Positions 1 to 64,000 of a DNA stretch of 64,000 bases are shown in pieces; position 1 is the stretch's first letter, and each line of letters opens with the position of its first letter. The translations under genes were made by a program, and so were the position numbers. The notes beneath the pieces are model-generated. The model did no database searches. It saw only the letters and a list, made by a program, of their open reading frames with translations, and was not told the DNA's origin. This DNA is from Candidatus Nitrosocosmicus oleophilus (GTDB lineage: Archaea; Thermoproteota; Nitrososphaeria; Nitrososphaerales; Nitrososphaeraceae): positions 2,754,587 to 2,818,586 of the forward strand of contig NZ_CP012850.1 of NCBI RefSeq assembly GCF_000802205.1, read 5' to 3'.

Positions 1-138
1 ATGTTCAGGGATGAAATTAATTCACACAAATTGGAACAATTTTTTGAGGAACTTTTATCGCGAAAGGGGCAAGTTACTGATACAAAATATGTAGGGGATG
101 TGGTCATCATCAGTTTAAATGAAGCAGTAGCTCAATAG
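1..138 (+). CDS. C-terminal part of an unidentified ORF, cut by the window edge
   Basis: An open frame runs from base 1 to a TAG at 136-138 and would give 45 residues beginning MFRDEINSHKLEQFFEELLS. The ATG at base 1 may be an internal methionine, since the window starts there. The peptide is charged and probably helical, with no motif I recognise. It converges with the minus-strand gene that ends 22 bases downstream. Confidence 0.4.
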   Translation: MFRDEINSHKLEQFFEELLSRKGQVTDTKYVGDVVIISLNEAVAQ

Positions 139-160
139 TCCAAATTATAAAAAAATTGTT

Positions 161-493
161 TCACACATAATCCCTATTGAACTCATCAAGAATGAGTTGA
201 TAGACTTTCTCAAAATACAAGGCCGTCGCGTATGGCATCAAAGGCATAAAATCTCTTATGGTTTCAAGAACCAAAGGAACTGCACGCTTTGACAATTTAA
301 TTTCAAACTTCATCCAAAGAATTCGATTCTGAGTAAATACTATTTTTTCACCTAACTCTTTACTACAAACTTCCTTAGCTTTGTCCTCAACGCGTTTGTA
401 CCAATACGCAAGTACCTCCGGGTCCAATCCACCGCCAAGATTTGTAATATTATTACAATAATCTAGTATTAGATCGTCAGTTCCATTCTTCAT
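161..493 (-). CDS. Hypothetical 110-aa protein
   Basis: Complete frame from an ATG at 493 to a stop at 161. The protein is soluble, with mixed charge, aromatic residues near LAYWYKRVEDKAKEVC and a hydrophobic C-terminal half. No signal peptide, membrane span or known motif is visible. It lies on the same strand as the CoaD-type gene to its right, about 65 bases downstream of that gene's stop, so co-transcription is possible. Length and codon texture suggest a real gene; the function is unknown. Confidence 0.65.
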   Translation of the reverse strand: MKNGTDDLILDYCNNITNLGGGLDPEVLAYWYKRVEDKAKEVCSKELGEKIVFTQNRILWMKFEIKLSKRAVPLVLETIRDFMPLMPYATALYFEKVYQLILDEFNRDYV

Positions 494-559
494 TTTATGA
501 AACTAATTTCAACTTAAAAAATTTATCACTGGGTATTAAATTTATTTGATAAAATAAGA

Positions 560-1051
560 TTATTTTTTATTTTTTATTGTATTGCCCATCTGATCAATCT
601 CATTTGCTCTTATACGACTGGAAGAAATTGGTAAGCCATCTTGGGCCAATTTCAATTCAACTGAAACTATATCAATTACAGGAAGACCCATTCTTGTCCT
701 GACTTCATTAACATGTTTTCCTTTGTAACTCGTTTCAGTACTTGCTACCATACAATCAACTTTTTCGGAAAACATTAACGGTCCAAATACATCCTCAAGT
801 TTTGTAATTTCGTAGAAGTTGGACCCAACTTCCATCTCAATGATTTTGACTAGATTTTGTTTTCGTACTTCATATGAATTGTTTATTTTTTTCATTAATC
901 TTTCTTTTACTAAATTATCTGATGATAAACCTATTATGACGAATTTTCCTATCTCAAATGATTTTTTCAACAGTTCAATATGTCCAATGTGTAAAATATC
1001 AAACGTACCGCCCATGGCTACGCATTCATATTTTTTCAATAGAGGTGTCAT
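560..1051 (-). CDS. coaD: Archaeal phosphopantetheine adenylyltransferase
   Basis: Nucleotidyltransferase of the cytidylyltransferase superfamily. In the family it transfers AMP from ATP to 4'-phosphopantetheine in coenzyme A synthesis. The frame opens farther upstream (1105), but I place the start at the ATG at 1051 (MTPLLKKYECVAMGGTFD), because the extra 18 residues are not family-like and would crowd the divergent promoter. Visible signatures are the nucleotide-binding GGTFDILHIGH segment with HxGH at residues 21-24, and ISSSRIRANEI near the C-terminus, matching the ISS-R loop of these enzymes. At about 163 residues it has the usual archaeal length. It is transcribed divergently from the ferredoxin gene. 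The specific substrate is inferred from resemblance to the archaeal CoaD family. Confidence 0.85.
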   Translation of the reverse strand: MTPLLKKYECVAMGGTFDILHIGHIELLKKSFEIGKFVIIGLSSDNLVKERLMKKINNSYEVRKQNLVKIIEMEVGSNFYEITKLEDVFGPLMFSEKVDCMVASTETSYKGKHVNEVRTRMGLPVIDIVSVELKLAQDGLPISSSRIRANEIDQMGNTIKNKK

Positions 1052-1105
1052 ATAAAAAAATAATATAAAATTATTGATTTCACAGTCAAACCCAGGTTTT
1101 GACAA

Positions 1106-1122
1106 ATTTATAAATACCTAAT
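1106..1122 (+). promoter_or_regulatory. TATA box of the ferredoxin gene
   Basis: The A/T-rich TTTATAAATACC stretch centred near 1113 lies about 25 bases upstream of the proposed TTG start at 1139. Archaeal TATA boxes sit about 26 bases before the transcription start, so the message is probably leaderless or nearly so. This spacing supports the TTG start. Confidence 0.5.
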
Positions 1123-1138
1123 TGAGGATAGATAACTA

Positions 1139-1789
1139 TTGTCATCTACAGTTGCAGAATATATCTGTGAAGATTGTGGTTCTTTACTAATTCATTTGAA
1201 TCCAACTACGCTGCAGAGCATAATAGAGGTTCACTCGCAATTATGTCCCATAAAAAGACAAAAAATTCTTGCTAATGCAGAAGCTGAGAAACTAAAGAAA
1301 GTCTCCGGTACACGGAATGCAAACATCCCAGTTCAAGCTACCCAGATAGTAAGTGGTGCCCCACCAAGTGCTGCATCCATACCTCAACAAGTTGTAGCAC
1401 CCAGTATGAGTGAGGGCGGTGCCAATTCATCCCTACCATTGACAGGCACTGGAACAGACTACCAGGCAGCAGAAGGTCCAATAGATACTGGCTTTAAGTC
1501 AAAGAGACAATCTGCAGGGAAGTTTCACGGAATCCAAGTATGGGGTCCATACGATGCACCTGGACAGCTCGGGATCTGGGGTACTGATGTGTGCGTTGAT
1601 TTTGACATTTGTATTTCAGATGGTGCTTGTATTGATGCATGCCCTGTAAATGTTTATGAATGGCTTGATACACCAGGACATCCTGCTTCAGAGAGGAAAC
1701 CATTTATGATTAGAGAAAAGGATTGTATTTTTTGTTTGGCGTGCGAAAATGTCTGTCCTCCTCAAGCGATTAAAATATTTGTAAAATAG
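1139..1789 (+). CDS. Zinc-type dicluster ferredoxin with N-terminal Cys/His extension
   Basis: Electron carrier of 216 residues. The C-terminal ~90 residues resemble the zinc-containing ferredoxins of Sulfolobus-type archaea (GxxVWGPYDAPGQLGIWG, then two cluster motifs). Cluster I is CISDGACIDACP: Asp replaces the second Cys, as in the Sulfolobus protein where this site holds a [3Fe-4S] cluster. Cluster II is CIFCLACENVCP, a full [4Fe-4S] motif. The N-terminus has CEDCGSLL and HSQLCP, a plausible zinc finger, followed by a Ser/Pro/Ala-rich linker of about 80 residues (60-140). The start is TTG, the only sensible initiator behind the TATA box. The physiological partner is not shown by the sequence. 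Confidence 0.85.
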   Translation: MSSTVAEYICEDCGSLLIHLNPTTLQSIIEVHSQLCPIKRQKILANAEAEKLKKVSGTRNANIPVQATQIVSGAPPSAASIPQQVVAPSMSEGGANSSLPLTGTGTDYQAAEGPIDTGFKSKRQSAGKFHGIQVWGPYDAPGQLGIWGTDVCVDFDICISDGACIDACPVNVYEWLDTPGHPASERKPFMIREKDCIFCLACENVCPPQAIKIFVK

Positions 1790-1814
1790 TATAGTACGAT
1801 CTAAACTGTTAGAT

Positions 1815-2552
1815 TTAACTATCCTCTTTGATATATTTATAAATTCTATAGTTTAATTTGCTATTGTACTTCATGGCAGTATCCCACTTTGAATTTCGTT
1901 CTTCATATAGAGCAACAAAATATTTCTTTTGGCTCAAATCAAGATTATGAAAAATGTTTTGACCTACAATAACTTCCCCAGGAAATGATAATGATGTAAT
2001 TTTAGCAGCTATACTTATACTAAACCCTATCAGGTCGATATGAGCGTGAGCAACATTTTTTCCATACAGTAAAACATGTGCACTACCAGATTCAATGCCG
2101 ATCTTCACAGAAATTTCAGGGATTGATTGTTTCTTAAATACTGGGTTGATCCCTTTCCCTATTACTTTCTGTATGTAGCGCGCACAATCCAAAGAATTTA
2201 TTGTTGCTTTTTTTTGATCATAGTCTGATGGGAATAGCCCGATCACAGCATCTCCCACGAATTTTAGCACATACCCTCCGAATTTTTCAATAGACAGGCT
2301 TACTTCTTGGGAGAAGATTTGTATAATCAAGGCCAAATCAAGTGATGGTAGGTCATGGGACAGTTGAGTAGAGCCTGCTATGTCCACATACATCACTACA
2401 ACATTTGTTTTGCTATTGACTTTCCTTTGTAAATACTTCCTACATGAATCATTAGACAGATCGATGAGCAATCCTCTATTTTCTAGACTATAAGACACCC
2501 GGTCTTGAACACTCTTTACGAAATCAAAATCTCCTGATTCAAAATTTTTCAT
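1815..2552 (-). CDS. Class III nucleotidyl cyclase-like protein
   Basis: 245-residue soluble protein with an adenylate/guanylate cyclase catalytic-type core. VVVMYVDIAGSTQLS (about residues 51-65) carries the metal-binding Asp in the usual position, and GGYVLKFVGDAVIGLFP holds the second FVGDA Asp. Family members make cAMP or cGMP from the nucleoside triphosphate, but divergent archaeal homologues may lack activity. There is no membrane span or sensor domain, so it would act in the cytoplasm. It converges with the ferredoxin gene, with 25 bases between stops. The ATG at 2552 is the natural start. Confidence 0.75.
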   Translation of the reverse strand: MKNFESGDFDFVKSVQDRVSYSLENRGLLIDLSNDSCRKYLQRKVNSKTNVVVMYVDIAGSTQLSHDLPSLDLALIIQIFSQEVSLSIEKFGGYVLKFVGDAVIGLFPSDYDQKKATINSLDCARYIQKVIGKGINPVFKKQSIPEISVKIGIESGSAHVLLYGKNVAHAHIDLIGFSISIAAKITSLSFPGEVIVGQNIFHNLDLSQKKYFVALYEERNSKWDTAMKYNSKLNYRIYKYIKEDS

Positions 2553-2806
2553 CTAGATCTAAAAATGGTAATTCTGCCTAGTTTATTCGTTATGAGGATT
2601 AATTCTACAGCCTATTCTAGTTCTATTCTCATAATAGAAGTAGAAATATTCCCTATAGCTAAGAAAAACTAGATCAATGATTCTTATATTTATTATTATT
2701 CCCACTGATTTTGTCTAAACCATATGTCAGCAGAAACCAAATTTTACCCCCTACTAACTGGTAATATGCCTTTGAAAACAATATGGAACAATTAAAAGCA
2801 ATTCTG

Positions 2807-3229
2807 TTACAGATCAAACTTCTTTATGGTAAATGATGTTATCATACGAATAGCAAAAATTCCCACGAAAAATATTATAGTATTGTAGATATCTGGATTA
2901 GGCCCCTCTCTGAATAAACTCGAAATTACTAAGATGAGTCTTAAAACCGCATTGGCACATTCAAATTCTAATGCGAATAACAATCCATTCGCTAAAATAG
3001 GAATTATAGAGATTTTTGGTTCTCTAGTACTGTCATTTGATATGACATTCACATGCTTCATGAAAATATGAAAAAAGAATTTGCTTGCTGGGATTTTTTT
3101 TGAATCAACGACTAAGGCCCTGCGAAGTAGTAACAATAGTAGCTGTCCTATAGTAATAAGTATAATACTAATCGCGATTACGTCAATGACATAAGTTAAA
3201 AAAAGAACAATAGCTTCTAATGTAATCAT
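2807..3229 (-). CDS. DUF1622 family membrane protein (copy 1)
   Basis: 140-residue membrane protein. Hydrophobic segments lie at about residues 4-36, 75-105 and 115-135. The ALEFECANAVLRLILV segment resembles the conserved core of DUF1622 proteins, which are small integral membrane proteins of unknown function. It is followed upstream on the same strand by a second member of the family at 3300-3695, so the two look like a tandem duplication and may form a hetero-oligomer (inference). Confidence 0.7.
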   Translation of the reverse strand: MITLEAIVLFLTYVIDVIAISIILITIGQLLLLLLRRALVVDSKKIPASKFFFHIFMKHVNVISNDSTREPKISIIPILANGLLFALEFECANAVLRLILVISSLFREGPNPDIYNTIIFFVGIFAIRMITSFTIKKFDL

Positions 3230-3299
3230 TCTAACACCCTTTCAGGCTCATGCGCCTAATGCGAGAATTTTTTATTATTATCTATTAACATACCAAACC

Positions 3300-3695
3300 C
3301 TAGGTCATCTTGTTGTGTCTGTCTATTTCCTTTGATAGCGACCAACTTAATACTATTCGAATGGTAACGATAACTCCCAAAATCAGAAGCTCTTTTATTC
3401 CTGGAATTCGCATCGTCTTAATAATATCACTTCCTATTTCAAAATCTAACGCTAGTAAAATACCTCTAGCCAATCGTAACCTGATTGATTCCTTATCCAT
3501 AGTTTGATCCTTAATTGGATTCTTAAGGATTTTGAGAAAGGAAATTAAGGCCATAATGACCGAAATGATAATAACTGAAGCAGCTAGTATATCAATTCCG
3601 AAGGTAATCAAGTCAATATAATAAGATCTGATTGCCTCAATAGGAATCAAGCCATTCAAATCAAGAATCACTTCTTTCGCTGGAAAGAATATCAA
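3300..3695 (-). CDS. DUF1622 family membrane protein (copy 2)
   Basis: 131 residues, with hydrophobic segments at about 24-50, 78-95 and 102-120. The LARGILLALDFEIGSDIIKT segment is the best match to the DUF1622 core. It lies 70 bases upstream of copy 1 on the same strand, and the two probably share a transcript. The ATG at 3695 gives an N-terminus with a short soluble lead; an internal start is possible. Function unknown. Confidence 0.72.
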   Translation of the reverse strand: MIFFPAKEVILDLNGLIPIEAIRSYYIDLITFGIDILAASVIIISVIMALISFLKILKNPIKDQTMDKESIRLRLARGILLALDFEIGSDIIKTMRIPGIKELLILGVIVTIRIVLSWSLSKEIDRHNKMT

Positions 3696-3767
3696 TCTAC
3701 TATGTATTTTATTTTCATCTACTTTACGCTATTGCATAAATGACGTGATTATATTGCCTGGGATTAA

Positions 3768-5444
3768 CTATTCATGAAATCGATCACTTCTAAAAAGTAA
3801 CTCATTGCGATCAGCATCGATATCAATCGCTATAACTACAGGGATATGTAAAGACTTTGTTGCCTCCCTTAAGACGTAAGAAAATTCGTCCGTACTGGTT
3901 ACCCTATACCCTTTTGCCCCAAAGCTCTCGGCAAGTTTGACGAAATCAGGATTATTGAAATTTGTAAAAACGTTCCTTCCGAATTCTAACCTTTGTTTTG
4001 TAGAAATCACACCCAAATCCGAGTCACACCATACGACAACAATGATCGGAAGTTGTAATCGTACTGCTGTTTCTAGTTCTTGAACATTCATCAAGAAACC
4101 ACCATCCCCACACATTGCCACCACCTTCCGAGAGGGACAAGCTAGCTGAGCACCAATTGCTCCTGGAAGTGCAAATCCCATCGAACAAAATCCATTACTT
4201 ATTATGCAGGTATTGGGACTGTAAGTCTTGAAGATTTTAGCTATCCACAATTTGTGAGCTCCAACATCTGATATCAATATATCTTCTGAAGAAAGTACAT
4301 TCCTAACATCATGAATTAGTTTTTCAGGTTTGATAGGATAAGATTCATCATCCATAAACTGCTCAACACGCCAATCCACTTCTTTCTTAATTTTTCGAAA
4401 TCTTGCCTTCGCGAGAGTTATTTCTTGTTTATTGATAGAATTTATTTGAATTTCATTCTGGTATCTCTTTACAGAATTCATGAGTAAATTTATGGTTAAG
4501 TTTAAGTCACCAGAAATTTCTATGTCAGGATTGTAGTAGTTATCAACTTCCGCAGAAGTAGAATCAATATGAATTATTTTTTTTAGATTTGATCCATTCC
4601 AATTTTTAGGACTGTATTCAACCAAGTCATATCCTATAGAAATTACAACATCGGCTAATTTCAAAGCGTGTAATGCGTAGTCGGATTCTTTTATCCCAAT
4701 AGTTCCCATATGAGTTGGTGAATTATCTGAGATCACGCCCTTACCCATGAAGGTATTCATTGAATAAAATCCGGTTAAATTTGCAAACCTTCTAATAATA
4801 TTTGAAGCGTTGTTCCGAATACAGCCATTTCCGACTAGAATAACAGGTGCATTTGAATTCAATATCATTTTAGAGGCACCATGCAGTGTTGATCGTGTCG
4901 GGCCCGATACTATACCACTTTTACGACTTAGTGGTTGCAATAATGATTCCATTTTCGCCACATCAACTGGTAAATCAAGATGAGTTGCCCCTTTTTTTTC
5001 TTCAGCAGCAATCTTGAAAGCCCTTCTCAGAATTTCAGGTATACCATCGGCATCTCTGATAGACCATGTCCATTTGGTAATTGGAGTAAACATTGTTACA
5101 GGATCCATATTCTGATGAGATTCTTTATGCATCTTGGTAATTTCAGTTTGACCGGTAATTGCAAGCAGTGGAGATCGGTCCATATTAGCACTTGCTACCC
5201 CAGTAGTAAGGTTAGTAGCCCCCGGACCAAGTGTTGCGAGACATACACCGACTTTATTTGTTAACCTCCCATAAACATCTGCCATGAATGCAGCCGCCTG
5301 TTCGTGTCTCGCCAAGATAAATTTTATAGTTTCTGATTCTGATATTGATATTGTAAGATCATTTGTTTCCTCACCAGGGATTCCAAAAATATATTCGACA
5401 TTTTCAGCCTCAAGGCACTTGACAAATAGGTCAGAAGCTTTCAT
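3768..5444 (-). CDS. Acetolactate synthase-like thiamine diphosphate enzyme
   Basis: 558 residues, the normal length for the acetolactate synthase/pyruvate oxidase family. The catalytic Glu is in GIPGEE (E25); the middle domain carries the NAPVILVGNG segment; the ThDP motif begins CGDGGFLMNVQELETAVRL (GDG 446-448). Overall it most resembles the catabolic AlsS group, which condenses two pyruvates to acetolactate. One oddity: where family members have Asn as a Mg2+ ligand (WVDNG-type), this protein has WCDSD, with Ser at 475. Substrate and activity are therefore uncertain. No small regulatory subunit or acetolactate decarboxylase is adjacent. Confidence 0.78.
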   Translation of the reverse strand: MKASDLFVKCLEAENVEYIFGIPGEETNDLTISISESETIKFILARHEQAAAFMADVYGRLTNKVGVCLATLGPGATNLTTGVASANMDRSPLLAITGQTEITKMHKESHQNMDPVTMFTPITKWTWSIRDADGIPEILRRAFKIAAEEKKGATHLDLPVDVAKMESLLQPLSRKSGIVSGPTRSTLHGASKMILNSNAPVILVGNGCIRNNASNIIRRFANLTGFYSMNTFMGKGVISDNSPTHMGTIGIKESDYALHALKLADVVISIGYDLVEYSPKNWNGSNLKKIIHIDSTSAEVDNYYNPDIEISGDLNLTINLLMNSVKRYQNEIQINSINKQEITLAKARFRKIKKEVDWRVEQFMDDESYPIKPEKLIHDVRNVLSSEDILISDVGAHKLWIAKIFKTYSPNTCIISNGFCSMGFALPGAIGAQLACPSRKVVAMCGDGGFLMNVQELETAVRLQLPIIVVVWCDSDLGVISTKQRLEFGRNVFTNFNNPDFVKLAESFGAKGYRVTSTDEFSYVLREATKSLHIPVVIAIDIDADRNELLFRSDRFHE

Positions 5445-6830
5445 CTATGAAAGGATGCAACAGTTCAATCATAAAAATATGATCCAATGTTGTAATACAA
5501 CCTGATGAGGGTAAACCAAGATTGTCCTAACATTAGATAATATGAAATATATCCACAGCTCATTTATTAAAAGATGAAAAAAATTAAAAGTCGGCCGGAT
5601 GACTACATTCAAGCTAGCAATCAGAGTTTGAATAGCCAAAAAGTTTTTCCAAGTTTAAGAATAAATTCGTTACAAAAAAATGGATTTGATGTTCATACTC
5701 TACTTTTGTCATATCCAAAAAATATTTAGATTAGTCAAAAAAGAACAAAAAGAAACTAACCTAGAATTATCATTCGATTCCCAGTATTACCTTTTCTTTC
5801 TCCTTTTTTACCTCATAGTTGATAACAGAGGCCACAAAAATTGTTAGTCAACATTTTTGATTTGAGATGACATAGTTACTGCAGCAGCTTCATTTTATAA
5901 TCCGCCATATGTGTTACAGAGAGACAAATAATTCTAGAATTAATTTCTGCCGACTGTTCCTGTAAAATATACAACTCTATTCATAGTATAAAGAAATTGT
6001 GGAATCAGAAGGGCCAAATTCTATTTCAGGGTATAAATAATATCAATCATAGGTTATCAAAAAACGAACTTATCGTATTAGATGAGACAATGATCGCCTA
6101 CCTTCAAACAGATAGTTATTTCGAGCGACATACGTTATAAAGATTAGACTATTTTTCTCTGGAAATAAATCTTGGTAGGATTTTTCATTTGATGGCTATA
6201 GATACCATCAAATATGAGAAAGTGGTCAAAAGTAAGCATATAAAGTCTCAACCTTAGACCTAATTCATTTTGTTTACGACCAAGTGCAGGTGTTACCCAT
6301 GACTTTCACAAAATACAGAATGTTCTTGTACTAATAATATATTGCGCGTTAATTCAAGTATCGTCAGAGTGAACATGGCAATCCAAAGTTGCACTAAATA
6401 CACTGGGTTGGATGGGAAAAGGAGTATTGCGGGATACGCTCCATTAAGATAAGAGCAGAGTAGTCCCGGTCAATCCTACTCACATGAGCTATAGTCAGTA
6501 TTTGAAATCACACTTAGGTTATTGAACTTGCATGTTGAGATTTGGATAAAATTATGTTATAATTATACTAATGCAAATAATGGTGGTTCTTAGATTAACT
6601 CTAACTGAATCCACAATAATTCTTATTGAATATGGCTACAAAGATAGTGCAGATGTAATGCTTTGGGCTGTCAAGATGACAATAATAAACACATAAATAA
6701 AAAAACCAGGTTTGAACTCTTACTTCTTAATATACATGCAAAAACAAAGGAGGAATTGAAATCAGAAATTTAAGTATTATCAGCTTAACTTTGGAATCAC
6801 TTTATATTTCAGATCAAATAAGGAATTTAC
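5445..6830. other. 1.4-kb A/T-rich intergenic region
   Basis: I see no coding frame of convincing length, no tRNA and no strong repeat here. It separates two divergent genes and so must hold both promoters. The left 120 bases probably serve the ThDP enzyme and the right 100 the cyclophilin. Confidence 0.4.
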
Positions 6831-8183
6831 ATGTCACTTAAAATCTTGATACCAATATTTATCGGAGTCGTATTAGGCAATGGGTCCGCTTATATGTTAC
6901 AAGAAAGTAATAGTCAACTTTCAATAAATGATACCAGTTTCTTATCGGATGCTACTTCAAATTATTCATTTATGGTAGATCCAAATGCATCAACTGAGTC
7001 AAATGGATTGCAAATGGGTAACCAACCCTCAATGAATTCATCCAACTTAAATGACTTGATACTTTTGGAAGATCAATTAAAGTTGGCCCAAGAGAAAATT
7101 GAGCAAGCGGATATCAAAAACAAGGATTGGAGAAATTATACAAGCAACAATCTAGGTTTATCATTGGAATATCCTATCGACGTTCATTTGCAAAAGGAGG
7201 GGAAAGAAACTCGGTTTGATCCCGATAAGGATTTAAAGATAGGCAGCATAGAGAAGGATGGATTCAGTATTAGTCCTAGTATTTATAGTCAAAATTCTAC
7301 GGATTTTTCGAATGTAGTTCTACATGCAAAGGAATCTCATCTTAACATGAATCTAAACGATTCATATCTAATGTTAGTGGAAGATATTACACCCATGAGT
7401 ATTCATGATGATACTGGTTTGTCTTACTTAATATCATTGATCGATAATGGTCTAGAAAAATCCCTTTTTGTATCTAATAATACATTCCTATCTCATAACG
7501 ATAATATTTATAGGTTCGTATTTGTTACCAATACTGATCAATACAATAAAACAAATGCAATTTTTAATCATTTACTAAACTCAATAAAATGGAATGTCAA
7601 TCAGGCTAATGCTAATTCGACAACTTTTGCTCTTGCGAATAAGAGCTTCATGCCAAATAGTAGTGGTACTGCAATAGATAACCTGACCTCCGTAAACAAC
7701 ACAACAACTATCGAAACTACTCAAGGACCAATAAAAATTGAGTTTTATCCTGATGTGGCCCCAAAGCATGTCAAGAATTTTAAAGATCTCGCTAACAGCG
7801 GGTTTTACGATGGAGTAGTATTTCATAGGATAGTACCAGGATTCGTAATACAGGCTGGCGATCCAAACACAAAGAATAGTAACATTAGTCGAGATACCTG
7901 GGGAACTGGAGGTCCAGGGTATACCATAAATCAAGAATTTAACAAAATACCCCATGAAAGGGGAATACTATCCATGGCCCGTATGCCTGATCCAAACAGT
8001 GCGGGATCTCAATTCTTTATTGTACTAAATAATTCAAAATTCTTAGACGGTCAATACACTGTATTCGGAAAGGTTATAGAGGGAATGGAGATTGCAGATA
8101 AGATAGCAAATGTTACCACCAATTCAATGGATCAACCTCTGAATCAAGATTTAGCGAGAATAAACAAGATAATGATTAATTAG
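6831..8183 (+). CDS. Secreted cyclophilin-type peptidyl-prolyl isomerase with PsbP-like N-terminal domain
   Basis: 450 residues. An N-terminal hydrophobic segment (MSLKILIPIFIGVVLGNGSA) indicates export or membrane anchoring. Residues about 98-250 contain NNLGLSLEYPIDVHL, the start of a PsbP-like domain that recurs in three other secreted proteins of this window (24.6, 39.2 and 57.8 kb). From about residue 287 there is a complete cyclophilin domain: GPIKIEFYPDVAPKHVKNF, FYDGVVFHRIVPGFVIQAGD and SAGSQFFIVL carry the active-site Arg, Phe and Gln positions. The likely role is proline isomerisation during folding of exported proteins in the pseudoperiplasm. The domain fusion is seen; its benefit is inference. 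Confidence 0.85.
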   Translation: MSLKILIPIFIGVVLGNGSAYMLQESNSQLSINDTSFLSDATSNYSFMVDPNASTESNGLQMGNQPSMNSSNLNDLILLEDQLKLAQEKIEQADIKNKDWRNYTSNNLGLSLEYPIDVHLQKEGKETRFDPDKDLKIGSIEKDGFSISPSIYSQNSTDFSNVVLHAKESHLNMNLNDSYLMLVEDITPMSIHDDTGLSYLISLIDNGLEKSLFVSNNTFLSHNDNIYRFVFVTNTDQYNKTNAIFNHLLNSIKWNVNQANANSTTFALANKSFMPNSSGTAIDNLTSVNNTTTIETTQGPIKIEFYPDVAPKHVKNFKDLANSGFYDGVVFHRIVPGFVIQAGDPNTKNSNISRDTWGTGGPGYTINQEFNKIPHERGILSMARMPDPNSAGSQFFIVLNNSKFLDGQYTVFGKVIEGMEIADKIANVTTNSMDQPLNQDLARINKIMIN

Positions 8184-8270
8184 AAATAGCCTTTGGATAT
8201 GGATACCTTTTCACATAATAGATTAACGGCATTGAAAAAAAAATTTATGATTTACGATCGGTTAATCATA

Positions 8271-8298
8271 AATCATGAATAAATCCTATTCATGATTC
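8271..8298. other. Inverted repeat downstream of the cyclophilin gene
   Basis: AATCATGAAT at 8271-8280 is the exact complement of ATTCATGATT at 8289-8298, with an 8-base loop. It lies 88 bases after the stop codon. It could be a transcript-end hairpin or a dyad operator; the sequence alone does not decide. Confidence 0.4.
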
Positions 8299-9176
8299 GT
8301 TAATGATTCTTATCGATCAACAACACTAATCAAAGATAACATTTGAATAAGAACATCTATCTTTTGTACCTAATGACATTCCCTGATGTTTTGAGTTTAT
8401 ATATTTATGCTGCAACACAAATGCATTAGTATCTATATATATAGGACCCATGGTGGATAACAAACCTATTTTAATAATTCTGTCAAAAAACAGAATCAAT
8501 TATTTATAGAACCAGTGTATTCTAGTTTAAAAAAAGCAACTTTGAAATAATCTGATCGAATTGATGTTTAAGTTACTTAATGAAGGGTACAAGACCAAGT
8601 TAGTGACAACCATGTAAAGCTGCGGTATCAATCCTAGACATGGAAACGTGACAATACTTTTCGATAGGACAGGTATAGAGACTTTAAAATAACAGAAAGT
8701 TTCATGCCGTCAATGACAAAAAATAAAATTTTGTAAAAGGAATTAAAATAAAATTCAGCAGGATAACTTTTCAGATACATTTTTGCCAAAAGCCAAATAA
8801 AACCATAATTGTGTTGTACATAAAGATACCTTGAATGTACACTTATCTGTCTATCTCAACAATTAATCCCCACTACAAATAACTTTTCATCTAACGAATC
8901 TGAAATTACACCTCAATTATTGACACAAAGTCTTTGCCAGATGTTTCCATACTAGCGGATAAAACCTGAGTAGGTATATTTATCCCCACCTAACAATTAA
9001 CAAATCTGTATTTGTCGATCATTTAAACCAAACATTATCAAATTTGATACAAATAAGATAAGATAAATCCGAGTTTGGCTAGTCCTGTTGAATAACAATT
9101 GCCATATCAACTTCAGAAGCAGATGTTTTTCAAAAATAAGAGTTTGGGTCTTAATTGCATTTTGAGTGGCCTTTTA
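8299..9176. other. Non-coding stretch of about 0.9 kb
   Basis: A/T-rich and without a supportable gene. It lies between the ends of the converging cyclophilin and response regulator genes. Confidence 0.35.
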
Positions 9177-9593
9177 TTATTTCTCCAAAAGAGTTTTAAC
9201 GGTACTAATTAGTTTAATTAATGAAAATGGTTTATGCATAATCCTATCGATTTTTACACCGTCGTTCAAGTTATCATGGACTTCGAGATCTGAGACATCA
9301 TATGCAGACATCAAAATTGTCTTGATCGATGGATCAATCCTCTTGATTTCATTTATTAATTGATAGCCATTAACTTTGGGCATGCGAATATCTACTAAGA
9401 TCATGCTGTATTTCTTGTATCGCACTTTCAATTCGTTTAAGGCTACTGAAGAATCATCAAATGTAACTACTTTAAGTCTTTGTAATTCTAATGCTTTTTT
9501 ATAAACAAAGAGTAAATCTTTTTCATCGTCAATAATCGCTATGCTAGGCTCACCTATCCGATTATATGACGCTCCAGGGTTACGATGGGACAA
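9177..9593 (-). CDS. Stand-alone response regulator receiver protein
   Basis: 138 residues comprising only a CheY-like receiver domain. The acidic pair is D22/D23 in AIIDDEKDL, the phospho-acceptor is D68 in LVDIRMP, the switch Ser is S96 in ILMSAYD, and the conserved Lys is K121 in MHKPF. No DNA-binding output domain follows, so signalling would be by protein contact or phosphotransfer. No histidine kinase is adjacent. A decayed receiver domain of the same type lies at about 42.6 kb. Confidence 0.85.
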   Translation of the reverse strand: MSHRNPGASYNRIGEPSIAIIDDEKDLLFVYKKALELQRLKVVTFDDSSVALNELKVRYKKYSMILVDIRMPKVNGYQLINEIKRIDPSIKTILMSAYDVSDLEVHDNLNDGVKIDRIMHKPFSLIKLISTVKTLLEK

Positions 9594-10127
9594 TATATGT
9601 TATAAGTGAATCAAACTATTAATGTTTTTGTAAAATAATGGAAATGTATAACAATTATCTTACCTACCCAAAGCAGGAATGGCGATTAATTCAGTAAACC
9701 TCGAGATCTAACCGATGAAGACAACAAATGAAAACTGTATCAGCCATTTTAGTTGGTGATAGTTTGTAAGTCATTTAATTTTTTGTTTTGATCAATGATA
9801 CATAGAATTTTTCTTCTTCGCGTTTCTCGACTTTATTAATATTGTTCTTCGAGATAAACAAGTTAAAAAAACATGGGGCTGTATTTTGTAGCTATATAGT
9901 TTCTAATCCCATATTATGTGTGTCAACTCCGGATGTCCAATAGAATATGAATTATATCAATAGGGAATTCTGTCTTTCGTATCAACGACCCATCAACGCA
10001 AAATTCTTTTTTTCTATGCTGGCATGTCACAAACATAAAGTTTGGTAATCTTGTTTTATTAAAATCGTAATATAAAAATCATATTATTTTACAAAATAAG
10101 AACCGATTGGTTCCAATATCTCAAGTA
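9594..10127. other. Non-coding spacer
   Basis: About 530 bases between two minus-strand genes. It is A/T-rich, with no coding frame or RNA gene that I can support. The promoter of the receiver protein should lie in its left part. Confidence 0.35.
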
Positions 10128-10850
10128 CTATGAGATCAACCAAATCAACGTTCCCAAGGCGATCAGAATTACTGCGTTAATGCCTCCACTTCTTTCCTGT
10201 AATTCGTTCAAGTCATTGTATATTAGCAACTTGTCTTTCATTTGGTGAGTTGCGTGTTGGGCAAATGCAAGACAGCTAGAATCATCACATGTAATAACCG
10301 GTTGATACTCTAACTCCCATTTATGCTCGTTCAAATACTCTAATATTATTTCTAGAGACTCTGGTTTTATCCCATTAAGTTTAACTGGCAAATTATACCG
10401 ACCCATGCTTATGAGTACCATCTCGACTCTAGTTTCTATGGAACCCCATTCGGCGGTTGGCACCATCAGCTTATTCTTTGCAAGTAATAGTAGAGTTGAT
10501 GCCCAAGTTGACAAGAAGGTGTTCATGTTAGTTGTTACGACATCCAGTGCAGAGGCAAAGATCTGACGTCCTGTCCCAAGAGATATGAACACAGCAGCAA
10601 TCACTACCATCAAGTTTGGATCGAATTGGGCTACTAACAATATTGCTACTACCGCAGAAGTTATTCCGATTAGGGCGGCACTGAATTCAAAGTAGTTAGT
10701 CGGCTGGTCTATTAAGTTGATATTGTATCCTCCTGCTGATTTTTTTCTTTTATGGACAAGGAAAATGAATACACCATTGACAAATAGCAGGTTAACAAGG
10801 TGCTTAACCATCTCTTTCACAATGAAAGCTACTCCGCGGGTCCTTCGCAC
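10128..10850 (-). CDS. Hypothetical membrane protein, about 240 aa
   Basis: Hydrophobic segments occur near residues 18-34, 55-92 (two spans, FEFSAALIGITSAVVAILLV and LMVVIAAVFISLG) and at the C-terminal end (NAVILIALGTLIWLIS). Between them is a soluble stretch of about 110 residues with CDDSSCLAFAQH. I do not recognise a family. The outermost start is GTG at 10850; the ATG 13 codons later (MVKHLVNLLFVNGVFIF) may be the true start because it begins directly with a membrane segment. Confidence 0.6.
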   Translation of the reverse strand: MRRTRGVAFIVKEMVKHLVNLLFVNGVFIFLVHKRKKSAGGYNINLIDQPTNYFEFSAALIGITSAVVAILLVAQFDPNLMVVIAAVFISLGTGRQIFASALDVVTTNMNTFLSTWASTLLLLAKNKLMVPTAEWGSIETRVEMVLISMGRYNLPVKLNGIKPESLEIILEYLNEHKWELEYQPVITCDDSSCLAFAQHATHQMKDKLLIYNDLNELQERSGGINAVILIALGTLIWLIS

Positions 10851-11346
10851 GATACCTTATTTTGAGCCACACACTTTTTTAAAGATGTTGTGTGCAAATT
10901 GGGATGATAGATCAAGGTTAAACTGGACCGGATCCTAAAAGTTAGAATTATGTGATCCGAGCGAGTCTTGTCATATCAACTTTTATTACGAGTCGATGTA
11001 AATAAGTGCTTGAGAATCTTATCAGCTCAATTATAGAACACCCAAACATCAATCGAATCAAAATAGTGTCACTAATGCTACTGAATTTATTAAATTTTGA
11101 CCAAATGGTTAGCTTGCAAGATGCTAATTTTAATAATAAAGATTGCTTTAATCAGGAATGACCCATACAGTTTTTCAAATCAAGAAAAAGGTTAAAATTC
11201 TGCTTGGGAGACTGGTAGTTTTCATCCTATAAAACCTCAGCAAATATTTAAGGTAATCCGAAATTATATATTTTGATTCCGTTTTACATTAGAATGAATC
11301 CAAGATCCCTTGATGATTTTTATATTTTCTGTAGGCATAATTCATC
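10851..11346. other. Divergent intergenic region
   Basis: About 500 bases between divergently transcribed genes. No coding frame or repeat stands out. The run near 11250-11275 (AAATTATATATTTTG) could be a TATA box for the plus-strand gene. Confidence 0.35.
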
Positions 11347-11754
11347 ATGAGTAGTACAAACACATCCTCGATCAAAAAAGGCTCACGCGGTCATATTGAA
11401 ATTTTCCTTTATCGGGCTCCAAAGAAAAACCATGATGAAATGGTAGAAGTTAACAGACTGTCTCGAGATTTTTTCACCAAACATGGTGTATCCGGCTTTG
11501 AAGTATTTTCTCTTGACAGCAGGGAGAACGTGATGGAATTTGTAAATTTATCTAAGACAATTTCAGCTAGTGAAGAGGAAGAAGTATGGCTTGAAATACA
11601 ATCCTATAGAGATGCTGAGCATGTTAAAGAATTTACCGCTAATATGCAAGGAGACAAGAGTATTGAACCAATTAACAAAAGATTCATGGAACTAATTACT
11701 CCAGGCTCCATAGTCACTTTTGGTGGCTTTGGCAAGATTGAGGAAATATCCTAA
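11347..11754 (+). CDS. DUF1428-like protein
   Basis: 135-residue soluble protein beginning MSSTNTSSIKKGSRGHIEIF. The body (HIEIFLYRAPKKNHDEMVEV ... GFEVFSLDS ... ITPGSIVTFGGFGKIEEIS) resembles the DUF1428 type of dimeric alpha-beta-barrel domains. The biochemical role is unknown. It sits 15 bases before the esterase gene and probably shares its transcript. A truncated, frameshifted, nearly identical copy lies at 52849-53112. Confidence 0.7.
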   Translation: MSSTNTSSIKKGSRGHIEIFLYRAPKKNHDEMVEVNRLSRDFFTKHGVSGFEVFSLDSRENVMEFVNLSKTISASEEEEVWLEIQSYRDAEHVKEFTANMQGDKSIEPINKRFMELITPGSIVTFGGFGKIEEIS

Positions 11755-11769
11755 CTCGGAGATATTGAA

Positions 11770-12855
11770 ATGAAGAAATTAATACTAGGTGCGGCATTTT
11801 GTTTGGGTTTCGCACTATTTTTTGCTGGGTTTTTAAATACCAACCAACAAAGCATGACCTTTGGTCAAACCGAACCTAGCAGTAACAATTCAACGATAAC
11901 TATACCCACAACAATATCCTCAGAGGCTCAAAATGCTTTGAAGAACATTACATCGCAAATGCCAGAGTTTGTTACTCCTGGACCAAGTGATTTGAAGGGT
12001 TGGGAAGAATTGAATAAACAGGTTTCTGCAATGTCGATAGCTCAATCCCAATCTTTTGTAGATAGTTATGGAGCTAATATAACATCTACCAAATTAGGGA
12101 ATGCCAAGGTACTTGATATCAAACCAAAAGATTGGAAGGACAATGGAAAAATTCTGGTATATGTACATGGAGGTGGATATACCATTCTGGGCGCTAATTC
12201 CACACTGAACAATTCTGTCCCGGTATCCAATGCTACAGGACTTCGAGTTGTATCTGTAGACTACTCTCTGGCTCCGTCCGCAAAATGGAATAAGATAACA
12301 AGTGAAATTGTATCAGTCGTCAAAGCATTGAAGGATCAAGGCAACTCACTTGAGAATATTGCAATGTATGGTGATTCCGCAGGAGGAGGACTTATAGCAA
12401 CCTCGGTTTTGAAAATGCGTGATGAGGGTATTGGAATACCTGCAGCAATAGTACTTTGGTCTCCTTGGACAGATGTTTCTGGAGCTGGTGACTCTTATTC
12501 AACTTTAAAGACAGCTGATCCATTCATCCCCGAAACAATGTTGAAAAATATGGGTGGTGCCTATGCTAATGTTACGGATCAGAAGAATCCCTATGTTTCT
12601 CCAGTTTATGGCAATTTTAGTAAGGGGTTTTCACCAACTCTAATTCAAGTTGGAACCAAGGAAGTATTGCTTAGTGATTCAGTTAGACTATACCAAGCTT
12701 TGGACCAAGCAAATATTCCAGTGAAATTGGATGTTTATGAAGGCATGCCGCACGTATTTCAAACGACTCTGCATAAAACTCCTGAATCGTCATTAGCCAT
12801 TTTGAAGACTAGTGAGTTCTTAAAAGAGTATCTAAACTATCAGGAGAAACACTAA
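11770..12855 (+). CDS. Secreted alpha/beta-hydrolase, HSL/esterase family
   Basis: 361 residues with a clear signal peptide (MKKLILGAAFCLGFALFFAG). The oxyanion motif HGGGY is at 133-137; the nucleophile Ser203 is in GDSAGG; the likely catalytic Asp is near 303 (LLSDS), with His328 in GMPHVFQ. This is the hormone-sensitive-lipase group of carboxylesterases, here exported. The natural ester substrate is unknown. It follows the DUF1428-like gene by 15 bases, so an operon is likely. Length is normal for a mature 310-residue HSL esterase plus leader. Confidence 0.88.
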   Translation: MKKLILGAAFCLGFALFFAGFLNTNQQSMTFGQTEPSSNNSTITIPTTISSEAQNALKNITSQMPEFVTPGPSDLKGWEELNKQVSAMSIAQSQSFVDSYGANITSTKLGNAKVLDIKPKDWKDNGKILVYVHGGGYTILGANSTLNNSVPVSNATGLRVVSVDYSLAPSAKWNKITSEIVSVVKALKDQGNSLENIAMYGDSAGGGLIATSVLKMRDEGIGIPAAIVLWSPWTDVSGAGDSYSTLKTADPFIPETMLKNMGGAYANVTDQKNPYVSPVYGNFSKGFSPTLIQVGTKEVLLSDSVRLYQALDQANIPVKLDVYEGMPHVFQTTLHKTPESSLAILKTSEFLKEYLNYQEKH

Positions 12856-12893
12856 TCAAATCGATTGAAGAATCGCTAATTAATTCATATCGA

Positions 12894-13562
12894 TCAGGAT
12901 ATTTTTTTAAATTCTATAGAGATTGGCTTATGATCTTTGACAGTCCTTAGATCTGATTTGATTGTATGTTTATAATCAAAATCCATCCTTTGTTTTTTGT
13001 CATATTCTTTAATCCATTTTTCTAGAATCAAAGAGACTTCAGATCTAGGCATACCTTTAATATTTACTAAATATGGTATTAATATGTGCTGTAAACATAG
13101 TTTTCTATGATCTGTGATAGGAGTTTCTAGTAGTTTTTCAATCCAGGGTATTTCATGAGGTTCCTGATTGTTGTAGCGTGAATAATTTGATTCTAGTCTT
13201 TTGTCCTCTTTTATCTTTTCAGATTCAAGATTAGCATAGAAGGTACCTATCAGATGTTTGATAAGGGTCTGCCCATCCCAAACTTGAAGAATTTTAACCT
13301 TTGATTCTTCAACGCTTAACCCATTCCCAATACATTTTGAATTTGAGGAGCCTGGGAGACTTAATAGACATGACTCTAAGGATGGATGATTAGACTTGTC
13401 CGCATAACCATTAGATAAAGAATCAATTTCAAATCTCAGAAACCCATTGTCTGGTTTACCAAACTCCTGAAAGTCTTCCATATACTCAGATCTTTGTATA
13501 CTGTCAATAGGTTGGTAAATGTGGTAACCATTGCCTATCCATACCAAAGTATTGTTGAACAC
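12894..13562 (-). CDS. Primase-like protein (primase X-type C-terminus), probably N-terminally truncated
   Basis: 222 residues. The N-terminus LVWIGNGYHIYQPI resembles the G-x-H region of archaeo-eukaryotic primases, but the upstream catalytic Asp motif that should precede it is absent and no matching frame continues upstream. The C-terminal 85 residues (WIEKLLETPITDHRKLCLQH, then PYLVNIKGM, then LEKWIKEYDKKQRMDF) resemble the primase X-type accessory domain. A shorter relative of this domain is at 19.63 kb inside the integrated element. I read it as element-derived and incomplete. Primase family assignment is from remembered motifs, not a search. Confidence 0.55.
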   Translation of the reverse strand: MFNNTLVWIGNGYHIYQPIDSIQRSEYMEDFQEFGKPDNGFLRFEIDSLSNGYADKSNHPSLESCLLSLPGSSNSKCIGNGLSVEESKVKILQVWDGQTLIKHLIGTFYANLESEKIKEDKRLESNYSRYNNQEPHEIPWIEKLLETPITDHRKLCLQHILIPYLVNIKGMPRSEVSLILEKWIKEYDKKQRMDFDYKHTIKSDLRTVKDHKPISIEFKKIS

Positions 13563-14148
13563 ATTAATCCTTTACGCAGTTTAACTTTGTATATCAGAAT
13601 GTTAAATATTCAAACATTATAGAGCTGATTTGATAATTTCGGCCAATCTGGTCCAACAAGTATAACTAATGAGATTGACTAAATTTCTTGGTGTGATATG
13701 TTTAATACAAATTTTAAGGCTTGAATCTCGCCTTGCGTTTCTTTCTGTCGTATGACCCTCATAACCACAAAATTCTTCTATTTCAAGTAGCCTATCTCCG
13801 ATTTGTTTCTCTGTTTGAGTAATATTATCGCTGGATTGTACTATTTAAAATAACATAAGAATATGGATCTCGACTCATCAAATATCCATATAGTCAGATT
13901 ACAAAATACAATTAGTTCTTTTCATAAAGGAGCTAAAATGTATGTTCTTTATATCTCAGAACTTGGTTTATCTAACGCAAACTCTAAACCTGGATCTCCA
14001 CTTGTAACTCTGCTGTACAATATTCCTCAATATTACAAAATATTTTAGCTTCGTAGACTTTTGCTTGCAGTGCTTTCTTTATCTTCGTAATTACCGTAGG
14101 TGAACATACTTTTTAAGACAGAAACGAGTTGATGGCCCGTTTTATGTT
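13563..14148. other. Intergenic region with a possible small remnant ORF
   Basis: On the minus strand an open frame at 13617-13838 reads ...EEFCGYEGHTTERNARRDSS and ends LAEIIKSAL, about 73 residues, but has no ATG, GTG or TTG at its head. It may be the tail of a decayed gene. The rest of the stretch shows nothing I can support. Confidence 0.3.
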
Positions 14149-14439
14149 TTAATATTCGGCATATTCGTCTATAGCCTTTTGAGTCAAGTAAATGGAATCA
14201 GCATCATTTGGATCTATGAATATATACCCACTGCTAAGCAGGTTATCTCGGACATGTTGTCTCAGCTGCAAGTCTGACTCTTCCTTATTGTACCTGCCCC
14301 CTCGCCTCCTGCAAACATCATTATAGATATCAACAAACTTTACTGATACTTTCAATTCATTGTTGGTACTTTCAATCAAAACCTTGACAGATGCTAAGGT
14401 CAGACCTTGTATCTCCTCAGAAATATCTTGTTGTTCCAA
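14149..14439 (-). CDS. Hypothetical 96-aa protein, possible winged-helix fold
   Basis: Complete small frame. The N-terminal half is amphipathic, the middle is basic (CRRRGGRYNKEE), and the end reads SSGYIFIDPNDADSIYLTQK, which resembles the wing and last helix of small archaeal winged-helix proteins. DNA binding is inference. It is divergent from the small SKAEI gene to its right, with about 150 bases between. Confidence 0.55.
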   Translation of the reverse strand: MEQQDISEEIQGLTLASVKVLIESTNNELKVSVKFVDIYNDVCRRRGGRYNKEESDLQLRQHVRDNLLSSGYIFIDPNDADSIYLTQKAIDEYAEY

Positions 14440-14587
14440 TCATATTGATATGGATAATATACCTTATAAGATACAAGGTAATCGTTCAATCTCGAAGAAA
14501 TTTGAAAAAGGTTAACAAAGGGATACAATTACGTTTGATTAGATAGAAAAAGCTTAATTCATCAATTGTGTCATTATCTCTACTATC

Positions 14588-14821
14588 ATGTTATCAAAAG
14601 CAGAGATTCTATTTCTCCAAGGGCAAAAGATTGTATCAAAGCCCTATGAAAGAAAGTTGAAATGTTTAATCAAAAGGAAGATAGATGTGTTTAGAAAGGA
14701 AACTCCTTTATTATCGAAGTTAATTCTTGATAATTCTTGTAAATCTGAAGATATAATATATAGAGTTAAGGAAGCTGGCAAGCTGAGCAATTTTGATAAT
14801 CGTAATTCTAACAGAGCTTAA
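14588..14821 (+). CDS. Small basic protein of the SKAEI family (copy 1)
   Basis: 77 residues, MLSKAEILFLQGQKIVSKPY, rich in Lys/Arg. It is clearly related to the N-terminal 60 residues of the gene at 37734 (LSKAEIRYLEG, SKSYEYKLKS, DKELPLLTSL against SKPYERKLKC, ETPLLSKL). Both copies lie just to the left of a tRNA-Glu/att sequence. Because the other copy borders the right end of the integrated element, I infer that this family is an element-end gene and that this copy marks an older, largely lost element. Function unknown; the charge pattern would suit nucleic acid binding. Confidence 0.6.
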   Translation: MLSKAEILFLQGQKIVSKPYERKLKCLIKRKIDVFRKETPLLSKLILDNSCKSEDIIYRVKEAGKLSNFDNRNSNRA

Positions 14822-15190
14822 TCAGCAAACTACTGACAATCAAGCTACTAAATATGGTAATATCAATTCTGAAAACCTTCAATCTGGTATTAAGAAGATT
14901 GCGGCCCAAGAGGACCTCGAGAGTTAAAAAGCCCGTTATCAAAGTCAAAACATACAAGATGCTAACGAATTTAGTAATACTAGGTATAATACCCCACGGT
15001 CTACTAAAATAATAGCAAGAATCAACCCAAGAAGCAACATGGTTTAAGAGACTTCCCGGTGGGAATAAATGCCTAAAGCAAGTTACAAGCGGCACTATTT
15101 ACCAGTTAGTACCTGATATTGGGGAATTGGAGGGACCAGAACCAAAGTATTATATTAATAACCCCTCAAGTTTAATAGAAACCGCAGTAA
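14822..15190 (+). pseudogene. Coding remnants between the SKAEI gene and tRNA-Glu
   Basis: All three plus-strand frames show protein-like pieces with no start codon. One ends ...IKKIAAQEDLES at about 14926. A second reads NEFSNTRYNTPRSTKIIARI. A third begins near 15028 (TQEATWFKRLPGGNKCLK) and runs into the tRNA gene, ending inside its intron at 15217. The pattern is that of one or two genes broken by frameshifts and stops, consistent with an eroded element end. Confidence 0.35.
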
Positions 15191-15293
15191 GCTCCGGTGG
15201 TGTAGAGGTTATTAATTAAATTAACCACACAGTCCGGCTAAGCATTTCGCCCTCTCAAGGCGACGATCCCGGGTTCAAATCCCGGCCGGAGCA
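15191..15293 (+). tRNA. tRNA-Glu (anticodon CTC) with a 27-nt intron in the D loop
   Basis: The acceptor strand GCTCCGG at 15191-15197 pairs with CCGGAGC at 15286-15292, with discriminator A at 15293. The anticodon stem TCGCC/GGCGA encloses loop CTCTCAA (anticodon CTC at 15254-15256), and the T arm is CCGGG-TTCAAAT-CCCGG. The D arm is interrupted at 15206-15232. The precursor forms a bulge-helix-bulge: helix GTGT (15200-15203) with ACAC (15227-15230), 3-nt bulges AGA and AGT, and an inner stem GGTTA/TAACC. Cutting after AG in both bulges joins exons to GTGTAG-TCCGG and yields a normal 76-nt tRNA with the D stem restored. No CCA is encoded. The 3' half is the integration site of the adjacent element. 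Confidence 0.9.
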
Positions 15294-15307
15294 TCCTCTG
15301 TTTGGAA
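15249..15307 (+). repeat. att site copy 1 (left end of the 22.7-kb element)
   Basis: The 59 bases from the tRNA-Glu anticodon stem to TTTGGAA past the gene recur without mismatch at 37918-37976 and, with one mismatch, at 48435-48494. The direct repeat starts in the anticodon arm, a usual target of archaeal tyrosine integrases. The integrase gene begins within its right edge. Confidence 0.88.
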
Positions 15308-16294
15308 TTTATGAATAAAATGGTAAGAAATGATAATAATTTATCAAAATATACATTAAATGATAAATATTCTGAACATAATCAAAATGAGTCATCTGGG
15401 TGTAAGAGGGATGAAAAAGACACCTTACCAAATTCAGTAAGATTTTCAAACGATGACAAATTTTGGAATGATTTTAAGATTTATTTAATCAATGAAAAGC
15501 ATAGTCAGTCTAGTATACGAGATAAGATTAGTTACGCTAGACGATTTTACCATGTATTAGAGAAGAATGATGCATCCTCATTATCTCTTTTAACCACAGA
15601 TGTAAAATCTCACGCGATGAAGGCTTTGGCTGCTTTATCAAAATTCATAGGAATGTATGATTCTTGGCTTACTCTAATCAAGAAGTACAATCTCAAGTGG
15701 TCAAATGGAAGTGGCTCTCTTGCTACCTTCAAGACAATATTTGAAGATAATGGTAAAGACCTCAAATCGATGATTGATTGGATAAAGAAGGTATCGGCAA
15801 TTTTACCGGATGAATACAAGAATATATTATTATTCAATACATTAACCGGCCTTCGGCCGGATGAAGCTCAGAAATCAATATGGTTGATAAAGACAAAAGA
15901 AAAGGAGTATATTGACAAAGAAAGAGGAATTTTAAAACACTATCAATTTCCTTCTATCTTTCTTAGACAAACTAAGAATGCTTATGTTAGTGTATTCAAT
16001 GATCAAATTCTCGAAATTGCAAAAAGAACACCAAAAAGAGAATCCTACTATAATTCGTTACGGAAGAAAATAGCAATCAAAAATGGGTATGACATGAATA
16101 TGTATTATTGTCGCAAGGTATTTGCCACTTATTTTCGTAATAAAGGAATAGAACCTGAGATAATAGATTTGTTACAGGGAAGGATTAGTAGTTCTGTATT
16201 TGTTAATCATTACTATAGACCAGACATAAACGAGATAATTACGAAAAGGATAAGACCAGTGTTGGATGAGTTAAGAAATGATCTAATTCAATAA
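15302..16294 (+). CDS. Tyrosine recombinase (integrase)
   Basis: 330 residues. Residues 50-135 form the SAM-like core-binding domain (YARRFYHVL ... LSKFIGMYDSWL). The catalytic domain shows Arg185 in LTGLRPDE, Lys225 in LRQTKNAY, box II as YYCRKVFATYFR (Arg271, Arg279), and a C-terminal NHYYRPD with the nucleophile at Tyr304 or Tyr305. It catalyses integration and excision at the tRNA-Glu att site. TTG at 15302 is the outermost start and lies in the att repeat; ATGs at 15311 and 15320 are alternatives. Because the start overlaps the att core, the upstream sequence changes on excision, which could link expression to integration. Two relics of the same family lie at 47.6-48.6 kb. Confidence 0.9.
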   Translation: MEFMNKMVRNDNNLSKYTLNDKYSEHNQNESSGCKRDEKDTLPNSVRFSNDDKFWNDFKIYLINEKHSQSSIRDKISYARRFYHVLEKNDASSLSLLTTDVKSHAMKALAALSKFIGMYDSWLTLIKKYNLKWSNGSGSLATFKTIFEDNGKDLKSMIDWIKKVSAILPDEYKNILLFNTLTGLRPDEAQKSIWLIKTKEKEYIDKERGILKHYQFPSIFLRQTKNAYVSVFNDQILEIAKRTPKRESYYNSLRKKIAIKNGYDMNMYYCRKVFATYFRNKGIEPEIIDLLQGRISSSVFVNHYYRPDINEIITKRIRPVLDELRNDLIQ

Positions 16295-16481
16295 ATTCTA
16301 TTAATTATGATCATCCTAAATATTAAATCTACTCTAGATCATCTAATGGACCACTTGTTCAGACTAAAAATAACAGAAACCTTTGATACTGACATTCAAG
16401 ATGATCTGGGGCGCGCATTACATATACACGAATCTGATTGTGAAAGGGTTAGGGCCTCTAGTCACAATCAGTTCCAACACT

Positions 16482-16667
16482 ATGGAGGTTTTTACGTTGA
16501 ATAATAATGACAATTCGGATTATTTAATAATTGAGTTTATTATTGCATTGAAAATATTATTTGAGGCCATAAATGCAAATTCGAATCTAAACATTCTTAC
16601 AAAATTCAAAGATAGAAATAGGACTAATATCGTATCAATAAAAATTAGTCAGGAGGTTGGAGTATAA
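16482..16667 (+). CDS. Small hypothetical protein between integrase and ATPase
   Basis: An ATG at 16482 opens about 61 residues (MEVFTLNNNDNSDYLIIEFI) whose stop overlaps the ATG of the ATPase, a typical coupled arrangement. The frame is open farther upstream to 16383, but the extra part has odd composition. The middle is hydrophobic/amphipathic (IALKILFEAINANSNL). No family recognised; being translationally coupled to the ATPase suggests a replication accessory (inference). Confidence 0.5.
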   Translation: MEVFTLNNNDNSDYLIIEFIIALKILFEAINANSNLNILTKFKDRNRTNIVSIKISQEVGV

Positions 16668-18643
16668 TGTCTGAGATTCTTAAGGACCTAGTCAAAGAAG
16701 ACATCGACGATGATAAGAATTTAGAAGAATATGAGAATCCTAATGTAGTTTTCCGCGCCCCGCTCATTGATTCTAGTCTAGAGAAAACCTTGACCACTAT
16801 GTTTATCACAACAGAATCCGAATTGTGTATCGTAGATAACAAAGGTAATAAGTTCAGAAGCAAAATAGTTTGGTACAAAAACCAATCTGACGAAATCAAA
16901 GTGGATTGGTCAAAAACAGGAGAGGACATAAGAGTTACAATTCGTAATAGTGGTGCAAGTGGAATAAACACTGAAAAGCTGTTGGCAGTTTTAAAAAAGA
17001 TAGAAGAACCTATTGAATTATTTATGTCTGCAATATCAAATAAAATAGGATTAGATTCGGTTGTAGATTACATATGCACACCAAAAATTTCAGAAATGGC
17101 AATAACAAGATTTGGTGAATCCGATGATCAACTCAATAATTATGGTAAGACAGATCCAAAAAGAGAATTTTCTACCTACAAATACACAGTAAATAATCAA
17201 ATTTATGAAGCCGTGTTAATCGAAGGTCTTCCATACTTCATAACAATTAATGGCAAAGGTCAACTTGAAATTGTAGACAAGATAGTTGAAGAAACCCGTA
17301 TATTGAAACCCCCATTCAAAGAAGATTACATTTATCAACCTATTGCCTTTGAAAGTATAGAAGAATTGGAGAGTTACATAGAAACAGCTAGACACCTAAC
17401 TTTTGATGATTTGTTTAGGAAAATTAGAAAATATGTTTCTAGATTCATAGTTCACCACGAACACGTTTTAGATTATATTTCTGCTTTGATAATTTTCACA
17501 TATTTCCAAGATAAGTTTCCAACTGTACCTTATACCATGTTTGTTTCTGATAACGGAAGCGGAAAAAGCACAATAGGAGACATGTTTGAAGTTATAGCTT
17601 ATAGATGCGTAAATATGACAGATCCAACTACGGCAAATGTCTATAGAATATTAGGTAACATCGAGACTGGTCAATGCACTCTGGTGTTTGATGAAGTTGA
17701 TAAGATAGACCAAAGCGATATGATGAGCGTAATAAAGTCAGGATATGAGAAAAATAAGATAATAACTAGAACTAATACCAACTCAGGAAAACAGGAACAT
17801 TTTCATGCTTATGGAGTTAAGGTAATGTTAGGAGAAAGGACTCCGGATCCTTCAAGGGCAAAGGGTGTTTTGGATAGGACATTCATAATTTCCAATTTTA
17901 AAGGTAAGCCGGAATTAGACATAAAGGAAATAAAAAATCCTGAGAATAAAGTCCATATCCGAACTGCTAAAGAATTAGACACCATTAGAAAAACTCTGAT
18001 GGCATACAGGTTGATTCATTTTAATGATGAAATAATAAATATAGAAACAGGCCTTGAAGGGAGAGATAAGGAACTGTCTAAACCTATTCTTCAACGCTTT
18101 TATGGTACCAAGTGTTTGCAAGATATTGAAAATGCTCTCGAAAAGTTGCTAAACGAGAAACATGATAGAAAAGCTCATTCTCTCGAAAGAGATGCATTGG
18201 AAGTAATAGTTAAACTATTTGAAGAGTATCAAGATGGAGTAATCCCATTCTCTGAAATCTGGTATTCTATGGAAGTGAAGACTAATGGACATATCAATGA
18301 ATATAAAAGACATCAATTAGAAACTGAAGTACATGGTACCCTCTATAAAACTTCGTTCTCAAAAATGTTAAGGGACAAATTCGGTGCAAAAGATCCATCT
18401 ACCAGGGAAGCAAATACACGTTCTCTTGCATTTGACATAGACAAGACTATGAAATATTTAGAATCATATACAAAAGAAAATGGGCCAACACAGATAGAAT
18501 GTTCTTTAGTAAAGAGTGACAGCAGTGACAGCAGTGACAGCAGTTCGGAATGCTCCGTGGAGAAGTTTTGGGATAGTGGATCATCAACCAAAGATTACAG
18601 GCATGAGGCAGAGAAAATTATGGCTGATATGGGTCTGATCTAG
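16667..18643 (+). CDS. Replication-type ATPase/helicase of the element
   Basis: 658 residues. Walker A is DNGSGKST (295-302) and Walker B is LVFDEVDKI (about 339-347), followed by an arginine-finger-like VLDRTFII region, an arrangement seen in AAA+/SF3-like helicases and DUF3631-type proteins of archaeal plasmids. The N-terminal 280 residues have no motif I know. The C-terminal region contains a winged-helix-like section and a Ser/Asp-rich low-complexity tract. A good Shine-Dalgarno (AGGAGGT) precedes the ATG by 9 bases. The probable role is unwinding or loading at the element's origin. The primase module that often accompanies such proteins is represented here only by the truncated gene at 19.63 kb. 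Confidence 0.7.
   Translation: MSEILKDLVKEDIDDDKNLEEYENPNVVFRAPLIDSSLEKTLTTMFITTESELCIVDNKGNKFRSKIVWYKNQSDEIKVDWSKTGEDIRVTIRNSGASGINTEKLLAVLKKIEEPIELFMSAISNKIGLDSVVDYICTPKISEMAITRFGESDDQLNNYGKTDPKREFSTYKYTVNNQIYEAVLIEGLPYFITINGKGQLEIVDKIVEETRILKPPFKEDYIYQPIAFESIEELESYIETARHLTFDDLFRKIRKYVSRFIVHHEHVLDYISALIIFTYFQDKFPTVPYTMFVSDNGSGKSTIGDMFEVIAYRCVNMTDPTTANVYRILGNIETGQCTLVFDEVDKIDQSDMMSVIKSGYEKNKIITRTNTNSGKQEHFHAYGVKVMLGERTPDPSRAKGVLDRTFIISNFKGKPELDIKEIKNPENKVHIRTAKELDTIRKTLMAYRLIHFNDEIINIETGLEGRDKELSKPILQRFYGTKCLQDIENALEKLLNEKHDRKAHSLERDALEVIVKLFEEYQDGVIPFSEIWYSMEVKTNGHINEYKRHQLETEVHGTLYKTSFSKMLRDKFGAKDPSTREANTRSLAFDIDKTMKYLESYTKENGPTQIECSLVKSDSSDSSDSSSECSVEKFWDSGSSTKDYRHEAEKIMADMGLI
18516..18544 (+). 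repeat. 9-bp tandem repeat inside the ATPase gene
   Basis: The unit GTGACAGCA is repeated three times and encodes a Ser-Asp-Ser tract. The period is a multiple of three, so copy-number change keeps the frame. Confidence 0.7.
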
Positions 18644-19053
18644 TTATTAACCATATTTTTTGACTTTCACATTTATTGGATCTGGTATTACCAAATTGAT
18701 AATTTTGAATTATGATCTGGCATGGTGGAACAATCTGAGATATAGTATATTGTATCTCGGGTATGATGATAAATTGACCTGGCAATTTGAATAAGAGCGG
18801 GTAGTAAGTAACCAAACTATAAAACCAACAACAATATTTATTATCTTAATTAATGGTGATTTTATCAATGATTACCTTTTCCTAGGCACTGTCATTATTG
18901 TCACTAGTGTCATTTTCTGATACAAGATCTATTATCACGATTTTCACCTCTATAGGGACTGGGAAATTAACTAAGAAAAGAAAATGAGCCTCTATCTACC
19001 GGTAACAAATGATCAATTTTTTTTAACAAATAGAACTCATATAAGTAGATCAA
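18644..19053. other. Non-coding stretch after the ATPase
   Basis: About 410 bases with no convincing gene. It includes a T-rich run near 19016-19030 before the next gene. It is a candidate location for the element's replication origin, but I see no iteron series that would prove it. Confidence 0.3.
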
Positions 19054-19464
19054 ATGCAACCATTTTTGTACATAACTGATAACGTTTTAAAGGGGAAAAT
19101 AGAGTGCATTTTTATGATAAATAAGCAATTCAATTTGTTAATCATTGAAGGAGCAGATGCAATAGACCCTAATTCCAATGTTTTTACACTATATGATGCT
19201 CTTGATTCAAAAACATTTCAAAATGATACATATTCATTTGATCTTTTAGTTGAGGAAATCAGTAGAAAAACATTTACTGACATATCAGTAAAGACAGAAA
19301 AAATTCGTGGAACAGCATTGGCGAGTCTACTTAATTTCTTAGTAACGCTAGATTGTAAATTAACAAATAAACCGAATTATGAATACAAAGATTTCGAAGA
19401 GTTGCTTGATACTCCCACAACAAAATTGTTATATCCAACAACATTAAATTTGAAAAAGGATTAG
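19054..19464 (+). CDS. Hypothetical 136-aa element protein
   Basis: Complete frame from ATG (MQPFLYITDNVLKGKIECIF) to TAG. Acidic, mixed alpha/beta in appearance, without signal peptide or membrane span. No family recognised. It lies between the ATPase and the truncated primase-X-like gene and may be part of the replication block. Confidence 0.6.
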   Translation: MQPFLYITDNVLKGKIECIFMINKQFNLLIIEGADAIDPNSNVFTLYDALDSKTFQNDTYSFDLLVEEISRKTFTDISVKTEKIRGTALASLLNFLVTLDCKLTNKPNYEYKDFEELLDTPTTKLLYPTTLNLKKD

Positions 19465-19627
19465 TTTTTTCATCTTATCATAAATTTAATCCATATCTTA
19501 TTCCAAGAGCTTTCACTGCTTCTACCTTTTTTTGGTCTGGTCCAATTTGAAGTTGATCTAAAGACAAAAATAAACCATGAATAATTTTGAAAAAAATCAA
19601 ATGAGTTACTCAGATTAGCTAACTTGA

Positions 19628-19921
19628 GGAGATTTTGCAAAAAAACCAATAGAAGTTTACAGAAAAGAATGTTTATGGAGAATTATTGGACCTTATTTGT
19701 TAAATGTAAAGAATCTATCTGAATTAGAAGCTTCCAAAGTGATGGAAGAATGGTTAGATAAATGTGATATAGTCCGAAAATTGGATTTTGAACCGCGGAT
19801 AAAAATCCATAGCATAATAAAAGGAAATAAAGGGTATAACCCTATTTCATATCAAAAACTTATCGTAGATAATAATGCACTATATTTTCTATTGGAATCA
19901 AGGATAGATATTGTCAGATAG
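19628..19921 (+). pseudogene. Primase X-like C-terminal fragment
   Basis: After an in-frame TGA at 19625-19627 the frame reads KKPIEVYRKECLWRIIGPYL, then LNVKNLSELEASKVMEEWLD and KLDFEPRIKIHSIIKG. This matches in order the C-terminal domain of the 222-aa gene at 12.9-13.6 kb (PITDHRKLCLQHILIPYL, VNIKGM, LEKWIKEYDKKQRMDFD). There is no ATG at the head; a TTG at 19697 could yield only 74 residues. I read it as the surviving tail of a primase-type replication protein. Confidence 0.55.
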
Positions 19922-19927
19922 AAAAGT

Positions 19928-20266
19928 CTATTTTGACATAACCACCATTGTATTTATGGACCCAGTGCCAGTATAACTAGTTGTAGTATAAGAAACCACA
20001 TCATCAATCTTGTAACCATGTTTCTTAATAACATCAACACCTTTCCAGATCAAATCAATGTAGTCTGAGGAAAGTGCAACCGTATTAGGACTTTCGTATA
20101 ATACGTCTACCCTATTTGAACACGTAGGACACAATCGTAATTCCTTATCTTCTGATATTATTTTGGTCAAATTTACGGTTGGAGTTGATTGCGCATATGA
20201 TGACTGTTCCGACAATAACAGAATGACACTTACAGTAATCGCAAAAATGAAAATTATCTTAATCAT
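19928..20266 (-). CDS. Small secreted protein with a CPTC motif
   Basis: 112 residues with a clear signal peptide (MIKIIFIFAITVSVILLLSE ... SYAQ). The mature part is about 85 residues and contains LRLCPTCSNRV and a Ser/Thr-rich end. The Cys pair may form a disulfide or bind metal outside the cell. It converges on the primase fragment with a 6-base gap. Confidence 0.65.
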   Translation of the reverse strand: MIKIIFIFAITVSVILLLSEQSSYAQSTPTVNLTKIISEDKELRLCPTCSNRVDVLYESPNTVALSSDYIDLIWKGVDVIKKHGYKIDDVVSYTTTSYTGTGSINTMVVMSK

Positions 20267-20513
20267 TTCGTAAGAATATGAAAGAGGCTTTATTTAAAGC
20301 TAATATTTAACTTTAAGTGAATTGTTAGAACTCTAGTGATTGCGGTTCTTCATTTAGCAGGTATTATCTCTTTGTAGAAAATCAATAGGGATTCAGTTAA
20401 TTCCTTACTTTGCTTTTATTTACAATTCTTTATTGTACTAGGAAAGTAATAGTCGAAACTTTCTGTTCTATCCTGCAAATCTTTAATTTATTCAAAACGA
20501 TACTTAACTGGAT

Positions 20514-20996
20514 ATGGATTTTTCGTTTTTCAACCATCCAGTAATTTCGTTTAGTAGTAATAACGACGAATGGTGGCAAATTCTGATTCTTTTTATACCA
20601 TTAATTATATCAGGTATTACCTTAGCATACACCGTTAATACATTTTATAAAACTATCCCGAGAATGAAGAAATCAGAACAGATTAAGATGGTTCATGACA
20701 TTCAAACAATGTATTTGAGTGCTTTTGACAAATATGTGAAATCAATCAAAGATAATGATGAACATAGGTATATAGTTATTTGTTATACGAGTCTACTGAA
20801 TGCCTTGGAATGGTATATGTTTCTGAAAGATACTGGCCAGCTAGAGGATGTATTCGATAATCACTTTGAAACATATTTCATTGCAACTTGCAAGGTATTT
20901 GAGGACTATAAAGACGATATAAAGGATAGAAACTACATAAGGGTTAGAAAAAAGTGGGAAAAAATGAAGTCTCAAGATCCACATATCATGGATTAA
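20514..20996 (+). CDS. Hypothetical single-span membrane protein
   Basis: 160 residues. A membrane segment at about 22-44 (WQILILFIPLIISGITLAYT) is followed by a cytoplasmic helical domain of about 110 residues rich in Lys, Asp and aromatic residues (SEQIKMVHDIQTMYLSAFDK). No named family recognised. It lies 283 bases upstream of the DUF4062 gene on the same strand; membrane-anchored partners are common in defence modules, but a link here is only contextual. Confidence 0.6.
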   Translation: MDFSFFNHPVISFSSNNDEWWQILILFIPLIISGITLAYTVNTFYKTIPRMKKSEQIKMVHDIQTMYLSAFDKYVKSIKDNDEHRYIVICYTSLLNALEWYMFLKDTGQLEDVFDNHFETYFIATCKVFEDYKDDIKDRNYIRVRKKWEKMKSQDPHIMD

Positions 20997-21279
20997 TTTC
21001 TATGACTTTCTTCCCTTCATGAATGTTTCATTCTAAGTAAAGCACTATGATATCTATTTGAAACGTTGATGAGGTGTGAAACTAATCTTATGAAATGAAA
21101 AATGTAAAGGTTTTTGCAATAGTTAATAATTTCGACCAGATCTATACTCAGCTAAGATTTCGGGTTATGATTACAGTTTACCCTTTTAGAATCTTCACAA
21201 CGTTCACTACCTCCACCTTTTATCCACATGAGATTTTTTGAACAAATATTTACCACGTCATCGTTAGAAATGACAATAA

Positions 21280-22683
21280 TTGATCACTGATAAAAGATAC
21301 CAAGTTTTCGTAAGCTCTACGTATGAAGACTTAATAGAAGAGCGTCAGTCTGTTTTACTGGCTCTACAAAAATTGGGTTGCATCCCATCAGGTATGGAAC
21401 TTTTCACAGCGGCCAACGAAGATCAATGGAGTATTATACAAAAGGTTATAGATGAATGTGATTATTACATTACTATCATTGGAGGACGATATGGCAGTAT
21501 GTCCCAATCTGGAATTAGTTTTACAGAAATGGAATATAAATATGCGGAAACGATTAAAAAACCAGTCATTGCTTTTCTATTTAAGAATATCAATTCTCTG
21601 CCTGCGAACAAAATTGAGTTAGAACCGAAGTCTAGAAAGAAGCTTGATAATTTTAGACTATATGTTGAAAAAAGAATGTGCCAATATTGGATATCACCTG
21701 CGGATCTTAGCTATCAGGTAAGTGTTGCTATGATTAAATTGATTGAAAATAATCCTGCAATTGGCTGGAAACGTGCTAATGAATCAATGTCAGAAGATCT
21801 CATACTTGAAAACTCAAAACTAAAATCACAAATCGAACATCTAAGTCTGGAATTGTCTTTATTAAAGAACTCTGTGACAAACGGAATTAATAGTATTCCT
21901 TTTGAAGAAAAGAAATTACATTCTAAATATATATCTGATATTTTTAAAAAAATTCAATATTTACACTTGAGTCATTATTTTAATCCCATTCAAATCGACT
22001 ATTGCGTTCCAAATAATCCAAACGAATTTGGATCCTACATAAATGATCCTGAGCCTGATGAACGTTTGGATAGATCTACAAGACTACTCAGGTCTATAAA
22101 CCATAGTACTTGGGCATTGGATCATATTAGGACGGGACAATATGGTAGTATCTATGACAATTGGTCATACTTAGTAGAGAAGAGAGATGAATATAATTCA
22201 ACGTTAGAATATAAAATGAATTTATTCAGAAATTACGTGGAAAAACGACTACAAGAGAACGAAGAAACAATCAAATTACTTGTCGATTCCATAAAGAGTT
22301 TTGGAAACGGAACCCATATTACTTATAATTTTTGTAATAAAGTTTATAATCGAATTAACTCATTACCTGATCCTGAAATCTTGTATGGATGGGCACAAAA
22401 CGAAACATATTTCGACAGTTATTCACTAAATCCATTAGAGTACTACTTTAAGGAGCAACAATCACTAATTGCATTAGATAAAGAAAATACATTTGATATG
22501 AAAAATGTTTCTCAAGAAATAAGGCAATTGACACTTGCTGCTAGAAATATTTTCAAGCATCAAATGATATTATTGTATGATATATCAAAAGTAATTCCCA
22601 TGTTTGCGAATAAAATAGGAGAAATAGCTATAGATATAGAAGCTGGAGAGATAATTAAGGGGACCTGCAAGTTGAACTACTAA
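21280..22683 (+). CDS. DUF4062-domain protein
   Basis: 467 residues starting with TTG. Residues 5-100 form a DUF4062 domain: YQVFVSSTYEDLIEERQSVL, GMELFTAANEDQW, CDYYITIIGGRYGS, SFTEMEYKYA. DUF4062 has a TIR/nucleoside-hydrolase-like fold and is often the effector or sensor part of prokaryotic defence and NLR-like proteins. A predicted coiled coil (SKLKSQIEHLSLELSLLKNS) follows at about 180-205, then a helical C-terminal region of about 260 residues with no motif I know. There is no P-loop. The role as an immune effector carried by the element is inference from the family. Confidence 0.75.
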   Translation: MITDKRYQVFVSSTYEDLIEERQSVLLALQKLGCIPSGMELFTAANEDQWSIIQKVIDECDYYITIIGGRYGSMSQSGISFTEMEYKYAETIKKPVIAFLFKNINSLPANKIELEPKSRKKLDNFRLYVEKRMCQYWISPADLSYQVSVAMIKLIENNPAIGWKRANESMSEDLILENSKLKSQIEHLSLELSLLKNSVTNGINSIPFEEKKLHSKYISDIFKKIQYLHLSHYFNPIQIDYCVPNNPNEFGSYINDPEPDERLDRSTRLLRSINHSTWALDHIRTGQYGSIYDNWSYLVEKRDEYNSTLEYKMNLFRNYVEKRLQENEETIKLLVDSIKSFGNGTHITYNFCNKVYNRINSLPDPEILYGWAQNETYFDSYSLNPLEYYFKEQQSLIALDKENTFDMKNVSQEIRQLTLAARNIFKHQMILLYDISKVIPMFANKIGEIAIDIEAGEIIKGTCKLNY

Positions 22684-22919
22684 TAGCTATCTAATCGGGT
22701 CTAAATTACCTTAAATCATACAGATTGAGTGGATTCTTCTAATAACGAAAATGTGATTTCGCGCACATAGCCGATCAAGAATATATACTTGCGCAACGAC
22801 TGTAAATCGCCGTTAATAATTTTGGTCACGTTAAGTAACAGAATTATCATAATCCTATTTTTTTAACACTGCCTCTAAGGGCTTCACTGCTTTCATTTCA
22901 TTAGACATTTAGTCATATC

Positions 22920-23564
22920 TTATTTTTTAACTACCCTCTTTACTACATAGATTTCATGAACGGCAGCCTTAAATTTACCTAATAGAGCTTTATCTTTCTC
23001 CAATGCATCCAAATATTTGTGCATCGATTTGATTATGTCATTAGAAAGAGTTTCTATATGAATTACGAATTTATGATCATATTCTAAATTTATTCTCGTA
23101 TTTCCAATTGGTATTATGCCACTCTCAGTTATGGATCTTGGTAATATCTGTAAATGGTTTGCTTTATTATCGTCATTTAATTCCCAAGAAATTCTTCTAT
23201 TATCAAATTCAAATACTGTTTCTGGCATTGATACATGAATGGTTTTATGTCTAAACATTTGCCATATTATTTCAATAGAATCATATTCATAGCCTAAAAA
23301 TTGCAAAGACATTTTCTTTGCGTTATTACTCGTGTCGACGTTCTTGTTATTCATATCCTTTTTACCCCCTTGTCCAGCGTACAATGCACCCATAAAATCA
23401 ATCATTGCGAAACAGTATAACAAGGCTGATAATGGGGCATTTCCTTCACTATCTTTCATCATACACCTATTAACGTCAAAACGTAGATTCTTGGTTTTAT
23501 CATTAACAATCGCCTGGGCTAATCCTATAGCTTGATCATCAGTTATCTTTTCTAAATTGAACAA
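22920..23564 (-). CDS. Hypothetical 214-aa protein with a HEPN-like motif
   Basis: Soluble helical protein. The segment SALLYCFAMIDFMGALYAG followed about 50 residues later by IWQMFRHKTIHVSMP resembles HEPN-type proteins, whose RX4-6H motif (here R-HKTI-H) forms an RNase site. It ends in a basic tail (VVKRVVKK). It is convergent with the DUF4062 gene, 236 bases away. If the HEPN reading holds, it would be an RNase toxin or regulator; the evidence is one motif plus context. Confidence 0.5.
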   Translation of the reverse strand: MFNLEKITDDQAIGLAQAIVNDKTKNLRFDVNRCMMKDSEGNAPLSALLYCFAMIDFMGALYAGQGGKKDMNNKNVDTSNNAKKMSLQFLGYEYDSIEIIWQMFRHKTIHVSMPETVFEFDNRRISWELNDDNKANHLQILPRSITESGIIPIGNTRINLEYDHKFVIHIETLSNDIIKSMHKYLDALEKDKALLGKFKAAVHEIYVVKRVVKK

Positions 23565-23684
23565 GATGCATTTATATTTAAATCATCTTAAATTTGTATT
23601 TTGCATTAGAAATGTACTAAATCATCAGATTATCTCGGCTCCATACCAAAATTGGTAAAGAATTCTTAGCGAAACTACGTTGGT

Positions 23685-23706
23685 GTTAAGAAAAACTACC
23701 CCCAAG
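23685..23706 (-). repeat. Dispersed motif copy 1
   Basis: Near-consensus match to TTAAGAAAAACTACCCCCA on the plus strand, so the G-run-then-T-run orientation is on the minus strand. It begins a 170-bp repeat shared with 30745-30914. No intact gene precedes it in its reading direction. Confidence 0.7.
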
Positions 23707-23856
23707 CGGCCCGAAACAATTTATTATCTCCAAGATTTCCAAGGCGTCACGATGTAGTAAATAGTCTGTATCACAAACTTACCTTAGTTAAATTCTCATT
23801 ATCAAGAATGAGAATGATAAATCTGATTACATAAATATAGTAGACAATTAGCAACT
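23685..23856 (+). repeat. 170-bp duplicated upstream region (copy A)
   Basis: Homologous over its length to 30745-30914: shared words include AAGCGGCCCGAAACAATTT, AGATTTCCAAG and TAAATTCTCATTATCA. Each copy ends just before a plus-strand gene for a secreted protein (23956 and 30918), so it is a duplicated promoter region or leader, although the two coding regions do not look alike. Confidence 0.75.
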
Positions 23857-23955
23857 GAACCTGACAACACAAATGTAATTATTGCAAGTTTACCATTTTT
23901 GGAATGAATTCTTTTTTAGAAAAATATATAAAGATACTCCCATATTTGGGAAGTA

Positions 23956-24588
23956 ATGTATTTTAAATACTATTTTCTGTTTGCGATCATATTAGGTATG
24001 ATGGGATACTATGCTGTATCAAATATTATTCCATCAACTGCATTTTCCATTGAAATCCCGATAGTAAAAAGCACCAATGAAGATAGCGATACCGCATCTT
24101 CCTCTGGCATTGCTACAAATTCTACAAATACTTCTGGTACTAGTACTGAGGAATTTGCTTTACAAGCGACATTGGAACCACATGAGAATAAATTCTTAGC
24201 GGAAGATGGATATTATCAAACTGATGGATTTGGGCTAAATCTAAGTCCCAATTCTGATTTATGTCCTGCAAATAATTGCGAATTTGAGATTGAAGATGGA
24301 CAGTTACGATCCGACCTATCAGGAGGTTATGTGTTTGACGGCAGATTGAAGATAGGTATTGAATCAGATGAAGGTACACGCTCAAAAATATTTGATATTT
24401 ACAGCAAATTGGATAGAGTAGAAACATTGGAAAATGATGATGGAACAACAGATTATTTGAAGGGCGAATTTAATTTAGGATCGGAATTCGAGGCAATTTA
24501 TAATCCCGATTACAGTTACACCATTAACAATGGAACGTTAACTTTTGAAGATGATGAAGGCACTCTCGTATTGCAAGGTGATAGGTAA
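23956..24588 (+). CDS. Secreted hypothetical protein, 210 aa
   Basis: Signal peptide MYFKYYFLFAIILGMMGYYA, then a Ser/Thr-rich spacer (SNTNTSGTSTEE-type composition) and an acidic domain with NNCEFEIEDGQL and repeated DDGT/DDEGT turns. Probably an extracellular beta-rich domain; no family recognised. It shares its upstream region with the gene at 30918. The next gene starts about 40 bases downstream on the same strand. Confidence 0.65.
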   Translation: MYFKYYFLFAIILGMMGYYAVSNIIPSTAFSIEIPIVKSTNEDSDTASSSGIATNSTNTSGTSTEEFALQATLEPHENKFLAEDGYYQTDGFGLNLSPNSDLCPANNCEFEIEDGQLRSDLSGGYVFDGRLKIGIESDEGTRSKIFDIYSKLDRVETLENDDGTTDYLKGEFNLGSEFEAIYNPDYSYTINNGTLTFEDDEGTLVLQGDR

Positions 24589-24629
24589 TTTACAACGTCT
24601 CAAATAGTAAACTATTTCTTATCTTCTTA

Positions 24630-25265
24630 GTGGCTACAGCTTTCATTATTATAGGACCAAGTTTACATAGTTTCGTTGATGCTCAGGTAGAAATTCCCGA
24701 AGCTCGGACAATTAATGAAGACAATACATCCGAAAGTCAAACTAATGATACAAATACTTCTTATCTTTCTCACACGGACAATGACTTAGGATTCAGCCTA
24801 GAATATCCTGATTCTTGGGAAATTGGTGTAGGAGGAAACGCGTACCAGATCGTATCATTTAGCTCTCCTGATGATACGGCATCTGCATATGTTATGTTTG
24901 TCCCACGAGAAGATGATCAATCTCTAAGAAGCTTTGGAGATGCATTTGTGAAGGAAAATGAAGATTTTAAATTCAACACATATTACAGAAACAGTACTAC
25001 ACTGTTAGCAGACCAACCAGCCTTCAGAGCATCGGGAACTTATTTCAATACGGTAACCCCAATCGAACGTTCTTTGGGGTATGAATCATCCAACACAAAA
25101 ACTCTTCAGACTGTCACACTTGACGAAAAGAATGATGGATTCATTGGAATTATCTATCATGCAGATGACCAAGTCACCTATGATAAGTATTTGCCTCTAC
25201 TTGAACACATGATTTCTTCATTAACTTTGTCTTCATCAGGTCCCGTTATAAGCGAGGACGAGTGA
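24630..25265 (+). CDS. Secreted PsbP-like protein
   Basis: 211 residues from a GTG at 24630. Residues 50-200 form a PsbP-like domain starting NDLGFSLEYPDSWEIGVGGN, as in three other proteins of this window. The frame is open about 13 codons farther upstream (SNSKLFLIFLV before the GTG), which would make a longer, better signal peptide, but no ATG, GTG or TTG is available there; the start is therefore uncertain, and a rare start codon or translational coupling to the upstream gene is possible. Confidence 0.65.
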   Translation: MATAFIIIGPSLHSFVDAQVEIPEARTINEDNTSESQTNDTNTSYLSHTDNDLGFSLEYPDSWEIGVGGNAYQIVSFSSPDDTASAYVMFVPREDDQSLRSFGDAFVKENEDFKFNTYYRNSTTLLADQPAFRASGTYFNTVTPIERSLGYESSNTKTLQTVTLDEKNDGFIGIIYHADDQVTYDKYLPLLEHMISSLTLSSSGPVISEDE

Positions 25266-25510
25266 TCTAATAATTTACTTTTTTATCACTCAGCGAAGAA
25301 ATAGTGCAATAGTACACAATTCTTTTTTCTGACTGATTTCAGATCAAAATAATTCGGTCGCTATTGAAAAAGAGCAAATAGATGATCTGTTGGATCAATT
25401 GCACTTTTCGTGCTAATGTCTCTTCTAAGTTTATCACAGTCTTTATCTTTGATTGGTAACAGCAATTGGACAAAATGAGGATTACTATTGGGCGAAGACA
25501 ATTGAATAGC

Positions 25511-25532
25511 ATTAAGAAAAAACTCCCCCACG
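25511..25532 (-). repeat. Dispersed motif copy 2
   Basis: ATTAAGAAAAAACTCCCCCA on the plus strand. In the G-to-T orientation it lies 112 bases behind the stop of the minus-strand gene at 25644-25859. Confidence 0.75.
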
Positions 25533-25643
25533 CCACATTAGTTTATAATTAGTGTCACAATGGCGTCTACAAAATTTACTGCTCCATTTAATTATTAGCC
25601 TAAATACCGTAGGCATTTTCTAGTTCCTCTTTCTATTTTAAAT

Positions 25644-25859
25644 CTATAACGTTTCTCTGTTATACTCATCTTTTTCCCATTTTAATTCTACAAATGCAAC
25701 TAGTTCTTTGGTATCATCATTTATTACAGGAAAACCAGTTAGTACCATAGTAAGATCTACTGAATCCCGCTTTACGATAATCCTGTGTTTAAACTTGTGA
25801 GAGCCTTCAGGCAAGGGGTTAAAGTCAACAGCTGAGTTAACCACAATTATACTTCTCAT
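25644..25859 (-). CDS. Hypothetical 71-aa protein, intact paralogue of the pseudogene at 49.6 kb
   Basis: I take the ATG at 25859 (MRSIIVVNSAVDFNPLPEGS), which aligns with the start of the relic at 49616 (MGIIIVVSSTVDFDPLPDNS); a longer frame reaches 25919. The core KHRIIVKRDS ... GFPVINDDTKELVAFVEL is probably a small beta protein. No signal peptide. Function unknown. Both paralogues are followed 110-115 bases downstream by a copy of the dispersed motif. Confidence 0.6.
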   Translation of the reverse strand: MRSIIVVNSAVDFNPLPEGSHKFKHRIIVKRDSVDLTMVLTGFPVINDDTKELVAFVELKWEKDEYNRETL

Positions 25860-25948
25860 CAAAATCCAATAAGGTGTTAGTAAAATCATACTGTTAAATT
25901 GTAAAGATAAAAAGGACAATAGCTATTAAATTATCAAATTAATGGTTA

Positions 25949-26566
25949 TTGTTATTGAAATTAAATAGGAAAAATCTAACTATTACATTATTCGTATTTT
26001 TGACTCTAAGTATAGGAGTCATGTCAACAAATTCTGTAGTAAAATCAGTACATGCTCAGTCTAATACTTTGGCACAAAAGGGGAATAGTCAAGCAGAGCA
26101 AGTTATAGATCAATTACAATCCTCTAATCAAGATGACCAAGTAGTCTCAGGTGATAGTAGTATTTTATCTGGAAATAATTTACAATGTCAAAATCAAGAC
26201 AATTCACAAGGTTTTGACGAAGGTTGTAATTTAGGACAAACAAATTTACCGCCAAATGGTCCTACTGCCAAACTGATTGTAGATGCCACAGTTAAAGATG
26301 GACAATGTACGATTGCAAAATCATGTAGTATCACAATAACTTATGGTTCAAAATTAATAACTCAATCCGTGACTCATTCAATGCTCTTTGACATAGACGT
26401 ACTGATTGACTCGAGATTTGCTATAACTGTTACAAGTTTTGGACCACTTACTGCTTCTGTAACCAATTCTGATTGCGAAATATTTTCCACAGAACCTTAC
26501 TTTCAGTGTAGAGGAATTAAAAACCCACAACCGACTCAACTTAACGCCATATTTTTTTCAAGATAG
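25949..26566 (+). CDS. Secreted protein with Gln/Asn-rich N-terminal region
   Basis: 205 residues. The signal peptide includes ITLFVFLTLSIGVMSTNSVV and a likely cut after VHAQ. The mature start NTLAQKGNSQAEQVIDQLQ and the later SGDSSILSGNNLQCQNQDN resemble the N-termini of the secreted proteins at 35.7, 36.8 and 34.5 kb, so they belong to one surface family. The C-terminal 90 residues contain two Cys pairs (DGQCTIAKSCSITITYG and DCEIFSTEPYFQCRG). Confidence 0.7.
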   Translation: MLLKLNRKNLTITLFVFLTLSIGVMSTNSVVKSVHAQSNTLAQKGNSQAEQVIDQLQSSNQDDQVVSGDSSILSGNNLQCQNQDNSQGFDEGCNLGQTNLPPNGPTAKLIVDATVKDGQCTIAKSCSITITYGSKLITQSVTHSMLFDIDVLIDSRFAITVTSFGPLTASVTNSDCEIFSTEPYFQCRGIKNPQPTQLNAIFFSR

Positions 26567-27090
26567 CAAATTTTTTTATTTTGATATTTATAACCATCTT
26601 TGCCAAATCATTATAGTTATCCAAAATCAGATTATTAGTCCTAAGATATAGTTTGAATGTAATATTCACATCTATTCTCTAATTCTGTATCAATAGATCA
26701 TGATACACTCGGGGGTGAATTTTCTTTACACCTCAATCCATGGAGAGTTACGACGAAGTCATAATACCCTTCGATCAAGTGAGACAGGGCCCACAAAAAT
26801 TATCATCAGCTTCATATTAAATGTAGATAACAGAATCTATAGATGAAAGTGGTTCGGGTAATATGTCAAAGTCTCATAAAGTGGCTTCTCTCTTTCAGAG
26901 AATTAATATCCAAAAAATGATTTGATATGTTGCTACTTATAACTTTAGCTGCATATATCCCGCATCCAATACCCCCGATTTCAGACCCTACTGGACCTGT
27001 TGAAGGTTACGGTGCTGCTTTAGTCACACACTCGACTAATTGGCCTAGATCATCACCAAGACTATCCCTTCCTTGAGCTTGTTGTGGTTG
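26567..27090. other. Non-coding region with motif copy 11
   Basis: About 520 bases. It holds the dispersed motif at 26708-26729, 142 bases after the stop of the preceding gene. A minus-strand reading of 26930-27080 gives Gly/Thr-rich peptide pieces without a start; these may be remnants. Nothing else is clear. Confidence 0.35.
26708..26729 (+). repeat. Dispersed motif copy 11
   Basis: CTCGGGGGTGAATTTTCTTT, plus orientation, 142 bases downstream of the secreted protein gene ending at 26566. Confidence 0.7.
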
Positions 27091-27438
27091 CTAGTAATAG
27101 CTTCCACCACTATTGCCTCCGCAAGAGTTCACTCCTGAGTAATATCCATTCATAAATTCCGAAGTATGAAATGATGGTCCTTTTTCAGGTTGATTAATGT
27201 ATTTATCTGAAGAATCTGATATTCCAGCATCATCACATCCATGATCGTATCCTGAATCATATGGACTTTTAGACGAGGCTAGCACCGAAGGGAGAGGGGC
27301 AGAAAAAACAAGGATCACGGTGAAGAATGCTGCAAGAAGAGCTTTTTGTGACGTAAATTTTACTATTGAATTCACCAGTAAAATTATTAGGACTAAATAT
27401 ATATAATTTATTAGATTGGAATTTATTAACAAATTCAT
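27091..27438 (-). CDS. Small secreted protein with a Tyr/Gly/Cys domain
   Basis: 115 residues. After a hydrophobic leader (ALLAAFFTVILVFSAPLPSV) the mature part reads SGYDHGCDDAGISDSSDKYI ... GPSFHTSEFMNGYYSGVNSC. The same domain is inside the 377-aa protein at 43.1-44.2 kb (SGYTHGCSDAKISDPSKRYI ... HTPEFMSGYNDGFEIC). It probably has one disulfide between the two Cys. The first 25 residues may not be translated; an exact start is not obvious. Confidence 0.65.
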   Translation of the reverse strand: MNLLINSNLINYIYLVLIILLVNSIVKFTSQKALLAAFFTVILVFSAPLPSVLASSKSPYDSGYDHGCDDAGISDSSDKYINQPEKGPSFHTSEFMNGYYSGVNSCGGNSGGSYY

Positions 27439-27541
27439 GCACTTACTCTTTACAACGAACGAACTTCATAGTCTTGGACAAAGACTCGAGAGATGTTCCA
27501 ACTGACAATGACCGTTTTTCAAGACCACAAGAACAAGTAGT

Positions 27542-27563
27542 GTTAAGAAAAACTACCCCCACG
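27542..27563 (-). repeat. Dispersed motif copy 3
   Basis: GTTAAGAAAAACTACCCCCA on the plus strand. In its G-to-T orientation it lies 134 bases behind the minus-strand membrane protein gene ending at 27697. Between them a 35-base word (minus strand GTGAAGGTTGTGAAGGCTTT) recurs in variants elsewhere in the island. Confidence 0.75.
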
Positions 27564-27696
27564 TAGTCAACATTTGTTTCCAACGAATATATCAAGATTG
27601 CGATAAGCATAATTTGGAGATTACAGCACCCAATCCTTTCAACTATTGTCTCTTCTAAAGCCTTCACAACCTTCACTACTTTCACCTTCACATAAA

Positions 27697-28542
27697 TTAT
27701 TTTGGTATCATTTCCGTAATGAAATATCCAAGGATAACGGGACCAATTATAGTAATGATTGGAAGAATAAAGGTTTTAAAAACTTCTACTATTATCTCAC
27801 CAATCGTTATATGAATTAGAAAGTTCTGTGGTTCTTCCTCTATTAATAGTGCCAAGGGATGAAGAATATGATATCTATCATAATTCAAAGAAGAAAGTAG
27901 CTTATTTATTATATTTTCTTGTTCTACATTAGACATAAACGGGATTTTTGAAAAAATTTCGGTTTTTTTCTTTAGTTTCATATTTATAGTGCGGGATAAA
28001 AAAGAATCATAAAGAGCGATCCCTTTTTGAAAAGATATTATACGATCATCGCCAAGACCCTTTAAGGAAAGAAGTAGATAACCTTGAACGATCTTAACTA
28101 AGTATTCGTTATGAAATAACTTGCGACCATAATAATAATTTAAGCTAGACCAACTGACAATAGAAACAAAAGTTACAGCAAAGATAAAATTATCATATCC
28201 GTGCGGATAATCGAATGTAGAAGTAGTAAATACTACAAAATATGAAATAAAAGTGATTACTAAGTAAAACGTTTTCAAGGGTTTGATTAGATCGTATTCT
28301 AACGAAAGAGTTTCGGCATTTCGCGATGATAAATACCTTGAGTAAACAATAACAAAAATTATTACTAAAAACATGTAGAATAAGAGAAACCACAGAATTC
28401 CATTTCCTACAAAATTAACTAGATAGGGATTATCAGATTCTTCAAATCTGATGATCTCACTACTTAGTAAAAAATTAAAAGTTAAGTAGATAATTGGAAT
28501 AAATATATAAACTATTTTTATTATTATCTTTCCAATTCTCAT
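27697..28542 (-). CDS. Hypothetical polytopic membrane protein, 281 aa
   Basis: Membrane segments at about 7-25, 47-68, 92-110, 118-137 and a C-terminal one (ILPIITIIGPVILGYFITEM). A soluble basic domain of about 90 residues lies between spans 4 and 5. The arrangement is not one I can name. Flanked by motif copies and remnants within the element. Confidence 0.65.
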   Translation of the reverse strand: MRIGKIIIKIVYIFIPIIYLTFNFLLSSEIIRFEESDNPYLVNFVGNGILWFLLFYMFLVIIFVIVYSRYLSSRNAETLSLEYDLIKPLKTFYLVITFISYFVVFTTSTFDYPHGYDNFIFAVTFVSIVSWSSLNYYYGRKLFHNEYLVKIVQGYLLLSLKGLGDDRIISFQKGIALYDSFLSRTINMKLKKKTEIFSKIPFMSNVEQENIINKLLSSLNYDRYHILHPLALLIEEEPQNFLIHITIGEIIVEVFKTFILPIITIIGPVILGYFITEMIPK

Positions 28543-28800
28543 GTAGCTGACTCTTTTTTATTTTTATCTATCTTCTCTTAAATATATGATTTGATTGATT
28601 TGTCCATAAGAACATACCTTCAATATTTGAATACACTAAAAGTTACAAACTTCTGGATTATGATATAGTTTCAAATCAATGTGTAACTTGGGACAAAAGA
28701 ACAATGAATATTCTATTTATGCTAACTGATATCAAAATCTTTACTTGGTGATATGATACGTAATCAACAGTAAATATATATGGTAAAAACCTTTCCTATT

Positions 28801-28822
28801 TTAAGAAAAAACTACACCCTAG
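28801..28822 (-). repeat. Dispersed motif copy 4
   Basis: TTAAGAAAAAACTACACCCT on the plus strand; 352 bases behind the Gly-rich repeat protein gene in its orientation. Confidence 0.65.
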
Positions 28823-29020
28823 CCTTCATGATTCATATATTTATTTGATATTTGATATTTGAGATAGTCGCTAATATTGCTATATTCAGCATTGCAATCT
28901 ATAAATATCCTTCAGCGATATGGGACTAAACTGATAATATCACAGTGTGCTTTGGCGTTATCAATTAACAAAAAATTTGATTAAGAAAGATAAGACGAGC
29001 TAATTGCATCTTTATCTTGA

Positions 29021-29122
29021 TGTGATCACATATGTAATCGTTTCTTATGGTAGCAACGCAACAATAAAAATAATTGAAATTGTGAAGAATCAATGTGCGT
29101 ACGGGGTAATTTTCTTAACACC
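29021..29122 (+). repeat. 100-bp repeat (copy A), ending in motif copy 5
   Basis: Shares TAATCGTTTCTTATGGTAGC and CAACGCAACAATAAAAATAA with 30612-30713. Both copies end in the dispersed motif in plus orientation (here ACGGGGTAATTTTCTTAACA at 29101-29120). Confidence 0.75.
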
Positions 29123-29173
29123 TATTTACGCAAAAAGTTTGGAAAGAATTCTCACCTATTGAGGTCAAGATTT

Positions 29174-30223
29174 CTAACCATTGATATACTCCTGTGCCTC
29201 TGTTTGTGAATTGAAGTTTGCGGCAACGTTCTTCCCATCTTCATCTATAACCTTATACTGTCCTCGGTGATCAGAATCAGTCATTGCGACAATAGACCAT
29301 GTCGAAGGGTCACCCGGGTTAGTTGACCATTTGCTTCCACCTGATGTTTGAACATGATTGGGTATTGAATATGGCTTTGAAGCTTCTTCGGTTGGTATTT
29401 TACTCGTTATCAAATCACATGGTGAACCACCACCTATATAGCCCCCTAAAGTGCAACCGATACCAGATTCAATAGGGACCTGAGTGCATTCATAAGTAAA
29501 TCCGCATTGATCAGGGATTTTACCTGGAATTGGCACAAGGCTGGTAACTACTGGTTGTTGAGTATTTCCATCTTCCGTAGTGGGTCCATTATGACGATAA
29601 TTACAGGTTTCGCTATTATATCCATAGTTACAGTTTTCAAGATCTGTCTCCGTACTTTTTTGGAAATTGTTTCCAACTTTTTTACCCGCCATACATCCTG
29701 CTGCAGCTCCATCTGTGGTCTCTGTAAGTAATCCGCCGAGGATTCCTCCAATTACACACCCAGCATCCCCTGCTACTTTTGGATCTTCACCACCACTTAA
29801 AGCTCCGCCGATACCCCCTAGCGGATTTGAATCTCCACCACCACTTAAAGCTCCGCCGATACCCCCTAGCGGATTTGAATCTCCACCACCACTTAAAGCT
29901 CCGCCGATACCCCCTAGCGGATTTGAATCTCCACCACCACTTAAAGCTCCGCCGATACCCCCTAGCGGATTTGAATCTCCACCACCACTTAAAGCTCCGC
30001 CGATACCCCCTAGCGGATTTGAATCTCCACCACCACTTAAAGCTCCGCCGATACCCCCTAGCGGATTTGAATCTCCACCACCACTTAAAGCTCCGCCGAT
30101 ACCCCCTAGCGGATTTGAATCTCCACCACCGAAGGGAGTAGCATTTATTTGTTGATATGTCCCTATTGGAAAAATCATCGCTGCTATTGCAAAAATTATT
30201 AATGTAGTTGTTTGTATTGTCAT
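29174..30223 (-). CDS. Secreted protein with seven identical Gly-rich repeats
   Basis: 349 residues. Signal peptide MTIQTTTLIIFAIAAMIFPI, then seven tandem copies of GGGDSNPLGGIGGALS (residues about 32-145), a glycine-zipper-like part (GGILGGLLTETTDGAAAGC), several Cys, and a C-terminal module ending GKNVAANFNSQTEAQEYING. The repeat block could form a flexible or self-associating stalk; glycine-zipper motifs often act in membrane or surface assembly. The function is unknown, but the protein is surely exported. Confidence 0.75.
   Translation of the reverse strand: MTIQTTTLIIFAIAAMIFPIGTYQQINATPFGGGDSNPLGGIGGALSGGGDSNPLGGIGGALSGGGDSNPLGGIGGALSGGGDSNPLGGIGGALSGGGDSNPLGGIGGALSGGGDSNPLGGIGGALSGGGDSNPLGGIGGALSGGEDPKVAGDAGCVIGGILGGLLTETTDGAAAGCMAGKKVGNNFQKSTETDLENCNYGYNSETCNYRHNGPTTEDGNTQQPVVTSLVPIPGKIPDQCGFTYECTQVPIESGIGCTLGGYIGGGSPCDLITSKIPTEEASKPYSIPNHVQTSGGSKWSTNPGDPSTWSIVAMTDSDHRGQYKVIDEDGKNVAANFNSQTEAQEYING
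29790..30132 (-). repeat. 48-bp tandem array, seven copies, in the Gly-rich gene
   Basis: Units of 48 bases (16 codons) that look identical at the DNA level, which implies recent expansion or gene conversion. Copy number changes would preserve the reading frame. Confidence 0.85.
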
Positions 30224-30391
30224 TACAATATCTAATCTGCTGTGTTATTTATAGATATTGGTATTACAATACAATTACATACAATTACATACTCTCAATT
30301 CGAATATGCTTATAAGTAGAAATATAATTACTATGTCCTTCTTTCAAAAAAATGAATTTGACCTCTTTCAAAGAGATAGGCCCAGTTTAAT

Positions 30392-30413
30392 GTTAAGAAA
30401 AAATACCCTCGAG
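30392..30413 (-). repeat. Dispersed motif copy 6
   Basis: GTTAAGAAAAAATACCCTCG on the plus strand. No intact gene lies behind it in its orientation. Confidence 0.65.
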
Positions 30414-30611
30414 TCGTGGCAAAATTCAAATGTTTAATTGATATTTACTTTGACCACTACTAGCTAATTTTTGGCTATACTACGGAGAATCAACTTTAGA
30501 CAACACAAGATCGGGATCGATACTACTTTCATTAAATTTAGAATTACCCATTAATAATGGGCTAAATAATGTTTGTAATAAAAAAAGGTAGCTATGACAA
30601 ATTAATATTGT

Positions 30612-30713
30612 TGTTATCACTCATATAATCGTTTCTTATGGTAGCAACGCAACAATAAAAATAACTAGTCTTGTAAAGAATCAATATGCGAGGGGGTTAA
30701 TTTTCTTAACACC
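30612..30713 (+). repeat. 100-bp repeat (copy B), ending in motif copy 7
   Basis: Second copy of the 29021-29122 repeat; ends with GAGGGGGTTAATTTTCTTAA at 30690-30709. Confidence 0.75.
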
Positions 30714-30744
30714 AATCATCAGGGCGGTTAATTACAATCTAAGT

Positions 30745-30914
30745 GTTAAGAAAACTACACCCAAGCGGCCCGAAACAATTTTTTATCTCTAAGATTTCCA
30801 AGCCTTCATGCTCTAGTCAATGGTCTGTATCACAAACTCACCTTCGTTAAATTCTCATTATCAGGAATGAGAAAGAAGACGTAGATATAATAAATACAGT
30901 GAGCAATTTGCAAC
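30745..30914 (+). repeat. 170-bp duplicated upstream region (copy B), with motif copy 8
   Basis: Partner of 23685-23856. Begins with GTTAAGAAAACTACACCCAA and ends at the start of the gene at 30918. Confidence 0.75.
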
Positions 30915-30917
30915 AAA

Positions 30918-31412
30918 ATGCACAAAATGATAACTTTTGGGTTTTTAACAGTATTGGGATTTATTAGTATCATTTGTCCGCTTATACCTCAACAAATTAA
31001 TGGATTAGAAATTGTCAGCATTACGTTAGATGATGAGAGAAAACATTCTTCTGATACAGGGAGGATTATTTATAATGGAATATTGGACATAAAAACAAAT
31101 TCCTCAGACTTGAAAGGTATTGAGGAGGGAAGTGGCAGAGTCTATATCTCAGTAGCTGAGGATCAAATAGGTGTCAAATTTCCTCTCAAAGTACCGGACG
31201 CTCTAAATTCAAATAAGATGAATGTAGAAGATTTGAACTTTAGATTAGACGTTAATTCAGTCGAAACTTCAGAATCGTCTGATCTCAAAATATATCATGC
31301 ATACATGAGATCATCCTCCGATGCAAAAATGGGTGACAAGAATATTAGAGAAGCAATAGTGGAACAATCGGACGATGGAAATAAGGCTAACTTGATTCTA
31401 ATTCTGTATTGA
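30918..31412 (+). CDS. Secreted hypothetical protein, 164 aa
   Basis: Signal peptide MHKMITFGFLTVLGFISIIC, then a soluble domain with VSITLDDERKHSSDTGRIIY and GRVYISVAEDQIGVKFPLKV. Likely a beta-sandwich outside the cell; no family recognised. The duplicated 170-bp region lies immediately upstream. Confidence 0.65.
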   Translation: MHKMITFGFLTVLGFISIICPLIPQQINGLEIVSITLDDERKHSSDTGRIIYNGILDIKTNSSDLKGIEEGSGRVYISVAEDQIGVKFPLKVPDALNSNKMNVEDLNFRLDVNSVETSESSDLKIYHAYMRSSSDAKMGDKNIREAIVEQSDDGNKANLILILY

Positions 31413-31457
31413 AATGTTACATCCAATCCATTTCAATTTCCTGATTGGATAGAACCT

Positions 31458-31479
31458 ATTAAGAAAAAACTCCCCCACG
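31458..31479 (-). repeat. Dispersed motif copy 9
   Basis: ATTAAGAAAAAACTCCCCCA on the plus strand, 45 bases after the stop of the 164-aa gene and 45 bases before the HNH gene; its G-to-T orientation is opposite to both. Confidence 0.7.
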
Positions 31480-31523
31480 CACTCAAGAATAATTCATTAA
31501 TTACAAGCAATCATTCCTATCCT

Positions 31524-32495
31524 GTGGATACTTATAGGAATCTTGAACAAAATTATCTTAGGCGGTTTAACTCTTTTTTCAACAATGAAAAACTTTCGAG
31601 CACTTACAAACCTGTTTTTCTAAAAGCATTATTAGATATTTCAGATTACGACGATGACTTTACAGGAAGAAAACCAATAGGTCATCAGTGGATTGAAAAG
31701 AATGGCGAACAATTACGAGTAGATCTTAATTTTATTGCCATTAGATATATCAAATACTACTGGGAGTTTTTATTCAAGTTCAAGCTTAGACAGTCCCACA
31801 ATCCCTTAGATGCCAACATAAACGCGATCCTAAGTAATGTTAACAATGAACCAAAAACTCCCTCACTCGAACAATTAGTAACTAATGAATTCCAAAAACT
31901 TAGAAAAGAAGTAATCAACAAGAGTATAAAACCAGAAGTTCTTTTTCATCTAGATCCTATTGGTGATTTATACAAGCGCAATGAGAGGAGCGATTCGATC
32001 ACAATTGACAAACCGCTCGTTGACTTTTTCATAAATCACCGTGGAATATTATTGTGGGCTCTTAATTTCATGATTACTCACTACTTAGAAAAGATAAACT
32101 TTGTTCCCAGAATTGCAGAAAAAGTCGCAGGTTCAAATCCAAGGACTCATTAAAATAATAAAGAAAAAACTATTCTTTTAGAGTTACATGATTCCTGTTC
32201 TTACTGTCAAACTAAATCTCAAAAAGGATATCATATGGATCATGTTATTCCATTTAATTATCTATATCAAACTGAAATCTTTAATATTGTACCTGCATGT
32301 ATTGCCTGTAATTCATCAAAAAACGATAGATTACCTATACAAGAAATATTTGAAAGAGTAAAGAATCGAAATGATAGACTAGTAATAAGAAAAGACTACA
32401 ACCATGAATGGTACCAAAAGTTATATGAAACTTGTCTCACTTCTTATCACGGAAATAGACCTTTATTTGAATTGACAACAGATAATCTTAACTGA
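31524..32495 (+). pseudogene. HNH endonuclease interrupted by one in-frame TAA
   Basis: GTG at 31524 opens 209 codons, then TAA at 32151-32153, and the same frame continues without shift to 32495. Past the stop it reads LHDSCSYCQTKSQKGYHMDH, then VIPFNYLYQTEIFNIVPACI and ACNSSKNDRLP. This is an HNH nuclease core with CxxC, DH and CxxC zinc ligands. The part before the stop (LEKINFVPRIAEKVAG) is the usual lead-in of such proteins. A single A-to-T change from Lys (AAA) would explain the stop. Full-length product would be 323 residues. Confidence 0.7.
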
Positions 32496-32517
32496 CTCGA
32501 GGGTATTTTTTCTTAAC
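32496..32517 (+). repeat. Dispersed motif copy 10
   Basis: CTCGAGGGTATTTTTTCTTA, plus orientation, immediately after the stop of the HNH frame. Confidence 0.65.
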
Positions 32518-32791
32518 GATCCTTATTAGAACAATAGACTGGAGATAGAATTTGATCTTTTAAACAAAATTGGAAAAAATTTAATGAGCCTCTCGGTGAT
32601 AGATGTCTCTAAATAGTTCTATGAATCTTGCTAAAGTCTTAACAGCCTTCATTTTTTACCAAGTACCTTTTTCAGTAAATAGTTTTGACGCCATTTGAAA
32701 AATGCTAATAATATGATGAAATCTCATTGATTCCTGCTCGAAAATAAGAATCAAGAGTGATTATATATATTGGCCAAGATTTCTGAATCTG

Positions 32792-33643
32792 ATGCCTAAG
32801 TATACAGGTGATATTAGAAATTTGATAATGTCGTCTACTACGATAATTATTGGCCTTCTGGGTTTTAATTCAGTTAATACATTTGATAATGCGAATGCGC
32901 AAATAGACGCTCCAATCACCATTGATATTTATGAGACTCAATTTATTCCGATTGATGATGCAACTAGTTACCTAGCCGTATTAGTGAACTACACTACAAA
33001 CGATCCTTCCTTAGTTGATTCGAGGATTCAGGTTAAGATGGAGAGTTTTGCACCTAACGGGACTCTAGTTTAGACATCCTCGTTCCCAAATGGATTTGGA
33101 ATAACTGAATCTGGAACGATCGTCATGAGTACAAAGTTTAATGATAAAACTCTAACCAGTTTAATAGTTAATGTAACTCTCACTGATCTTGCAAAAACAT
33201 GGTCACTATCTGATACAGATACTGCAACAGTCCCATTTAACGATGAAGAAGGACAAGAAAAGTTATCAGAAAAATTCGCTAGACAAGTAGAAGAAGAACT
33301 TCAGAAGCAAGAAAGTGGTGCTGATAATAGAGAAATAGAGAGAATTGAATCTACTTCGCAATCGGAATTAGACATTACAAGTGCGACTACGTACTTCAGA
33401 GATGATTATTTTCGTATAGTAGGAGAAGTACATAACACAGGTTCAGAAGATAAAGAATTTGTCAAAGTAACCGCTACTATTTATGACGAAGATAACGAGG
33501 TTATAGGCACTGATACCACCTTTACTAGTCCATCTACTATTTCATCTCAGGAATCAGCGCCTTTTGAGTTCATGATAGGTGAAAGCGACGCGAGTAATTT
33601 AGGTGCAATAAATAGCTACAAAATCATTGCTAGCGATGAGTAA
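32792..33643 (+). pseudogene. Secreted protein interrupted by one in-frame TAG
   Basis: ATG at 32792, signal peptide (SSTTIIIGLLGFNSVNTFDN), mature beta-rich part, then TAG at 33071-33073 within ...MESFAPNGTLV. The same frame continues TSSFPNGFGITESGTIVMST and runs to 33643, with a coiled-coil-like stretch (EKFARQVEEELQKQ) and a final domain (YFRDDYFRIVGEVHNTGSED) of the archaeal FxLYD/CARDB-like type. The 283-residue whole looks like one protein. An internal ATG at 33125 could restart translation. Confidence 0.65.
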
Positions 33644-33720
33644 GAACTTTAGCTATTTTATTGCATTTGATTTGGAATTACAGGTTTGTACACTTAACCT
33701 ATACTTTTAATAATAATGCA

Positions 33721-33742
33721 CTCGGGGGTAAATATTCTTAAT
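33721..33742 (+). repeat. Dispersed motif copy 12
   Basis: CTCGGGGGTAAATATTCTTA, plus orientation, 78 bases after the preceding gene. Confidence 0.65.
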
Positions 33743-33894
33743 ACTCCAGTAACTGTAATAAATGTCTGTGACTAATAATACTTGAGGAGTAAATGTCCTA
33801 TTTAATAAATTACTTTTAACCAACAATTGCTTATGTACTGACTTATTACTATTATTAGGTAATACTTAAATATAATCGATGTTATAAATATGAT

Positions 33895-34041
33895 ATGTCT
33901 AACAGTAACAAAAGTTACAAACAAATCTTGATTGATGACGACAATTACAATGCACTAAAGAAATTAGGCCAAACTGGTGATTCATTTAATTCTGTAATTA
34001 GTAAATTAATCAATAACTTCAAGGAAGGAGAGATGAACTAA
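33895..34041 (+). CDS. Small RHH/VapB-type antitoxin-like protein
   Basis: 48 residues, MSNSNKSYKQILIDDDNYNA, followed by LKKLGQTGDSFNSVISKLIN. The pattern (short beta strand with I-x-I-D-D, then two helices with SFNSVISKLI) matches archaeal VapB/COG1753-type ribbon-helix-helix antitoxins. Its TAA is directly followed by the GTG of the next gene, with an AAGGAGAG Shine-Dalgarno inside its last codons, so the two are translationally coupled. Such proteins bind their own promoter as dimers. Confidence 0.6.
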   Translation: MSNSNKSYKQILIDDDNYNALKKLGQTGDSFNSVISKLINNFKEGEMN

Positions 34042-34365
34042 GTGTCTGAACTTAAAGATGTAATAATAAAAGATTCTAACAAGCAATTTAGATTACGAAT
34101 TACTGGATTCCTCAGAGCCATAGGAGTTTCTCAAATTATTGGCACCAAAGAATATCTAGAAATAGAATTCATTGGTGGTGAATTAAGTGTCAGAGTTCTT
34201 TATCCTAGGAACCTAGGGGATCTAAATAAGCAAGTAAATACGGAATTATTAACTGAGACAAATTTAATGCCTAATGAGATTGACAATATTAGATATTATA
34301 TAGATGAGCATATTGAAGAAATTGAAAACACATTAAAAGAGATAAAGAACATCAAAAATAACTAA
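34042..34365 (+). CDS. Hypothetical 107-aa partner of the RHH-like protein
   Basis: Starts at GTG exactly after the antitoxin-like stop codon. It begins MSELKDVIIKDSNKQFRLRI and includes GVSQIIGTKEYLEIEFIGGE, then ends in a charged helix (NTLKEIKNIKNN). There is no PIN-domain Asp pattern and no RelE-type signature I can see. The toxin role is therefore only positional. It may instead be a DNA-binding partner. Confidence 0.55.
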   Translation: MSELKDVIIKDSNKQFRLRITGFLRAIGVSQIIGTKEYLEIEFIGGELSVRVLYPRNLGDLNKQVNTELLTETNLMPNEIDNIRYYIDEHIEEIENTLKEIKNIKNN

Positions 34366-34483
34366 AAACATGTAACATAATTATTATCTTTTTTAGGTAT
34401 TTGCTATCTAATTATTTTGAGTAGATCAAAATAGGAGCCAACATAAAATTATTCAATACAATCGAATAATAAACAAAAAGAAG

Positions 34484-34945
34484 TTAGGGGTTGTCGAAGC
34501 ACAAAGCATAGGCTGTGACTTGAAATCTTATTCCCGAGTCTCCTTGAATCTCAGAAATCCATGATGAGGTGCCCTCTGCTCGACTGAGCGTCACATATTC
34601 AGGTGTACCAAGATTATTGAACAGAAATCCTCCCGAGAGAACGCTATCCCCACTATTGCACTCGGCTATTGAAGAGGCCTCTCCTATGCCGGTATCGGTT
34701 TCACCTGTTATAGAATATGTCTTCCCAACTAGGGAAAATGAAACTTGATCCGTTTCTCCCGAATTGGAAGCACCTACTGAAGAAGAAGACAAGGTATTGC
34801 AACTTAGTGATGTACTATCACCCGAAATGCACATACTGTCCTGATTTGTTTTTTGAGTGTTTTCCTCATTTTGACCGGAGATCGGATTTGAAACCGTGTA
34901 AGACAAGATAAGAAATGTAGCTATAGCAATTATGAGTTTAATCAA
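34484..34945 (-). CDS. Secreted protein, non-collagenous relative of the gene at 36.8 kb
   Basis: 153 residues with a signal peptide (IIAIATFLILSYTVSNPISG). Contains NQDSMCISGDSTSLSCNTLS, the island's recurring Cys-pair tag, and ends RFQVTAYALCFDNP; the protein at 36814 ends [10 protein letters not shown]. The two share both ends, but this one lacks the collagen-like middle. Probably a surface or secreted structural protein. Confidence 0.7.
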   Translation of the reverse strand: MIKLIIAIATFLILSYTVSNPISGQNEENTQKTNQDSMCISGDSTSLSCNTLSSSSVGASNSGETDQVSFSLVGKTYSITGETDTGIGEASSIAECNSGDSVLSGGFLFNNLGTPEYVTLSRAEGTSSWISEIQGDSGIRFQVTAYALCFDNP

Positions 34946-35083
34946 TCATTAACGGATTTTAAGAGAGAAATTTAAATTCTGGACTCAATTTTCTTAATTG
35001 AGAATTTAGTTTACTACGTTTGATTTAAGTTAAAAATTATTTTAAGATTTGAGTGATATTGTCTGGTTTAATTACAGGTAACC

Positions 35084-35129
35084 GGGTCTTGCATAGGCGG
35101 CTTGGGGAAGAACTATGGATGCAAGACCC
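35084..35129. other. Hairpin with 11-bp stem (copy A)
   Basis: GGGTCTTGCAT at 35084-35094 pairs perfectly with ATGCAAGACCC at 35119-35129. A second, imperfect hairpin carrying the same TGCAAGACC word is at 44508-44539. It lies in a 344-base non-coding stretch (34946-35289) between two minus-strand genes. Possible RNA structure, terminator or protein-binding dyad. Confidence 0.5.
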
Positions 35130-35289
35130 TTATGGAATTGCTGTGGAATTAGATTAGACATTATTGAAAAGAGGAGTTTAAAAGCTCATTGTATCATCAA
35201 ATAGCTTCGCTATGGTTACGATTTCATTTTGAACATCCATCCTAATTTTCGCTAGAGAATAAGGGAATTTGTCCTTTAGTTAATCAAGT

Positions 35290-35589
35290 TTAATCTTTGA
35301 TATGTCTTCTAATCCTTGCCCATGCTTGTTTAGTCTTATGGTCCACAGGACGAATATCAGATTCTTTGAGTTTTCCATATCTTTCAAATTCTCTAGCAAA
35401 ATGAATTTGCATCCAATCTAAGACCTCTTCTCTTTCAATTCCAACTATCACAGATTCAGTAGTATTTATCCCAAAATCATCAAGAAATTCTTCTGTAGGA
35501 ATCTTGATTATTCCCAAGTGAATGTCAATAGGAATTGGATTAAATTCGTATCCATCAATTGGATCTGGTTGAAACAAAAATTTTGACAT
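35290..35589 (-). CDS. Hypothetical 99-aa protein
   Basis: Soluble acidic protein, MSKFLFQPDPIDGYEFNPIP, with IVGIEREEVLDWMQIHFARE and a basic end (KTKQAWARIRRHIKD). No family recognised. Complete frame with ATG. Probably an element gene. Confidence 0.6.
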   Translation of the reverse strand: MSKFLFQPDPIDGYEFNPIPIDIHLGIIKIPTEEFLDDFGINTTESVIVGIEREEVLDWMQIHFAREFERYGKLKESDIRPVDHKTKQAWARIRRHIKD

Positions 35590-35693
35590 TCTAGTTTGGT
35601 TTAATATATTATGTATTAGTAAAATCTTACTACGAAATCATAATAGAATATGGTTCAATAGTCATTATATTGATAATTCAATGGTAATGGTTA

Positions 35694-36766
35694 TTGACAA
35701 TCAAAAGATTAAGTTTAACTTCCTTTTTCATAATTTTGACATTATCTACAGGTCTATTTTCTGTTAATTTACCAATTACAGCAAATGCGCAGAACAACGC
35801 CTTATCTCAAAGAGGGGGGGTGGGAACTCTGACCAGCAAACCGAACAATCTCAAACGTCTGAACAGAACAGTCAGGTTGGTTCTGGAGGAAATACAGTAG
35901 GTGCTGGCAACAACATTGACTGTAAGGTTAACAGTAATTCTGACACCCTTCAGCGAGATGTTATTGATAACTTACTAGATATTTGCCTACAACATCAGGA
36001 AGAAGAACCACCCTCATCAGCAAGTGGAACTCTAATAACAACTAAAATAACAAAATGCAATGATGAAAGTTCCACTGCTCCTGGTGAAGTATGCTCACAA
36101 ATAACAAATGATAATGAACCACAGGATTGGTTAGTTTCTGTTTTTGGTAGTGACGTGAACAAAGCAATAAACAGTTTTCCAGGTTCTGAGTCAGGAGTCT
36201 CAACTACTTTACCTGTAGGTCTATATTCTGTAGATGAAGAGTATGCATTATCTGATGGACTCCCACAAGTACCTGGAAATGATGTAAAACACGAAAGTGA
36301 ATTTTCCACTGAATGTAAGGGGACCATTGAAGCAGGCCAAAAAATAACGTGTATTATTACAAACACATTAGTATACACGGCTAAACCTGCTACGCTAATA
36401 GTAACTAAAATTGTAACATGTCAAGACGATAATATTTTTACAGACTGCGAAGACGTGGATAGCAACTTTGAACCGCAAGATTTTATGATTACAGTTGCAG
36501 ATAAAGATCAAGATTCCACAACATTTGGAGGTTCATCATCTGGAACCGTAGTTACTTTAGAACCTGGTTCTTATTCTGTAACAGAGGATTTTAGTGGAGT
36601 TGGAAAAATAGTCACGGTCGATGATATTGGGAATAGATTGCGAAGCCCTATAACTATTTTTGTAAACTCCCCGGCTATAACACTTTCAGGCGATTGTTCT
36701 GGAACCATTGCTGCTGGAGAGACTAAAACCTGCACAATAACTAATCCTGTAATCTTGAGCCCATAA
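35694..36766 (+). pseudogene. Secreted two-domain surface protein broken by a G-tract frameshift
   Basis: A TTG start gives signal peptide LTSFFIILTLSTGLFSVN and NNALSQRGG, then the frame is lost after a run of seven G (35814-35820). One base more would give R-G-G-G-G-N-S-D and join to the long second frame (QQTEQSQTSEQNSQVGSGGN), which runs to 36766. That part has two related domains: TTKITKCNDES ... CKGTIEAGQKITCIITN and VTKIVTCQDDN ... CSGTIAAGETKTCTITN, each with a YSV-(D/T)-E turn, like prealbumin/SdrD-type surface repeats. Either slipped-strand variation, mutation or a sequence error. Confidence 0.65.
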
Positions 36767-36813
36767 CAATGACCAGTCTCTTTGGTTTGAATATGATGTC
36801 GATCAAAAAGGAG

Positions 36814-37551
36814 TCAGGGGTTGTCAAAACAGGTTATGATCGCCTCAAAGTCAAAAGAGAAATCAGCCTCATTCCTTAGATAGAACGCCCAGCCTTCAAA
36901 ACCTTCTTCTAATGGGGTCTCGCCTAACATCCTAAAACTTGAATCAAAACCTGCAAGATACCCGTGTTCCAAAACTATATCCCCCGGATCACATTCTACT
37001 GTGACTAAGACTGGGTTCATATTGAATGGAATTTCGGTTTCATTATTTACTATGTACAAGTTAGAATCATCTATTTGATTAGGACCTGCTGGTCCCTCAG
37101 GTCCAATTGAACCAATAGCTCCTTGTGGTCCTTGTGGTCCTTGATTGCCCATCGGTCCAGCTGAACCAGTATCGCCTTTCGTACCTTGAGGCCCTGCCGG
37201 TCCTCTTTCTCCATTAGATCCTGGTATGCCCTGTGGACCTCGCTCCCCTTGAGGTCCCTGCGGCCCTGCTGGTCCCTCAGGTCCCTCTTTACCGACTTGA
37301 GCGGAACCAATATTTTGACCGGACAAATTATTACAACTTTGTGATGTGCTTTCACCGGAAACACACATGCTGTTCTGGTTTGTCTCCTGAGAACTTGTTT
37401 CACTTTGAGATGCTTTATTGCCTTCGCCTTTTTGACCCAAAGAATTACCTGATTGACCAAATACTAAATTAGACATTGAAGAATCAACAAAGCCAAATGA
37501 GATACCAATTATCAAAATTGACAATACAATAACAACAAATGTAATTTTCAC
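36814..37551 (-). CDS. Secreted collagen-like protein
   Basis: 245 residues. Signal peptide [20 protein letters not shown], then [12 protein letters not shown] and [20 protein letters not shown] (shared tag of this island). Residues about 90-160 are Gly-X-Y collagen repeats ([20 protein letters not shown] and on), followed by a globular C-terminal domain ending ITCFDNP. It probably forms trimeric stalks on the cell surface. The C-terminal domain and tag relate it to the gene at 34484. Confidence 0.85.
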
Positions 37552-37733
37552 AAGAAGGGAACCCTGAAGGAATTATTAAGCATTCTTTAGATTTTCTATT
37601 GGCTTTTTTGCTTAACGAAAATACGCTAGCTTTCCCTTTTTCTTACTGGCTGATGATGAAATAATAAGTATATGGAAGTCAATATCCACATAAAATCCAA
37701 AAGATCTTTTAACATCTTTCTGTAAACACTACT

Positions 37734-38021
37734 ATGTCACTTCTCTCAAAAGCTGAAATACGATATTTAGAAGGCAGTAAGAAAATATCAAAATCATATG
37801 AGTATAAACTCAAGTCTATTCTCAAAAAGAAACTCGCCACTCTCTTGGATAAAGAATTGCCATTGCTAACCTCTTTATTTCCTAACCCAGATCTTACCAA
37901 ATTTAGTAAGGGGAGGAGCCCTCTCAAGGCGACGATCCCGGGTTCAAATCCCGGCCGGAGCATCCTCTGTTTGGAAAAAGAAGCCCAGTCTGAGTTTCTT
38001 TTAAGGATCTCTGTTTTATGA
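37734..38021 (+). CDS. SKAEI-family small basic protein (copy 2) running through the right att site
   Basis: MSLLSKAEIRYLEGSKKISK, then LKSILKKKLATLLDKELPLL; related to the gene at 14588. The natural protein probably ends near residue 62; the frame continues through the att repeat (SPLKATIPGSNPGRS is translated tRNA sequence) and stops at 38021. So integration has given it a foreign C-terminus, or the attP end once carried the true stop. Located at the element's right end, opposite the integrase. Confidence 0.6.
   Translation: MSLLSKAEIRYLEGSKKISKSYEYKLKSILKKKLATLLDKELPLLTSLFPNPDLTKFSKGRSPLKATIPGSNPGRSILCLEKEAQSEFLLRISVL
37918..37976 (+). repeat. att site copy 2 (right end of the element)
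   Basis: Identical over 59 bases to 15249-15307, i.e. the 3' half of tRNA-Glu plus TCCTCTGTTTGGAA. Only the 3' half is present, so no functional tRNA is made here. Confidence 0.88.
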
Positions 38022-38236
38022 GAATTTGTATACAGTTTTTTATCGTAGTGTATATCGCAGTATAAACATGAATAACCAATCTTTTTAAATGATCCGAGAC
38101 TTCCTATTCTGACATATGTAGAATTTAGGCCCCCTATTGCAGATCTTACATTTGGTCATAGACTATGAATATTTGAAACAATTGGGTTTAAAGCTTTTTT
38201 GAATGTATCCAATGGAGATAGTAATGGTGTCGTCAT

Positions 38237-38295
38237 TTGAGAGCGCGAAATGCTTAGCCGGACTGTGTGGTTAATTTAATTAATAACCTCTACAC
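38237..38295 (-). pseudogene. Inverted 5' half of tRNA-Glu, with intron
   Basis: Read on the minus strand, this stretch equals the tRNA-Glu gene from GTGTAG in the D arm, through the entire 27-nt intron, to CTCTCAA of the anticodon loop, with one mismatch in 59 bases. The acceptor strand before it (TCTGGA instead of CTCCGGTG) and everything after the anticodon are not tRNA. It is 260 bases from att copy 2 and in the opposite orientation. Its preservation indicates a recent copying or inversion event. Confidence 0.85.
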
Positions 38296-38379
38296 TCCAG
38301 AAGTCTTTGGATTTTTTTGTTCTATACGCATTGTTACACTGCGTAAAAGTTAAACCGTATAATTGTATATTCAAATCTA

Positions 38380-38967
38380 ATGGGTCGAAGCATCCCTTCA
38401 TTTAGACACTTAATTGAGATAGAGCGGGCTAACTGGTCTGAATTTAAGAAAGGACTATTAACAAAGAATGCGAGAGAAGCATTTGATATCATCTTTGAAA
38501 ACGCTAAACTGTACACTCAGTATCTATCTAATGCCAACAGACCAGTACCAATAGAGCCTATCATGATTGGTGCTTTGTTCCATAATTATAAAACACTTTT
38601 TAAGTTGAATAGTGAGTGTAAGTTAAGCGAACAATCAATATTAAAGAAAGTAGCAGAGTTGGAAAGAGAGAAACCTGTAGTCAAAGCATTGTTTGATAAA
38701 ACTTGCGAAAAATGGCTCGGTTTACTATACGCACTTCATAAAGATGATAGGGAACAACTACTAAGAATGCTAGTTGATTGTTGTAATAATTTGGACGATG
38801 GGGCGGCCAAGGCAGTAATGGACAAAGTTTCAGAGTCGAATATTTCAGTACTTTTCTTTTTCGGTCTTGTCTTGCAGAATCAAAAGATGATAGAGAGAAT
38901 TAGGAATTCATCTGAGAACAGGGAGAATATCAAAGCGAATGGTACATTATTTGACTATGTAGATTGA
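38380..38967 (+). CDS. Conserved archaeal hypothetical protein, 195 aa
   Basis: MGRSIPSFRHLIEIERANWS, then NAKLYTQYLSNANRPVPIEP. I recall this as a widely conserved Nitrososphaeria protein of unknown function, mostly helical and cytoplasmic. Its presence shows that the chromosome resumes right of att copy 2. No motif reveals the activity. Confidence 0.75.
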   Translation: MGRSIPSFRHLIEIERANWSEFKKGLLTKNAREAFDIIFENAKLYTQYLSNANRPVPIEPIMIGALFHNYKTLFKLNSECKLSEQSILKKVAELEREKPVVKALFDKTCEKWLGLLYALHKDDREQLLRMLVDCCNNLDDGAAKAVMDKVSESNISVLFFFGLVLQNQKMIERIRNSSENRENIKANGTLFDYVD

Positions 38968-39181
38968 TATGTTCTAAGCTTAGGTTATGGCGGCCGCTTT
39001 ATCGAAACTAGAAATTCTTTTTTGTAATTGATGAAGACTATTTTAGTGTGCTATCGGCAAAACTTTTGAAGTTAAAAAACTAGAATTTAGATGTTTTTCA
39101 TTAACTAAAATTCCTGATTTTGAGTAACATGCTATGCAAGTTAAATAGCGGATTAACGTAACAAAACAATATGATTTAATA

Positions 39182-39694
39182 ATGTTAAAGGTTTTTGGTT
39201 TGATAACAATTACAATAACGGCCTTGATTTTCTTAACGATATGGGCCCCAACAATTTTAGCCCAACAGCAAACAACAGACTGGACAACATATTATAGCCC
39301 AGATTATAAATTCTCCTTTGATTATCCAGACAATAGCAATATTTCAGACTTGCAGGGGACATGGTTTGATAAAAGTTTCATATCCCCTAATGTTTCATAT
39401 GTGGTCAATATTGACAAATCTTCATTGATAGATCCACATGAGCTTGCAGTGATTAACTCATTAACGTTACCTCCTCATCAAACACTAATGGAAGGTGGGG
39501 TTCAACGTTTGGATCAAGGTGGAATAAAAGGTTATTACTATTCGGTAATGAATCATAAGACTCCAAGTATCATGACTTTTGTACACTTTAGCAACAATGG
39601 CAATGTATATTCATTCAAAATATTAGGTCCAAATGGTAGTTTAGACACGAGGAATATTGATAAAGTGGTAAGTTCGATAAAGTTTTTCGATTAG
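39182..39694 (+). CDS. Secreted PsbP-like protein, 170 aa
   Basis: Signal peptide (LITITITALIFLTIWAPTIL), then WTTYYSPDYKFSFDYPDNSN, the PsbP-like opening shared with the proteins at 6.8, 24.6 and 57.8 kb, and an end typical of the group (NIDKVVSSIKFFD). Probably a soluble or lipid-linked extracytoplasmic protein; function not known. Confidence 0.7.
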   Translation: MLKVFGLITITITALIFLTIWAPTILAQQQTTDWTTYYSPDYKFSFDYPDNSNISDLQGTWFDKSFISPNVSYVVNIDKSSLIDPHELAVINSLTLPPHQTLMEGGVQRLDQGGIKGYYYSVMNHKTPSIMTFVHFSNNGNVYSFKILGPNGSLDTRNIDKVVSSIKFFD

Positions 39695-39897
39695 GGATTT
39701 TTGTAACAAAATCAGTTCTTCTTCTTAAACAAATTGCCGGTGACTGATCTGAAGTTCCAGTTATTGCAGTTAGGTTGTGTGGGGCTTTTTGTTTCTCATA
39801 AATCGACTTGATTTTATGTATTTTTTATAAAGTTTTTGTACATCAAGTTAATTTGTTATCAGATAACTAGTAAAAAAAGGAGGAAGAAGAAAAAAGA

Positions 39898-40653
39898 TTA
39901 ATCGCTACTTCTCACAGTTCCCAGTTTTTTATCTCCACCAGCTTTGTTATAATCTGTTATCGTATCACTTCCCTTACCACAATTGAACTTGTCAGCAGCA
40001 GCAGCACCTGTCAAGGTATCGTCACCCTTGCCAGCTTTAATCTTGTCATTTCCTGCTTCGCCATAGTTAAAGTCATTACCCTTACCGCGAGTGATTCTAT
40101 CATTTCCTGCTTCGCCATAGTTGAAATCATTTCCATCTCCACTGTTTATAGTGTCATCTCCTCCTACACCACTGCCTTCATAGTTATCTCCAAAATTGTC
40201 ATCATCACCATCTCCACTGTTTATTACATCATCTCCACCATCACCAGCACCATTATCATTATCACCAAGGTTGACATCATTTCCATCTCCGCTATCTATA
40301 TTGTCGTCGCCTGCTTTACCGCTGTTAGTGTCATACCCATCTCCGCTATCTATATTGTCGTCGCCTGCTTTACCGCTGTTAGTGTCATACCCATCTCCGC
40401 TATCTATGTTATCATCTCCAACAGTTCCTTCAATATTATCATTACCAGGCGTGCCCTCGAAATCATCAACAAATACGTTAAATGAAGAAACTGGAGGCAT
40501 AAAGAATCCAGAAAATACAACTACTGTGAATAAGAGTATAATCATTTTTTTAAGAGCATTAATTTTGTAAAGTTTTGAGAATATTAACTGTGTGAACATG
40601 TTGGTAACTTTGCATATAAATGATTGTATAATATTGGAAAAAATTGTCGACAA
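39898..40653 (-). CDS. Secreted RTX-like Gly/Asp repeat protein
   Basis: 251 residues. A hydrophobic leader (MIILLFTVVVFSGFFMPPVS) is followed by about 15 nonapeptide-like units of the GGDDxIxSGDGxD type (GDDVINSGDGDD, GNDKIKAGKGDDTLTG), the calcium-binding beta-roll of RTX proteins. The unit DDNIDSGDGYDTNSGKAG is duplicated in tandem, visible also in the DNA at 40300-40400. The C-terminus (DKFNCGKGSDTITDYNKA) resembles the usual cap. It would fold outside the cell on binding calcium. Confidence 0.8.
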   Translation of the reverse strand: MSTIFSNIIQSFICKVTNMFTQLIFSKLYKINALKKMIILLFTVVVFSGFFMPPVSSFNVFVDDFEGTPGNDNIEGTVGDDNIDSGDGYDTNSGKAGDDNIDSGDGYDTNSGKAGDDNIDSGDGNDVNLGDNDNGAGDGGDDVINSGDGDDDNFGDNYEGSGVGGDDTINSGDGNDFNYGEAGNDRITRGKGNDFNYGEAGNDKIKAGKGDDTLTGAAAADKFNCGKGSDTITDYNKAGGDKKLGTVRSSD

Positions 40654-40986
40654 AATGAAATATATTTACATTACGTTTATATCTCTTCGCAAGGGTGTAT
40701 TCGAAACTTAATTACAACTTTATCTGACCATATTAGTGATAAGATGAGAGTTCTACAACCAAATACCATTAACAGGTTTTTATGATTATTTCATTAAACT
40801 TTTTGTCTAATTCATACATGCAGAGAGGATAAGCATGCATTAATCAATTCTATTATGATTAGATATGAAATAAATAGTCCAAATACTTGTCAAAATTTGA
40901 ACAAATTTCACTTGTTCGGATTGTTATAATAAAGATATGTCAATAGTTTTATGTAACAAAGTACTAGAAGATCAAAGGTATGTAAA
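40654..40986. other. Non-coding spacer
   Basis: About 330 A/T-rich bases between divergent genes; no feature stands out beyond probable promoters. Confidence 0.3.
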
Positions 40987-41223
40987 TTGAATATTAGCAT
41001 ATCGGAATCTGATAGATGCTTTGTAAAATATGAAAAGTTAAAAGACAATTTCAAATGGTTTTATTCAAATCATGAAGAATTGAAAAGAGATTATAACGAT
41101 CAGTACATCGCTATTAAGAATAGAAAACAAATAGACAGTGATTTCAATTTAGATCTATTACTCCATAGGTTGAATTTAAACAACTGTGATGAATCAATAG
41201 CCATCGAATATGTAAACAATTGA
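40987..41223 (+). CDS. Small DUF5678-like protein
   Basis: 78 residues. FKWFYSNHEELKRDYNDQYI, then AIKNRKQIDSD, resembles the DUF5678 signature (W-F-x5-eel-x5-gqyiAIkn). Cytoplasmic, function unknown. The start is TTG at 40987; no ATG is nearby. Confidence 0.55.
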   Translation: MNISISESDRCFVKYEKLKDNFKWFYSNHEELKRDYNDQYIAIKNRKQIDSDFNLDLLLHRLNLNNCDESIAIEYVNN

Positions 41224-41400
41224 TATCATACGATTAATGATTAGCGAATGAAGATATAACAAAAGGATTGTAGTTTAGAAAAAAATGGTAGAATGAACAA
41301 TTAGCAACTATAGTCTCAAAACTCCGAATTTACAGTTTGTTATAGCGATGGCATAGATCTTCCTACAGCATCTTTTCATGTGGATCCGAGGTTATAGTGC

Positions 41401-41422
41401 TGAAAGAAAAAACTATCCCTAG
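41401..41422 (-). repeat. Dispersed motif copy 13
   Basis: TGAAAGAAAAAACTATCCCT on the plus strand, a divergent copy, 102 bases behind the minus-strand zinc-ribbon gene. Confidence 0.55.
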
Positions 41423-41523
41423 CACAACAACCTAAAGCAGTCATCTGATTCTGACAAATGAGATGATGGATAACACATCATATCGACAAAAATTTCATTG
41501 TTGTTTATCAATACAAAGCTGCC

Positions 41524-41745
41524 TTAGTACCGCTTTATGGTTTCTTCCCTGTATTTCTTTCTCATTCCCAAGCCACGAAATGACCTTGTTCTTAGCTTAT
41601 AGTTACAACAAGGACAACATGGTTTTCCATCCCAGTGTATGAAAATTTCACATACGCTACATCTTTTCTGTCCTTCCTTGTATCTAGATGGGATATTGGG
41701 ATTTCTTTTAGCTTTGTATCTTTCACAGATTCCGTTACAACTCAA
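41524..41745 (-). CDS. Small zinc-ribbon protein
   Basis: 73 residues, MSCNGICERYKAKRNPNIPS. Cys pairs KRCSVCEIF and GKPCCPCCNY form a probable zinc ribbon; the ends are very basic. A nearly complete copy with one in-frame TGA lies at 47008-47238. It may bind nucleic acid. No family name known to me. Confidence 0.65.
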   Translation of the reverse strand: MSCNGICERYKAKRNPNIPSRYKEGQKRCSVCEIFIHWDGKPCCPCCNYKLRTRSFRGLGMRKKYREETIKRY

Positions 41746-42121
41746 TTACTATATTTCGGGAGAACTAATCTAGATGGGAAATAAATATTTTATTGCATTT
41801 CTCCCATGTCAACACATTTCATACCTTCATGGGCCCCAAAAAACACATAAACTTCAAAGATTTATCTTTCAAAGAAATTCATTAGTAACCTATTTTTCGC
41901 CTTATGATTTAAGATTTGTATAGGGGTCTTCCATTAGCATAATAGATACCACGTCAAAAGCGTAGGATAGGGACTTTTGTTTTTGAGGCCGCTGCTAGGT
42001 TTTAATTAAACAATTACATTAAGCATTTAGAACTGGGTTATTGGCTTCATTCTATCATGCATTGGAATTGAAATATATAGTTTAGAAATAACTTAAATAT
42101 TTATGATGGTTTTGTAAGGTA
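41746..42121. other. Non-coding spacer
   Basis: About 375 bases, no gene or repeat recognised. Confidence 0.3.
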
Positions 42122-42415
42122 TTGGATGAGTTTGAAATTACCAGTGTTGTAAAAGATAAAAACGGCATTATATCACACTGTAATGTTAAAGGGTATGGCA
42201 TCCAAGATGTTTCAACGATAGAGAGATTGATTAGCGAAGATGCTTGTTCCTTTTTTATCTATGATGGAGAACAAAAGAAAAATGTGTTGGCTAAAACTTC
42301 AAATGGAGAAATATATCTTACCACCAATGCTAGCGGCACTGGTACAAACGGATTAGACTTTTTACCCCTATTCGATGAAATTTTATTAAGACAGCTGATA
42401 GAATCTGTTCGCTGA
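42122..42415 (+). CDS. DUF3892-like small protein
   Basis: 97 residues starting TTG. FEITSVVKDKNGIISHCNVK ... YLTTNASGTGTNGLDFLPLF matches the DUF3892 pattern (two short strands, a helix, then YLxTxPDGTxxNNLxxLP). Small cytoplasmic protein of unknown role. Confidence 0.6.
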   Translation: MDEFEITSVVKDKNGIISHCNVKGYGIQDVSTIERLISEDACSFFIYDGEQKKNVLAKTSNGEIYLTTNASGTGTNGLDFLPLFDEILLRQLIESVR

Positions 42416-42579
42416 AGTAGATTTCTTCAGATTTACAACAAACTCATAACCATCAGCAAAAAGTCAAGATTTCTTATAATTATCAGATTTTACTGTTACT
42501 ACTTGCAGGTTTGTTCTTGGAACATAGTTGAAGTATATGGGGCCCCAAGTTCTCCAAGTTTACTGGCTTTTGAATCACT

Positions 42580-42745
42580 CAGAAATTTGGGCCCTCTTAA
42601 AGTCGATACTATCTAATAAATCCCCTTTGCAATCTCCTGTAATTAAGAGAATTTTTACATGAGAGTTGTATTTCCTAATCTCTTTAGCCTATTCCAGCCC
42701 ATCCAAACTAACCATAATCATATCTACAAGTATCAAACACTATCT
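42580..42745 (-). pseudogene. Decayed response-regulator receiver domain
   Basis: On the minus strand, LVDMIMVSLDGLE-stop-AKEIRKYNSHVKILLITGD is readable in one frame. LVDMIMVSLDGLE corresponds to the LVDIRMPKVNGYQ phospho-acceptor segment of the receiver at 9.2 kb. The rest of the domain and its start are lost. It lies in a 660-base non-coding stretch (42416-43078) that otherwise shows nothing. Confidence 0.5.
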
Positions 42746-43078
42746 CCCTGGACACGGTTTAAAATGGTCAGTAATGGTTACTAATGTATTTAAACACTGA
42801 AGATTCGATTAAAAGTTTCAAAAAGTATAGTACTTTAGAACTGCAAGATAACTCGCTATCTAGCATGGACATATATCATCCAACTCGATTAAACGGCCTA
42901 GAAGTAGTTACCCCATCTATCCGGAAACATGATTTCACATCCTCTTACTAGTGAATAATGTAGTTTAGTCAACCTTGTGTTATCGGATCACATCTGGAAA
43001 ATCGATCTAAAAATAGCAGGCGCTGCTTATAAAAACAGAATTTGTTCCTCTTAATAACCTAAAAAAGGTGATAAACAG

Positions 43079-44212
43079 TTAAGAGATAAAGAATTGAACT
43101 ACCTCGGGTTTCTCTGCAGGAGAGTTTTTCCCAAATATGTACTGATTATAGTCGTCACCATAATCAAGATTTACCTCAAATTCAATCCCTATAGGAACGT
43201 CGCTTGATTTGAATGTAAATGTCTTTGAAACAGTTTGTCCAGCTGGGAAATAGACACCGTATACCGGCTTGAAGATGTTTTCGGGGAAATGAACTACACT
43301 AACGGTGATTCCACCGTACGTATCCCGTGGTAACTGGTTTGTAACTTCAACAATCACCTTAAAGGTTCCCTCTGAATTTGAGAGTGGCTGGTTGCTTCCA
43401 TTAGAACAAATTTCAAATCCATCATTGTATCCACTCATGAATTCTGGTGTGTGATAGTTAGGTCCCTTCCCTGCTTGATTTATGTATCTCTTAGAGGGAT
43501 CAGATATTTTTGCATCCGAACAACCATGGGTGTATCCTGAATTGTAAGCGAGATTATTCGAACCACCGTTACCACCTTCATCTACCTTGCAGTCCGCAAG
43601 GTAAGGATATGTCCTACATACATCTTCTTTGTATCCACATGTTTTCATTTCAGGTCTAAATATCATGCCAGATGGACATCCATCCGAATTGGGAATGCAT
43701 CTTCCAGTTTCATCATCATCTGCACTATGATACCCGTCAGGACATTCATCATGTTCCGGAAAACACTGACCATCCTCATTCATATTAAAGCCTTCAGGAC
43801 AATTACCATTTTCATCAGGAGCACATTTGGGTAATGATGGGTCAAACAAACAATCTTCATCAGGTTGTGAATCAGAAGATCCACTCAATGTATTTGATCC
43901 GCCGGCTATGTCTTGTTCATCATTTATAACATCTGACCTATTTTCTGCAGAGCCAGTTTCTGATGTAGGTTGCTCATTTGTACTTTCAGTGATTCCTTCT
44001 TGAGAAGTATGTGGAATAGATGGAATTACTTTTTCAGTTTGAGAATTTGTTTCATTAGGTTGTCCATACACATTCCAGTTTGAAGTGGCTGAGCCCAGAA
44101 TAAGAGTGGATAAAATTGTGAATATTAAAAGAATACTAACAATATGTTGTATTTTTTTTATATTTATATTGCTAAATTTAATATAAGGATATCGATCAAC
44201 ACTTTTTATCAA
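43079..44212 (-). CDS. Secreted Cys-rich multi-domain surface protein
   Basis: 377 residues. Hydrophobic leader (IVSILLIFTILSTLILGSAT), a Ser/Glu-rich spacer, then about 95 residues of Cys-rich units (NGNCPEGFNMNEDGQCFPEH, DECPDGYHSADDDETGRCIP, DGCPSGMIFRPEMKTC), then the HGC-domain shared with the gene at 27.1 kb, then a C-terminal beta domain (TFKVIVEVTNQLPRDTYGGI). The Cys units resemble EGF/thrombospondin-like knots, so it is likely an adhesin or cell-envelope structural protein. Confidence 0.75.
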   Translation of the reverse strand: MIKSVDRYPYIKFSNINIKKIQHIVSILLIFTILSTLILGSATSNWNVYGQPNETNSQTEKVIPSIPHTSQEGITESTNEQPTSETGSAENRSDVINDEQDIAGGSNTLSGSSDSQPDEDCLFDPSLPKCAPDENGNCPEGFNMNEDGQCFPEHDECPDGYHSADDDETGRCIPNSDGCPSGMIFRPEMKTCGYKEDVCRTYPYLADCKVDEGGNGGSNNLAYNSGYTHGCSDAKISDPSKRYINQAGKGPNYHTPEFMSGYNDGFEICSNGSNQPLSNSEGTFKVIVEVTNQLPRDTYGGITVSVVHFPENIFKPVYGVYFPAGQTVSKTFTFKSSDVPIGIEFEVNLDYGDDYNQYIFGKNSPAEKPEVVQFFIS

Positions 44213-44400
44213 TATTTAATATTGTAAATGCAATTCTAAAAAGATTTCTTATAGGACATCAAGAACAGGTGATATAGTTGAATCGCTGTTAGCAAATGTA
44301 TATAATTGAATTGATACTAAACTAAGAAAAACATAAGATTGAAAATGTAATATTTGTATTAAATCCTCGTATTCGATCTCTACAAGGTTAGATACTAATC

Positions 44401-44422
44401 GCTAAGGGGTATTTTTTCTATC
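44401..44422 (+). repeat. Dispersed motif copy 14
   Basis: GCTAAGGGGTATTTTTTCTA, a weak copy in plus orientation with no plus-strand gene directly before it. Confidence 0.45.
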
Positions 44423-44507
44423 AGCCATGGAGATATTGTCGTTTTTGAAAGGGGGAATAAGAATCATTTTATACCCTTGTAACTTTGACGAAGGTTCATT
44501 AAATGAC

Positions 44508-44539
44508 AAGGCCTCGCACTATGTAGAGTGCAAGACCTT
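44508..44539. other. Hairpin (copy B)
   Basis: AAGGCCTCGCACT pairs with AGTGCAAGACCTT across a 6-base loop with two mismatches. It shares TGCAAGACC and the following TTT-A/G-AGG-like sequence with the hairpin at 35084. Confidence 0.5.
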
Positions 44540-44802
44540 TGAGGAAGTAATGGTTGCCGTCGCGTAGAATTCTCATAATAGATTTAATAATATTATGGTA
44601 CTTTTTTTTATTCAAAAATTCTTCTATCTACTTATACTTTGTTGTCATAGGAATGATCTAAATGGATACTGTTCATAGCTTCAAGTCCATATCATATTTG
44701 ATATAGCTTAGGAGATAACCGTCCACATTATGAATGGTTCAAGTGATGCAAGTGACGCAAATATAGAGTCCCTGTTCAGATCTTTTGATAAAGTGTGATG
44801 TC

Positions 44803-44893
44803 GGCCCCACTGCCAAAATCAATATTAATATTTCAAATGTGTAATCATGCAGATGTGTCGTAATGGTAGTAAAGGTAAGCCGTCGTCAAGATA
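44803..44893 (+). repeat. 90-bp repeat (copy A)
   Basis: Shares TTAATATTTCAAATGTGT and CGTAATGGTAGTAAAGGTAA with 46681-46771. In one frame both encode a short basic peptide (RNGSKGKPS) after a Cys, so it may be the remnant of a small gene. Confidence 0.65.
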
Positions 44894-45052
44894 TTCAATA
44901 AATCTTAGACAATATTTATACCCATTTTCATTCCCAAGTAATTCTACATATCTAAGAAAATCGCCGAACCTGCACATGATCCCCTTTTAGGTTTTATACC
45001 GGCTAATTTTTCTAACTTTAACGGCGCTATTTAGTCAAAATACGAATCATAT

Positions 45053-45250
45053 TCAATCTTCATAATAGTCAGCATCATAGTGCTTATACATTTCCAACCA
45101 AGTTCTAAAAATGTATTCTTTGATATCTTTATCTTTAATCAATCCAATAACATATTGAGTTCTTGTGTGATTACTTGGAGGGGGCCAGTATTTTTTCCCT
45201 CTCGGCTCTACGTTTAAATCAGGACCATACAATCCACCGCCTAAAGTCAT
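45053..45250 (-). CDS. Hypothetical 65-aa protein
   Basis: MTLGGGLYGPDLNVEPRGKK, then YWPPPSNHTRTQYVIGLIKD and a Tyr/Asp-rich end. Compact, ATG start, plausible gene. No family recognised. Confidence 0.5.
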   Translation of the reverse strand: MTLGGGLYGPDLNVEPRGKKYWPPPSNHTRTQYVIGLIKDKDIKEYIFRTWLEMYKHYDADYYED

Positions 45251-45665
45251 CTTGGTACCCCTCCAGTTTTTTTCATGAAAAAATTTCCAGTGGCTTTAGG
45301 ACACAAAATTAGCCAATAATATTTGCCAAATTGCAATCAATAGTCTCCAGTTTTTTAGTTCTATGAATATATAAGCATATATTGTTTCGTTGAATTATTG
45401 GACTGAATAGTAGCAGTTCTCAGAATGGGACGATTCGGAAGGGTTTCAGAAATAGTCCCTAAACAGAGAACCAATCCACTTTTGATAATTCATGGGGTTT
45501 AACGTTACACGAACTTTAGCCATCTACAAAACTGTAAATCATTGAATCGAATGGTTACCTAGATATTTTGACCATCCAAGATTAATCATGGGTTATAATA
45601 GTATTGAAAACCATTTGTAGGTTTTGCAAGTTAGTGTAGACATTATGTGGTACTCTATCCCAAGC
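45251..45665. other. Non-coding spacer
   Basis: About 415 bases between two minus-strand genes; nothing recognised beyond probable promoter sequence for the left gene. Confidence 0.3.
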
Positions 45666-46352
45666 TTAATCTATCTTTATCTCTTTTCCCTTTCGCTTTG
45701 CGTTATCTCTTTTGTTAAATACAATCTCTAGTATTCCGTTTTGGTATGTGGACTTGGCGGCCTCAGGATTGGCTTCCTTCGGTAGATCTATTGTTTTGTG
45801 ATATTTTCTTTGGGAGTTGTTTGCTGATACCTCCACTGTTTCTTCAAAGGCGCTTATCTTGATGTCTTCTTTTTTTACACCAGGCAATTCCAGCACAACT
45901 TTGACCTCTTTATCACTTGTGTTCAGGTCAACGAGAGGTTCTCTCTCGGCGGATATCTGTTGTGAAGATTCTGTTACATTTCCGAATGTACCTGTAACCC
46001 CCGATTGGTTAGGTGATCTTACGTTTCCAAACTCTCTCACTTTGGGTTTGCCATAGGGTCCAATAGTCATTGAGTAGCCATACACTAACGGTCCAACTTC
46101 TCTTACCATTGAACCATCAGAAGTTTGATACTCCCTTACCAACTCTTTTGGAGCATTGGTTTGGATATCCCTTAAACGTCCAAACATGCTATCCAGTTCT
46201 CTATCCATATCATCAAATTCTTTGAAAGGGTCCATGCCAAACAAATTGCGGTGCCAATCTAACATTCTCTTTGTTCTCCTCATGCCACTACCAAAGTCAA
46301 AAAATCTGTTATACCAATCGTTATCATTGTTGTCTATGGGTTTAATGCTCAT
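45666..46352 (-). CDS. Hsp20/alpha-crystallin family small heat shock protein
   Basis: ATP-independent chaperone that holds unfolding proteins. I choose the ATG at 46352 (MSIKPIDNNDNDWYNRFFDF); an upstream TTG at 46361 is possible. The alpha-crystallin domain covers about residues 130-225 (PLVDLNTSDKEVKVVLELPG, VKKEDIKISAFEETVEVSA, LPKEANPEAAKSTYQNGILE), and the N-terminal arm is long (FGMDPFKEFDDMDRELDSMF). The C-terminus EIKID lacks a clear IxI motif. A palindrome in the promoter suggests stress control. Confidence 0.88.
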   Translation of the reverse strand: MSIKPIDNNDNDWYNRFFDFGSGMRRTKRMLDWHRNLFGMDPFKEFDDMDRELDSMFGRLRDIQTNAPKELVREYQTSDGSMVREVGPLVYGYSMTIGPYGKPKVREFGNVRSPNQSGVTGTFGNVTESSQQISAEREPLVDLNTSDKEVKVVLELPGVKKEDIKISAFEETVEVSANNSQRKYHKTIDLPKEANPEAAKSTYQNGILEIVFNKRDNAKRKGKEIKID

Positions 46353-46364
46353 ATTTATCAAGAA

Positions 46365-46380
46365 TGTAATATATATTACA
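46365..46380. promoter_or_regulatory. Palindromic TATA/operator element upstream of hsp20
   Basis: TGTAATATATATTACA is a perfect 16-base palindrome 13-28 bases upstream of the hsp20 ATG and includes a TATA-like core. It could be the promoter with a repressor dyad. It may also serve the divergent zinc-ribbon gene at 46466. Confidence 0.55.
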
Positions 46381-46465
46381 ATATATATTTTTTTCTAACA
46401 TAGTTGGTCATAATTTCACAATACGTAAAAATATATATTGTCTATTGCAGATCTAAGGAGATAAA

Positions 46466-46678
46466 ATGGGTCCAGAGTTTTGTTGCGAGAAATTTAAGGA
46501 AGAGCGTGAAAGTGAATGTATTAAACAGGATACAGAGATTTTCAAGTATTCAGGGGATCAGAAAGGAGTGTACTATCTAATGTTTGGACGCAATATTGCA
46601 AGTGCACCATTGGAGTTTTGTCCATATTGCGGGAAGAGATTGGTTGTTGCCCAGAATCATGAATCAAATGATCGTTAA
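46466..46678 (+). CDS. Small zinc-ribbon protein next to hsp20
   Basis: 70 residues, MGPEFCCEKFKEERESECIK, ending LEFCPYCGKRLVVAQNHESN. The CCxxF and CPYCG pairs probably bind zinc. A good Shine-Dalgarno (AAGGAG) lies 6 bases before the ATG. Divergent from hsp20 with 113 bases between, so possibly stress-linked (inference). Confidence 0.7.
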   Translation: MGPEFCCEKFKEERESECIKQDTEIFKYSGDQKGVYYLMFGRNIASAPLEFCPYCGKRLVVAQNHESNDR

Positions 46679-46680
46679 GG

Positions 46681-46771
46681 CGGCCCCATTTTTCAGATCG
46701 ACGTTAATATTTCAAATGTGTGTCTTTGCAGATATCGTAATGGTAGTAAAGGTAAGCCGTCGCCAAAATAT
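46681..46771 (+). repeat. 90-bp repeat (copy B)
   Basis: Second copy of 44803-44893, immediately after the zinc-ribbon gene stop. The following 235 bases to 47007 show no gene. Confidence 0.65.
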
Positions 46772-47007
46772 GGAGACAACAGCAGAATATACAGATGTCT
46801 CCTTTTTATCCACACAACACTAAACTTATCTCAATACGAATAAAAATTAGATAGTAACTTATCGACCCCATTATCCATTACTTGCCATTTAGACTAGGAA
46901 TCCTCAGTTGTCTTTAGTATAGTGACTATTTTGGTATACAATCTGATTATGTTTGGCCCGGCCAGCCACCTTACAATAGAATAGAAATAGAATCACGCTT
47001 TGAAAGT

Positions 47008-47238
47008 TTAATATCGCTTTATGGTAGCTTCTCTGTATTTCTCCCTCATTAGGCCCTTGCGATATGGCTTTGTTCTTAATCTATGGTTACAACATGGACA
47101 ATATAGATTATCATCCCATTTTATGAATATCTCTCATAAGGTGCATCTTTTCTGTCCTTCCGGGTATCTAGTTGGGAATTCAGGATTCCTTTTGGCCCTA
47201 AACCTTTCACATATTCCGTTACAAATCAAAGAGCACAT
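47008..47238 (-). pseudogene. Zinc-ribbon paralogue with one in-frame TGA
   Basis: The minus strand reads MCSLICNGICERFRAKRNPE ... EGQKRCTL-TGA-EIFIKWD ... YCPCCNHRLRT ... TIKRY. It is collinear with the intact 73-aa protein at 41524 and has no frameshift. The TGA replaces the second Cys of the first zinc-binding pair (CSVC in the paralogue). Selenocysteine is formally possible but nothing supports it here; a C-to-A mutation is simpler. Confidence 0.65.
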
Positions 47239-47566
47239 TGTAGAAGGAAATTTATGCTTATAATCATTCTGGTACTTTTTTTATTCAAAATTTCTATTAC
47301 ATATTTATACATTGTAGATGTGGGAGTTAAATTCAAGAGATAAAATAGCGGCGCAAAAGACAAGATTAGAATATTTGTTCAATACTTTTAGTTAAAATGG
47401 GGATAACTCCCTCTTTAATGCAATTAATTTCAATGTGGATATATTAGAAAGTAGTCTAAATCAAGCCCCTTGATAGTTTTGACTGGAAAACCGAAAAAGC
47501 AATATCATCAAGTTTTACCAAGGGATTGGAAAATAGTGTCATTCCTGTCAGTCCGGTCACTATCCA
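47239..47566. other. Non-coding spacer
   Basis: About 330 bases between two minus-strand pseudogenes; nothing recognised. Confidence 0.3.
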
Positions 47567-48404
47567 TTAATTAACTAGCAAATCGTGCAATCTAGTTAAC
47601 TTCTCCCGTATCTCATCGAATTTTGACATGTCTGGTCTATAATAGTGTCTAACAAATATCGAATTAGCTATTCTACCTTGTAATAGATCTATCAACTCTG
47701 TCTCTACTCCTTCGTTTCTCAAGAAGGTAGCAAAGATCTTTCTACAATAGGACATGTAAAATTTTTGATGGTTTCGTTCAAAAGTTAATCTAACTTTGTC
47801 ATAATTCAAAACTTCATCTCCATGTTCTTCGACAAGATTCAATATATCCTCATTCATAATCGAGATAAATGTCTTTTTGGTCCTTCTCAGGGATATGGAC
47901 GGAAATCTAAAATGTTCTAAAACTTTTCTATCCTTAGAGAGATATTCTTTCTTTGGTTCCCTAATTGGAAGTAAATTGAATGATTCCAAAGTTTCGGCCG
48001 GCCGCAAGCCTGTCAAAACCCCAAATTACATGATATTTGAAAATCGCGGATATTTTTCAATTGACTTTTTAACTCAGTCGACCATATTACTGAATTCATT
48101 GTCTAGATTCGTCATGATCTGAAAACTCGCGAGCGAGTCTCTGCTTACGGTCCATTTCAACTGATACCTATTCTTGTAATCTTGCCACCTATCGTAACAA
48201 CCCAAATATTTAGACAACAATGCCAATGATTTCATTATGTGCTTCTTCTTGTCATTAGAAAACTCCATTATCTCTGAGAAATCTCCTGTTACCATCAAAT
48301 GATCATACCTCCTTGCATATGCGATCCTAGTTTTCATTGTGACACGGTTTAGACCAATTGATTCCATGTACTGCAAGAATTTATTATAATCTATATGTTT
48401 TTAG
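47567..48404 (-). pseudogene. Integrase relic with two nonsense codons
   Basis: Same family as the integrase at 15.3 kb. One continuous frame on the minus strand: YNKFLQYMESIGLNRVTMKT ... NMVD-TGA-VKKSIEKYPRFSNIM-TAA-FGVLTGLRPAETLESF ... SYCRKIFATFLRN ... SIFVRHYYRPDM. The TGA stands where the intact protein has Trp (MIDWIKK). The catalytic Arg, box II and Tyr are retained. The first 50 residues are missing; the frame begins 30 bases from att copy 3. Confidence 0.8.
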
Positions 48405-48434
48405 TCGTTGGAGTTACTATAATCGTTAATTTGT

Positions 48435-48494
48435 CCTCTCAAGGCGACGATCCCGGGTTCAAAACCCGGCCGGAGCATCCTCTGTTTGGAATTT
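48435..48494 (+). repeat. att site copy 3
   Basis: Matches 15251-15310 with one mismatch (AAAACCC for AAATCCC in the T loop region). It marks a third, older integration end. Confidence 0.85.
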
Positions 48495-48650
48495 CCAAAT
48501 TTGGAGGCTTAAGATAGTAATAATTTATCAATATCTAGTTCAAATGATGAAAATTATAGCGTTATCAATCATTCAAACGAGAAGGGAAGGATTGAAAAAG
48601 AAAACACGTTATCAAAATAAACGTCAATAAGTAAGAACACTCATGAATTA
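48495..48650 (+). pseudogene. N-terminal remnant of another integrase beside att copy 3
   Basis: Just as the intact integrase begins next to att copy 1, here the bases after the att repeat read DSNNLSISSSNDENYSVINH, then SNEKGRIEKENTLSK and a stop, parallel to DNNLSKYTLNDKYSEHNQNE ... RDEKDTLPNS. Only about 40 codons remain. It shows that an element of the same family once lay to the right. Confidence 0.65.
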
Positions 48651-48771
48651 TTATAAGAGAGTAATGGATTCTTAAGCACGGAAATGAGGAAATAAACTAA
48701 TCCAATGATGTATTCGTTTAAAAGCTTGGCCTAAGAGAAAATGTTTAAAGGATTAACATAAAAATATTCTG

Positions 48772-49017
48772 ATGAGTTTTGAGGATAATATCCTCATCAA
48801 AAGTAATCTTGTTGTATGCGGACAGTTACTAGGAATTTACGATTCTAAAAAAACACTTTGGACAATAGAACAATTATACCAGAAGATATTTGATGACTTT
48901 AGACTAAATCAAAATAGGCTAAGTTTAAAACGATTCGTAAAAGATGTAAATTGGATTATAGGACACCACCTAATCTCCTTTCAAGATCTTAAGGTTCAGC
49001 CACTTTCAAATAAATAA
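48772..49017 (+). CDS. Hypothetical 81-aa protein
   Basis: MSFEDNILIKSNLVVCGQLL, with a helical middle (TIEQLYQKIFDDFRLNQNRL) that could be a helix-turn-helix. ATG start, followed 28 bases later by a zinc-ribbon gene on the same strand, so they may be an operon. No family recognised. Confidence 0.55.
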   Translation: MSFEDNILIKSNLVVCGQLLGIYDSKKTLWTIEQLYQKIFDDFRLNQNRLSLKRFVKDVNWIIGHHLISFQDLKVQPLSNK

Positions 49018-49045
49018 TAATAATCAACACATATTCTTTTATGTA

Positions 49046-49537
49046 TTGTATAAAGATTTTGGGAAACCATGTCCTTGGTGTATGTCTTGGGTTAAAAGTG
49101 AAATTAAGATAGAAGTCTCGCTAGTGAATTGGAATAATCGAACTGGACTGTTTACTGTGTATGGTAGGGCCGAATGCCGCTATTGTAAAAAAACGATGAA
49201 TGGGAAGAATAGATTCAACAAATTCAGTCAGGATAATAACCCATCGAATTGGTGGACGGATTGGAAAATAATTCCTTTGGCTCTCATGGAGCATGCTGAA
49301 TGCCCCAAATGTGGTTCGAAAAATATTACCACAGAGAATATTGAGGCTATCACTACGAATGAGGGTATTGACATTTTAGTCTCCTTTAGGTGTAAAAATT
49401 GCAATAATACCAAATTTCAAATTATTAGAGAATTTCAAAGTTTATGGGATGAAATTGAATCAATCAAAATAAGTCCAGACAATATAGAAATTGTTAAGGT
49501 TCATTCAGACCAAATAAATCAATCTTTCAATGATTAA
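49046..49537 (+). CDS. Zinc-ribbon protein with four CxxC pairs
   Basis: 163 residues from a TTG. Cys pairs are CPWCMSW, CRYCKKT, CPKCGSK and CKNCNNT, two ribbons of four Cys each. The middle is Trp-rich (NNPSNWWTDWKIIPLALM). Probably zinc- and nucleic-acid- or protein-binding. An accessory gene next to element relics; specific function unknown. Confidence 0.65.
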   Translation: MYKDFGKPCPWCMSWVKSEIKIEVSLVNWNNRTGLFTVYGRAECRYCKKTMNGKNRFNKFSQDNNPSNWWTDWKIIPLALMEHAECPKCGSKNITTENIEAITTNEGIDILVSFRCKNCNNTKFQIIREFQSLWDEIESIKISPDNIEIVKVHSDQINQSFND

Positions 49538-49615
49538 AATATCTTAGGAGGAAATAAGACATATGAGGCTTATAACTTAGAAGTAAGATTTTCCTAATCC
49601 CTTATGAGGGTTTAA

Positions 49616-49830
49616 TGGGAATCATAATTGTGGTTAGTTCGACTGTTGACTTTGACCCATTACCAGATAACTCACACAAATTTAAACACAGAATTATAGT
49701 AAAGAGAGATTCTAAAGATTTTACTAAGGTATTGACTGCTTTTCCTGTAATAAATGATAAAACAAAAGAATTAGTCGCTTTTGTAGAATTATAATGGGAA
49801 AAAGACGACTATAATAGGGATACGACGTAA
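49616..49830 (+). pseudogene. Paralogue of the 71-aa gene at 25.6 kb, with in-frame TAA
   Basis: MGIIIVVSSTVDFDPLPDNS ... AFPVINDKTKELVAFVEL-TAA-WEKDDYNRDTT. The intact copy has Lys at the stop position (VELKWEKDEYNRE). There is no frameshift. Motif copy 15 lies 114 bases downstream, at almost the same distance as motif copy 2 from the intact gene. Confidence 0.7.
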
Positions 49831-49943
49831 GCCTAAAATGAGTTTTGATGAAATTCCTAGTCCTACATCTATTTCATAATCTTAGATTTTTTTGACTTCT
49901 GTTTAATATAATTTGTATTATAGATCTGAAATTAATACTGTTT

Positions 49944-49966
49944 CGTGGGGGTAAGTTTTTCTTAAC
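49944..49966 (+). repeat. Dispersed motif copy 15
   Basis: GTGGGGGTAAGTTTTTCTTA, plus orientation, 114 bases behind the pseudogene stop. It is the rightmost copy in the window. Confidence 0.75.
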
Positions 49967-50126
49967 ATTATTGGATTGTTTACTTCAATGACGATTGCTA
50001 AATTCCTACTTAATTTCAACAAGAGTAGCCTAAGGATTATTAATTTAATGTCTACTGTTATCCATAGCTTTATTTTCTAGCAGTAAGATTTTACTAATAC
50101 ATTACTCGATAGACTTACTATAAAAG

Positions 50127-50288
50127 ATGATTGTAACAAAAGAGATGAAAGAAAAGATTGATAAAAACGGTTTTCCAGATGATTTTATTTTTTGTTCTAA
50201 TTGTGTAACCTTTAATTCTATTGCACATAAGAAAGTAGGAGATGAAGTAGTTTGTATCAATTGTCATACTGATAAATATTTTTCATAA
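50127..50288 (+). CDS. Mini zinc-ribbon protein, 53 aa
   Basis: MIVTKEMKEKIDKNGFPDDF, then IFCSNCVTFNSIAHKK and VVCINCHTDKYFS. Two CxxC pairs at typical ribbon spacing. ATG start, no frameshift. Function unknown, but small zinc ribbons of this kind are frequent in this window. Confidence 0.6.
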   Translation: MIVTKEMKEKIDKNGFPDDFIFCSNCVTFNSIAHKKVGDEVVCINCHTDKYFS

Positions 50289-50499
50289 TAGACCATAATC
50301 ATTTCTGTCAATCGCAATTATCCTTCCAATAGGATCAAAAAGAGTAAAGGTTGTGAAGATTCTAGAAATGGAATTGTACAAAAATAGGTGAGGTCAGTGG
50401 CTTAATTACTTCAAATTATTGTTCTATTACATGGCATATTAACAAATTGACTACTCTCTTTGACTAATTCCTAATATTTCATTTGATGGTAAAAAATGA

Positions 50500-51100
50500 G
50501 TGTTAAGATTAAAACGAGATAATATAAGAAATTCGACCTTATTGCCTTTTACGGTTGGATTTTTGTTAATGACAAGTTTTGGTATTTTGAACATGTCATT
50601 TTAATCCAACAATCAAGCTTATGCTACCTTAGAAGATAATAACAAGATAGTCAATTCAATTAAAAAAGCTTGTCCAAATTATGAAGGCAATGGCAATATC
50701 AGAGTTTTAGCATCTGATATTTTTGAGGTGTGTTTAGGACACAATAACCAACCTCCAGCTACTCCAGGTCCTAATCCAACTGCATTCCCTCATAATTATG
50801 TGAACTTTGTGGCCACTGCGGTTGCTTTTGAGGACGAAGCATTTGAGGCGAATATTACTATTAGGGACAATAGTAGTAATTATTTACAATCTTATTTGAT
50901 ATCTGTAGACGGAGATGATCCCACTACATCAAATGAAAAAGTCCGATGAATTTGTAATTCCAGTTGAAGACGAATTCGGTGTTAGTGTCGCAGTAAAATC
51001 CCTATTTGAGCAAAGACCTTACACCATTGTCCTTGGGTCAGAATCTTGTCAACAAGGGTCCAATACTACGTGCGTTGGGACCATGGGCATCTCTAATTAA
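50500..51100 (+). pseudogene. Secreted protein with in-frame TAA and one frameshift
   Basis: A GTG at 50500 opens a signal peptide (TLLPFTVGFLLMTSFGILNM) that meets TAA at about 50603-50605. The same frame resumes NNQAYATLEDNNKIVNSIKK and continues to 50949. A one-base shift in an A-run near 50936 then joins to SDEFVIPVEDEFGVSVAVKS, which stops at 51100 after two Cys. The original product was an exported protein of about 200 residues. Confidence 0.6.
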
Positions 51101-51685
51101 CACCTTGAAATTGAGATACTAGGCCAGGATGAGAATAGCAACAATTGATTCATAAAATGAACAATCATTGAAGACCTGTAATATGAAAGGTGAATATCTA
51201 TGGCATTCTAGAGGTCACCACGTAAATAGCTAATAGTGCCTCTATGATTGAGCGAAAATGGTTTCTTCTGAATTTTTACACAGGTTCATCAGATAGTGCT
51301 TTAACACTACCATAATCGAATAGCAAGAATATTTTGTTGGATCAAATCGACTTAATTTTGTCTTGTAAACTTTTTTGATTAATTTTTATTAGAAGACTTT
51401 CATTTACGCTGTAATATAGCTCATATATTTTTGTCGAAAAATTTGTTAATGAATTCGTGGCAGAGAGCCAAAGATATCAGAACATAATATTGGGTTTTAA
51501 TAATCGATACCTGCTGCCCAGAACTAATTTACTCAAAGTATTGATTTTACAAATAAGTTTAATGGATTAGATGTTTTACTGTTTGCCAACCGATCTGACA
51601 ATTATTCTTTTGTATTTGTGTGAAAAAAAGGAAGGAATGGTTTCGATCCGATTATCTCACATCCACTTTGTCTTCCTGATGTTGA
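51101..51685. other. Non-coding region
   Basis: About 585 bases between converging genes; no gene, repeat or RNA recognised. Confidence 0.35.
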
Positions 51686-52363
51686 CTAAGGACTGGACTC
51701 TATTGAAGTTAAGTTATTGCTTCTAGCATTACTAGTCTGATTTGAATTAGGATTGGTCACAGAGGTATTGTTCATTTGATTGCTGGCATTGCTTGTGTCT
51801 ATGCTGGATATTGTGGAGGCTATTGCTGAAAGTCCTGCTGTGGCACATTCCTCGTCGATTTTACCACTAGGAGCTCCACTTACACCAATCCCGCCGACGA
51901 CCTCATCGCCTGCTCTAATGGGGAGACCACCAGGAAGGACAGTGAACCCTTCAACTGCTATTATTCCAGGGTTAGAGGTCTTTGCACGCTCCTCCAATCC
52001 AGATGTAGGTGACTGGAAGCCCACAGCAGCATATGCTTTGTCTTGTGCAACATCTACTGAAGCGCCGGTAGTTCCGTCACCCCTGGCCAGCAGAATATCT
52101 ATACCGTCTCGATTCAAAACAGACACGGTGACAGGAAATCCTTTATCGGTACAGGCATCTTGTGTGGCCATTGCTAACTGTTGGGCGACTTTTAATGGAA
52201 TCGTATGCTGGGTATTTAGAACCATTGATGTTGAATTATCCTCAGTTGCATTGGCATCGTTAATCATCGATGACATAAAGAAAAACCCGGGTCCTGATAA
52301 TACCATCAGCAGCAAAAATTTTGAATCTCTAAATTTATTAAAAACTGGTAGTTTCATTTTCAT
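51686..52363 (-). CDS. Secreted HbpS/GlcG (DUF336) family protein
   Basis: 225 residues. Signal peptide (FLLLMVLSGPGFFFMSSMIN), then the GlcG/HbpS domain: PLKVAQQLAMATQDACTDKG, FPVTVSVLNRDGIDILLARG, ASVDVAQDKAYAAVGFQSPT, VLPGGLPIRAGDEVVGGIGV, SGAPSGKIDEECATAG. Members bind heme or act as extracytoplasmic sensors or corrinoid-related proteins. The C-terminal 40 residues are Ser/Asn-rich and may be a wall linker. An ordinary chromosomal gene. Confidence 0.8.
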   Translation of the reverse strand: MKMKLPVFNKFRDSKFLLLMVLSGPGFFFMSSMINDANATEDNSTSMVLNTQHTIPLKVAQQLAMATQDACTDKGFPVTVSVLNRDGIDILLARGDGTTGASVDVAQDKAYAAVGFQSPTSGLEERAKTSNPGIIAVEGFTVLPGGLPIRAGDEVVGGIGVSGAPSGKIDEECATAGLSAIASTISSIDTSNASNQMNNTSVTNPNSNQTSNARSNNLTSIESSP

Positions 52364-52386
52364 TTAATAGCTAGTCGATAGATTAT

Positions 52387-52590
52387 TTAAGAAGTATTTT
52401 GTCGAAGTTGTACTATTTTGATAATCTCCTTCTTTAGATTCGGAATGAATATCATGGTGTCAACAAAATCTGCCTCCAGTACATGAAGATCTTTTAGCAT
52501 ACTACAGCATAGTAAATAGCCTGAATGTAATCTAGGTCCAAGCTGATTATAATTCACATGTAATTGAGGCACTAATACTGAAACCAACAT
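52387..52590 (-). CDS. Doubtful 67-aa ORF
   Basis: MLVSVLVPQLHVNYNQLGPR, then LHSGYLLCCSMLKDLHVLEA. It could be a remnant of a longer gene. Composition is acceptable but there is no family match or Shine-Dalgarno. The following 260 bases to 52848 show nothing. Confidence 0.3.
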   Translation of the reverse strand: MLVSVLVPQLHVNYNQLGPRLHSGYLLCCSMLKDLHVLEADFVDTMIFIPNLKKEIIKIVQLRQNTS

Positions 52591-52848
52591 TCAAGTCGGC
52601 TGTATTAGTAATGTGTTAACAAGAAAAGACATCAAAAAAAAATAAATTAGGCACTCGAATTAATTGTAATAAATACCCATTTCGAAAGATTACCTTTCTT
52701 CAATTATCAGAAATCATAGCCCTGTCAGCATGAGGATCAATGTGGACCCTATGCTTTTCCACACATTCGAAAGATCTTTAAACTTGTGATTATTGGATGC
52801 AATTGTCTCCCCTCTCGAGCCAAAGTTCAATTCTTTGAAGACCAAAAA

Positions 52849-53112
52849 CTAATCTCTAAGATGAGTGTGAATTCGTCCATCATGAAGGAGAATTAGGAGT
52901 AGAATATAGCCAAACCTCTTCATCTTCATTGGTTGAAATAGTTTAGATAAATTTACAAATTCCATCACGTTCTCCCTGCTGTCAAGAGAAAATACTTCAA
53001 ATCCAGATTGATGACATTTTGTGAAAAAATCTCGAGACAGTCTGTTAACTTCTACCATTTCATCATGGTTTTTCTTAGCTCGACAAAAGAAAATTTTAAT
53101 CTGCCCACACAA
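52849..53112 (-). pseudogene. Truncated, frameshifted copy of the DUF1428-like gene
   Basis: Carries KKNHDEMVEVNRLSRDFFTK and GFEVFSLDSRENVMEFVNLS, identical to the intact protein at 11347. After FVNLSK the frame is lost by one base, and the C-terminal third is missing. DNA identity through the shared part is very high, so the duplication is recent. Confidence 0.75.
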
Positions 53113-53257
53113 ACGTTTTTTATTTGAAAAAGCAGTAGTGCTATTAATGACGAGTCATATCTAAAGAAGGATATCAAAATTATTCAGGGATCGAAGGTAC
53201 ACTTACAAATAATAGGGAGTTTGATCTTTATTCTAATATTGATTTTTTATGAAAATT

Positions 53258-54085
53258 CTAACTCTTGATCCCAAGGATCATTGAAATTGGGAAATAGAAG
53301 AAAATTTCTCCATTTTTCAAATGACTTTTCATGCCCAGATTATCCAACGTAATATCGATCTTAAATAATTGTCTAATTTTGGGTATGTCCTCAGGATTTG
53401 GAAATGACGATTCTAATATGCTCTCGAGTCCCATTTCTAACTCATGATGCCTGGATTTTAAATTAGTTAGGCCGGCCTCATGCATTAATCCTCTTAACAT
53501 ATCAAAAGTCATTGCTCCGGTGTGTGAGCTATCGCGTAATTTCTCTACTTGGTTATACGCCTCAACTTTATTTTTATCTGGAGTAACATCAATTATGAAG
53601 ATTTTTCCTTTTGGTTTGCAAACACGCTTCATTTCTTCAAGTACTTGTTTTGGTTCAATCAAATGATGAAAGCTATATCTTGTTACCACCAAAGAAAAGG
53701 AATCATCCCCAAAGGGAAGTCTAGCTACATCCCCTACCTTCCAATCTATATTACTAAGTTTTCTTTCTATCTGGAGATTTTTTGCTTCTTCAATCATAGC
53801 AGGAGTTATGTCAATACCTGTAACGTGATTTACTTTATTAGCGAACTCGCAAGCTATAATTCCTGGCCCACATGCCACGTCCAAAACTTTGTCATCGATT
53901 TGTGGGAGGCTCATTTCAAACATCAAATCTAATCCATAATGATTTGAATGTTGAGCCATTTGTGAAAATGGAATGGCCTGTTTTGTAAATTGAGATACTA
54001 TAATGTCATTATGGGATACACCATTCTCATGAGTATTTGAATCCACATTAAGGACATGATTTTGCCAAATATAAAAATTATTCAT
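53258..54085 (-). CDS. Class I SAM-dependent methyltransferase
   Basis: 275 residues. Motif I VLDVACGPG is at 67-75; VTGIDITPAMIEEAK carries the ribose-binding acidic residue; VGDVARLPFGDDSFSLVVTR is motifs II-III; then FHHLIEPKQVLEEMKRVCKP. It resembles the UbiE/MenG-like or arsenite/small-molecule methyltransferases. The substrate cannot be read from the sequence. The first 40 residues differ from the family, and the ATG at the SQMAQHS region would give a shorter, more typical start. Confidence 0.8.
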   Translation of the reverse strand: MNNFYIWQNHVLNVDSNTHENGVSHNDIIVSQFTKQAIPFSQMAQHSNHYGLDLMFEMSLPQIDDKVLDVACGPGIIACEFANKVNHVTGIDITPAMIEEAKNLQIERKLSNIDWKVGDVARLPFGDDSFSLVVTRYSFHHLIEPKQVLEEMKRVCKPKGKIFIIDVTPDKNKVEAYNQVEKLRDSSHTGAMTFDMLRGLMHEAGLTNLKSRHHELEMGLESILESSFPNPEDIPKIRQLFKIDITLDNLGMKSHLKNGEIFFYFPISMILGIKS

Positions 54086-54749
54086 ATGAACCAGTCCAAA
54101 GTCAAATACACTACAAATATCCCTTCTAGAAAGTCATGAGCCCGGTGGTAGGAGCGAATTCGCTCATCTATTCCCGAAATTCAAACAAAATCTTTTAGAT
54201 CCATAAGTCAACACATATCTCTGTTTTCTTATACTCCGACAAGATCTTATCACTTTAAATTTATATGTTTTTTTACCAAAGATAATAATCCTGCAAGTTA
54301 GATAATATTCAACATATGCTAGTAACTTTCCGTACAATAATATTCCATTCTTAAACCATGTAAATCTCTATAGGTTGTACGCACTTTCAGGACCTTTTGC
54401 AATCAAATCAGCATCTAATCTATGGGAACTCATTTTCATTTTAGTAACTTGCTTCCGTCTGGTCTGCACAAGCTAATAGGAACTAATGGCATTGCAACCG
54501 TTGTAAGAGTGATCATTGTTTTAAGCCGTCAATGCAATACCATGTGAGATTATGCATATTTAAAACCTTTCATACAATAGTAACCATATTATTTACTTGG
54601 ATTGAAATTTGTATCTAGAAATATCAAAACTTTGGTTTCTGAAACTTATCTTTAAGCTTGATAATTAAATAAATTGGATTTCTAGGTCATATAACTACAT
54701 TCTCAGTAAACATTTATATTCTGATATATGTTTCTATTGAAAGTATTAG
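54086..54749. other. Non-coding region
   Basis: About 660 bases; no gene or RNA recognised. Confidence 0.3.
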
Positions 54750-54845
54750 ATGATTTGTACCAAATGCAAAACAGACTATGAGGTGGAGAAATCATTTTAT
54801 GATAACAAATTACACCGCTTTGTTTGTCCCACTTGTAAGGCATAA
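54750..54845 (+). CDS. 31-aa mini zinc-ribbon protein
   Basis: MICTKCKTDYEVEKSFYDNK, then LHRFVCPTCKA. Two CxxC pairs in 31 residues, the minimum for a zinc ribbon. ATG start. Could be a true microprotein; chance is possible but the spacing of Cys is typical. The next 478 bases show nothing. Confidence 0.45.
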   Translation: MICTKCKTDYEVEKSFYDNKLHRFVCPTCKA

Positions 54846-55323
54846 ACTCCATATTAAATAATTTAGCCCGTTAATAAATATGAGCCGTTAGATATTTTTG
54901 TACATAATCACCTAGGTACAATTAGGTGAATTACTATTACCATGTAGGAAATTACAATTTATATGACATGATGTGACGTGGTGAAGAATTGGCTTAGATT
55001 CACACATCTGGTTAGGCATCAATCTTAATACTTTTTATATGTTGAAAAGTTTCAAACAGGTGAATATATTTTTGACACCCTTATTTTGAAGTCGATAGGA
55101 AAAGTCAAAATTTTTCATATCGTCTTTATGGATATTTGTGGAATAATTATTAGAAAAAAATTTACTACATCAGAATTTCATTTGTTATCTTGAAGATGTA
55201 GAGTCTATTGACCTAGGTCATCAAAAATTGATCCCAAAACATACTCCGGTATTCAAAAAACAATATTGATTGAGCGTGGTTTAGACATCTAACACATCAA
55301 TGAACAATTGGAATTGACAAAAA

Positions 55324-55629
55324 GTGTTGGTCAAATTAACTATAATACTTTTAGCATCCAAAGAGGATATTGACAACATGAAAGATTTTGAGGATATGAC
55401 TCTTGATGAAAGGGAGGAAATTCTTGAACAGGTAAGAAATCTTCCAGATGAACCAAGTGATCCAATAGATGTTTTTACACATTCTTTTAATGAACTCTCT
55501 CAGAATTGGTCTAATGTTTTAAAAGAATTTGATAGCATTTATTCAGACTGCAATATAGGGAGTCATAAGAATATTGAGGAAAAAGATGAGAATAGTTGGT
55601 GTGCGAGAATCTACCGATATTTTTACTAA
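55324..55629 (+). CDS. Acidic hypothetical protein
   Basis: Frame from GTG at 55324, but the ATG at 55378 (MKDFEDMTLDEREEILEQVR) is more likely, giving about 83 residues. Strongly acidic and helical. No family recognised. Confidence 0.5.
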   Translation: MLVKLTIILLASKEDIDNMKDFEDMTLDEREEILEQVRNLPDEPSDPIDVFTHSFNELSQNWSNVLKEFDSIYSDCNIGSHKNIEEKDENSWCARIYRYFY

Positions 55630-55702
55630 CAATGTTTTGAGGTCGTAAGCAGTACCTCATGATCCACTAGATTGCAATGTCGACAAAAAATAGCATCACT
55701 CA

Positions 55703-56287
55703 TTACCGAGGCTTGCGAAGCATCGGAAAAATGGGAGGAAATTCTTTTACTTGAATCGTACCAAGCAAATCAAAGCCGTGTCGTTTGTAAAAGGAAATGT
55801 TCCTTGGATTTGATGATTCGAGATATGCCAATGAATTATCTTTATCACACATAGTCAGTGCATGTAACATCAAAAAGGAACCTAACCCTTTACCATGGTG
55901 ATGAGGATCCACTCCTAGAAGTGGTAAGTACCAATGGGGTTCATTTGGATGATACTCACCCATTTTCTCAAATACTTCTGGAACAACTTTTTGAGATTCT
56001 TCGGATGTAGTTTCTTGAAGTAGTCCAAGAATGGCGTCAACATCAGGATCAACATTTGGAGGTAGCCAAAGTGCAGCACCATGATAATTTCCGATATAGT
56101 ATGCAGTTTTGTGTTTAAATGCTTTTCCTCCAAAGGCCTTGGCAAATTTGAAAAAATGTAAAAGGTATTTCTGTGAATCTGGCCATACCCACCGAGTGGC
56201 AGGATCGGCTACAAAAGCTAATTTTAAAGCATCAATAACAGCATTTTCTTCAAATCCTGTAGCTGTTTTGACCAATGGTATCGTCAT
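55703..56287 (-). CDS. GNAT family N-acetyltransferase
   Basis: 194 residues. The acetyl-CoA loop is LLGVDPHHHGKGLGSFLML (R/Q-x-x-G-x-G/A type), followed by YLESSNPRNISFYKRHGFDL, the typical fourth motif. The N-terminal half has WLPPNVDPDVDAILGLLQE, seen in a common GNAT subgroup of small-molecule or stress-related acetyltransferases. Substrate unknown. ATG start at 56287. Confidence 0.85.
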   Translation of the reverse strand: MTIPLVKTATGFEENAVIDALKLAFVADPATRWVWPDSQKYLLHFFKFAKAFGGKAFKHKTAYYIGNYHGAALWLPPNVDPDVDAILGLLQETTSEESQKVVPEVFEKMGEYHPNEPHWYLPLLGVDPHHHGKGLGSFLMLHALTMCDKDNSLAYLESSNPRNISFYKRHGFDLLGTIQVKEFPPIFPMLRKPR

Positions 56288-56426
56288 TAATTTCCTCTTC
56301 TTCTATATGAAACCATAACATTTTAAGATTTATTCCAGATCTCAAAATTTGAAATGGTTAACACGTCATATATCTTGTATTGCCGGACCTAATTAAAGAA
56401 AGATTTATTTGAAAAATCAGATGATA

Positions 56427-56786
56427 TTACAAACTTGAATAATTCATCACAATCACCCAAACCGGAAAAAGGGTCGAAGTTCCACAATGCAACCAATAAT
56501 TTGGGACGTAAGTATGTGAACCGCTTCTTATTACTTTCCTTAGGATCTTAAACTGTGTTTGTATTGGATCATAACTGTAATCTAATAAGGTTAATTTTAG
56601 ATTTTCAGAATTTGAATGTACCTTTGAATAGAACTTGCAAAAAACCATAAGGTAGACCAACACCAGAGCAAAAATCTTGTTGTAAAAGGCTTCTGATTCA
56701 TCGGAATAGGGGGATAAGTAATACTTTAGAAAGGCAAGAACTGATGACCTATTCAAAAACCAATTGACCTTTTGGGCTTTGATCAT
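56427..56786 (-). CDS. Doubtful 119-aa ORF with one hydrophobic segment
   Basis: MIKAQKVNWFLNRSSVLAFL, with a hydrophobic part (ALVLVYLMVFCKFY). Composition is less gene-like than its neighbours and no motif is seen. It may be chance or a remnant. Confidence 0.3.
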   Translation of the reverse strand: MIKAQKVNWFLNRSSVLAFLKYYLSPYSDESEAFYNKIFALVLVYLMVFCKFYSKVHSNSENLKLTLLDYSYDPIQTQFKILRKVIRSGSHTYVPNYWLHCGTSTLFPVWVIVMNYSSL

Positions 56787-57002
56787 AGAATAATTACTCT
56801 AATAACCTTAAAGATCTACTAATTAGAATTTCGATGAACGCTAATTTAATAATTAAAATTTTATTTCAGATTTGAAATGTAAAATGACTGAGTCTTTAAT
56901 CTTATCCAAAAAGGATTATATATCATATAGTCTCTTGATAAGTATCATCAAGAATTTTCAGCAATTTATTTCATAGAAAATAACTAAAAAAATGTGGAGG
57001 AA

Positions 57003-57272
57003 TTATTGTTGTCCTGCGGCTATGTTACCGTCTTGGAATTGAAGGCCTAAACCTACGTTGTTACAATCTAACAATGATATTGTACCAGTGACACACTGTC
57101 CATTTTGTTTATTTGATTGTGCTTGTTCGATTTCTTGTTCTGAATCATTGTGTTTCTTCTTCCCACCTGCATATGCCATGTTATCACCAAAAGATACTAC
57201 TGAACCAATTAGGGCTGCTGCAATAAATATTGCGAATATTCCTACTTTTTGAGTTTTTGTTATGTTGCTCAT
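57003..57272 (-). CDS. Small secreted protein with the island's Cys-pair tag
   Basis: 89 residues. Signal peptide (VGIFAIFIAAALIGSVVSFG ... MAYAGG), then a Lys/Gln/Glu-rich part and NKQNGQCVTGTISLLDCNNV, a variant of the tag [16 protein letters not shown] found at 34.5 and 36.8 kb. Shows that this secreted family is also chromosomal. Function unknown. Confidence 0.7.
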   Translation of the reverse strand: MSNITKTQKVGIFAIFIAAALIGSVVSFGDNMAYAGGKKKHNDSEQEIEQAQSNKQNGQCVTGTISLLDCNNVGLGLQFQDGNIAAGQQ

Positions 57273-57840
57273 TATAGTCAGAATATATAATTGAAATTAA
57301 TTATATCATAGCTTAGATGCTTACTACTGTTTGATTTCAATAAAACTAAATTATAGTATTTTGCTCGCATAAATAATTTAGTAATATTGTGCAACTTACT
57401 TTGGAATTAATATCCACGAGTTGTTTAGTGTGATATTTATAATTCATTCTCCAGTGTTCTTAACTGCAGATACGATACTTTTACATGAAGCCTGGAATCA
57501 TACTTTAATATTGTAATAATTAGCTAGGGAAGGATGTAGGTGAGCCCACAATCATAAATTTGAATGAAAAAAATTATTCATGTTTATTAACTTTTCCTCC
57601 CGGTAATTATTAAGAAATTAGCCAAAAAAAGAAAAAGATTGATGATAGATGTGTTTTTCTAACTGGTTCAAGTATTTAGAATATAAAAGTAGAGATACTT
57701 TAGGAAACATCAGGATGAACTACCTCAAAATCAGATTATGAGATCTTGAAAAACCAACTTCATAGCGAATCCTTAGTTGTTCTAAGAAAAAAATAGAAAT
57801 AATTCAAGAATTTTTTGATAAAAGTATATAATGGATTCAA
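57273..57840. other. Divergent intergenic region
   Basis: About 570 A/T-rich bases between divergent secreted-protein genes. The TATATAA-like run at 57823-57831, about 12 bases before 57841, is close to the start codon. Nothing else recognised. Confidence 0.3.
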
Positions 57841-58434
57841 GTGCTAAAACTGTTAGTTGGAATATTGATTAAAATTCTTGTTGTAGTAACACTTTTGACA
57901 TTTATCACCATAATTATTGCTGTGCCAAGCTCATTAGCTCAACCAACATGGGAGGCTTATGAAAATAACAACTGTGGTATATCATTAAAACACCCTTATT
58001 CTTCCGATATTGTGTTAGATAATGACAAGTCTAACAATAGTTTTAAAATCCAAAGTTTCCAGAACCTTGCGGATCCTGATTCATTGAACATGACCTTGAT
58101 GGTTTCATGTATCGACAAAGCAATTCCAATAACTCAGGAAAATATGGAATTAGCAAGATCGAGTCTGTTAAAGGATTCCAAAGCTATTGTTATTGAAGAT
58201 ATTTCATTTAATAGAACAGCAGTTGACGGTGAAAAAGCAGGATCAGTGGCAATTAGCAAACCCATCGGCTTAACAGACATCAAAGAGATCGACAAAATCA
58301 TAGAAACCAATCATTCTGACCATACCTATATATTCAAACTAAATTTTGCCGGAAATGAAGGGGTTAGCGGATTTTACAACAATTATAGGTATTTGTCGGA
58401 CAATCTTATTGACTCGATAAAATTTTCTCAGTAA
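57841..58434 (+). CDS. Secreted PsbP-like protein, 197 aa
   Basis: GTG start, signal peptide (ILVVVTLLTFITIIIAVPSS), then WEAYENNNCGISLKHPYSSD, the PsbP-like opening, and a closing SDNLIDSIKFSQ parallel to the protein at 39.2 kb. One of four such domains in the window. Confidence 0.72.
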   Translation: MLKLLVGILIKILVVVTLLTFITIIIAVPSSLAQPTWEAYENNNCGISLKHPYSSDIVLDNDKSNNSFKIQSFQNLADPDSLNMTLMVSCIDKAIPITQENMELARSSLLKDSKAIVIEDISFNRTAVDGEKAGSVAISKPIGLTDIKEIDKIIETNHSDHTYIFKLNFAGNEGVSGFYNNYRYLSDNLIDSIKFSQ

Positions 58435-58994
58435 TTACGTCATTGCAAAAATTGGTGTTAGACATGAAGTAATTTAACCACATCTAGGACAGAACAAGGA
58501 TAATCGTATGTAATCGTATGATTACCATTATCTGGGTTATCTAAAGAACAATAATTATCCGTAAGTTGCATAAGGTAGCAATCTATTGTTTGACCGATCT
58601 GTTCATTATTCACGATGCTCTCTTAGCTTATTCAATTTACCCTCCTATCATGAAGCTACCTGGTTCAAAAGACCTAAGGAATCAGATTCAAGATATGTTC
58701 AAAGGCACCTGAGCATTTGTTTATCGCAGTAATTTTATCTAGCTGATTGGCGGAGTCTAATTACAAGCCCAATGATTTAAACAACTTAAAATCGGTTTTT
58801 TAAAGGTAGATTCATTTGTAGTTATTTAATATTATTCGTTGCATTACATTGCTCTCGTTTTTTTACTATCGGACTGAGCACACGATAAGAGATCTCTAAG
58901 TAATTGAAATGGTGATACTATCCAAATTTGGTTTCATGAAAGTATAGCGAAACAAACTCGATCTTGGCAAGGGTTGAGAGAACTTAATCCAAAA
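58435..58994. other. Non-coding region
   Basis: About 560 bases between converging genes; no gene recognised. Confidence 0.3.
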
Positions 58995-59411
58995 TCATCG
59001 CTTCAGCCGCTTAATAATTTCAACTAGTTCATATACTAATTCTACCTCTTCTTTAAGAATATCATGTTCCTTGAGATAATATTCATATTCGTTCTCCAAT
59101 AGAACAATACCACGATCTAAATCTTTCCCATATATATTGAGAACACTTCTCAAAAACACGGTATTCAAATATTGACTTTTTCCATAATTTTCAGATTTGT
59201 CAAAAAGAATACCTATATTATCTAAAATAGTCTTCTTATTCAAATCCAATGAATTCAATATGAGATTTGTTTGGGCGATTACTATTGGATTATTATTATT
59301 TTGTTGTTCTAGTTTTATTAAGCTGCGGAGGCTATTCTTGTAAAAATCAAACGCATTTTCAACCATTCTAGAATAGCGTATAAAACCATTAAGATAATCT
59401 TCATCTATCAT
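58995..59411 (-). CDS. Hypothetical helical protein, 138 aa
   Basis: All-helical composition with an Asn run (EQQNNNNPIV) and a C-terminal coiled coil (KEHDILKEEVELVYELVEII). ATG start. Cytoplasmic, no family recognised. Confidence 0.6.
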   Translation of the reverse strand: MIDEDYLNGFIRYSRMVENAFDFYKNSLRSLIKLEQQNNNNPIVIAQTNLILNSLDLNKKTILDNIGILFDKSENYGKSQYLNTVFLRSVLNIYGKDLDRGIVLLENEYEYYLKEHDILKEEVELVYELVEIIKRLKR

Positions 59412-60809
59412 TTTATTATAGATAAGAAAGCGTATTTGTCTCTATAAATACTTCAAATATGATAAAAGTTTTCATTTCTGTTGAAAACACGATATTCATA
59501 TGTGGACCAATTTTTATCCACAATATCAATCAGGAATACAGTGGATCACTTAACGAACATCTAATTTATTACTGGTGGGTCATTTTGTTCCTTCGTGATA
59601 TAACCTAGTTTAACTATATATCTCAAATTCCTTATCAAATATTTGAAGATGTAATTATATGAAGACCTATTGTAAATCTAATTGCATCAGTCTAGCCAAA
59701 AAAGCCTTCATCTGAATTCATAACAAAGGAACAAGAGTTTGAATTGGTGACGACCCGTTTGATTTTTCGACCACTCTTGAGGCGCGAGTCGAGTTCTAAC
59801 AACCAATTATTCTGTGGATTCATTTTGGCCCTTAATTTACTGAAAATTAGGACTGAAGTATCATATACCAACAACTAATTTGGGATGAAAACGCCGTTGC
59901 ATAAAAATAATTATGAATGCAGGTGTCCAAATGCATCGAATTGAACTACGCGTACTATGAATACGTAGCAAAATTATTTCAAACAAATAGAAAATTAGTT
60001 GGTACTATTTGTTGTTTGCTTCTTTTTTGGTTGTTTGAATATATTCATTATTTTGTCTATGAATGAGTTATTAGTTTTTGTCATTTACTACTTGTATATA
60101 TAGGACGGATGTCTATCTTAAACCTTCTTATGGCTTTTTGGCTGTCATATAGGCGTTTTCAAGTCAATGGGTCAAATAGTTACTATTACTATTTCTAGTC
60201 TGAGGAAAATACTTCCTCATTGTACACAAAAATATTTTTTGATCGGATGTACAAAGAAACTTTTGAAATGGTCTGAAATAAAACGGTTGGTTAGATCCGG
60301 AAAGCAAACTTTAGGCTTTAGTGAATCCAGTGACCGTGTTCAAAACTGAATTCAGAATACTTCGTGTTTTTTATTTTTGAGATTTCAAATGAGAGAGTGT
60401 AATTTATGTGATTAATTTTGGGAAAGATTGAATTCAGGGATTTGCCACTTTCAAATTCACACGATGAGCTGACCGAATGAAATTCTAGTAAATAGAACTT
60501 CTGTAGTTCCACTATAGCATTGACCGTATCCTTTTCTTGAAATGGTTAAGAGTTAGTAGGATTTGTTGTCGATTTGGAAACATTTTTTTTCATTTTATAT
60601 ACCTTGAAAATATCCTTTTTGCAATCAAGTCCATAATACTTAAATTCAATTACTATATGTTAAATCAAGTCGATTATGAAATTCCCACTATCAGGTTCAC
60701 AAATCTAGTAGTAAAAAACCAGACAATTATTCTAGAAAAAATTTAACTATCAATCATAGTATAGCATTGTATTAAACCTAATTATACATATATTTTCACA
60801 TAGTGAGTT
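59412..60809. other. 1.4-kb region without a convincing gene
   Basis: Short frames of 60-69 codons exist (59692-59874 minus, 60167-60349 plus, 60537-60746 plus), but none has gene-like composition or a motif. No repeat or RNA recognised. Confidence 0.35.
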
Positions 60810-61172
60810 ATGGCGATTACCTTGTCATCATCTGCATCAACCACAAATTCGCTTATGGAAGAAGATGAAATGAGGTTCCGTTTAGAGAAAATAGAAGAAT
60901 GTAACTTGCTCCTTAGAAGATTAGATGGAGGAATACACCATGTAAAATGGGATGGAATCTTGCCATTGGCAAAATATTCAGAAAAGTCAAATATACAAAA
61001 AAAAATAGAAATAAGAATTGAATCAGATATTGAATATGGCAGATTTATTTATCTAAGAAAACCATACATTACCAAAAAAATAAGGATATGTGGAAGAGAT
61101 TCATCATGGATAAAATCTTGGAAAACTGAGCAAATAAGCGAATTAGTATCAAAGCTTTCTTTTCTAAAATGA
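60810..61172 (+). CDS. Hypothetical 120-aa protein
   Basis: MAITLSSSASTTNSLMEEDE, then a basic domain (RLEKIEECNLLLRRLDGGIH, YLRKPYITKKIRICGRDSSW). The true start may be the ATG at codon 16. Soluble; no family recognised. Confidence 0.6.
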   Translation: MAITLSSSASTTNSLMEEDEMRFRLEKIEECNLLLRRLDGGIHHVKWDGILPLAKYSEKSNIQKKIEIRIESDIEYGRFIYLRKPYITKKIRICGRDSSWIKSWKTEQISELVSKLSFLK

Positions 61173-61979
61173 ATTAGGATAGTATGACTTCAAGCTTTTT
61201 TACTGAGAACTAACTACATAGGTGTTAATTGCTTACTCAACTTTATAGAAAATGCAAAACTTTTGAAATCCATATCAAATTGAAAACGCTTTATTGATTT
61301 ATTTCTGTTTAAGACTAATGATCGGTCAGGGACTTGGCAGATTTAATTTCAAACAAATTTACATATAATTAGCAATAATTAAATCGACTAGATCTCTTGT
61401 GTAATTAGTTCAAACACCTTTTGAAAAGACGTGTGTGAATATGTCGCAATTTCTCTAAATTATTTTAAAGCTGATGCAAGAAGACAGATCAAACGATATT
61501 CGTGTTACAAATAAGGCTGAAGGTGTTGACTGACCGTTTGATTTAAATTTAAGCCGAATCGTGTATAGATGTATTAAGGGAAATTAATTAAATGAATGTG
61601 TTTCAAGTGACAAGTGACACAGGTTAACTTTTCTTAGAAAAACAAATTTATTCCTACTATTGATAAAAAGATTCAATCCAACGACCACCACCAGATTGTG
61701 ACTATATACTAAATATATGTTAATCAAGTTATAAAAGATAGAAAGAAGATCTACTTTGTGTAATTAGTCCAAAACAGATTATTTCTGTACATCTTATGTA
61801 AAGATGTCTTTTCCATTTGTTATCCTACGATAGGTTATCCAGGAAATCAGCACTTTTTAAGTCATTCACCGGTCTGTCAGTCAAGCAGTTTGATGATATT
61901 TATAAAGTAATATATCAAATATCCTATCCAAATCATGAGATAATGTGCTTCTCAAAATAAGAGAAATAGAGAGAAAGAG
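61173..61979. other. Non-coding stretch with a weak direct repeat
   Basis: About 800 bases. TTGTGTAATTAGTTCAAA (about 61397) and TTTGTGTAATTAGTCCAAA (about 61756) form a short direct repeat about 360 bases apart. No gene recognised. Confidence 0.3.
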
Positions 61980-62375
61980 ATATTTGGAGCTGGCTGGTAG
62001 ACGACGTTTCAAACTGGATGTTAAAGTCAGGTTATCATTATCATGGTCTTGGGTATACTATCGTCTATGTACCTCACCTATGTCTTGACAGGTTTTATGT
62101 TTGACCTTGGCTTTCTAGGAGTGGAAAAAAACTTTCCTAAACAAAAATCATCAATACCTATCAAGAAGGAAAAAGGTTCCCAGCTAACTGCATAATAGAA
62201 AAAGATTACAACAAGAACCATTCTGCAAAAAGAATAGTGGTAGAACACGTCATGCATTCTGCAGAATAAGAAAGGTACAGGGTAATGGATGATGTGCTTA
62301 GGATTAGGTTAAGAAAGTATGATAAGATATCAGTCATGGTATCTTGATTGATAAACTAGAGAATAACGAAAATCG
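61980..62375 (+). pseudogene. Decayed IS5-like DDE transposase
   Basis: Pieces in different plus-strand frames line up with the C-terminal half of IS5-type transposases: SGYHYHGLGYTIVYVPH, then FLGVEKNFPKQKSSIPIKKE, KGSQLTA with two stops, EKDYNKNHSAKRIVVEHV, and YRVMDDVLRIRLRKYDKISV. Several stops and frameshifts separate them; the ends and inverted repeats are not recognisable. An old insertion about 740 bases from amoC. Confidence 0.65.
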
Positions 62376-63112
62376 GTTAGCTACAGAGACAGATGATGGT
62401 CAGAAGAGATTGCTATCTTTAATAATTACGCAAGAGGTCTGCTATTTAATCTTGTTCCTCACGAGATATATCGACATAATACAAAATCTCTAATGTCTTA
62501 TTGATCGAAAATTAAGTTAGAATGAAAGCATATTTAACAGGTTAAGTATAACTAAATAAAAAATTGAATAGAGTTTAAATAGTACATTTTATCCCACATT
62601 GAATTAAAAATCACCTATCATAACTAGGTTTGGTGTATAAATTGATACGTTCTATGCATGTGACACACACATCATCCATAATACCTGATAAATTAGATAA
62701 AGATTGTTCAAATGAATATCTGAAATTATTGTATCTTGTAATTATTAAATGGCGAAATCAATTATTTAATTGATATTAAATTGCTATATGCGTGAAAGAA
62801 TATCTGAATTCAGTAAACTAATAACTATCCGTAGCATTAATCGAAATAACACTCATTTTCCGTTGAGTTAAATTATCCGAATGACTGAAATCTAAGTTAA
62901 ATAGTAGGCAACAAAAGTTCTGCAGGTCAACAACGAAAATAGGATGAGCCTGTTCCTGACCAATATTTCTAATTATAAACATCTATGTAAGTTACAGCGT
63001 AATTTTAGAACTTGTCATCAGCGGATATGTCATGAACACCATGTATCTAAATACAAATTAATTGATGATTTAAAACTAAAGGTAGAACAAAACAAAAAAA
63101 CTAAAAAAAAGA
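62376..63112. other. Region downstream of amoC
   Basis: About 740 bases. An open frame at 62944-63231 overlaps the end of amoC on the other strand and has little to support it. No other feature recognised. Confidence 0.3.
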
Positions 63113-63676
63113 TTATGGAACTGATCTGCTGTAGAGTTTTCCTTCTAATGCTAGTTTGTACATTTCTGCTACATAGGGGTTCCTTGCAGGAGTTTCGGCG
63201 CCAAGTTCCACCAAACGTGCGTATACTCTAACTACATAGGCCAAAGCACCCATGAAAGCTACTACTACACCCATGTTAAACATCCAGTGGTTAGGTACTG
63301 AAAATATTTCTTCAACAAACCAAAAGTGCCACATTTCATTGATACCAATGGTGAACATGGTAGCTAAATAACCGATAATGGTTATCTTTAGACCCGTATT
63401 CATTGAATTGTTTGGCCCTCTTAAAGCTGGTACTCTCCTGTCATACATTGCAACAAATCCCCAACCTAGTGGGAGTGCAATAAAGTGACTGTATAACCAC
63501 CAATGAGCTGGTGTAAATGCACTGTCTCTGATGGCTGTTTGATGCAATGATCCGTCAACAAAGTTGTCTACTTCTACTGATGCAGCAATAGACCCTAGCA
63601 TAATGACCATTAAATAGATCTTTTTTAGCCTTTGGATTTCTACTTCCTTTGGAATTAATGCAGGCATTTGTGCCAT
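63113..63676 (-). CDS. amoC: Ammonia monooxygenase subunit C
   Basis: 187 residues, full length for archaeal AmoC: MAQMPALIPKEVEIQRLKKI, IAASVEVDNFVDGSLHQTAI, RDSAFTPAHWWLYSHFIALP, TIGINEMWHFWFVEEIFSVP, NHWMFNMGVVVAFMGALAYV, ending AEMYKLALEGKLYSRSVP. It is an integral membrane subunit of the copper enzyme that oxidises ammonia to hydroxylamine; the conserved acidic and His residues in NEMWHFW and NHW correspond to the predicted copper-binding region of the AMO/pMMO family. The amoA, amoB and amoX genes are not in the window, so this copy stands alone here. Confidence 0.97.
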   Translation of the reverse strand: MAQMPALIPKEVEIQRLKKIYLMVIMLGSIAASVEVDNFVDGSLHQTAIRDSAFTPAHWWLYSHFIALPLGWGFVAMYDRRVPALRGPNNSMNTGLKITIIGYLATMFTIGINEMWHFWFVEEIFSVPNHWMFNMGVVVAFMGALAYVVRVYARLVELGAETPARNPYVAEMYKLALEGKLYSRSVP

Positions 63677-63698
63677 TTTACTATCATTATGTCTTCGT

Positions 63699-63714
63699 CG
63701 ATTAAATATATAAG
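63699..63714 (-). promoter_or_regulatory. TATA box of amoC
   Basis: On the minus strand CTTATATATTTAAT lies about 25-37 bases upstream of the ATG at 63676. The spacing implies a very short or absent leader, common for strongly expressed archaeal genes. Confidence 0.55.
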
Positions 63715-63882
63715 ATGTGAACTAAAATATTTATAAATAATACTAGATATTGATGTAATATTATATGATTATTAGACTATTAATTAATTAATTAACTAAA
63801 ATTCTGATGTTTTATCATAATTGCCAAGCTTATCTTCAATGATTATCATTAGTGATAATTTTGTTCAAAAAAAATTTGGAGA

Positions 63883-64000
63883 TTATTTTATAGTTATGTT
63901 CTTGTTCAATTCGAAAGTTTTTCCAGAATTTTCATCCGTAATCTTGTAAATAATGACATAATCACCAGCGGGGAAAGGTACAGATTGTGTCACAGTAAAT
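63883..64000 (-). CDS. C-terminal end of an unidentified gene, cut by the window edge
   Basis: Minus-strand frame reading FTVTQSVPFPAGDYVIIYKI, then TDENSGKTFELNKNITIK and TAA at 63883. The beta-strand pattern and NKNITIK end suggest an Ig-like extracellular domain. It would be upstream of amoC on the same strand, about 170 bases from its promoter. Confidence 0.5.
   Translation of the reverse strand, partial: FTVTQSVPFPAGDYVIIYKITDENSGKTFELNKNITIK

What the first reader, a model, noticed from the sequence alone, without database searches (positions are those of the whole stretch)
15191..15293. tRNA-Glu(CTC) with a non-canonical D-loop intron and a well-formed BHB motif
The intron (15206-15232) sits between D-loop positions 15 and 16 rather than beside the anticodon. 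The 5' strand of the D stem (GTGT) pairs with ACAC of the intron to form the 4-bp central helix, with bulges AGA and AGT and an inner GGTTA/TAACC stem. Splicing after AG in both bulges gives a standard 76-nt tRNA. So the precursor must refold its D arm after splicing. BHB splicing at non-canonical sites is established for Crenarchaeota and Thaumarchaeota; this site in a mobile-element attachment gene is the notable part.
Basis: partly seen in the sequence, partly recalled or inferred. Interest (0 to 1): 0.72.

Follow-up and report, generated by a model that had tools for sequence, protein, structure and literature searches.

The report
Intron-bearing tRNA-Glu shuffled by mobile elements
A soil archaeon's only tRNA-Glu(CTC) gene really does carry a small removable insert in an unusual place, as its close relatives' genes do, and copies of the insert-bearing half of the gene also sit inside mobile elements that use the gene as their docking site.

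Summary
Window 15191-15293 is the only full tRNA-Glu(CTC) gene in a closed 3.43-Mb genome (genus Nitrosocosmicus). Its 27-nt intron lies at D-loop position 15/16. Removing it gives a 76-nt tRNA that ARAGORN calls Glu(ctc). Intron-free orthologues in several other genera of the family equal the spliced sequence but for one or a few bases. All 16 distinct CTC introns recovered keep a GTGT/[AG]CA[CT] central helix and a 2-10 bp inner stem. The Glu(TTC) isoacceptor carries an intron at the same site across at least two families. The genome encodes catalytic and non-catalytic EndA subunits. The motif is the relaxed HBh' form, with no outer helix, not a full BHB. Splicing itself is untested.

Non-canonical introns in Thaumarchaeota, and integration into intron-bearing tRNA genes, are already published. 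What looks new is around it: a tandem element array (att repeats at 15249, 37918, 48435), an inverted 59-bp copy of the intron-bearing 5' half inside the second element (38237-38295), and intron-bearing 5'-half copies beside integrases in four other genomes. In three of four strains the inverted copy has the resident gene's own intron. This fits and extends the 2012 proposal that element attachment sites carry tRNA introns.

The parts
15142..15190 (+). conserved upstream block (promoter-like CCAAAGTATTATATTAATAACCCC...) of tRNA-Glu(CTC)
   Evidence: aligns with the gene as one 96.8% block to G197 (window 15142-15297); present upstream of the tRNA and of the direct 5'-half fragments in relatives
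15191..15205 (+). tRNA-Glu(CTC) exon 1 (positions 1-15)
   Evidence: identical in intron-free orthologues such as L064
15206..15232 (+). 27-nt D-loop (15/16) intron; HBh' splice motif with GTGT 15200-15203 / ACAC 15227-15230 and GGTTA/TAACC inner stem
   Evidence: absent in other genera
15233..15293 (+). tRNA-Glu(CTC) exon 2, with anticodon loop CTCTCAA
15249..15307 (+). attL core: GCCCTCTCAAGG... through the tRNA 3' end plus TCCTCTGTTTGGAA
   Evidence: 59-bp exact repeat with 37918-37976
15302..16294 (+). intact archaeal tyrosine integrase of element 1, same strand as the tRNA and adjacent to it
   Evidence: PF16795 E 3e-5, below the family cut-off; relatives at up to 73% identity over most of the protein, many beside tRNA-Glu
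15308..37917 (.). element 1 (about 22.6 kb)
   Evidence: bounded by att repeats
37918..37976 (+). attR of element 1 / attL of element 2 (tRNA 3' half)
   Evidence: 100% over tRNA bases 59-103
38237..38295 (-). inverted copy of tRNA bases 10-68 (5' half, whole intron, through the anticodon loop), 58/59 identical, 275 bp inside element 2
   Evidence: blastn E 6e-27 within the window; same geometry in G191, G128, G056
38010..38159 (-). small CxxC...CxxC zinc-ribbon-like reading frame, frameshifted, downstream of the inverted copy (approximate limits)
   Evidence: read by hand; homologous spacer in G056
37977..48434 (.). element 2 (about 10.5 kb)
   Evidence: bounded by att repeats; related left ends in G191 (84%) and G128 (74%)
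47597..48415 (-). decayed integrase of element 2
   Evidence: 41% to the element 1 integrase with 3 stop codons; PF16795 E 2.6e-8 for 47567-48016
48435..48491 (+). attR of element 2, one mismatch over the tRNA part
11228..15141 (.). 3.9-kb insertion directly upstream of the tRNA block, absent in relative G197; contains a PriX-domain gene
   Evidence: window/G197 alignment, Pfam

Best explanation
15191-15293 is a real single-copy tRNA-Glu(CTC) gene with a D-loop 15/16 intron. The (alpha-beta)2-type splicing endonuclease should remove it at a relaxed HBh' motif, after which the D arm refolds. The intron site is old in tRNA-Glu(TTC); the CTC gene has the intron only in Nitrosocosmicus and was probably given it there. 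The gene is also an integration hub. Its anticodon loop is the probable crossover. One kind of element carries the 3' half (elements 1 and 2 here). Another kind carries promoter + 5' half + intron, so its integration swaps the gene's intron and leaves the old intron-bearing 5' half as a fragment. Element 2 also holds an inverted intron-bearing 5' half, kept like the resident copy by recent copying or gene conversion. Shown: anatomy, conservation, isoacceptor intron, att repeats, fragments, synteny. Inferred: splicing, crossover point, direction of swaps, homogenisation.
For: Fold and tRNA call. Sixteen CTC and six TTC introns all with the 4-bp central helix; the named structure pairs in 97.7% of cells against 18-50% when slid. 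Intron-free CTC in other genera fixes the boundaries. TTC intron at the same site in L034 and L203-L210. Two EndA genes; the alpha-like protein keeps the Y/H/K-type context and the beta-like one lacks it (sequences, read by eye). Single gene copy. att repeats. Direct 5'-half + intron fragments next to integrases in G056, G137, G113, G149. The G113 fragment sits in the flank that holds the full gene in G146 (90% over 755 bp), and the G137 fragment in the flank of the G041/G098 genes. Inverted copies in four genomes with 270-295 bp geometry; their introns equal the resident intron in three (28/28, 28/28, 31/31), not in G128 (21/34).
Against: No RNA data. The column-shuffle control for covariation is not significant (60-102 of 500 shuffles reach the observed values), because most pairs vary little. 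For 3 of 16 introns the minimum-energy fold of the whole precursor does not show the motif. No 5'-half remnant was found at the left end of the window's own 3.9-kb upstream insertion (remnant test 68/500), so a swap at this gene itself is not shown. Most relatives are draft MAGs: G191 is probably chimeric, and G113 has no full CTC gene in its assembly.
Confidence: 0.8

Rival explanations
1. The insert has inactivated the gene: a pseudo-tRNA kept only as an attachment site, with GAG codons read by tRNA-Glu(TTC).
For: A TTC isoacceptor exists and could read GAG by wobble; the locus is crowded with integrated elements.
Against: Exons are intact and conserved across the genus while the intron varies in length (21-55 nt) yet keeps its pairing; TTC carries an intron at the same site; the spliced product is a normal cloverleaf.
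Confidence: 0.05
2. Ordinary non-canonical tRNA intron and ordinary 3'-end integration; the 5'-half fragments and inverted copies are random debris of nested insertions, with no role in moving introns.
For: Non-canonical introns and tandem integrations are common in this phylum (PMC8450103, PMC6563490); the fragments are few and decayed at their edges.
Against: Four direct fragments all stop just past the anticodon loop and lie within about 120 bp of integrase sequence; four inverted copies share one geometry and end at the same base; inverted introns match the resident gene in three strains.
Confidence: 0.3
3. The inverted 5'-half copy acts through its transcript, for example as an antisense RNA to pre-tRNA-Glu or as part of a trans-spliced half tRNA.
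For: Exon part is unchanged between strains apart from one base while flanks diverge; it matches the resident intron in three strains.
Against: The acceptor stem is degraded, no upstream tRNA-type promoter block is present, and there is no splice motif at a half-tRNA junction; gene conversion between close inverted repeats explains the match more simply.
Confidence: 0.06

Closest known systems
Non-canonical archaeal tRNA introns with relaxed BHB (HBh') motifs, cut by (alpha-beta)2 EndA (reviewed in PMC4090602; tRNAscan-SE 2.0 survey PMC8450103)
   Same: small intron outside 37/38, HBh' motif, phylum with (alpha-beta)2 EndA
   Different: position 15/16 is not among the example positions listed in PMC4090602; here it is shared by both Glu isoacceptors of one genome
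Mobile-element-borne tRNA-Thr intron of Caldiarchaeum subterraneum (Sugahara et al. 2012, PMC3293823)
   Same: 5' tRNA fragment left beside a recombinase gene and a full intron-bearing tRNA gene elsewhere; attP proposed as the intron vector
   Different: here a different tRNA (Glu) and position, several genomes of one genus, plus inverted 5'-half copies inside 3'-type elements
Thaumarchaeal iMGEs integrated in intron-containing tRNA genes (Krupovic et al. 2019, PMC6563490)
   Same: integrase element using the tRNA 3' half as att, tandem integration
   Different: that survey found a single 5'-distal integration and does not describe inverted intron-bearing tRNA halves in the passages read
pNOB8-type versus SSV-type archaeal integrase integration (review PMC8371274)
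   Same: intact integrase gene adjacent to and on the same strand as the tRNA (pNOB8-like arrangement); anticodon loop as overlap
   Different: crossover not mapped here; element 2 has its decayed integrase at the far end on the other strand

Membership tests
archaeal tRNA intron (EndA substrate) | removal restores a canonical tRNA | tested here: met
   ARAGORN tRNA-Glu(ctc), 76 nt; L064 intron-free orthologue
archaeal tRNA intron (EndA substrate) | 4-bp central helix, 3-nt bulge, inner helix (HBh') | tested here: met
archaeal tRNA intron (EndA substrate) | complete hBHBh' with outer helix | tested here: not met
   no outer helix beside the 3' bulge in the fold
archaeal tRNA intron (EndA substrate) | (alpha-beta)2 EndA in the same genome | tested here: met
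   two PF01974 genes over cut-off; catalytic and non-catalytic by inspection
archaeal tRNA intron (EndA substrate) | cleavage and ligation observed | not testable with these tools
   no RNA data
tRNA-gene attachment site of an integrated element | direct repeat of the tRNA 3' part at the far end, integrase inside | tested here: met
   59-bp exact repeat at 37918 and integrase at 15302
tRNA-gene attachment site of an integrated element | empty site in a relative | tested here: inconclusive
   G197 keeps both flanks and the tRNA but has 0.66 kb of other sequence after the tRNA where the window has about 36 kb
Sugahara-type intron vector (attP with intron-bearing 5' half) | 5' fragment at the old locus next to an integrase and a full tRNA elsewhere | tested here: met
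   in relatives: G137 with different-flank full gene; G113 fragment at old locus but full gene not found
Sugahara-type intron vector (attP with intron-bearing 5' half) | same event at the window's own gene | tested here: inconclusive
   3.9-kb upstream insertion, but no left-end fragment found

The most novel reading that the evidence does not exclude
Elements of the element 2 type are bivalent. They carry a 3'-half attachment site and, about 280 bp away and inverted, a 5'-half site with intron, overlap CTCTCAA and an element-specific right arm. The integrase can flip the segment between them or integrate through either, so tRNA-Glu introns are repeatedly captured, homogenised and moved between strains as part of the attachment module.
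Probability: 0.2. Interest if true: 0.68.

Novelty: new member of a known kind. Interest (0 to 1): 0.45.

Why it matters
How tRNA introns spread is an open question. The 2012 proposal that integrating elements carry them in their attachment sites rested on one tRNA in one population. Nitrosocosmicus tRNA-Glu(CTC) shows fast-changing introns at a fixed splice site, 5'-half fragments next to integrases at old chromosomal loci, and inverted copies that track the resident intron. Cultured members of the genus exist (own knowledge), so the idea could be tested directly.

Tried and rejected
ARAGORN and Rfam at curated thresholds miss the gene, as expected for a D-loop intron. An ancestral promoter remnant at the left end of the 3.9-kb upstream insertion was not significant (68/500). 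I asked whether other loci with the 195-aa element 2 gene also have inverted tRNA halves upstream; none was apparent by eye. PHROGs gave no identity for most element genes. A first covariation alignment had unequal lengths and was redone. G191 (a MAG in another genus bin, with four tRNA-Glu(CTC) contigs) was used with caution as probably chimeric.

Full report
What is there. The window is position 2,754,587-2,818,586 of a single-contig 3.43-Mb genome. Same-genus relatives are named Candidatus Nitrosocosmicus in public records. 15191-15293 reads as tRNA-Glu(CTC) interrupted between positions 15 and 16 by 27 nt. The precursor folds with GTGT/ACAC and GGTTA/TAACC around a 3-nt AGA bulge; the 3' side AGT is followed by unpaired D-loop bases, so the motif is HBh' rather than a full BHB. 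Removing 15206-15232 gives a 76-nt tRNA called Glu(ctc). Genome-wide DNA searches found no other full CTC copy. The only comparable gene is the TTC isoacceptor at 2,670,879, which has its own 20-nt intron at the same site.

Is it real. Comparative evidence is stronger than folding. CTC genes of several other genera of the family have no intron and run GTGTAG-TCCGG with otherwise almost the same sequence, fixing both boundaries. Within the genus every CTC gene recovered has an intron at this point, 21-55 nt long and very variable, always with four pairs to GTGT (ACAC, GCAC, ACAT) and an inner stem that changes on both sides (GGTTA/TAACC, GGCT/AGCC, GACT/AGTC, GGCTCTTTTT/AAAAAGAGTC). On an 11-sequence alignment 97.7% of cells pair, against 18-50% for slid registers; the column-shuffle control is not significant because few columns vary. 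Introns at the same site of tRNA-Glu(TTC) occur in two families of the order, so the site is old in TTC and probably newer in CTC. The genome has two EndA homologues. One has the catalytic-subunit context (FGCDFAVYIHGPGIDHAPFLV...TTVKKQ); the other lacks the histidine and lysine (by inspection), the (alpha-beta)2 arrangement expected for Thaumarchaeota (PMC4090602). Splicing itself was not observable.

The attachment site. The tRNA 3' part from GCCCTCTCAAGG through the end plus 14 bp recurs exactly at 37918-37976 and with one mismatch at 48435-48491. An intact integrase follows the tRNA on the same strand and a decayed one lies next to 48435. Relative G197 has the flanks and tRNA without this array. 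The shared core starts in the anticodon loop, so the D-loop intron lies outside it. Integration into intron-bearing tRNA genes is known here (10 of 39 cases, PMC6563490).

Bases 10-68 of the gene, intron included, recur inverted at 38295-38237 with one mismatch. Related element left ends in G191, G128 and G056 have the same inverted copy 270-295 bp from the tRNA or att end, always stopping at CTCTCAA. In three of the four the intron equals the resident one exactly although introns differ between strains; in G128 it does not. Because the tRNA and its inverted copy can lie only about 300 bp apart, gene conversion or recent copying is the simplest reading (inference). Separately, G056, G137, G113 and G149 have direct copies of promoter + 5' half + intron that stop just past the anticodon loop and are followed by integrase sequence. 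The G113 fragment lies in the flank where G146 has the whole gene, and the G137 fragment in the flank of the G041 and G098 genes. In G137 and G149 the fragment's intron differs from that of the full gene. This is the pattern Sugahara et al. proposed for tRNA-Thr in Caldiarchaeum: an attP carrying an intron-bearing 5' half replaces the host's 5' half and leaves the old one as a fragment (PMC3293823; restated in PMC8371274). In the window itself a 3.9-kb insertion with a PriX-domain gene sits directly upstream of the tRNA block relative to G197, but no left-end fragment was found, so a swap at this very gene is possible and not shown.

Verdict. Observation confirmed; the intron is an ordinary kind of non-canonical archaeal tRNA intron at a less usual site, in a known kind of attachment gene. 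The surrounding copies make this locus a good test of element-borne tRNA introns.

Noticed in passing
38300-38380 and upstream of homologues L154-L167: A conserved palindrome-like motif (TACGCATnnTTACACTGCGTAA) sits just upstream of the start of the 195-aa element gene (38380-38967) in many of its homologues; a likely operator or iteron.
   Followed up: partly
L144, L145, L146 (G122, G146, G113): tRNA-Glu(TTC) genes whose anticodon arm and 3' half are CTC-like (CCCTTTCAAGGCGACG) while the 5' half and intron are TTC-like: mosaic isoacceptor genes.
   Followed up: partly
L059 (G104), tRNA-Glu(CTC) intron: The 3' end of this CTC intron (AAAAGCTGCACAA) equals the 3' end of the window genome's TTC intron, suggesting the CTC intron came from the TTC gene.
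   Followed up: no
L108 ~15498-15528, L117, L120; downstream of tRNA in L107, L116, L119: Inverted T-arm-like pieces (GGGATTTGAACG / TTTGAACCCGGGA) flank the att cores of another element type at tRNA-Glu.
   Followed up: no
L046 (G000:C1:2672900-2673150): A partial tRNA-Glu(TTC) 3' end about 2.1 kb downstream of the TTC gene, probably the attR of a decayed element.
   Followed up: no
window 36814-37551, 39898-40653, 45666-46361: Element cargo includes a collagen-repeat protein, an RTX calcium-binding repeat protein and an Hsp20-family protein.
   Followed up: no
L027 (G000:C1:2091711-2091813): tRNA gene (apparently Asn GTT) with an extra insert near the start of the anticodon stem, another probable non-canonical intron in the same genome.
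   Followed up: no
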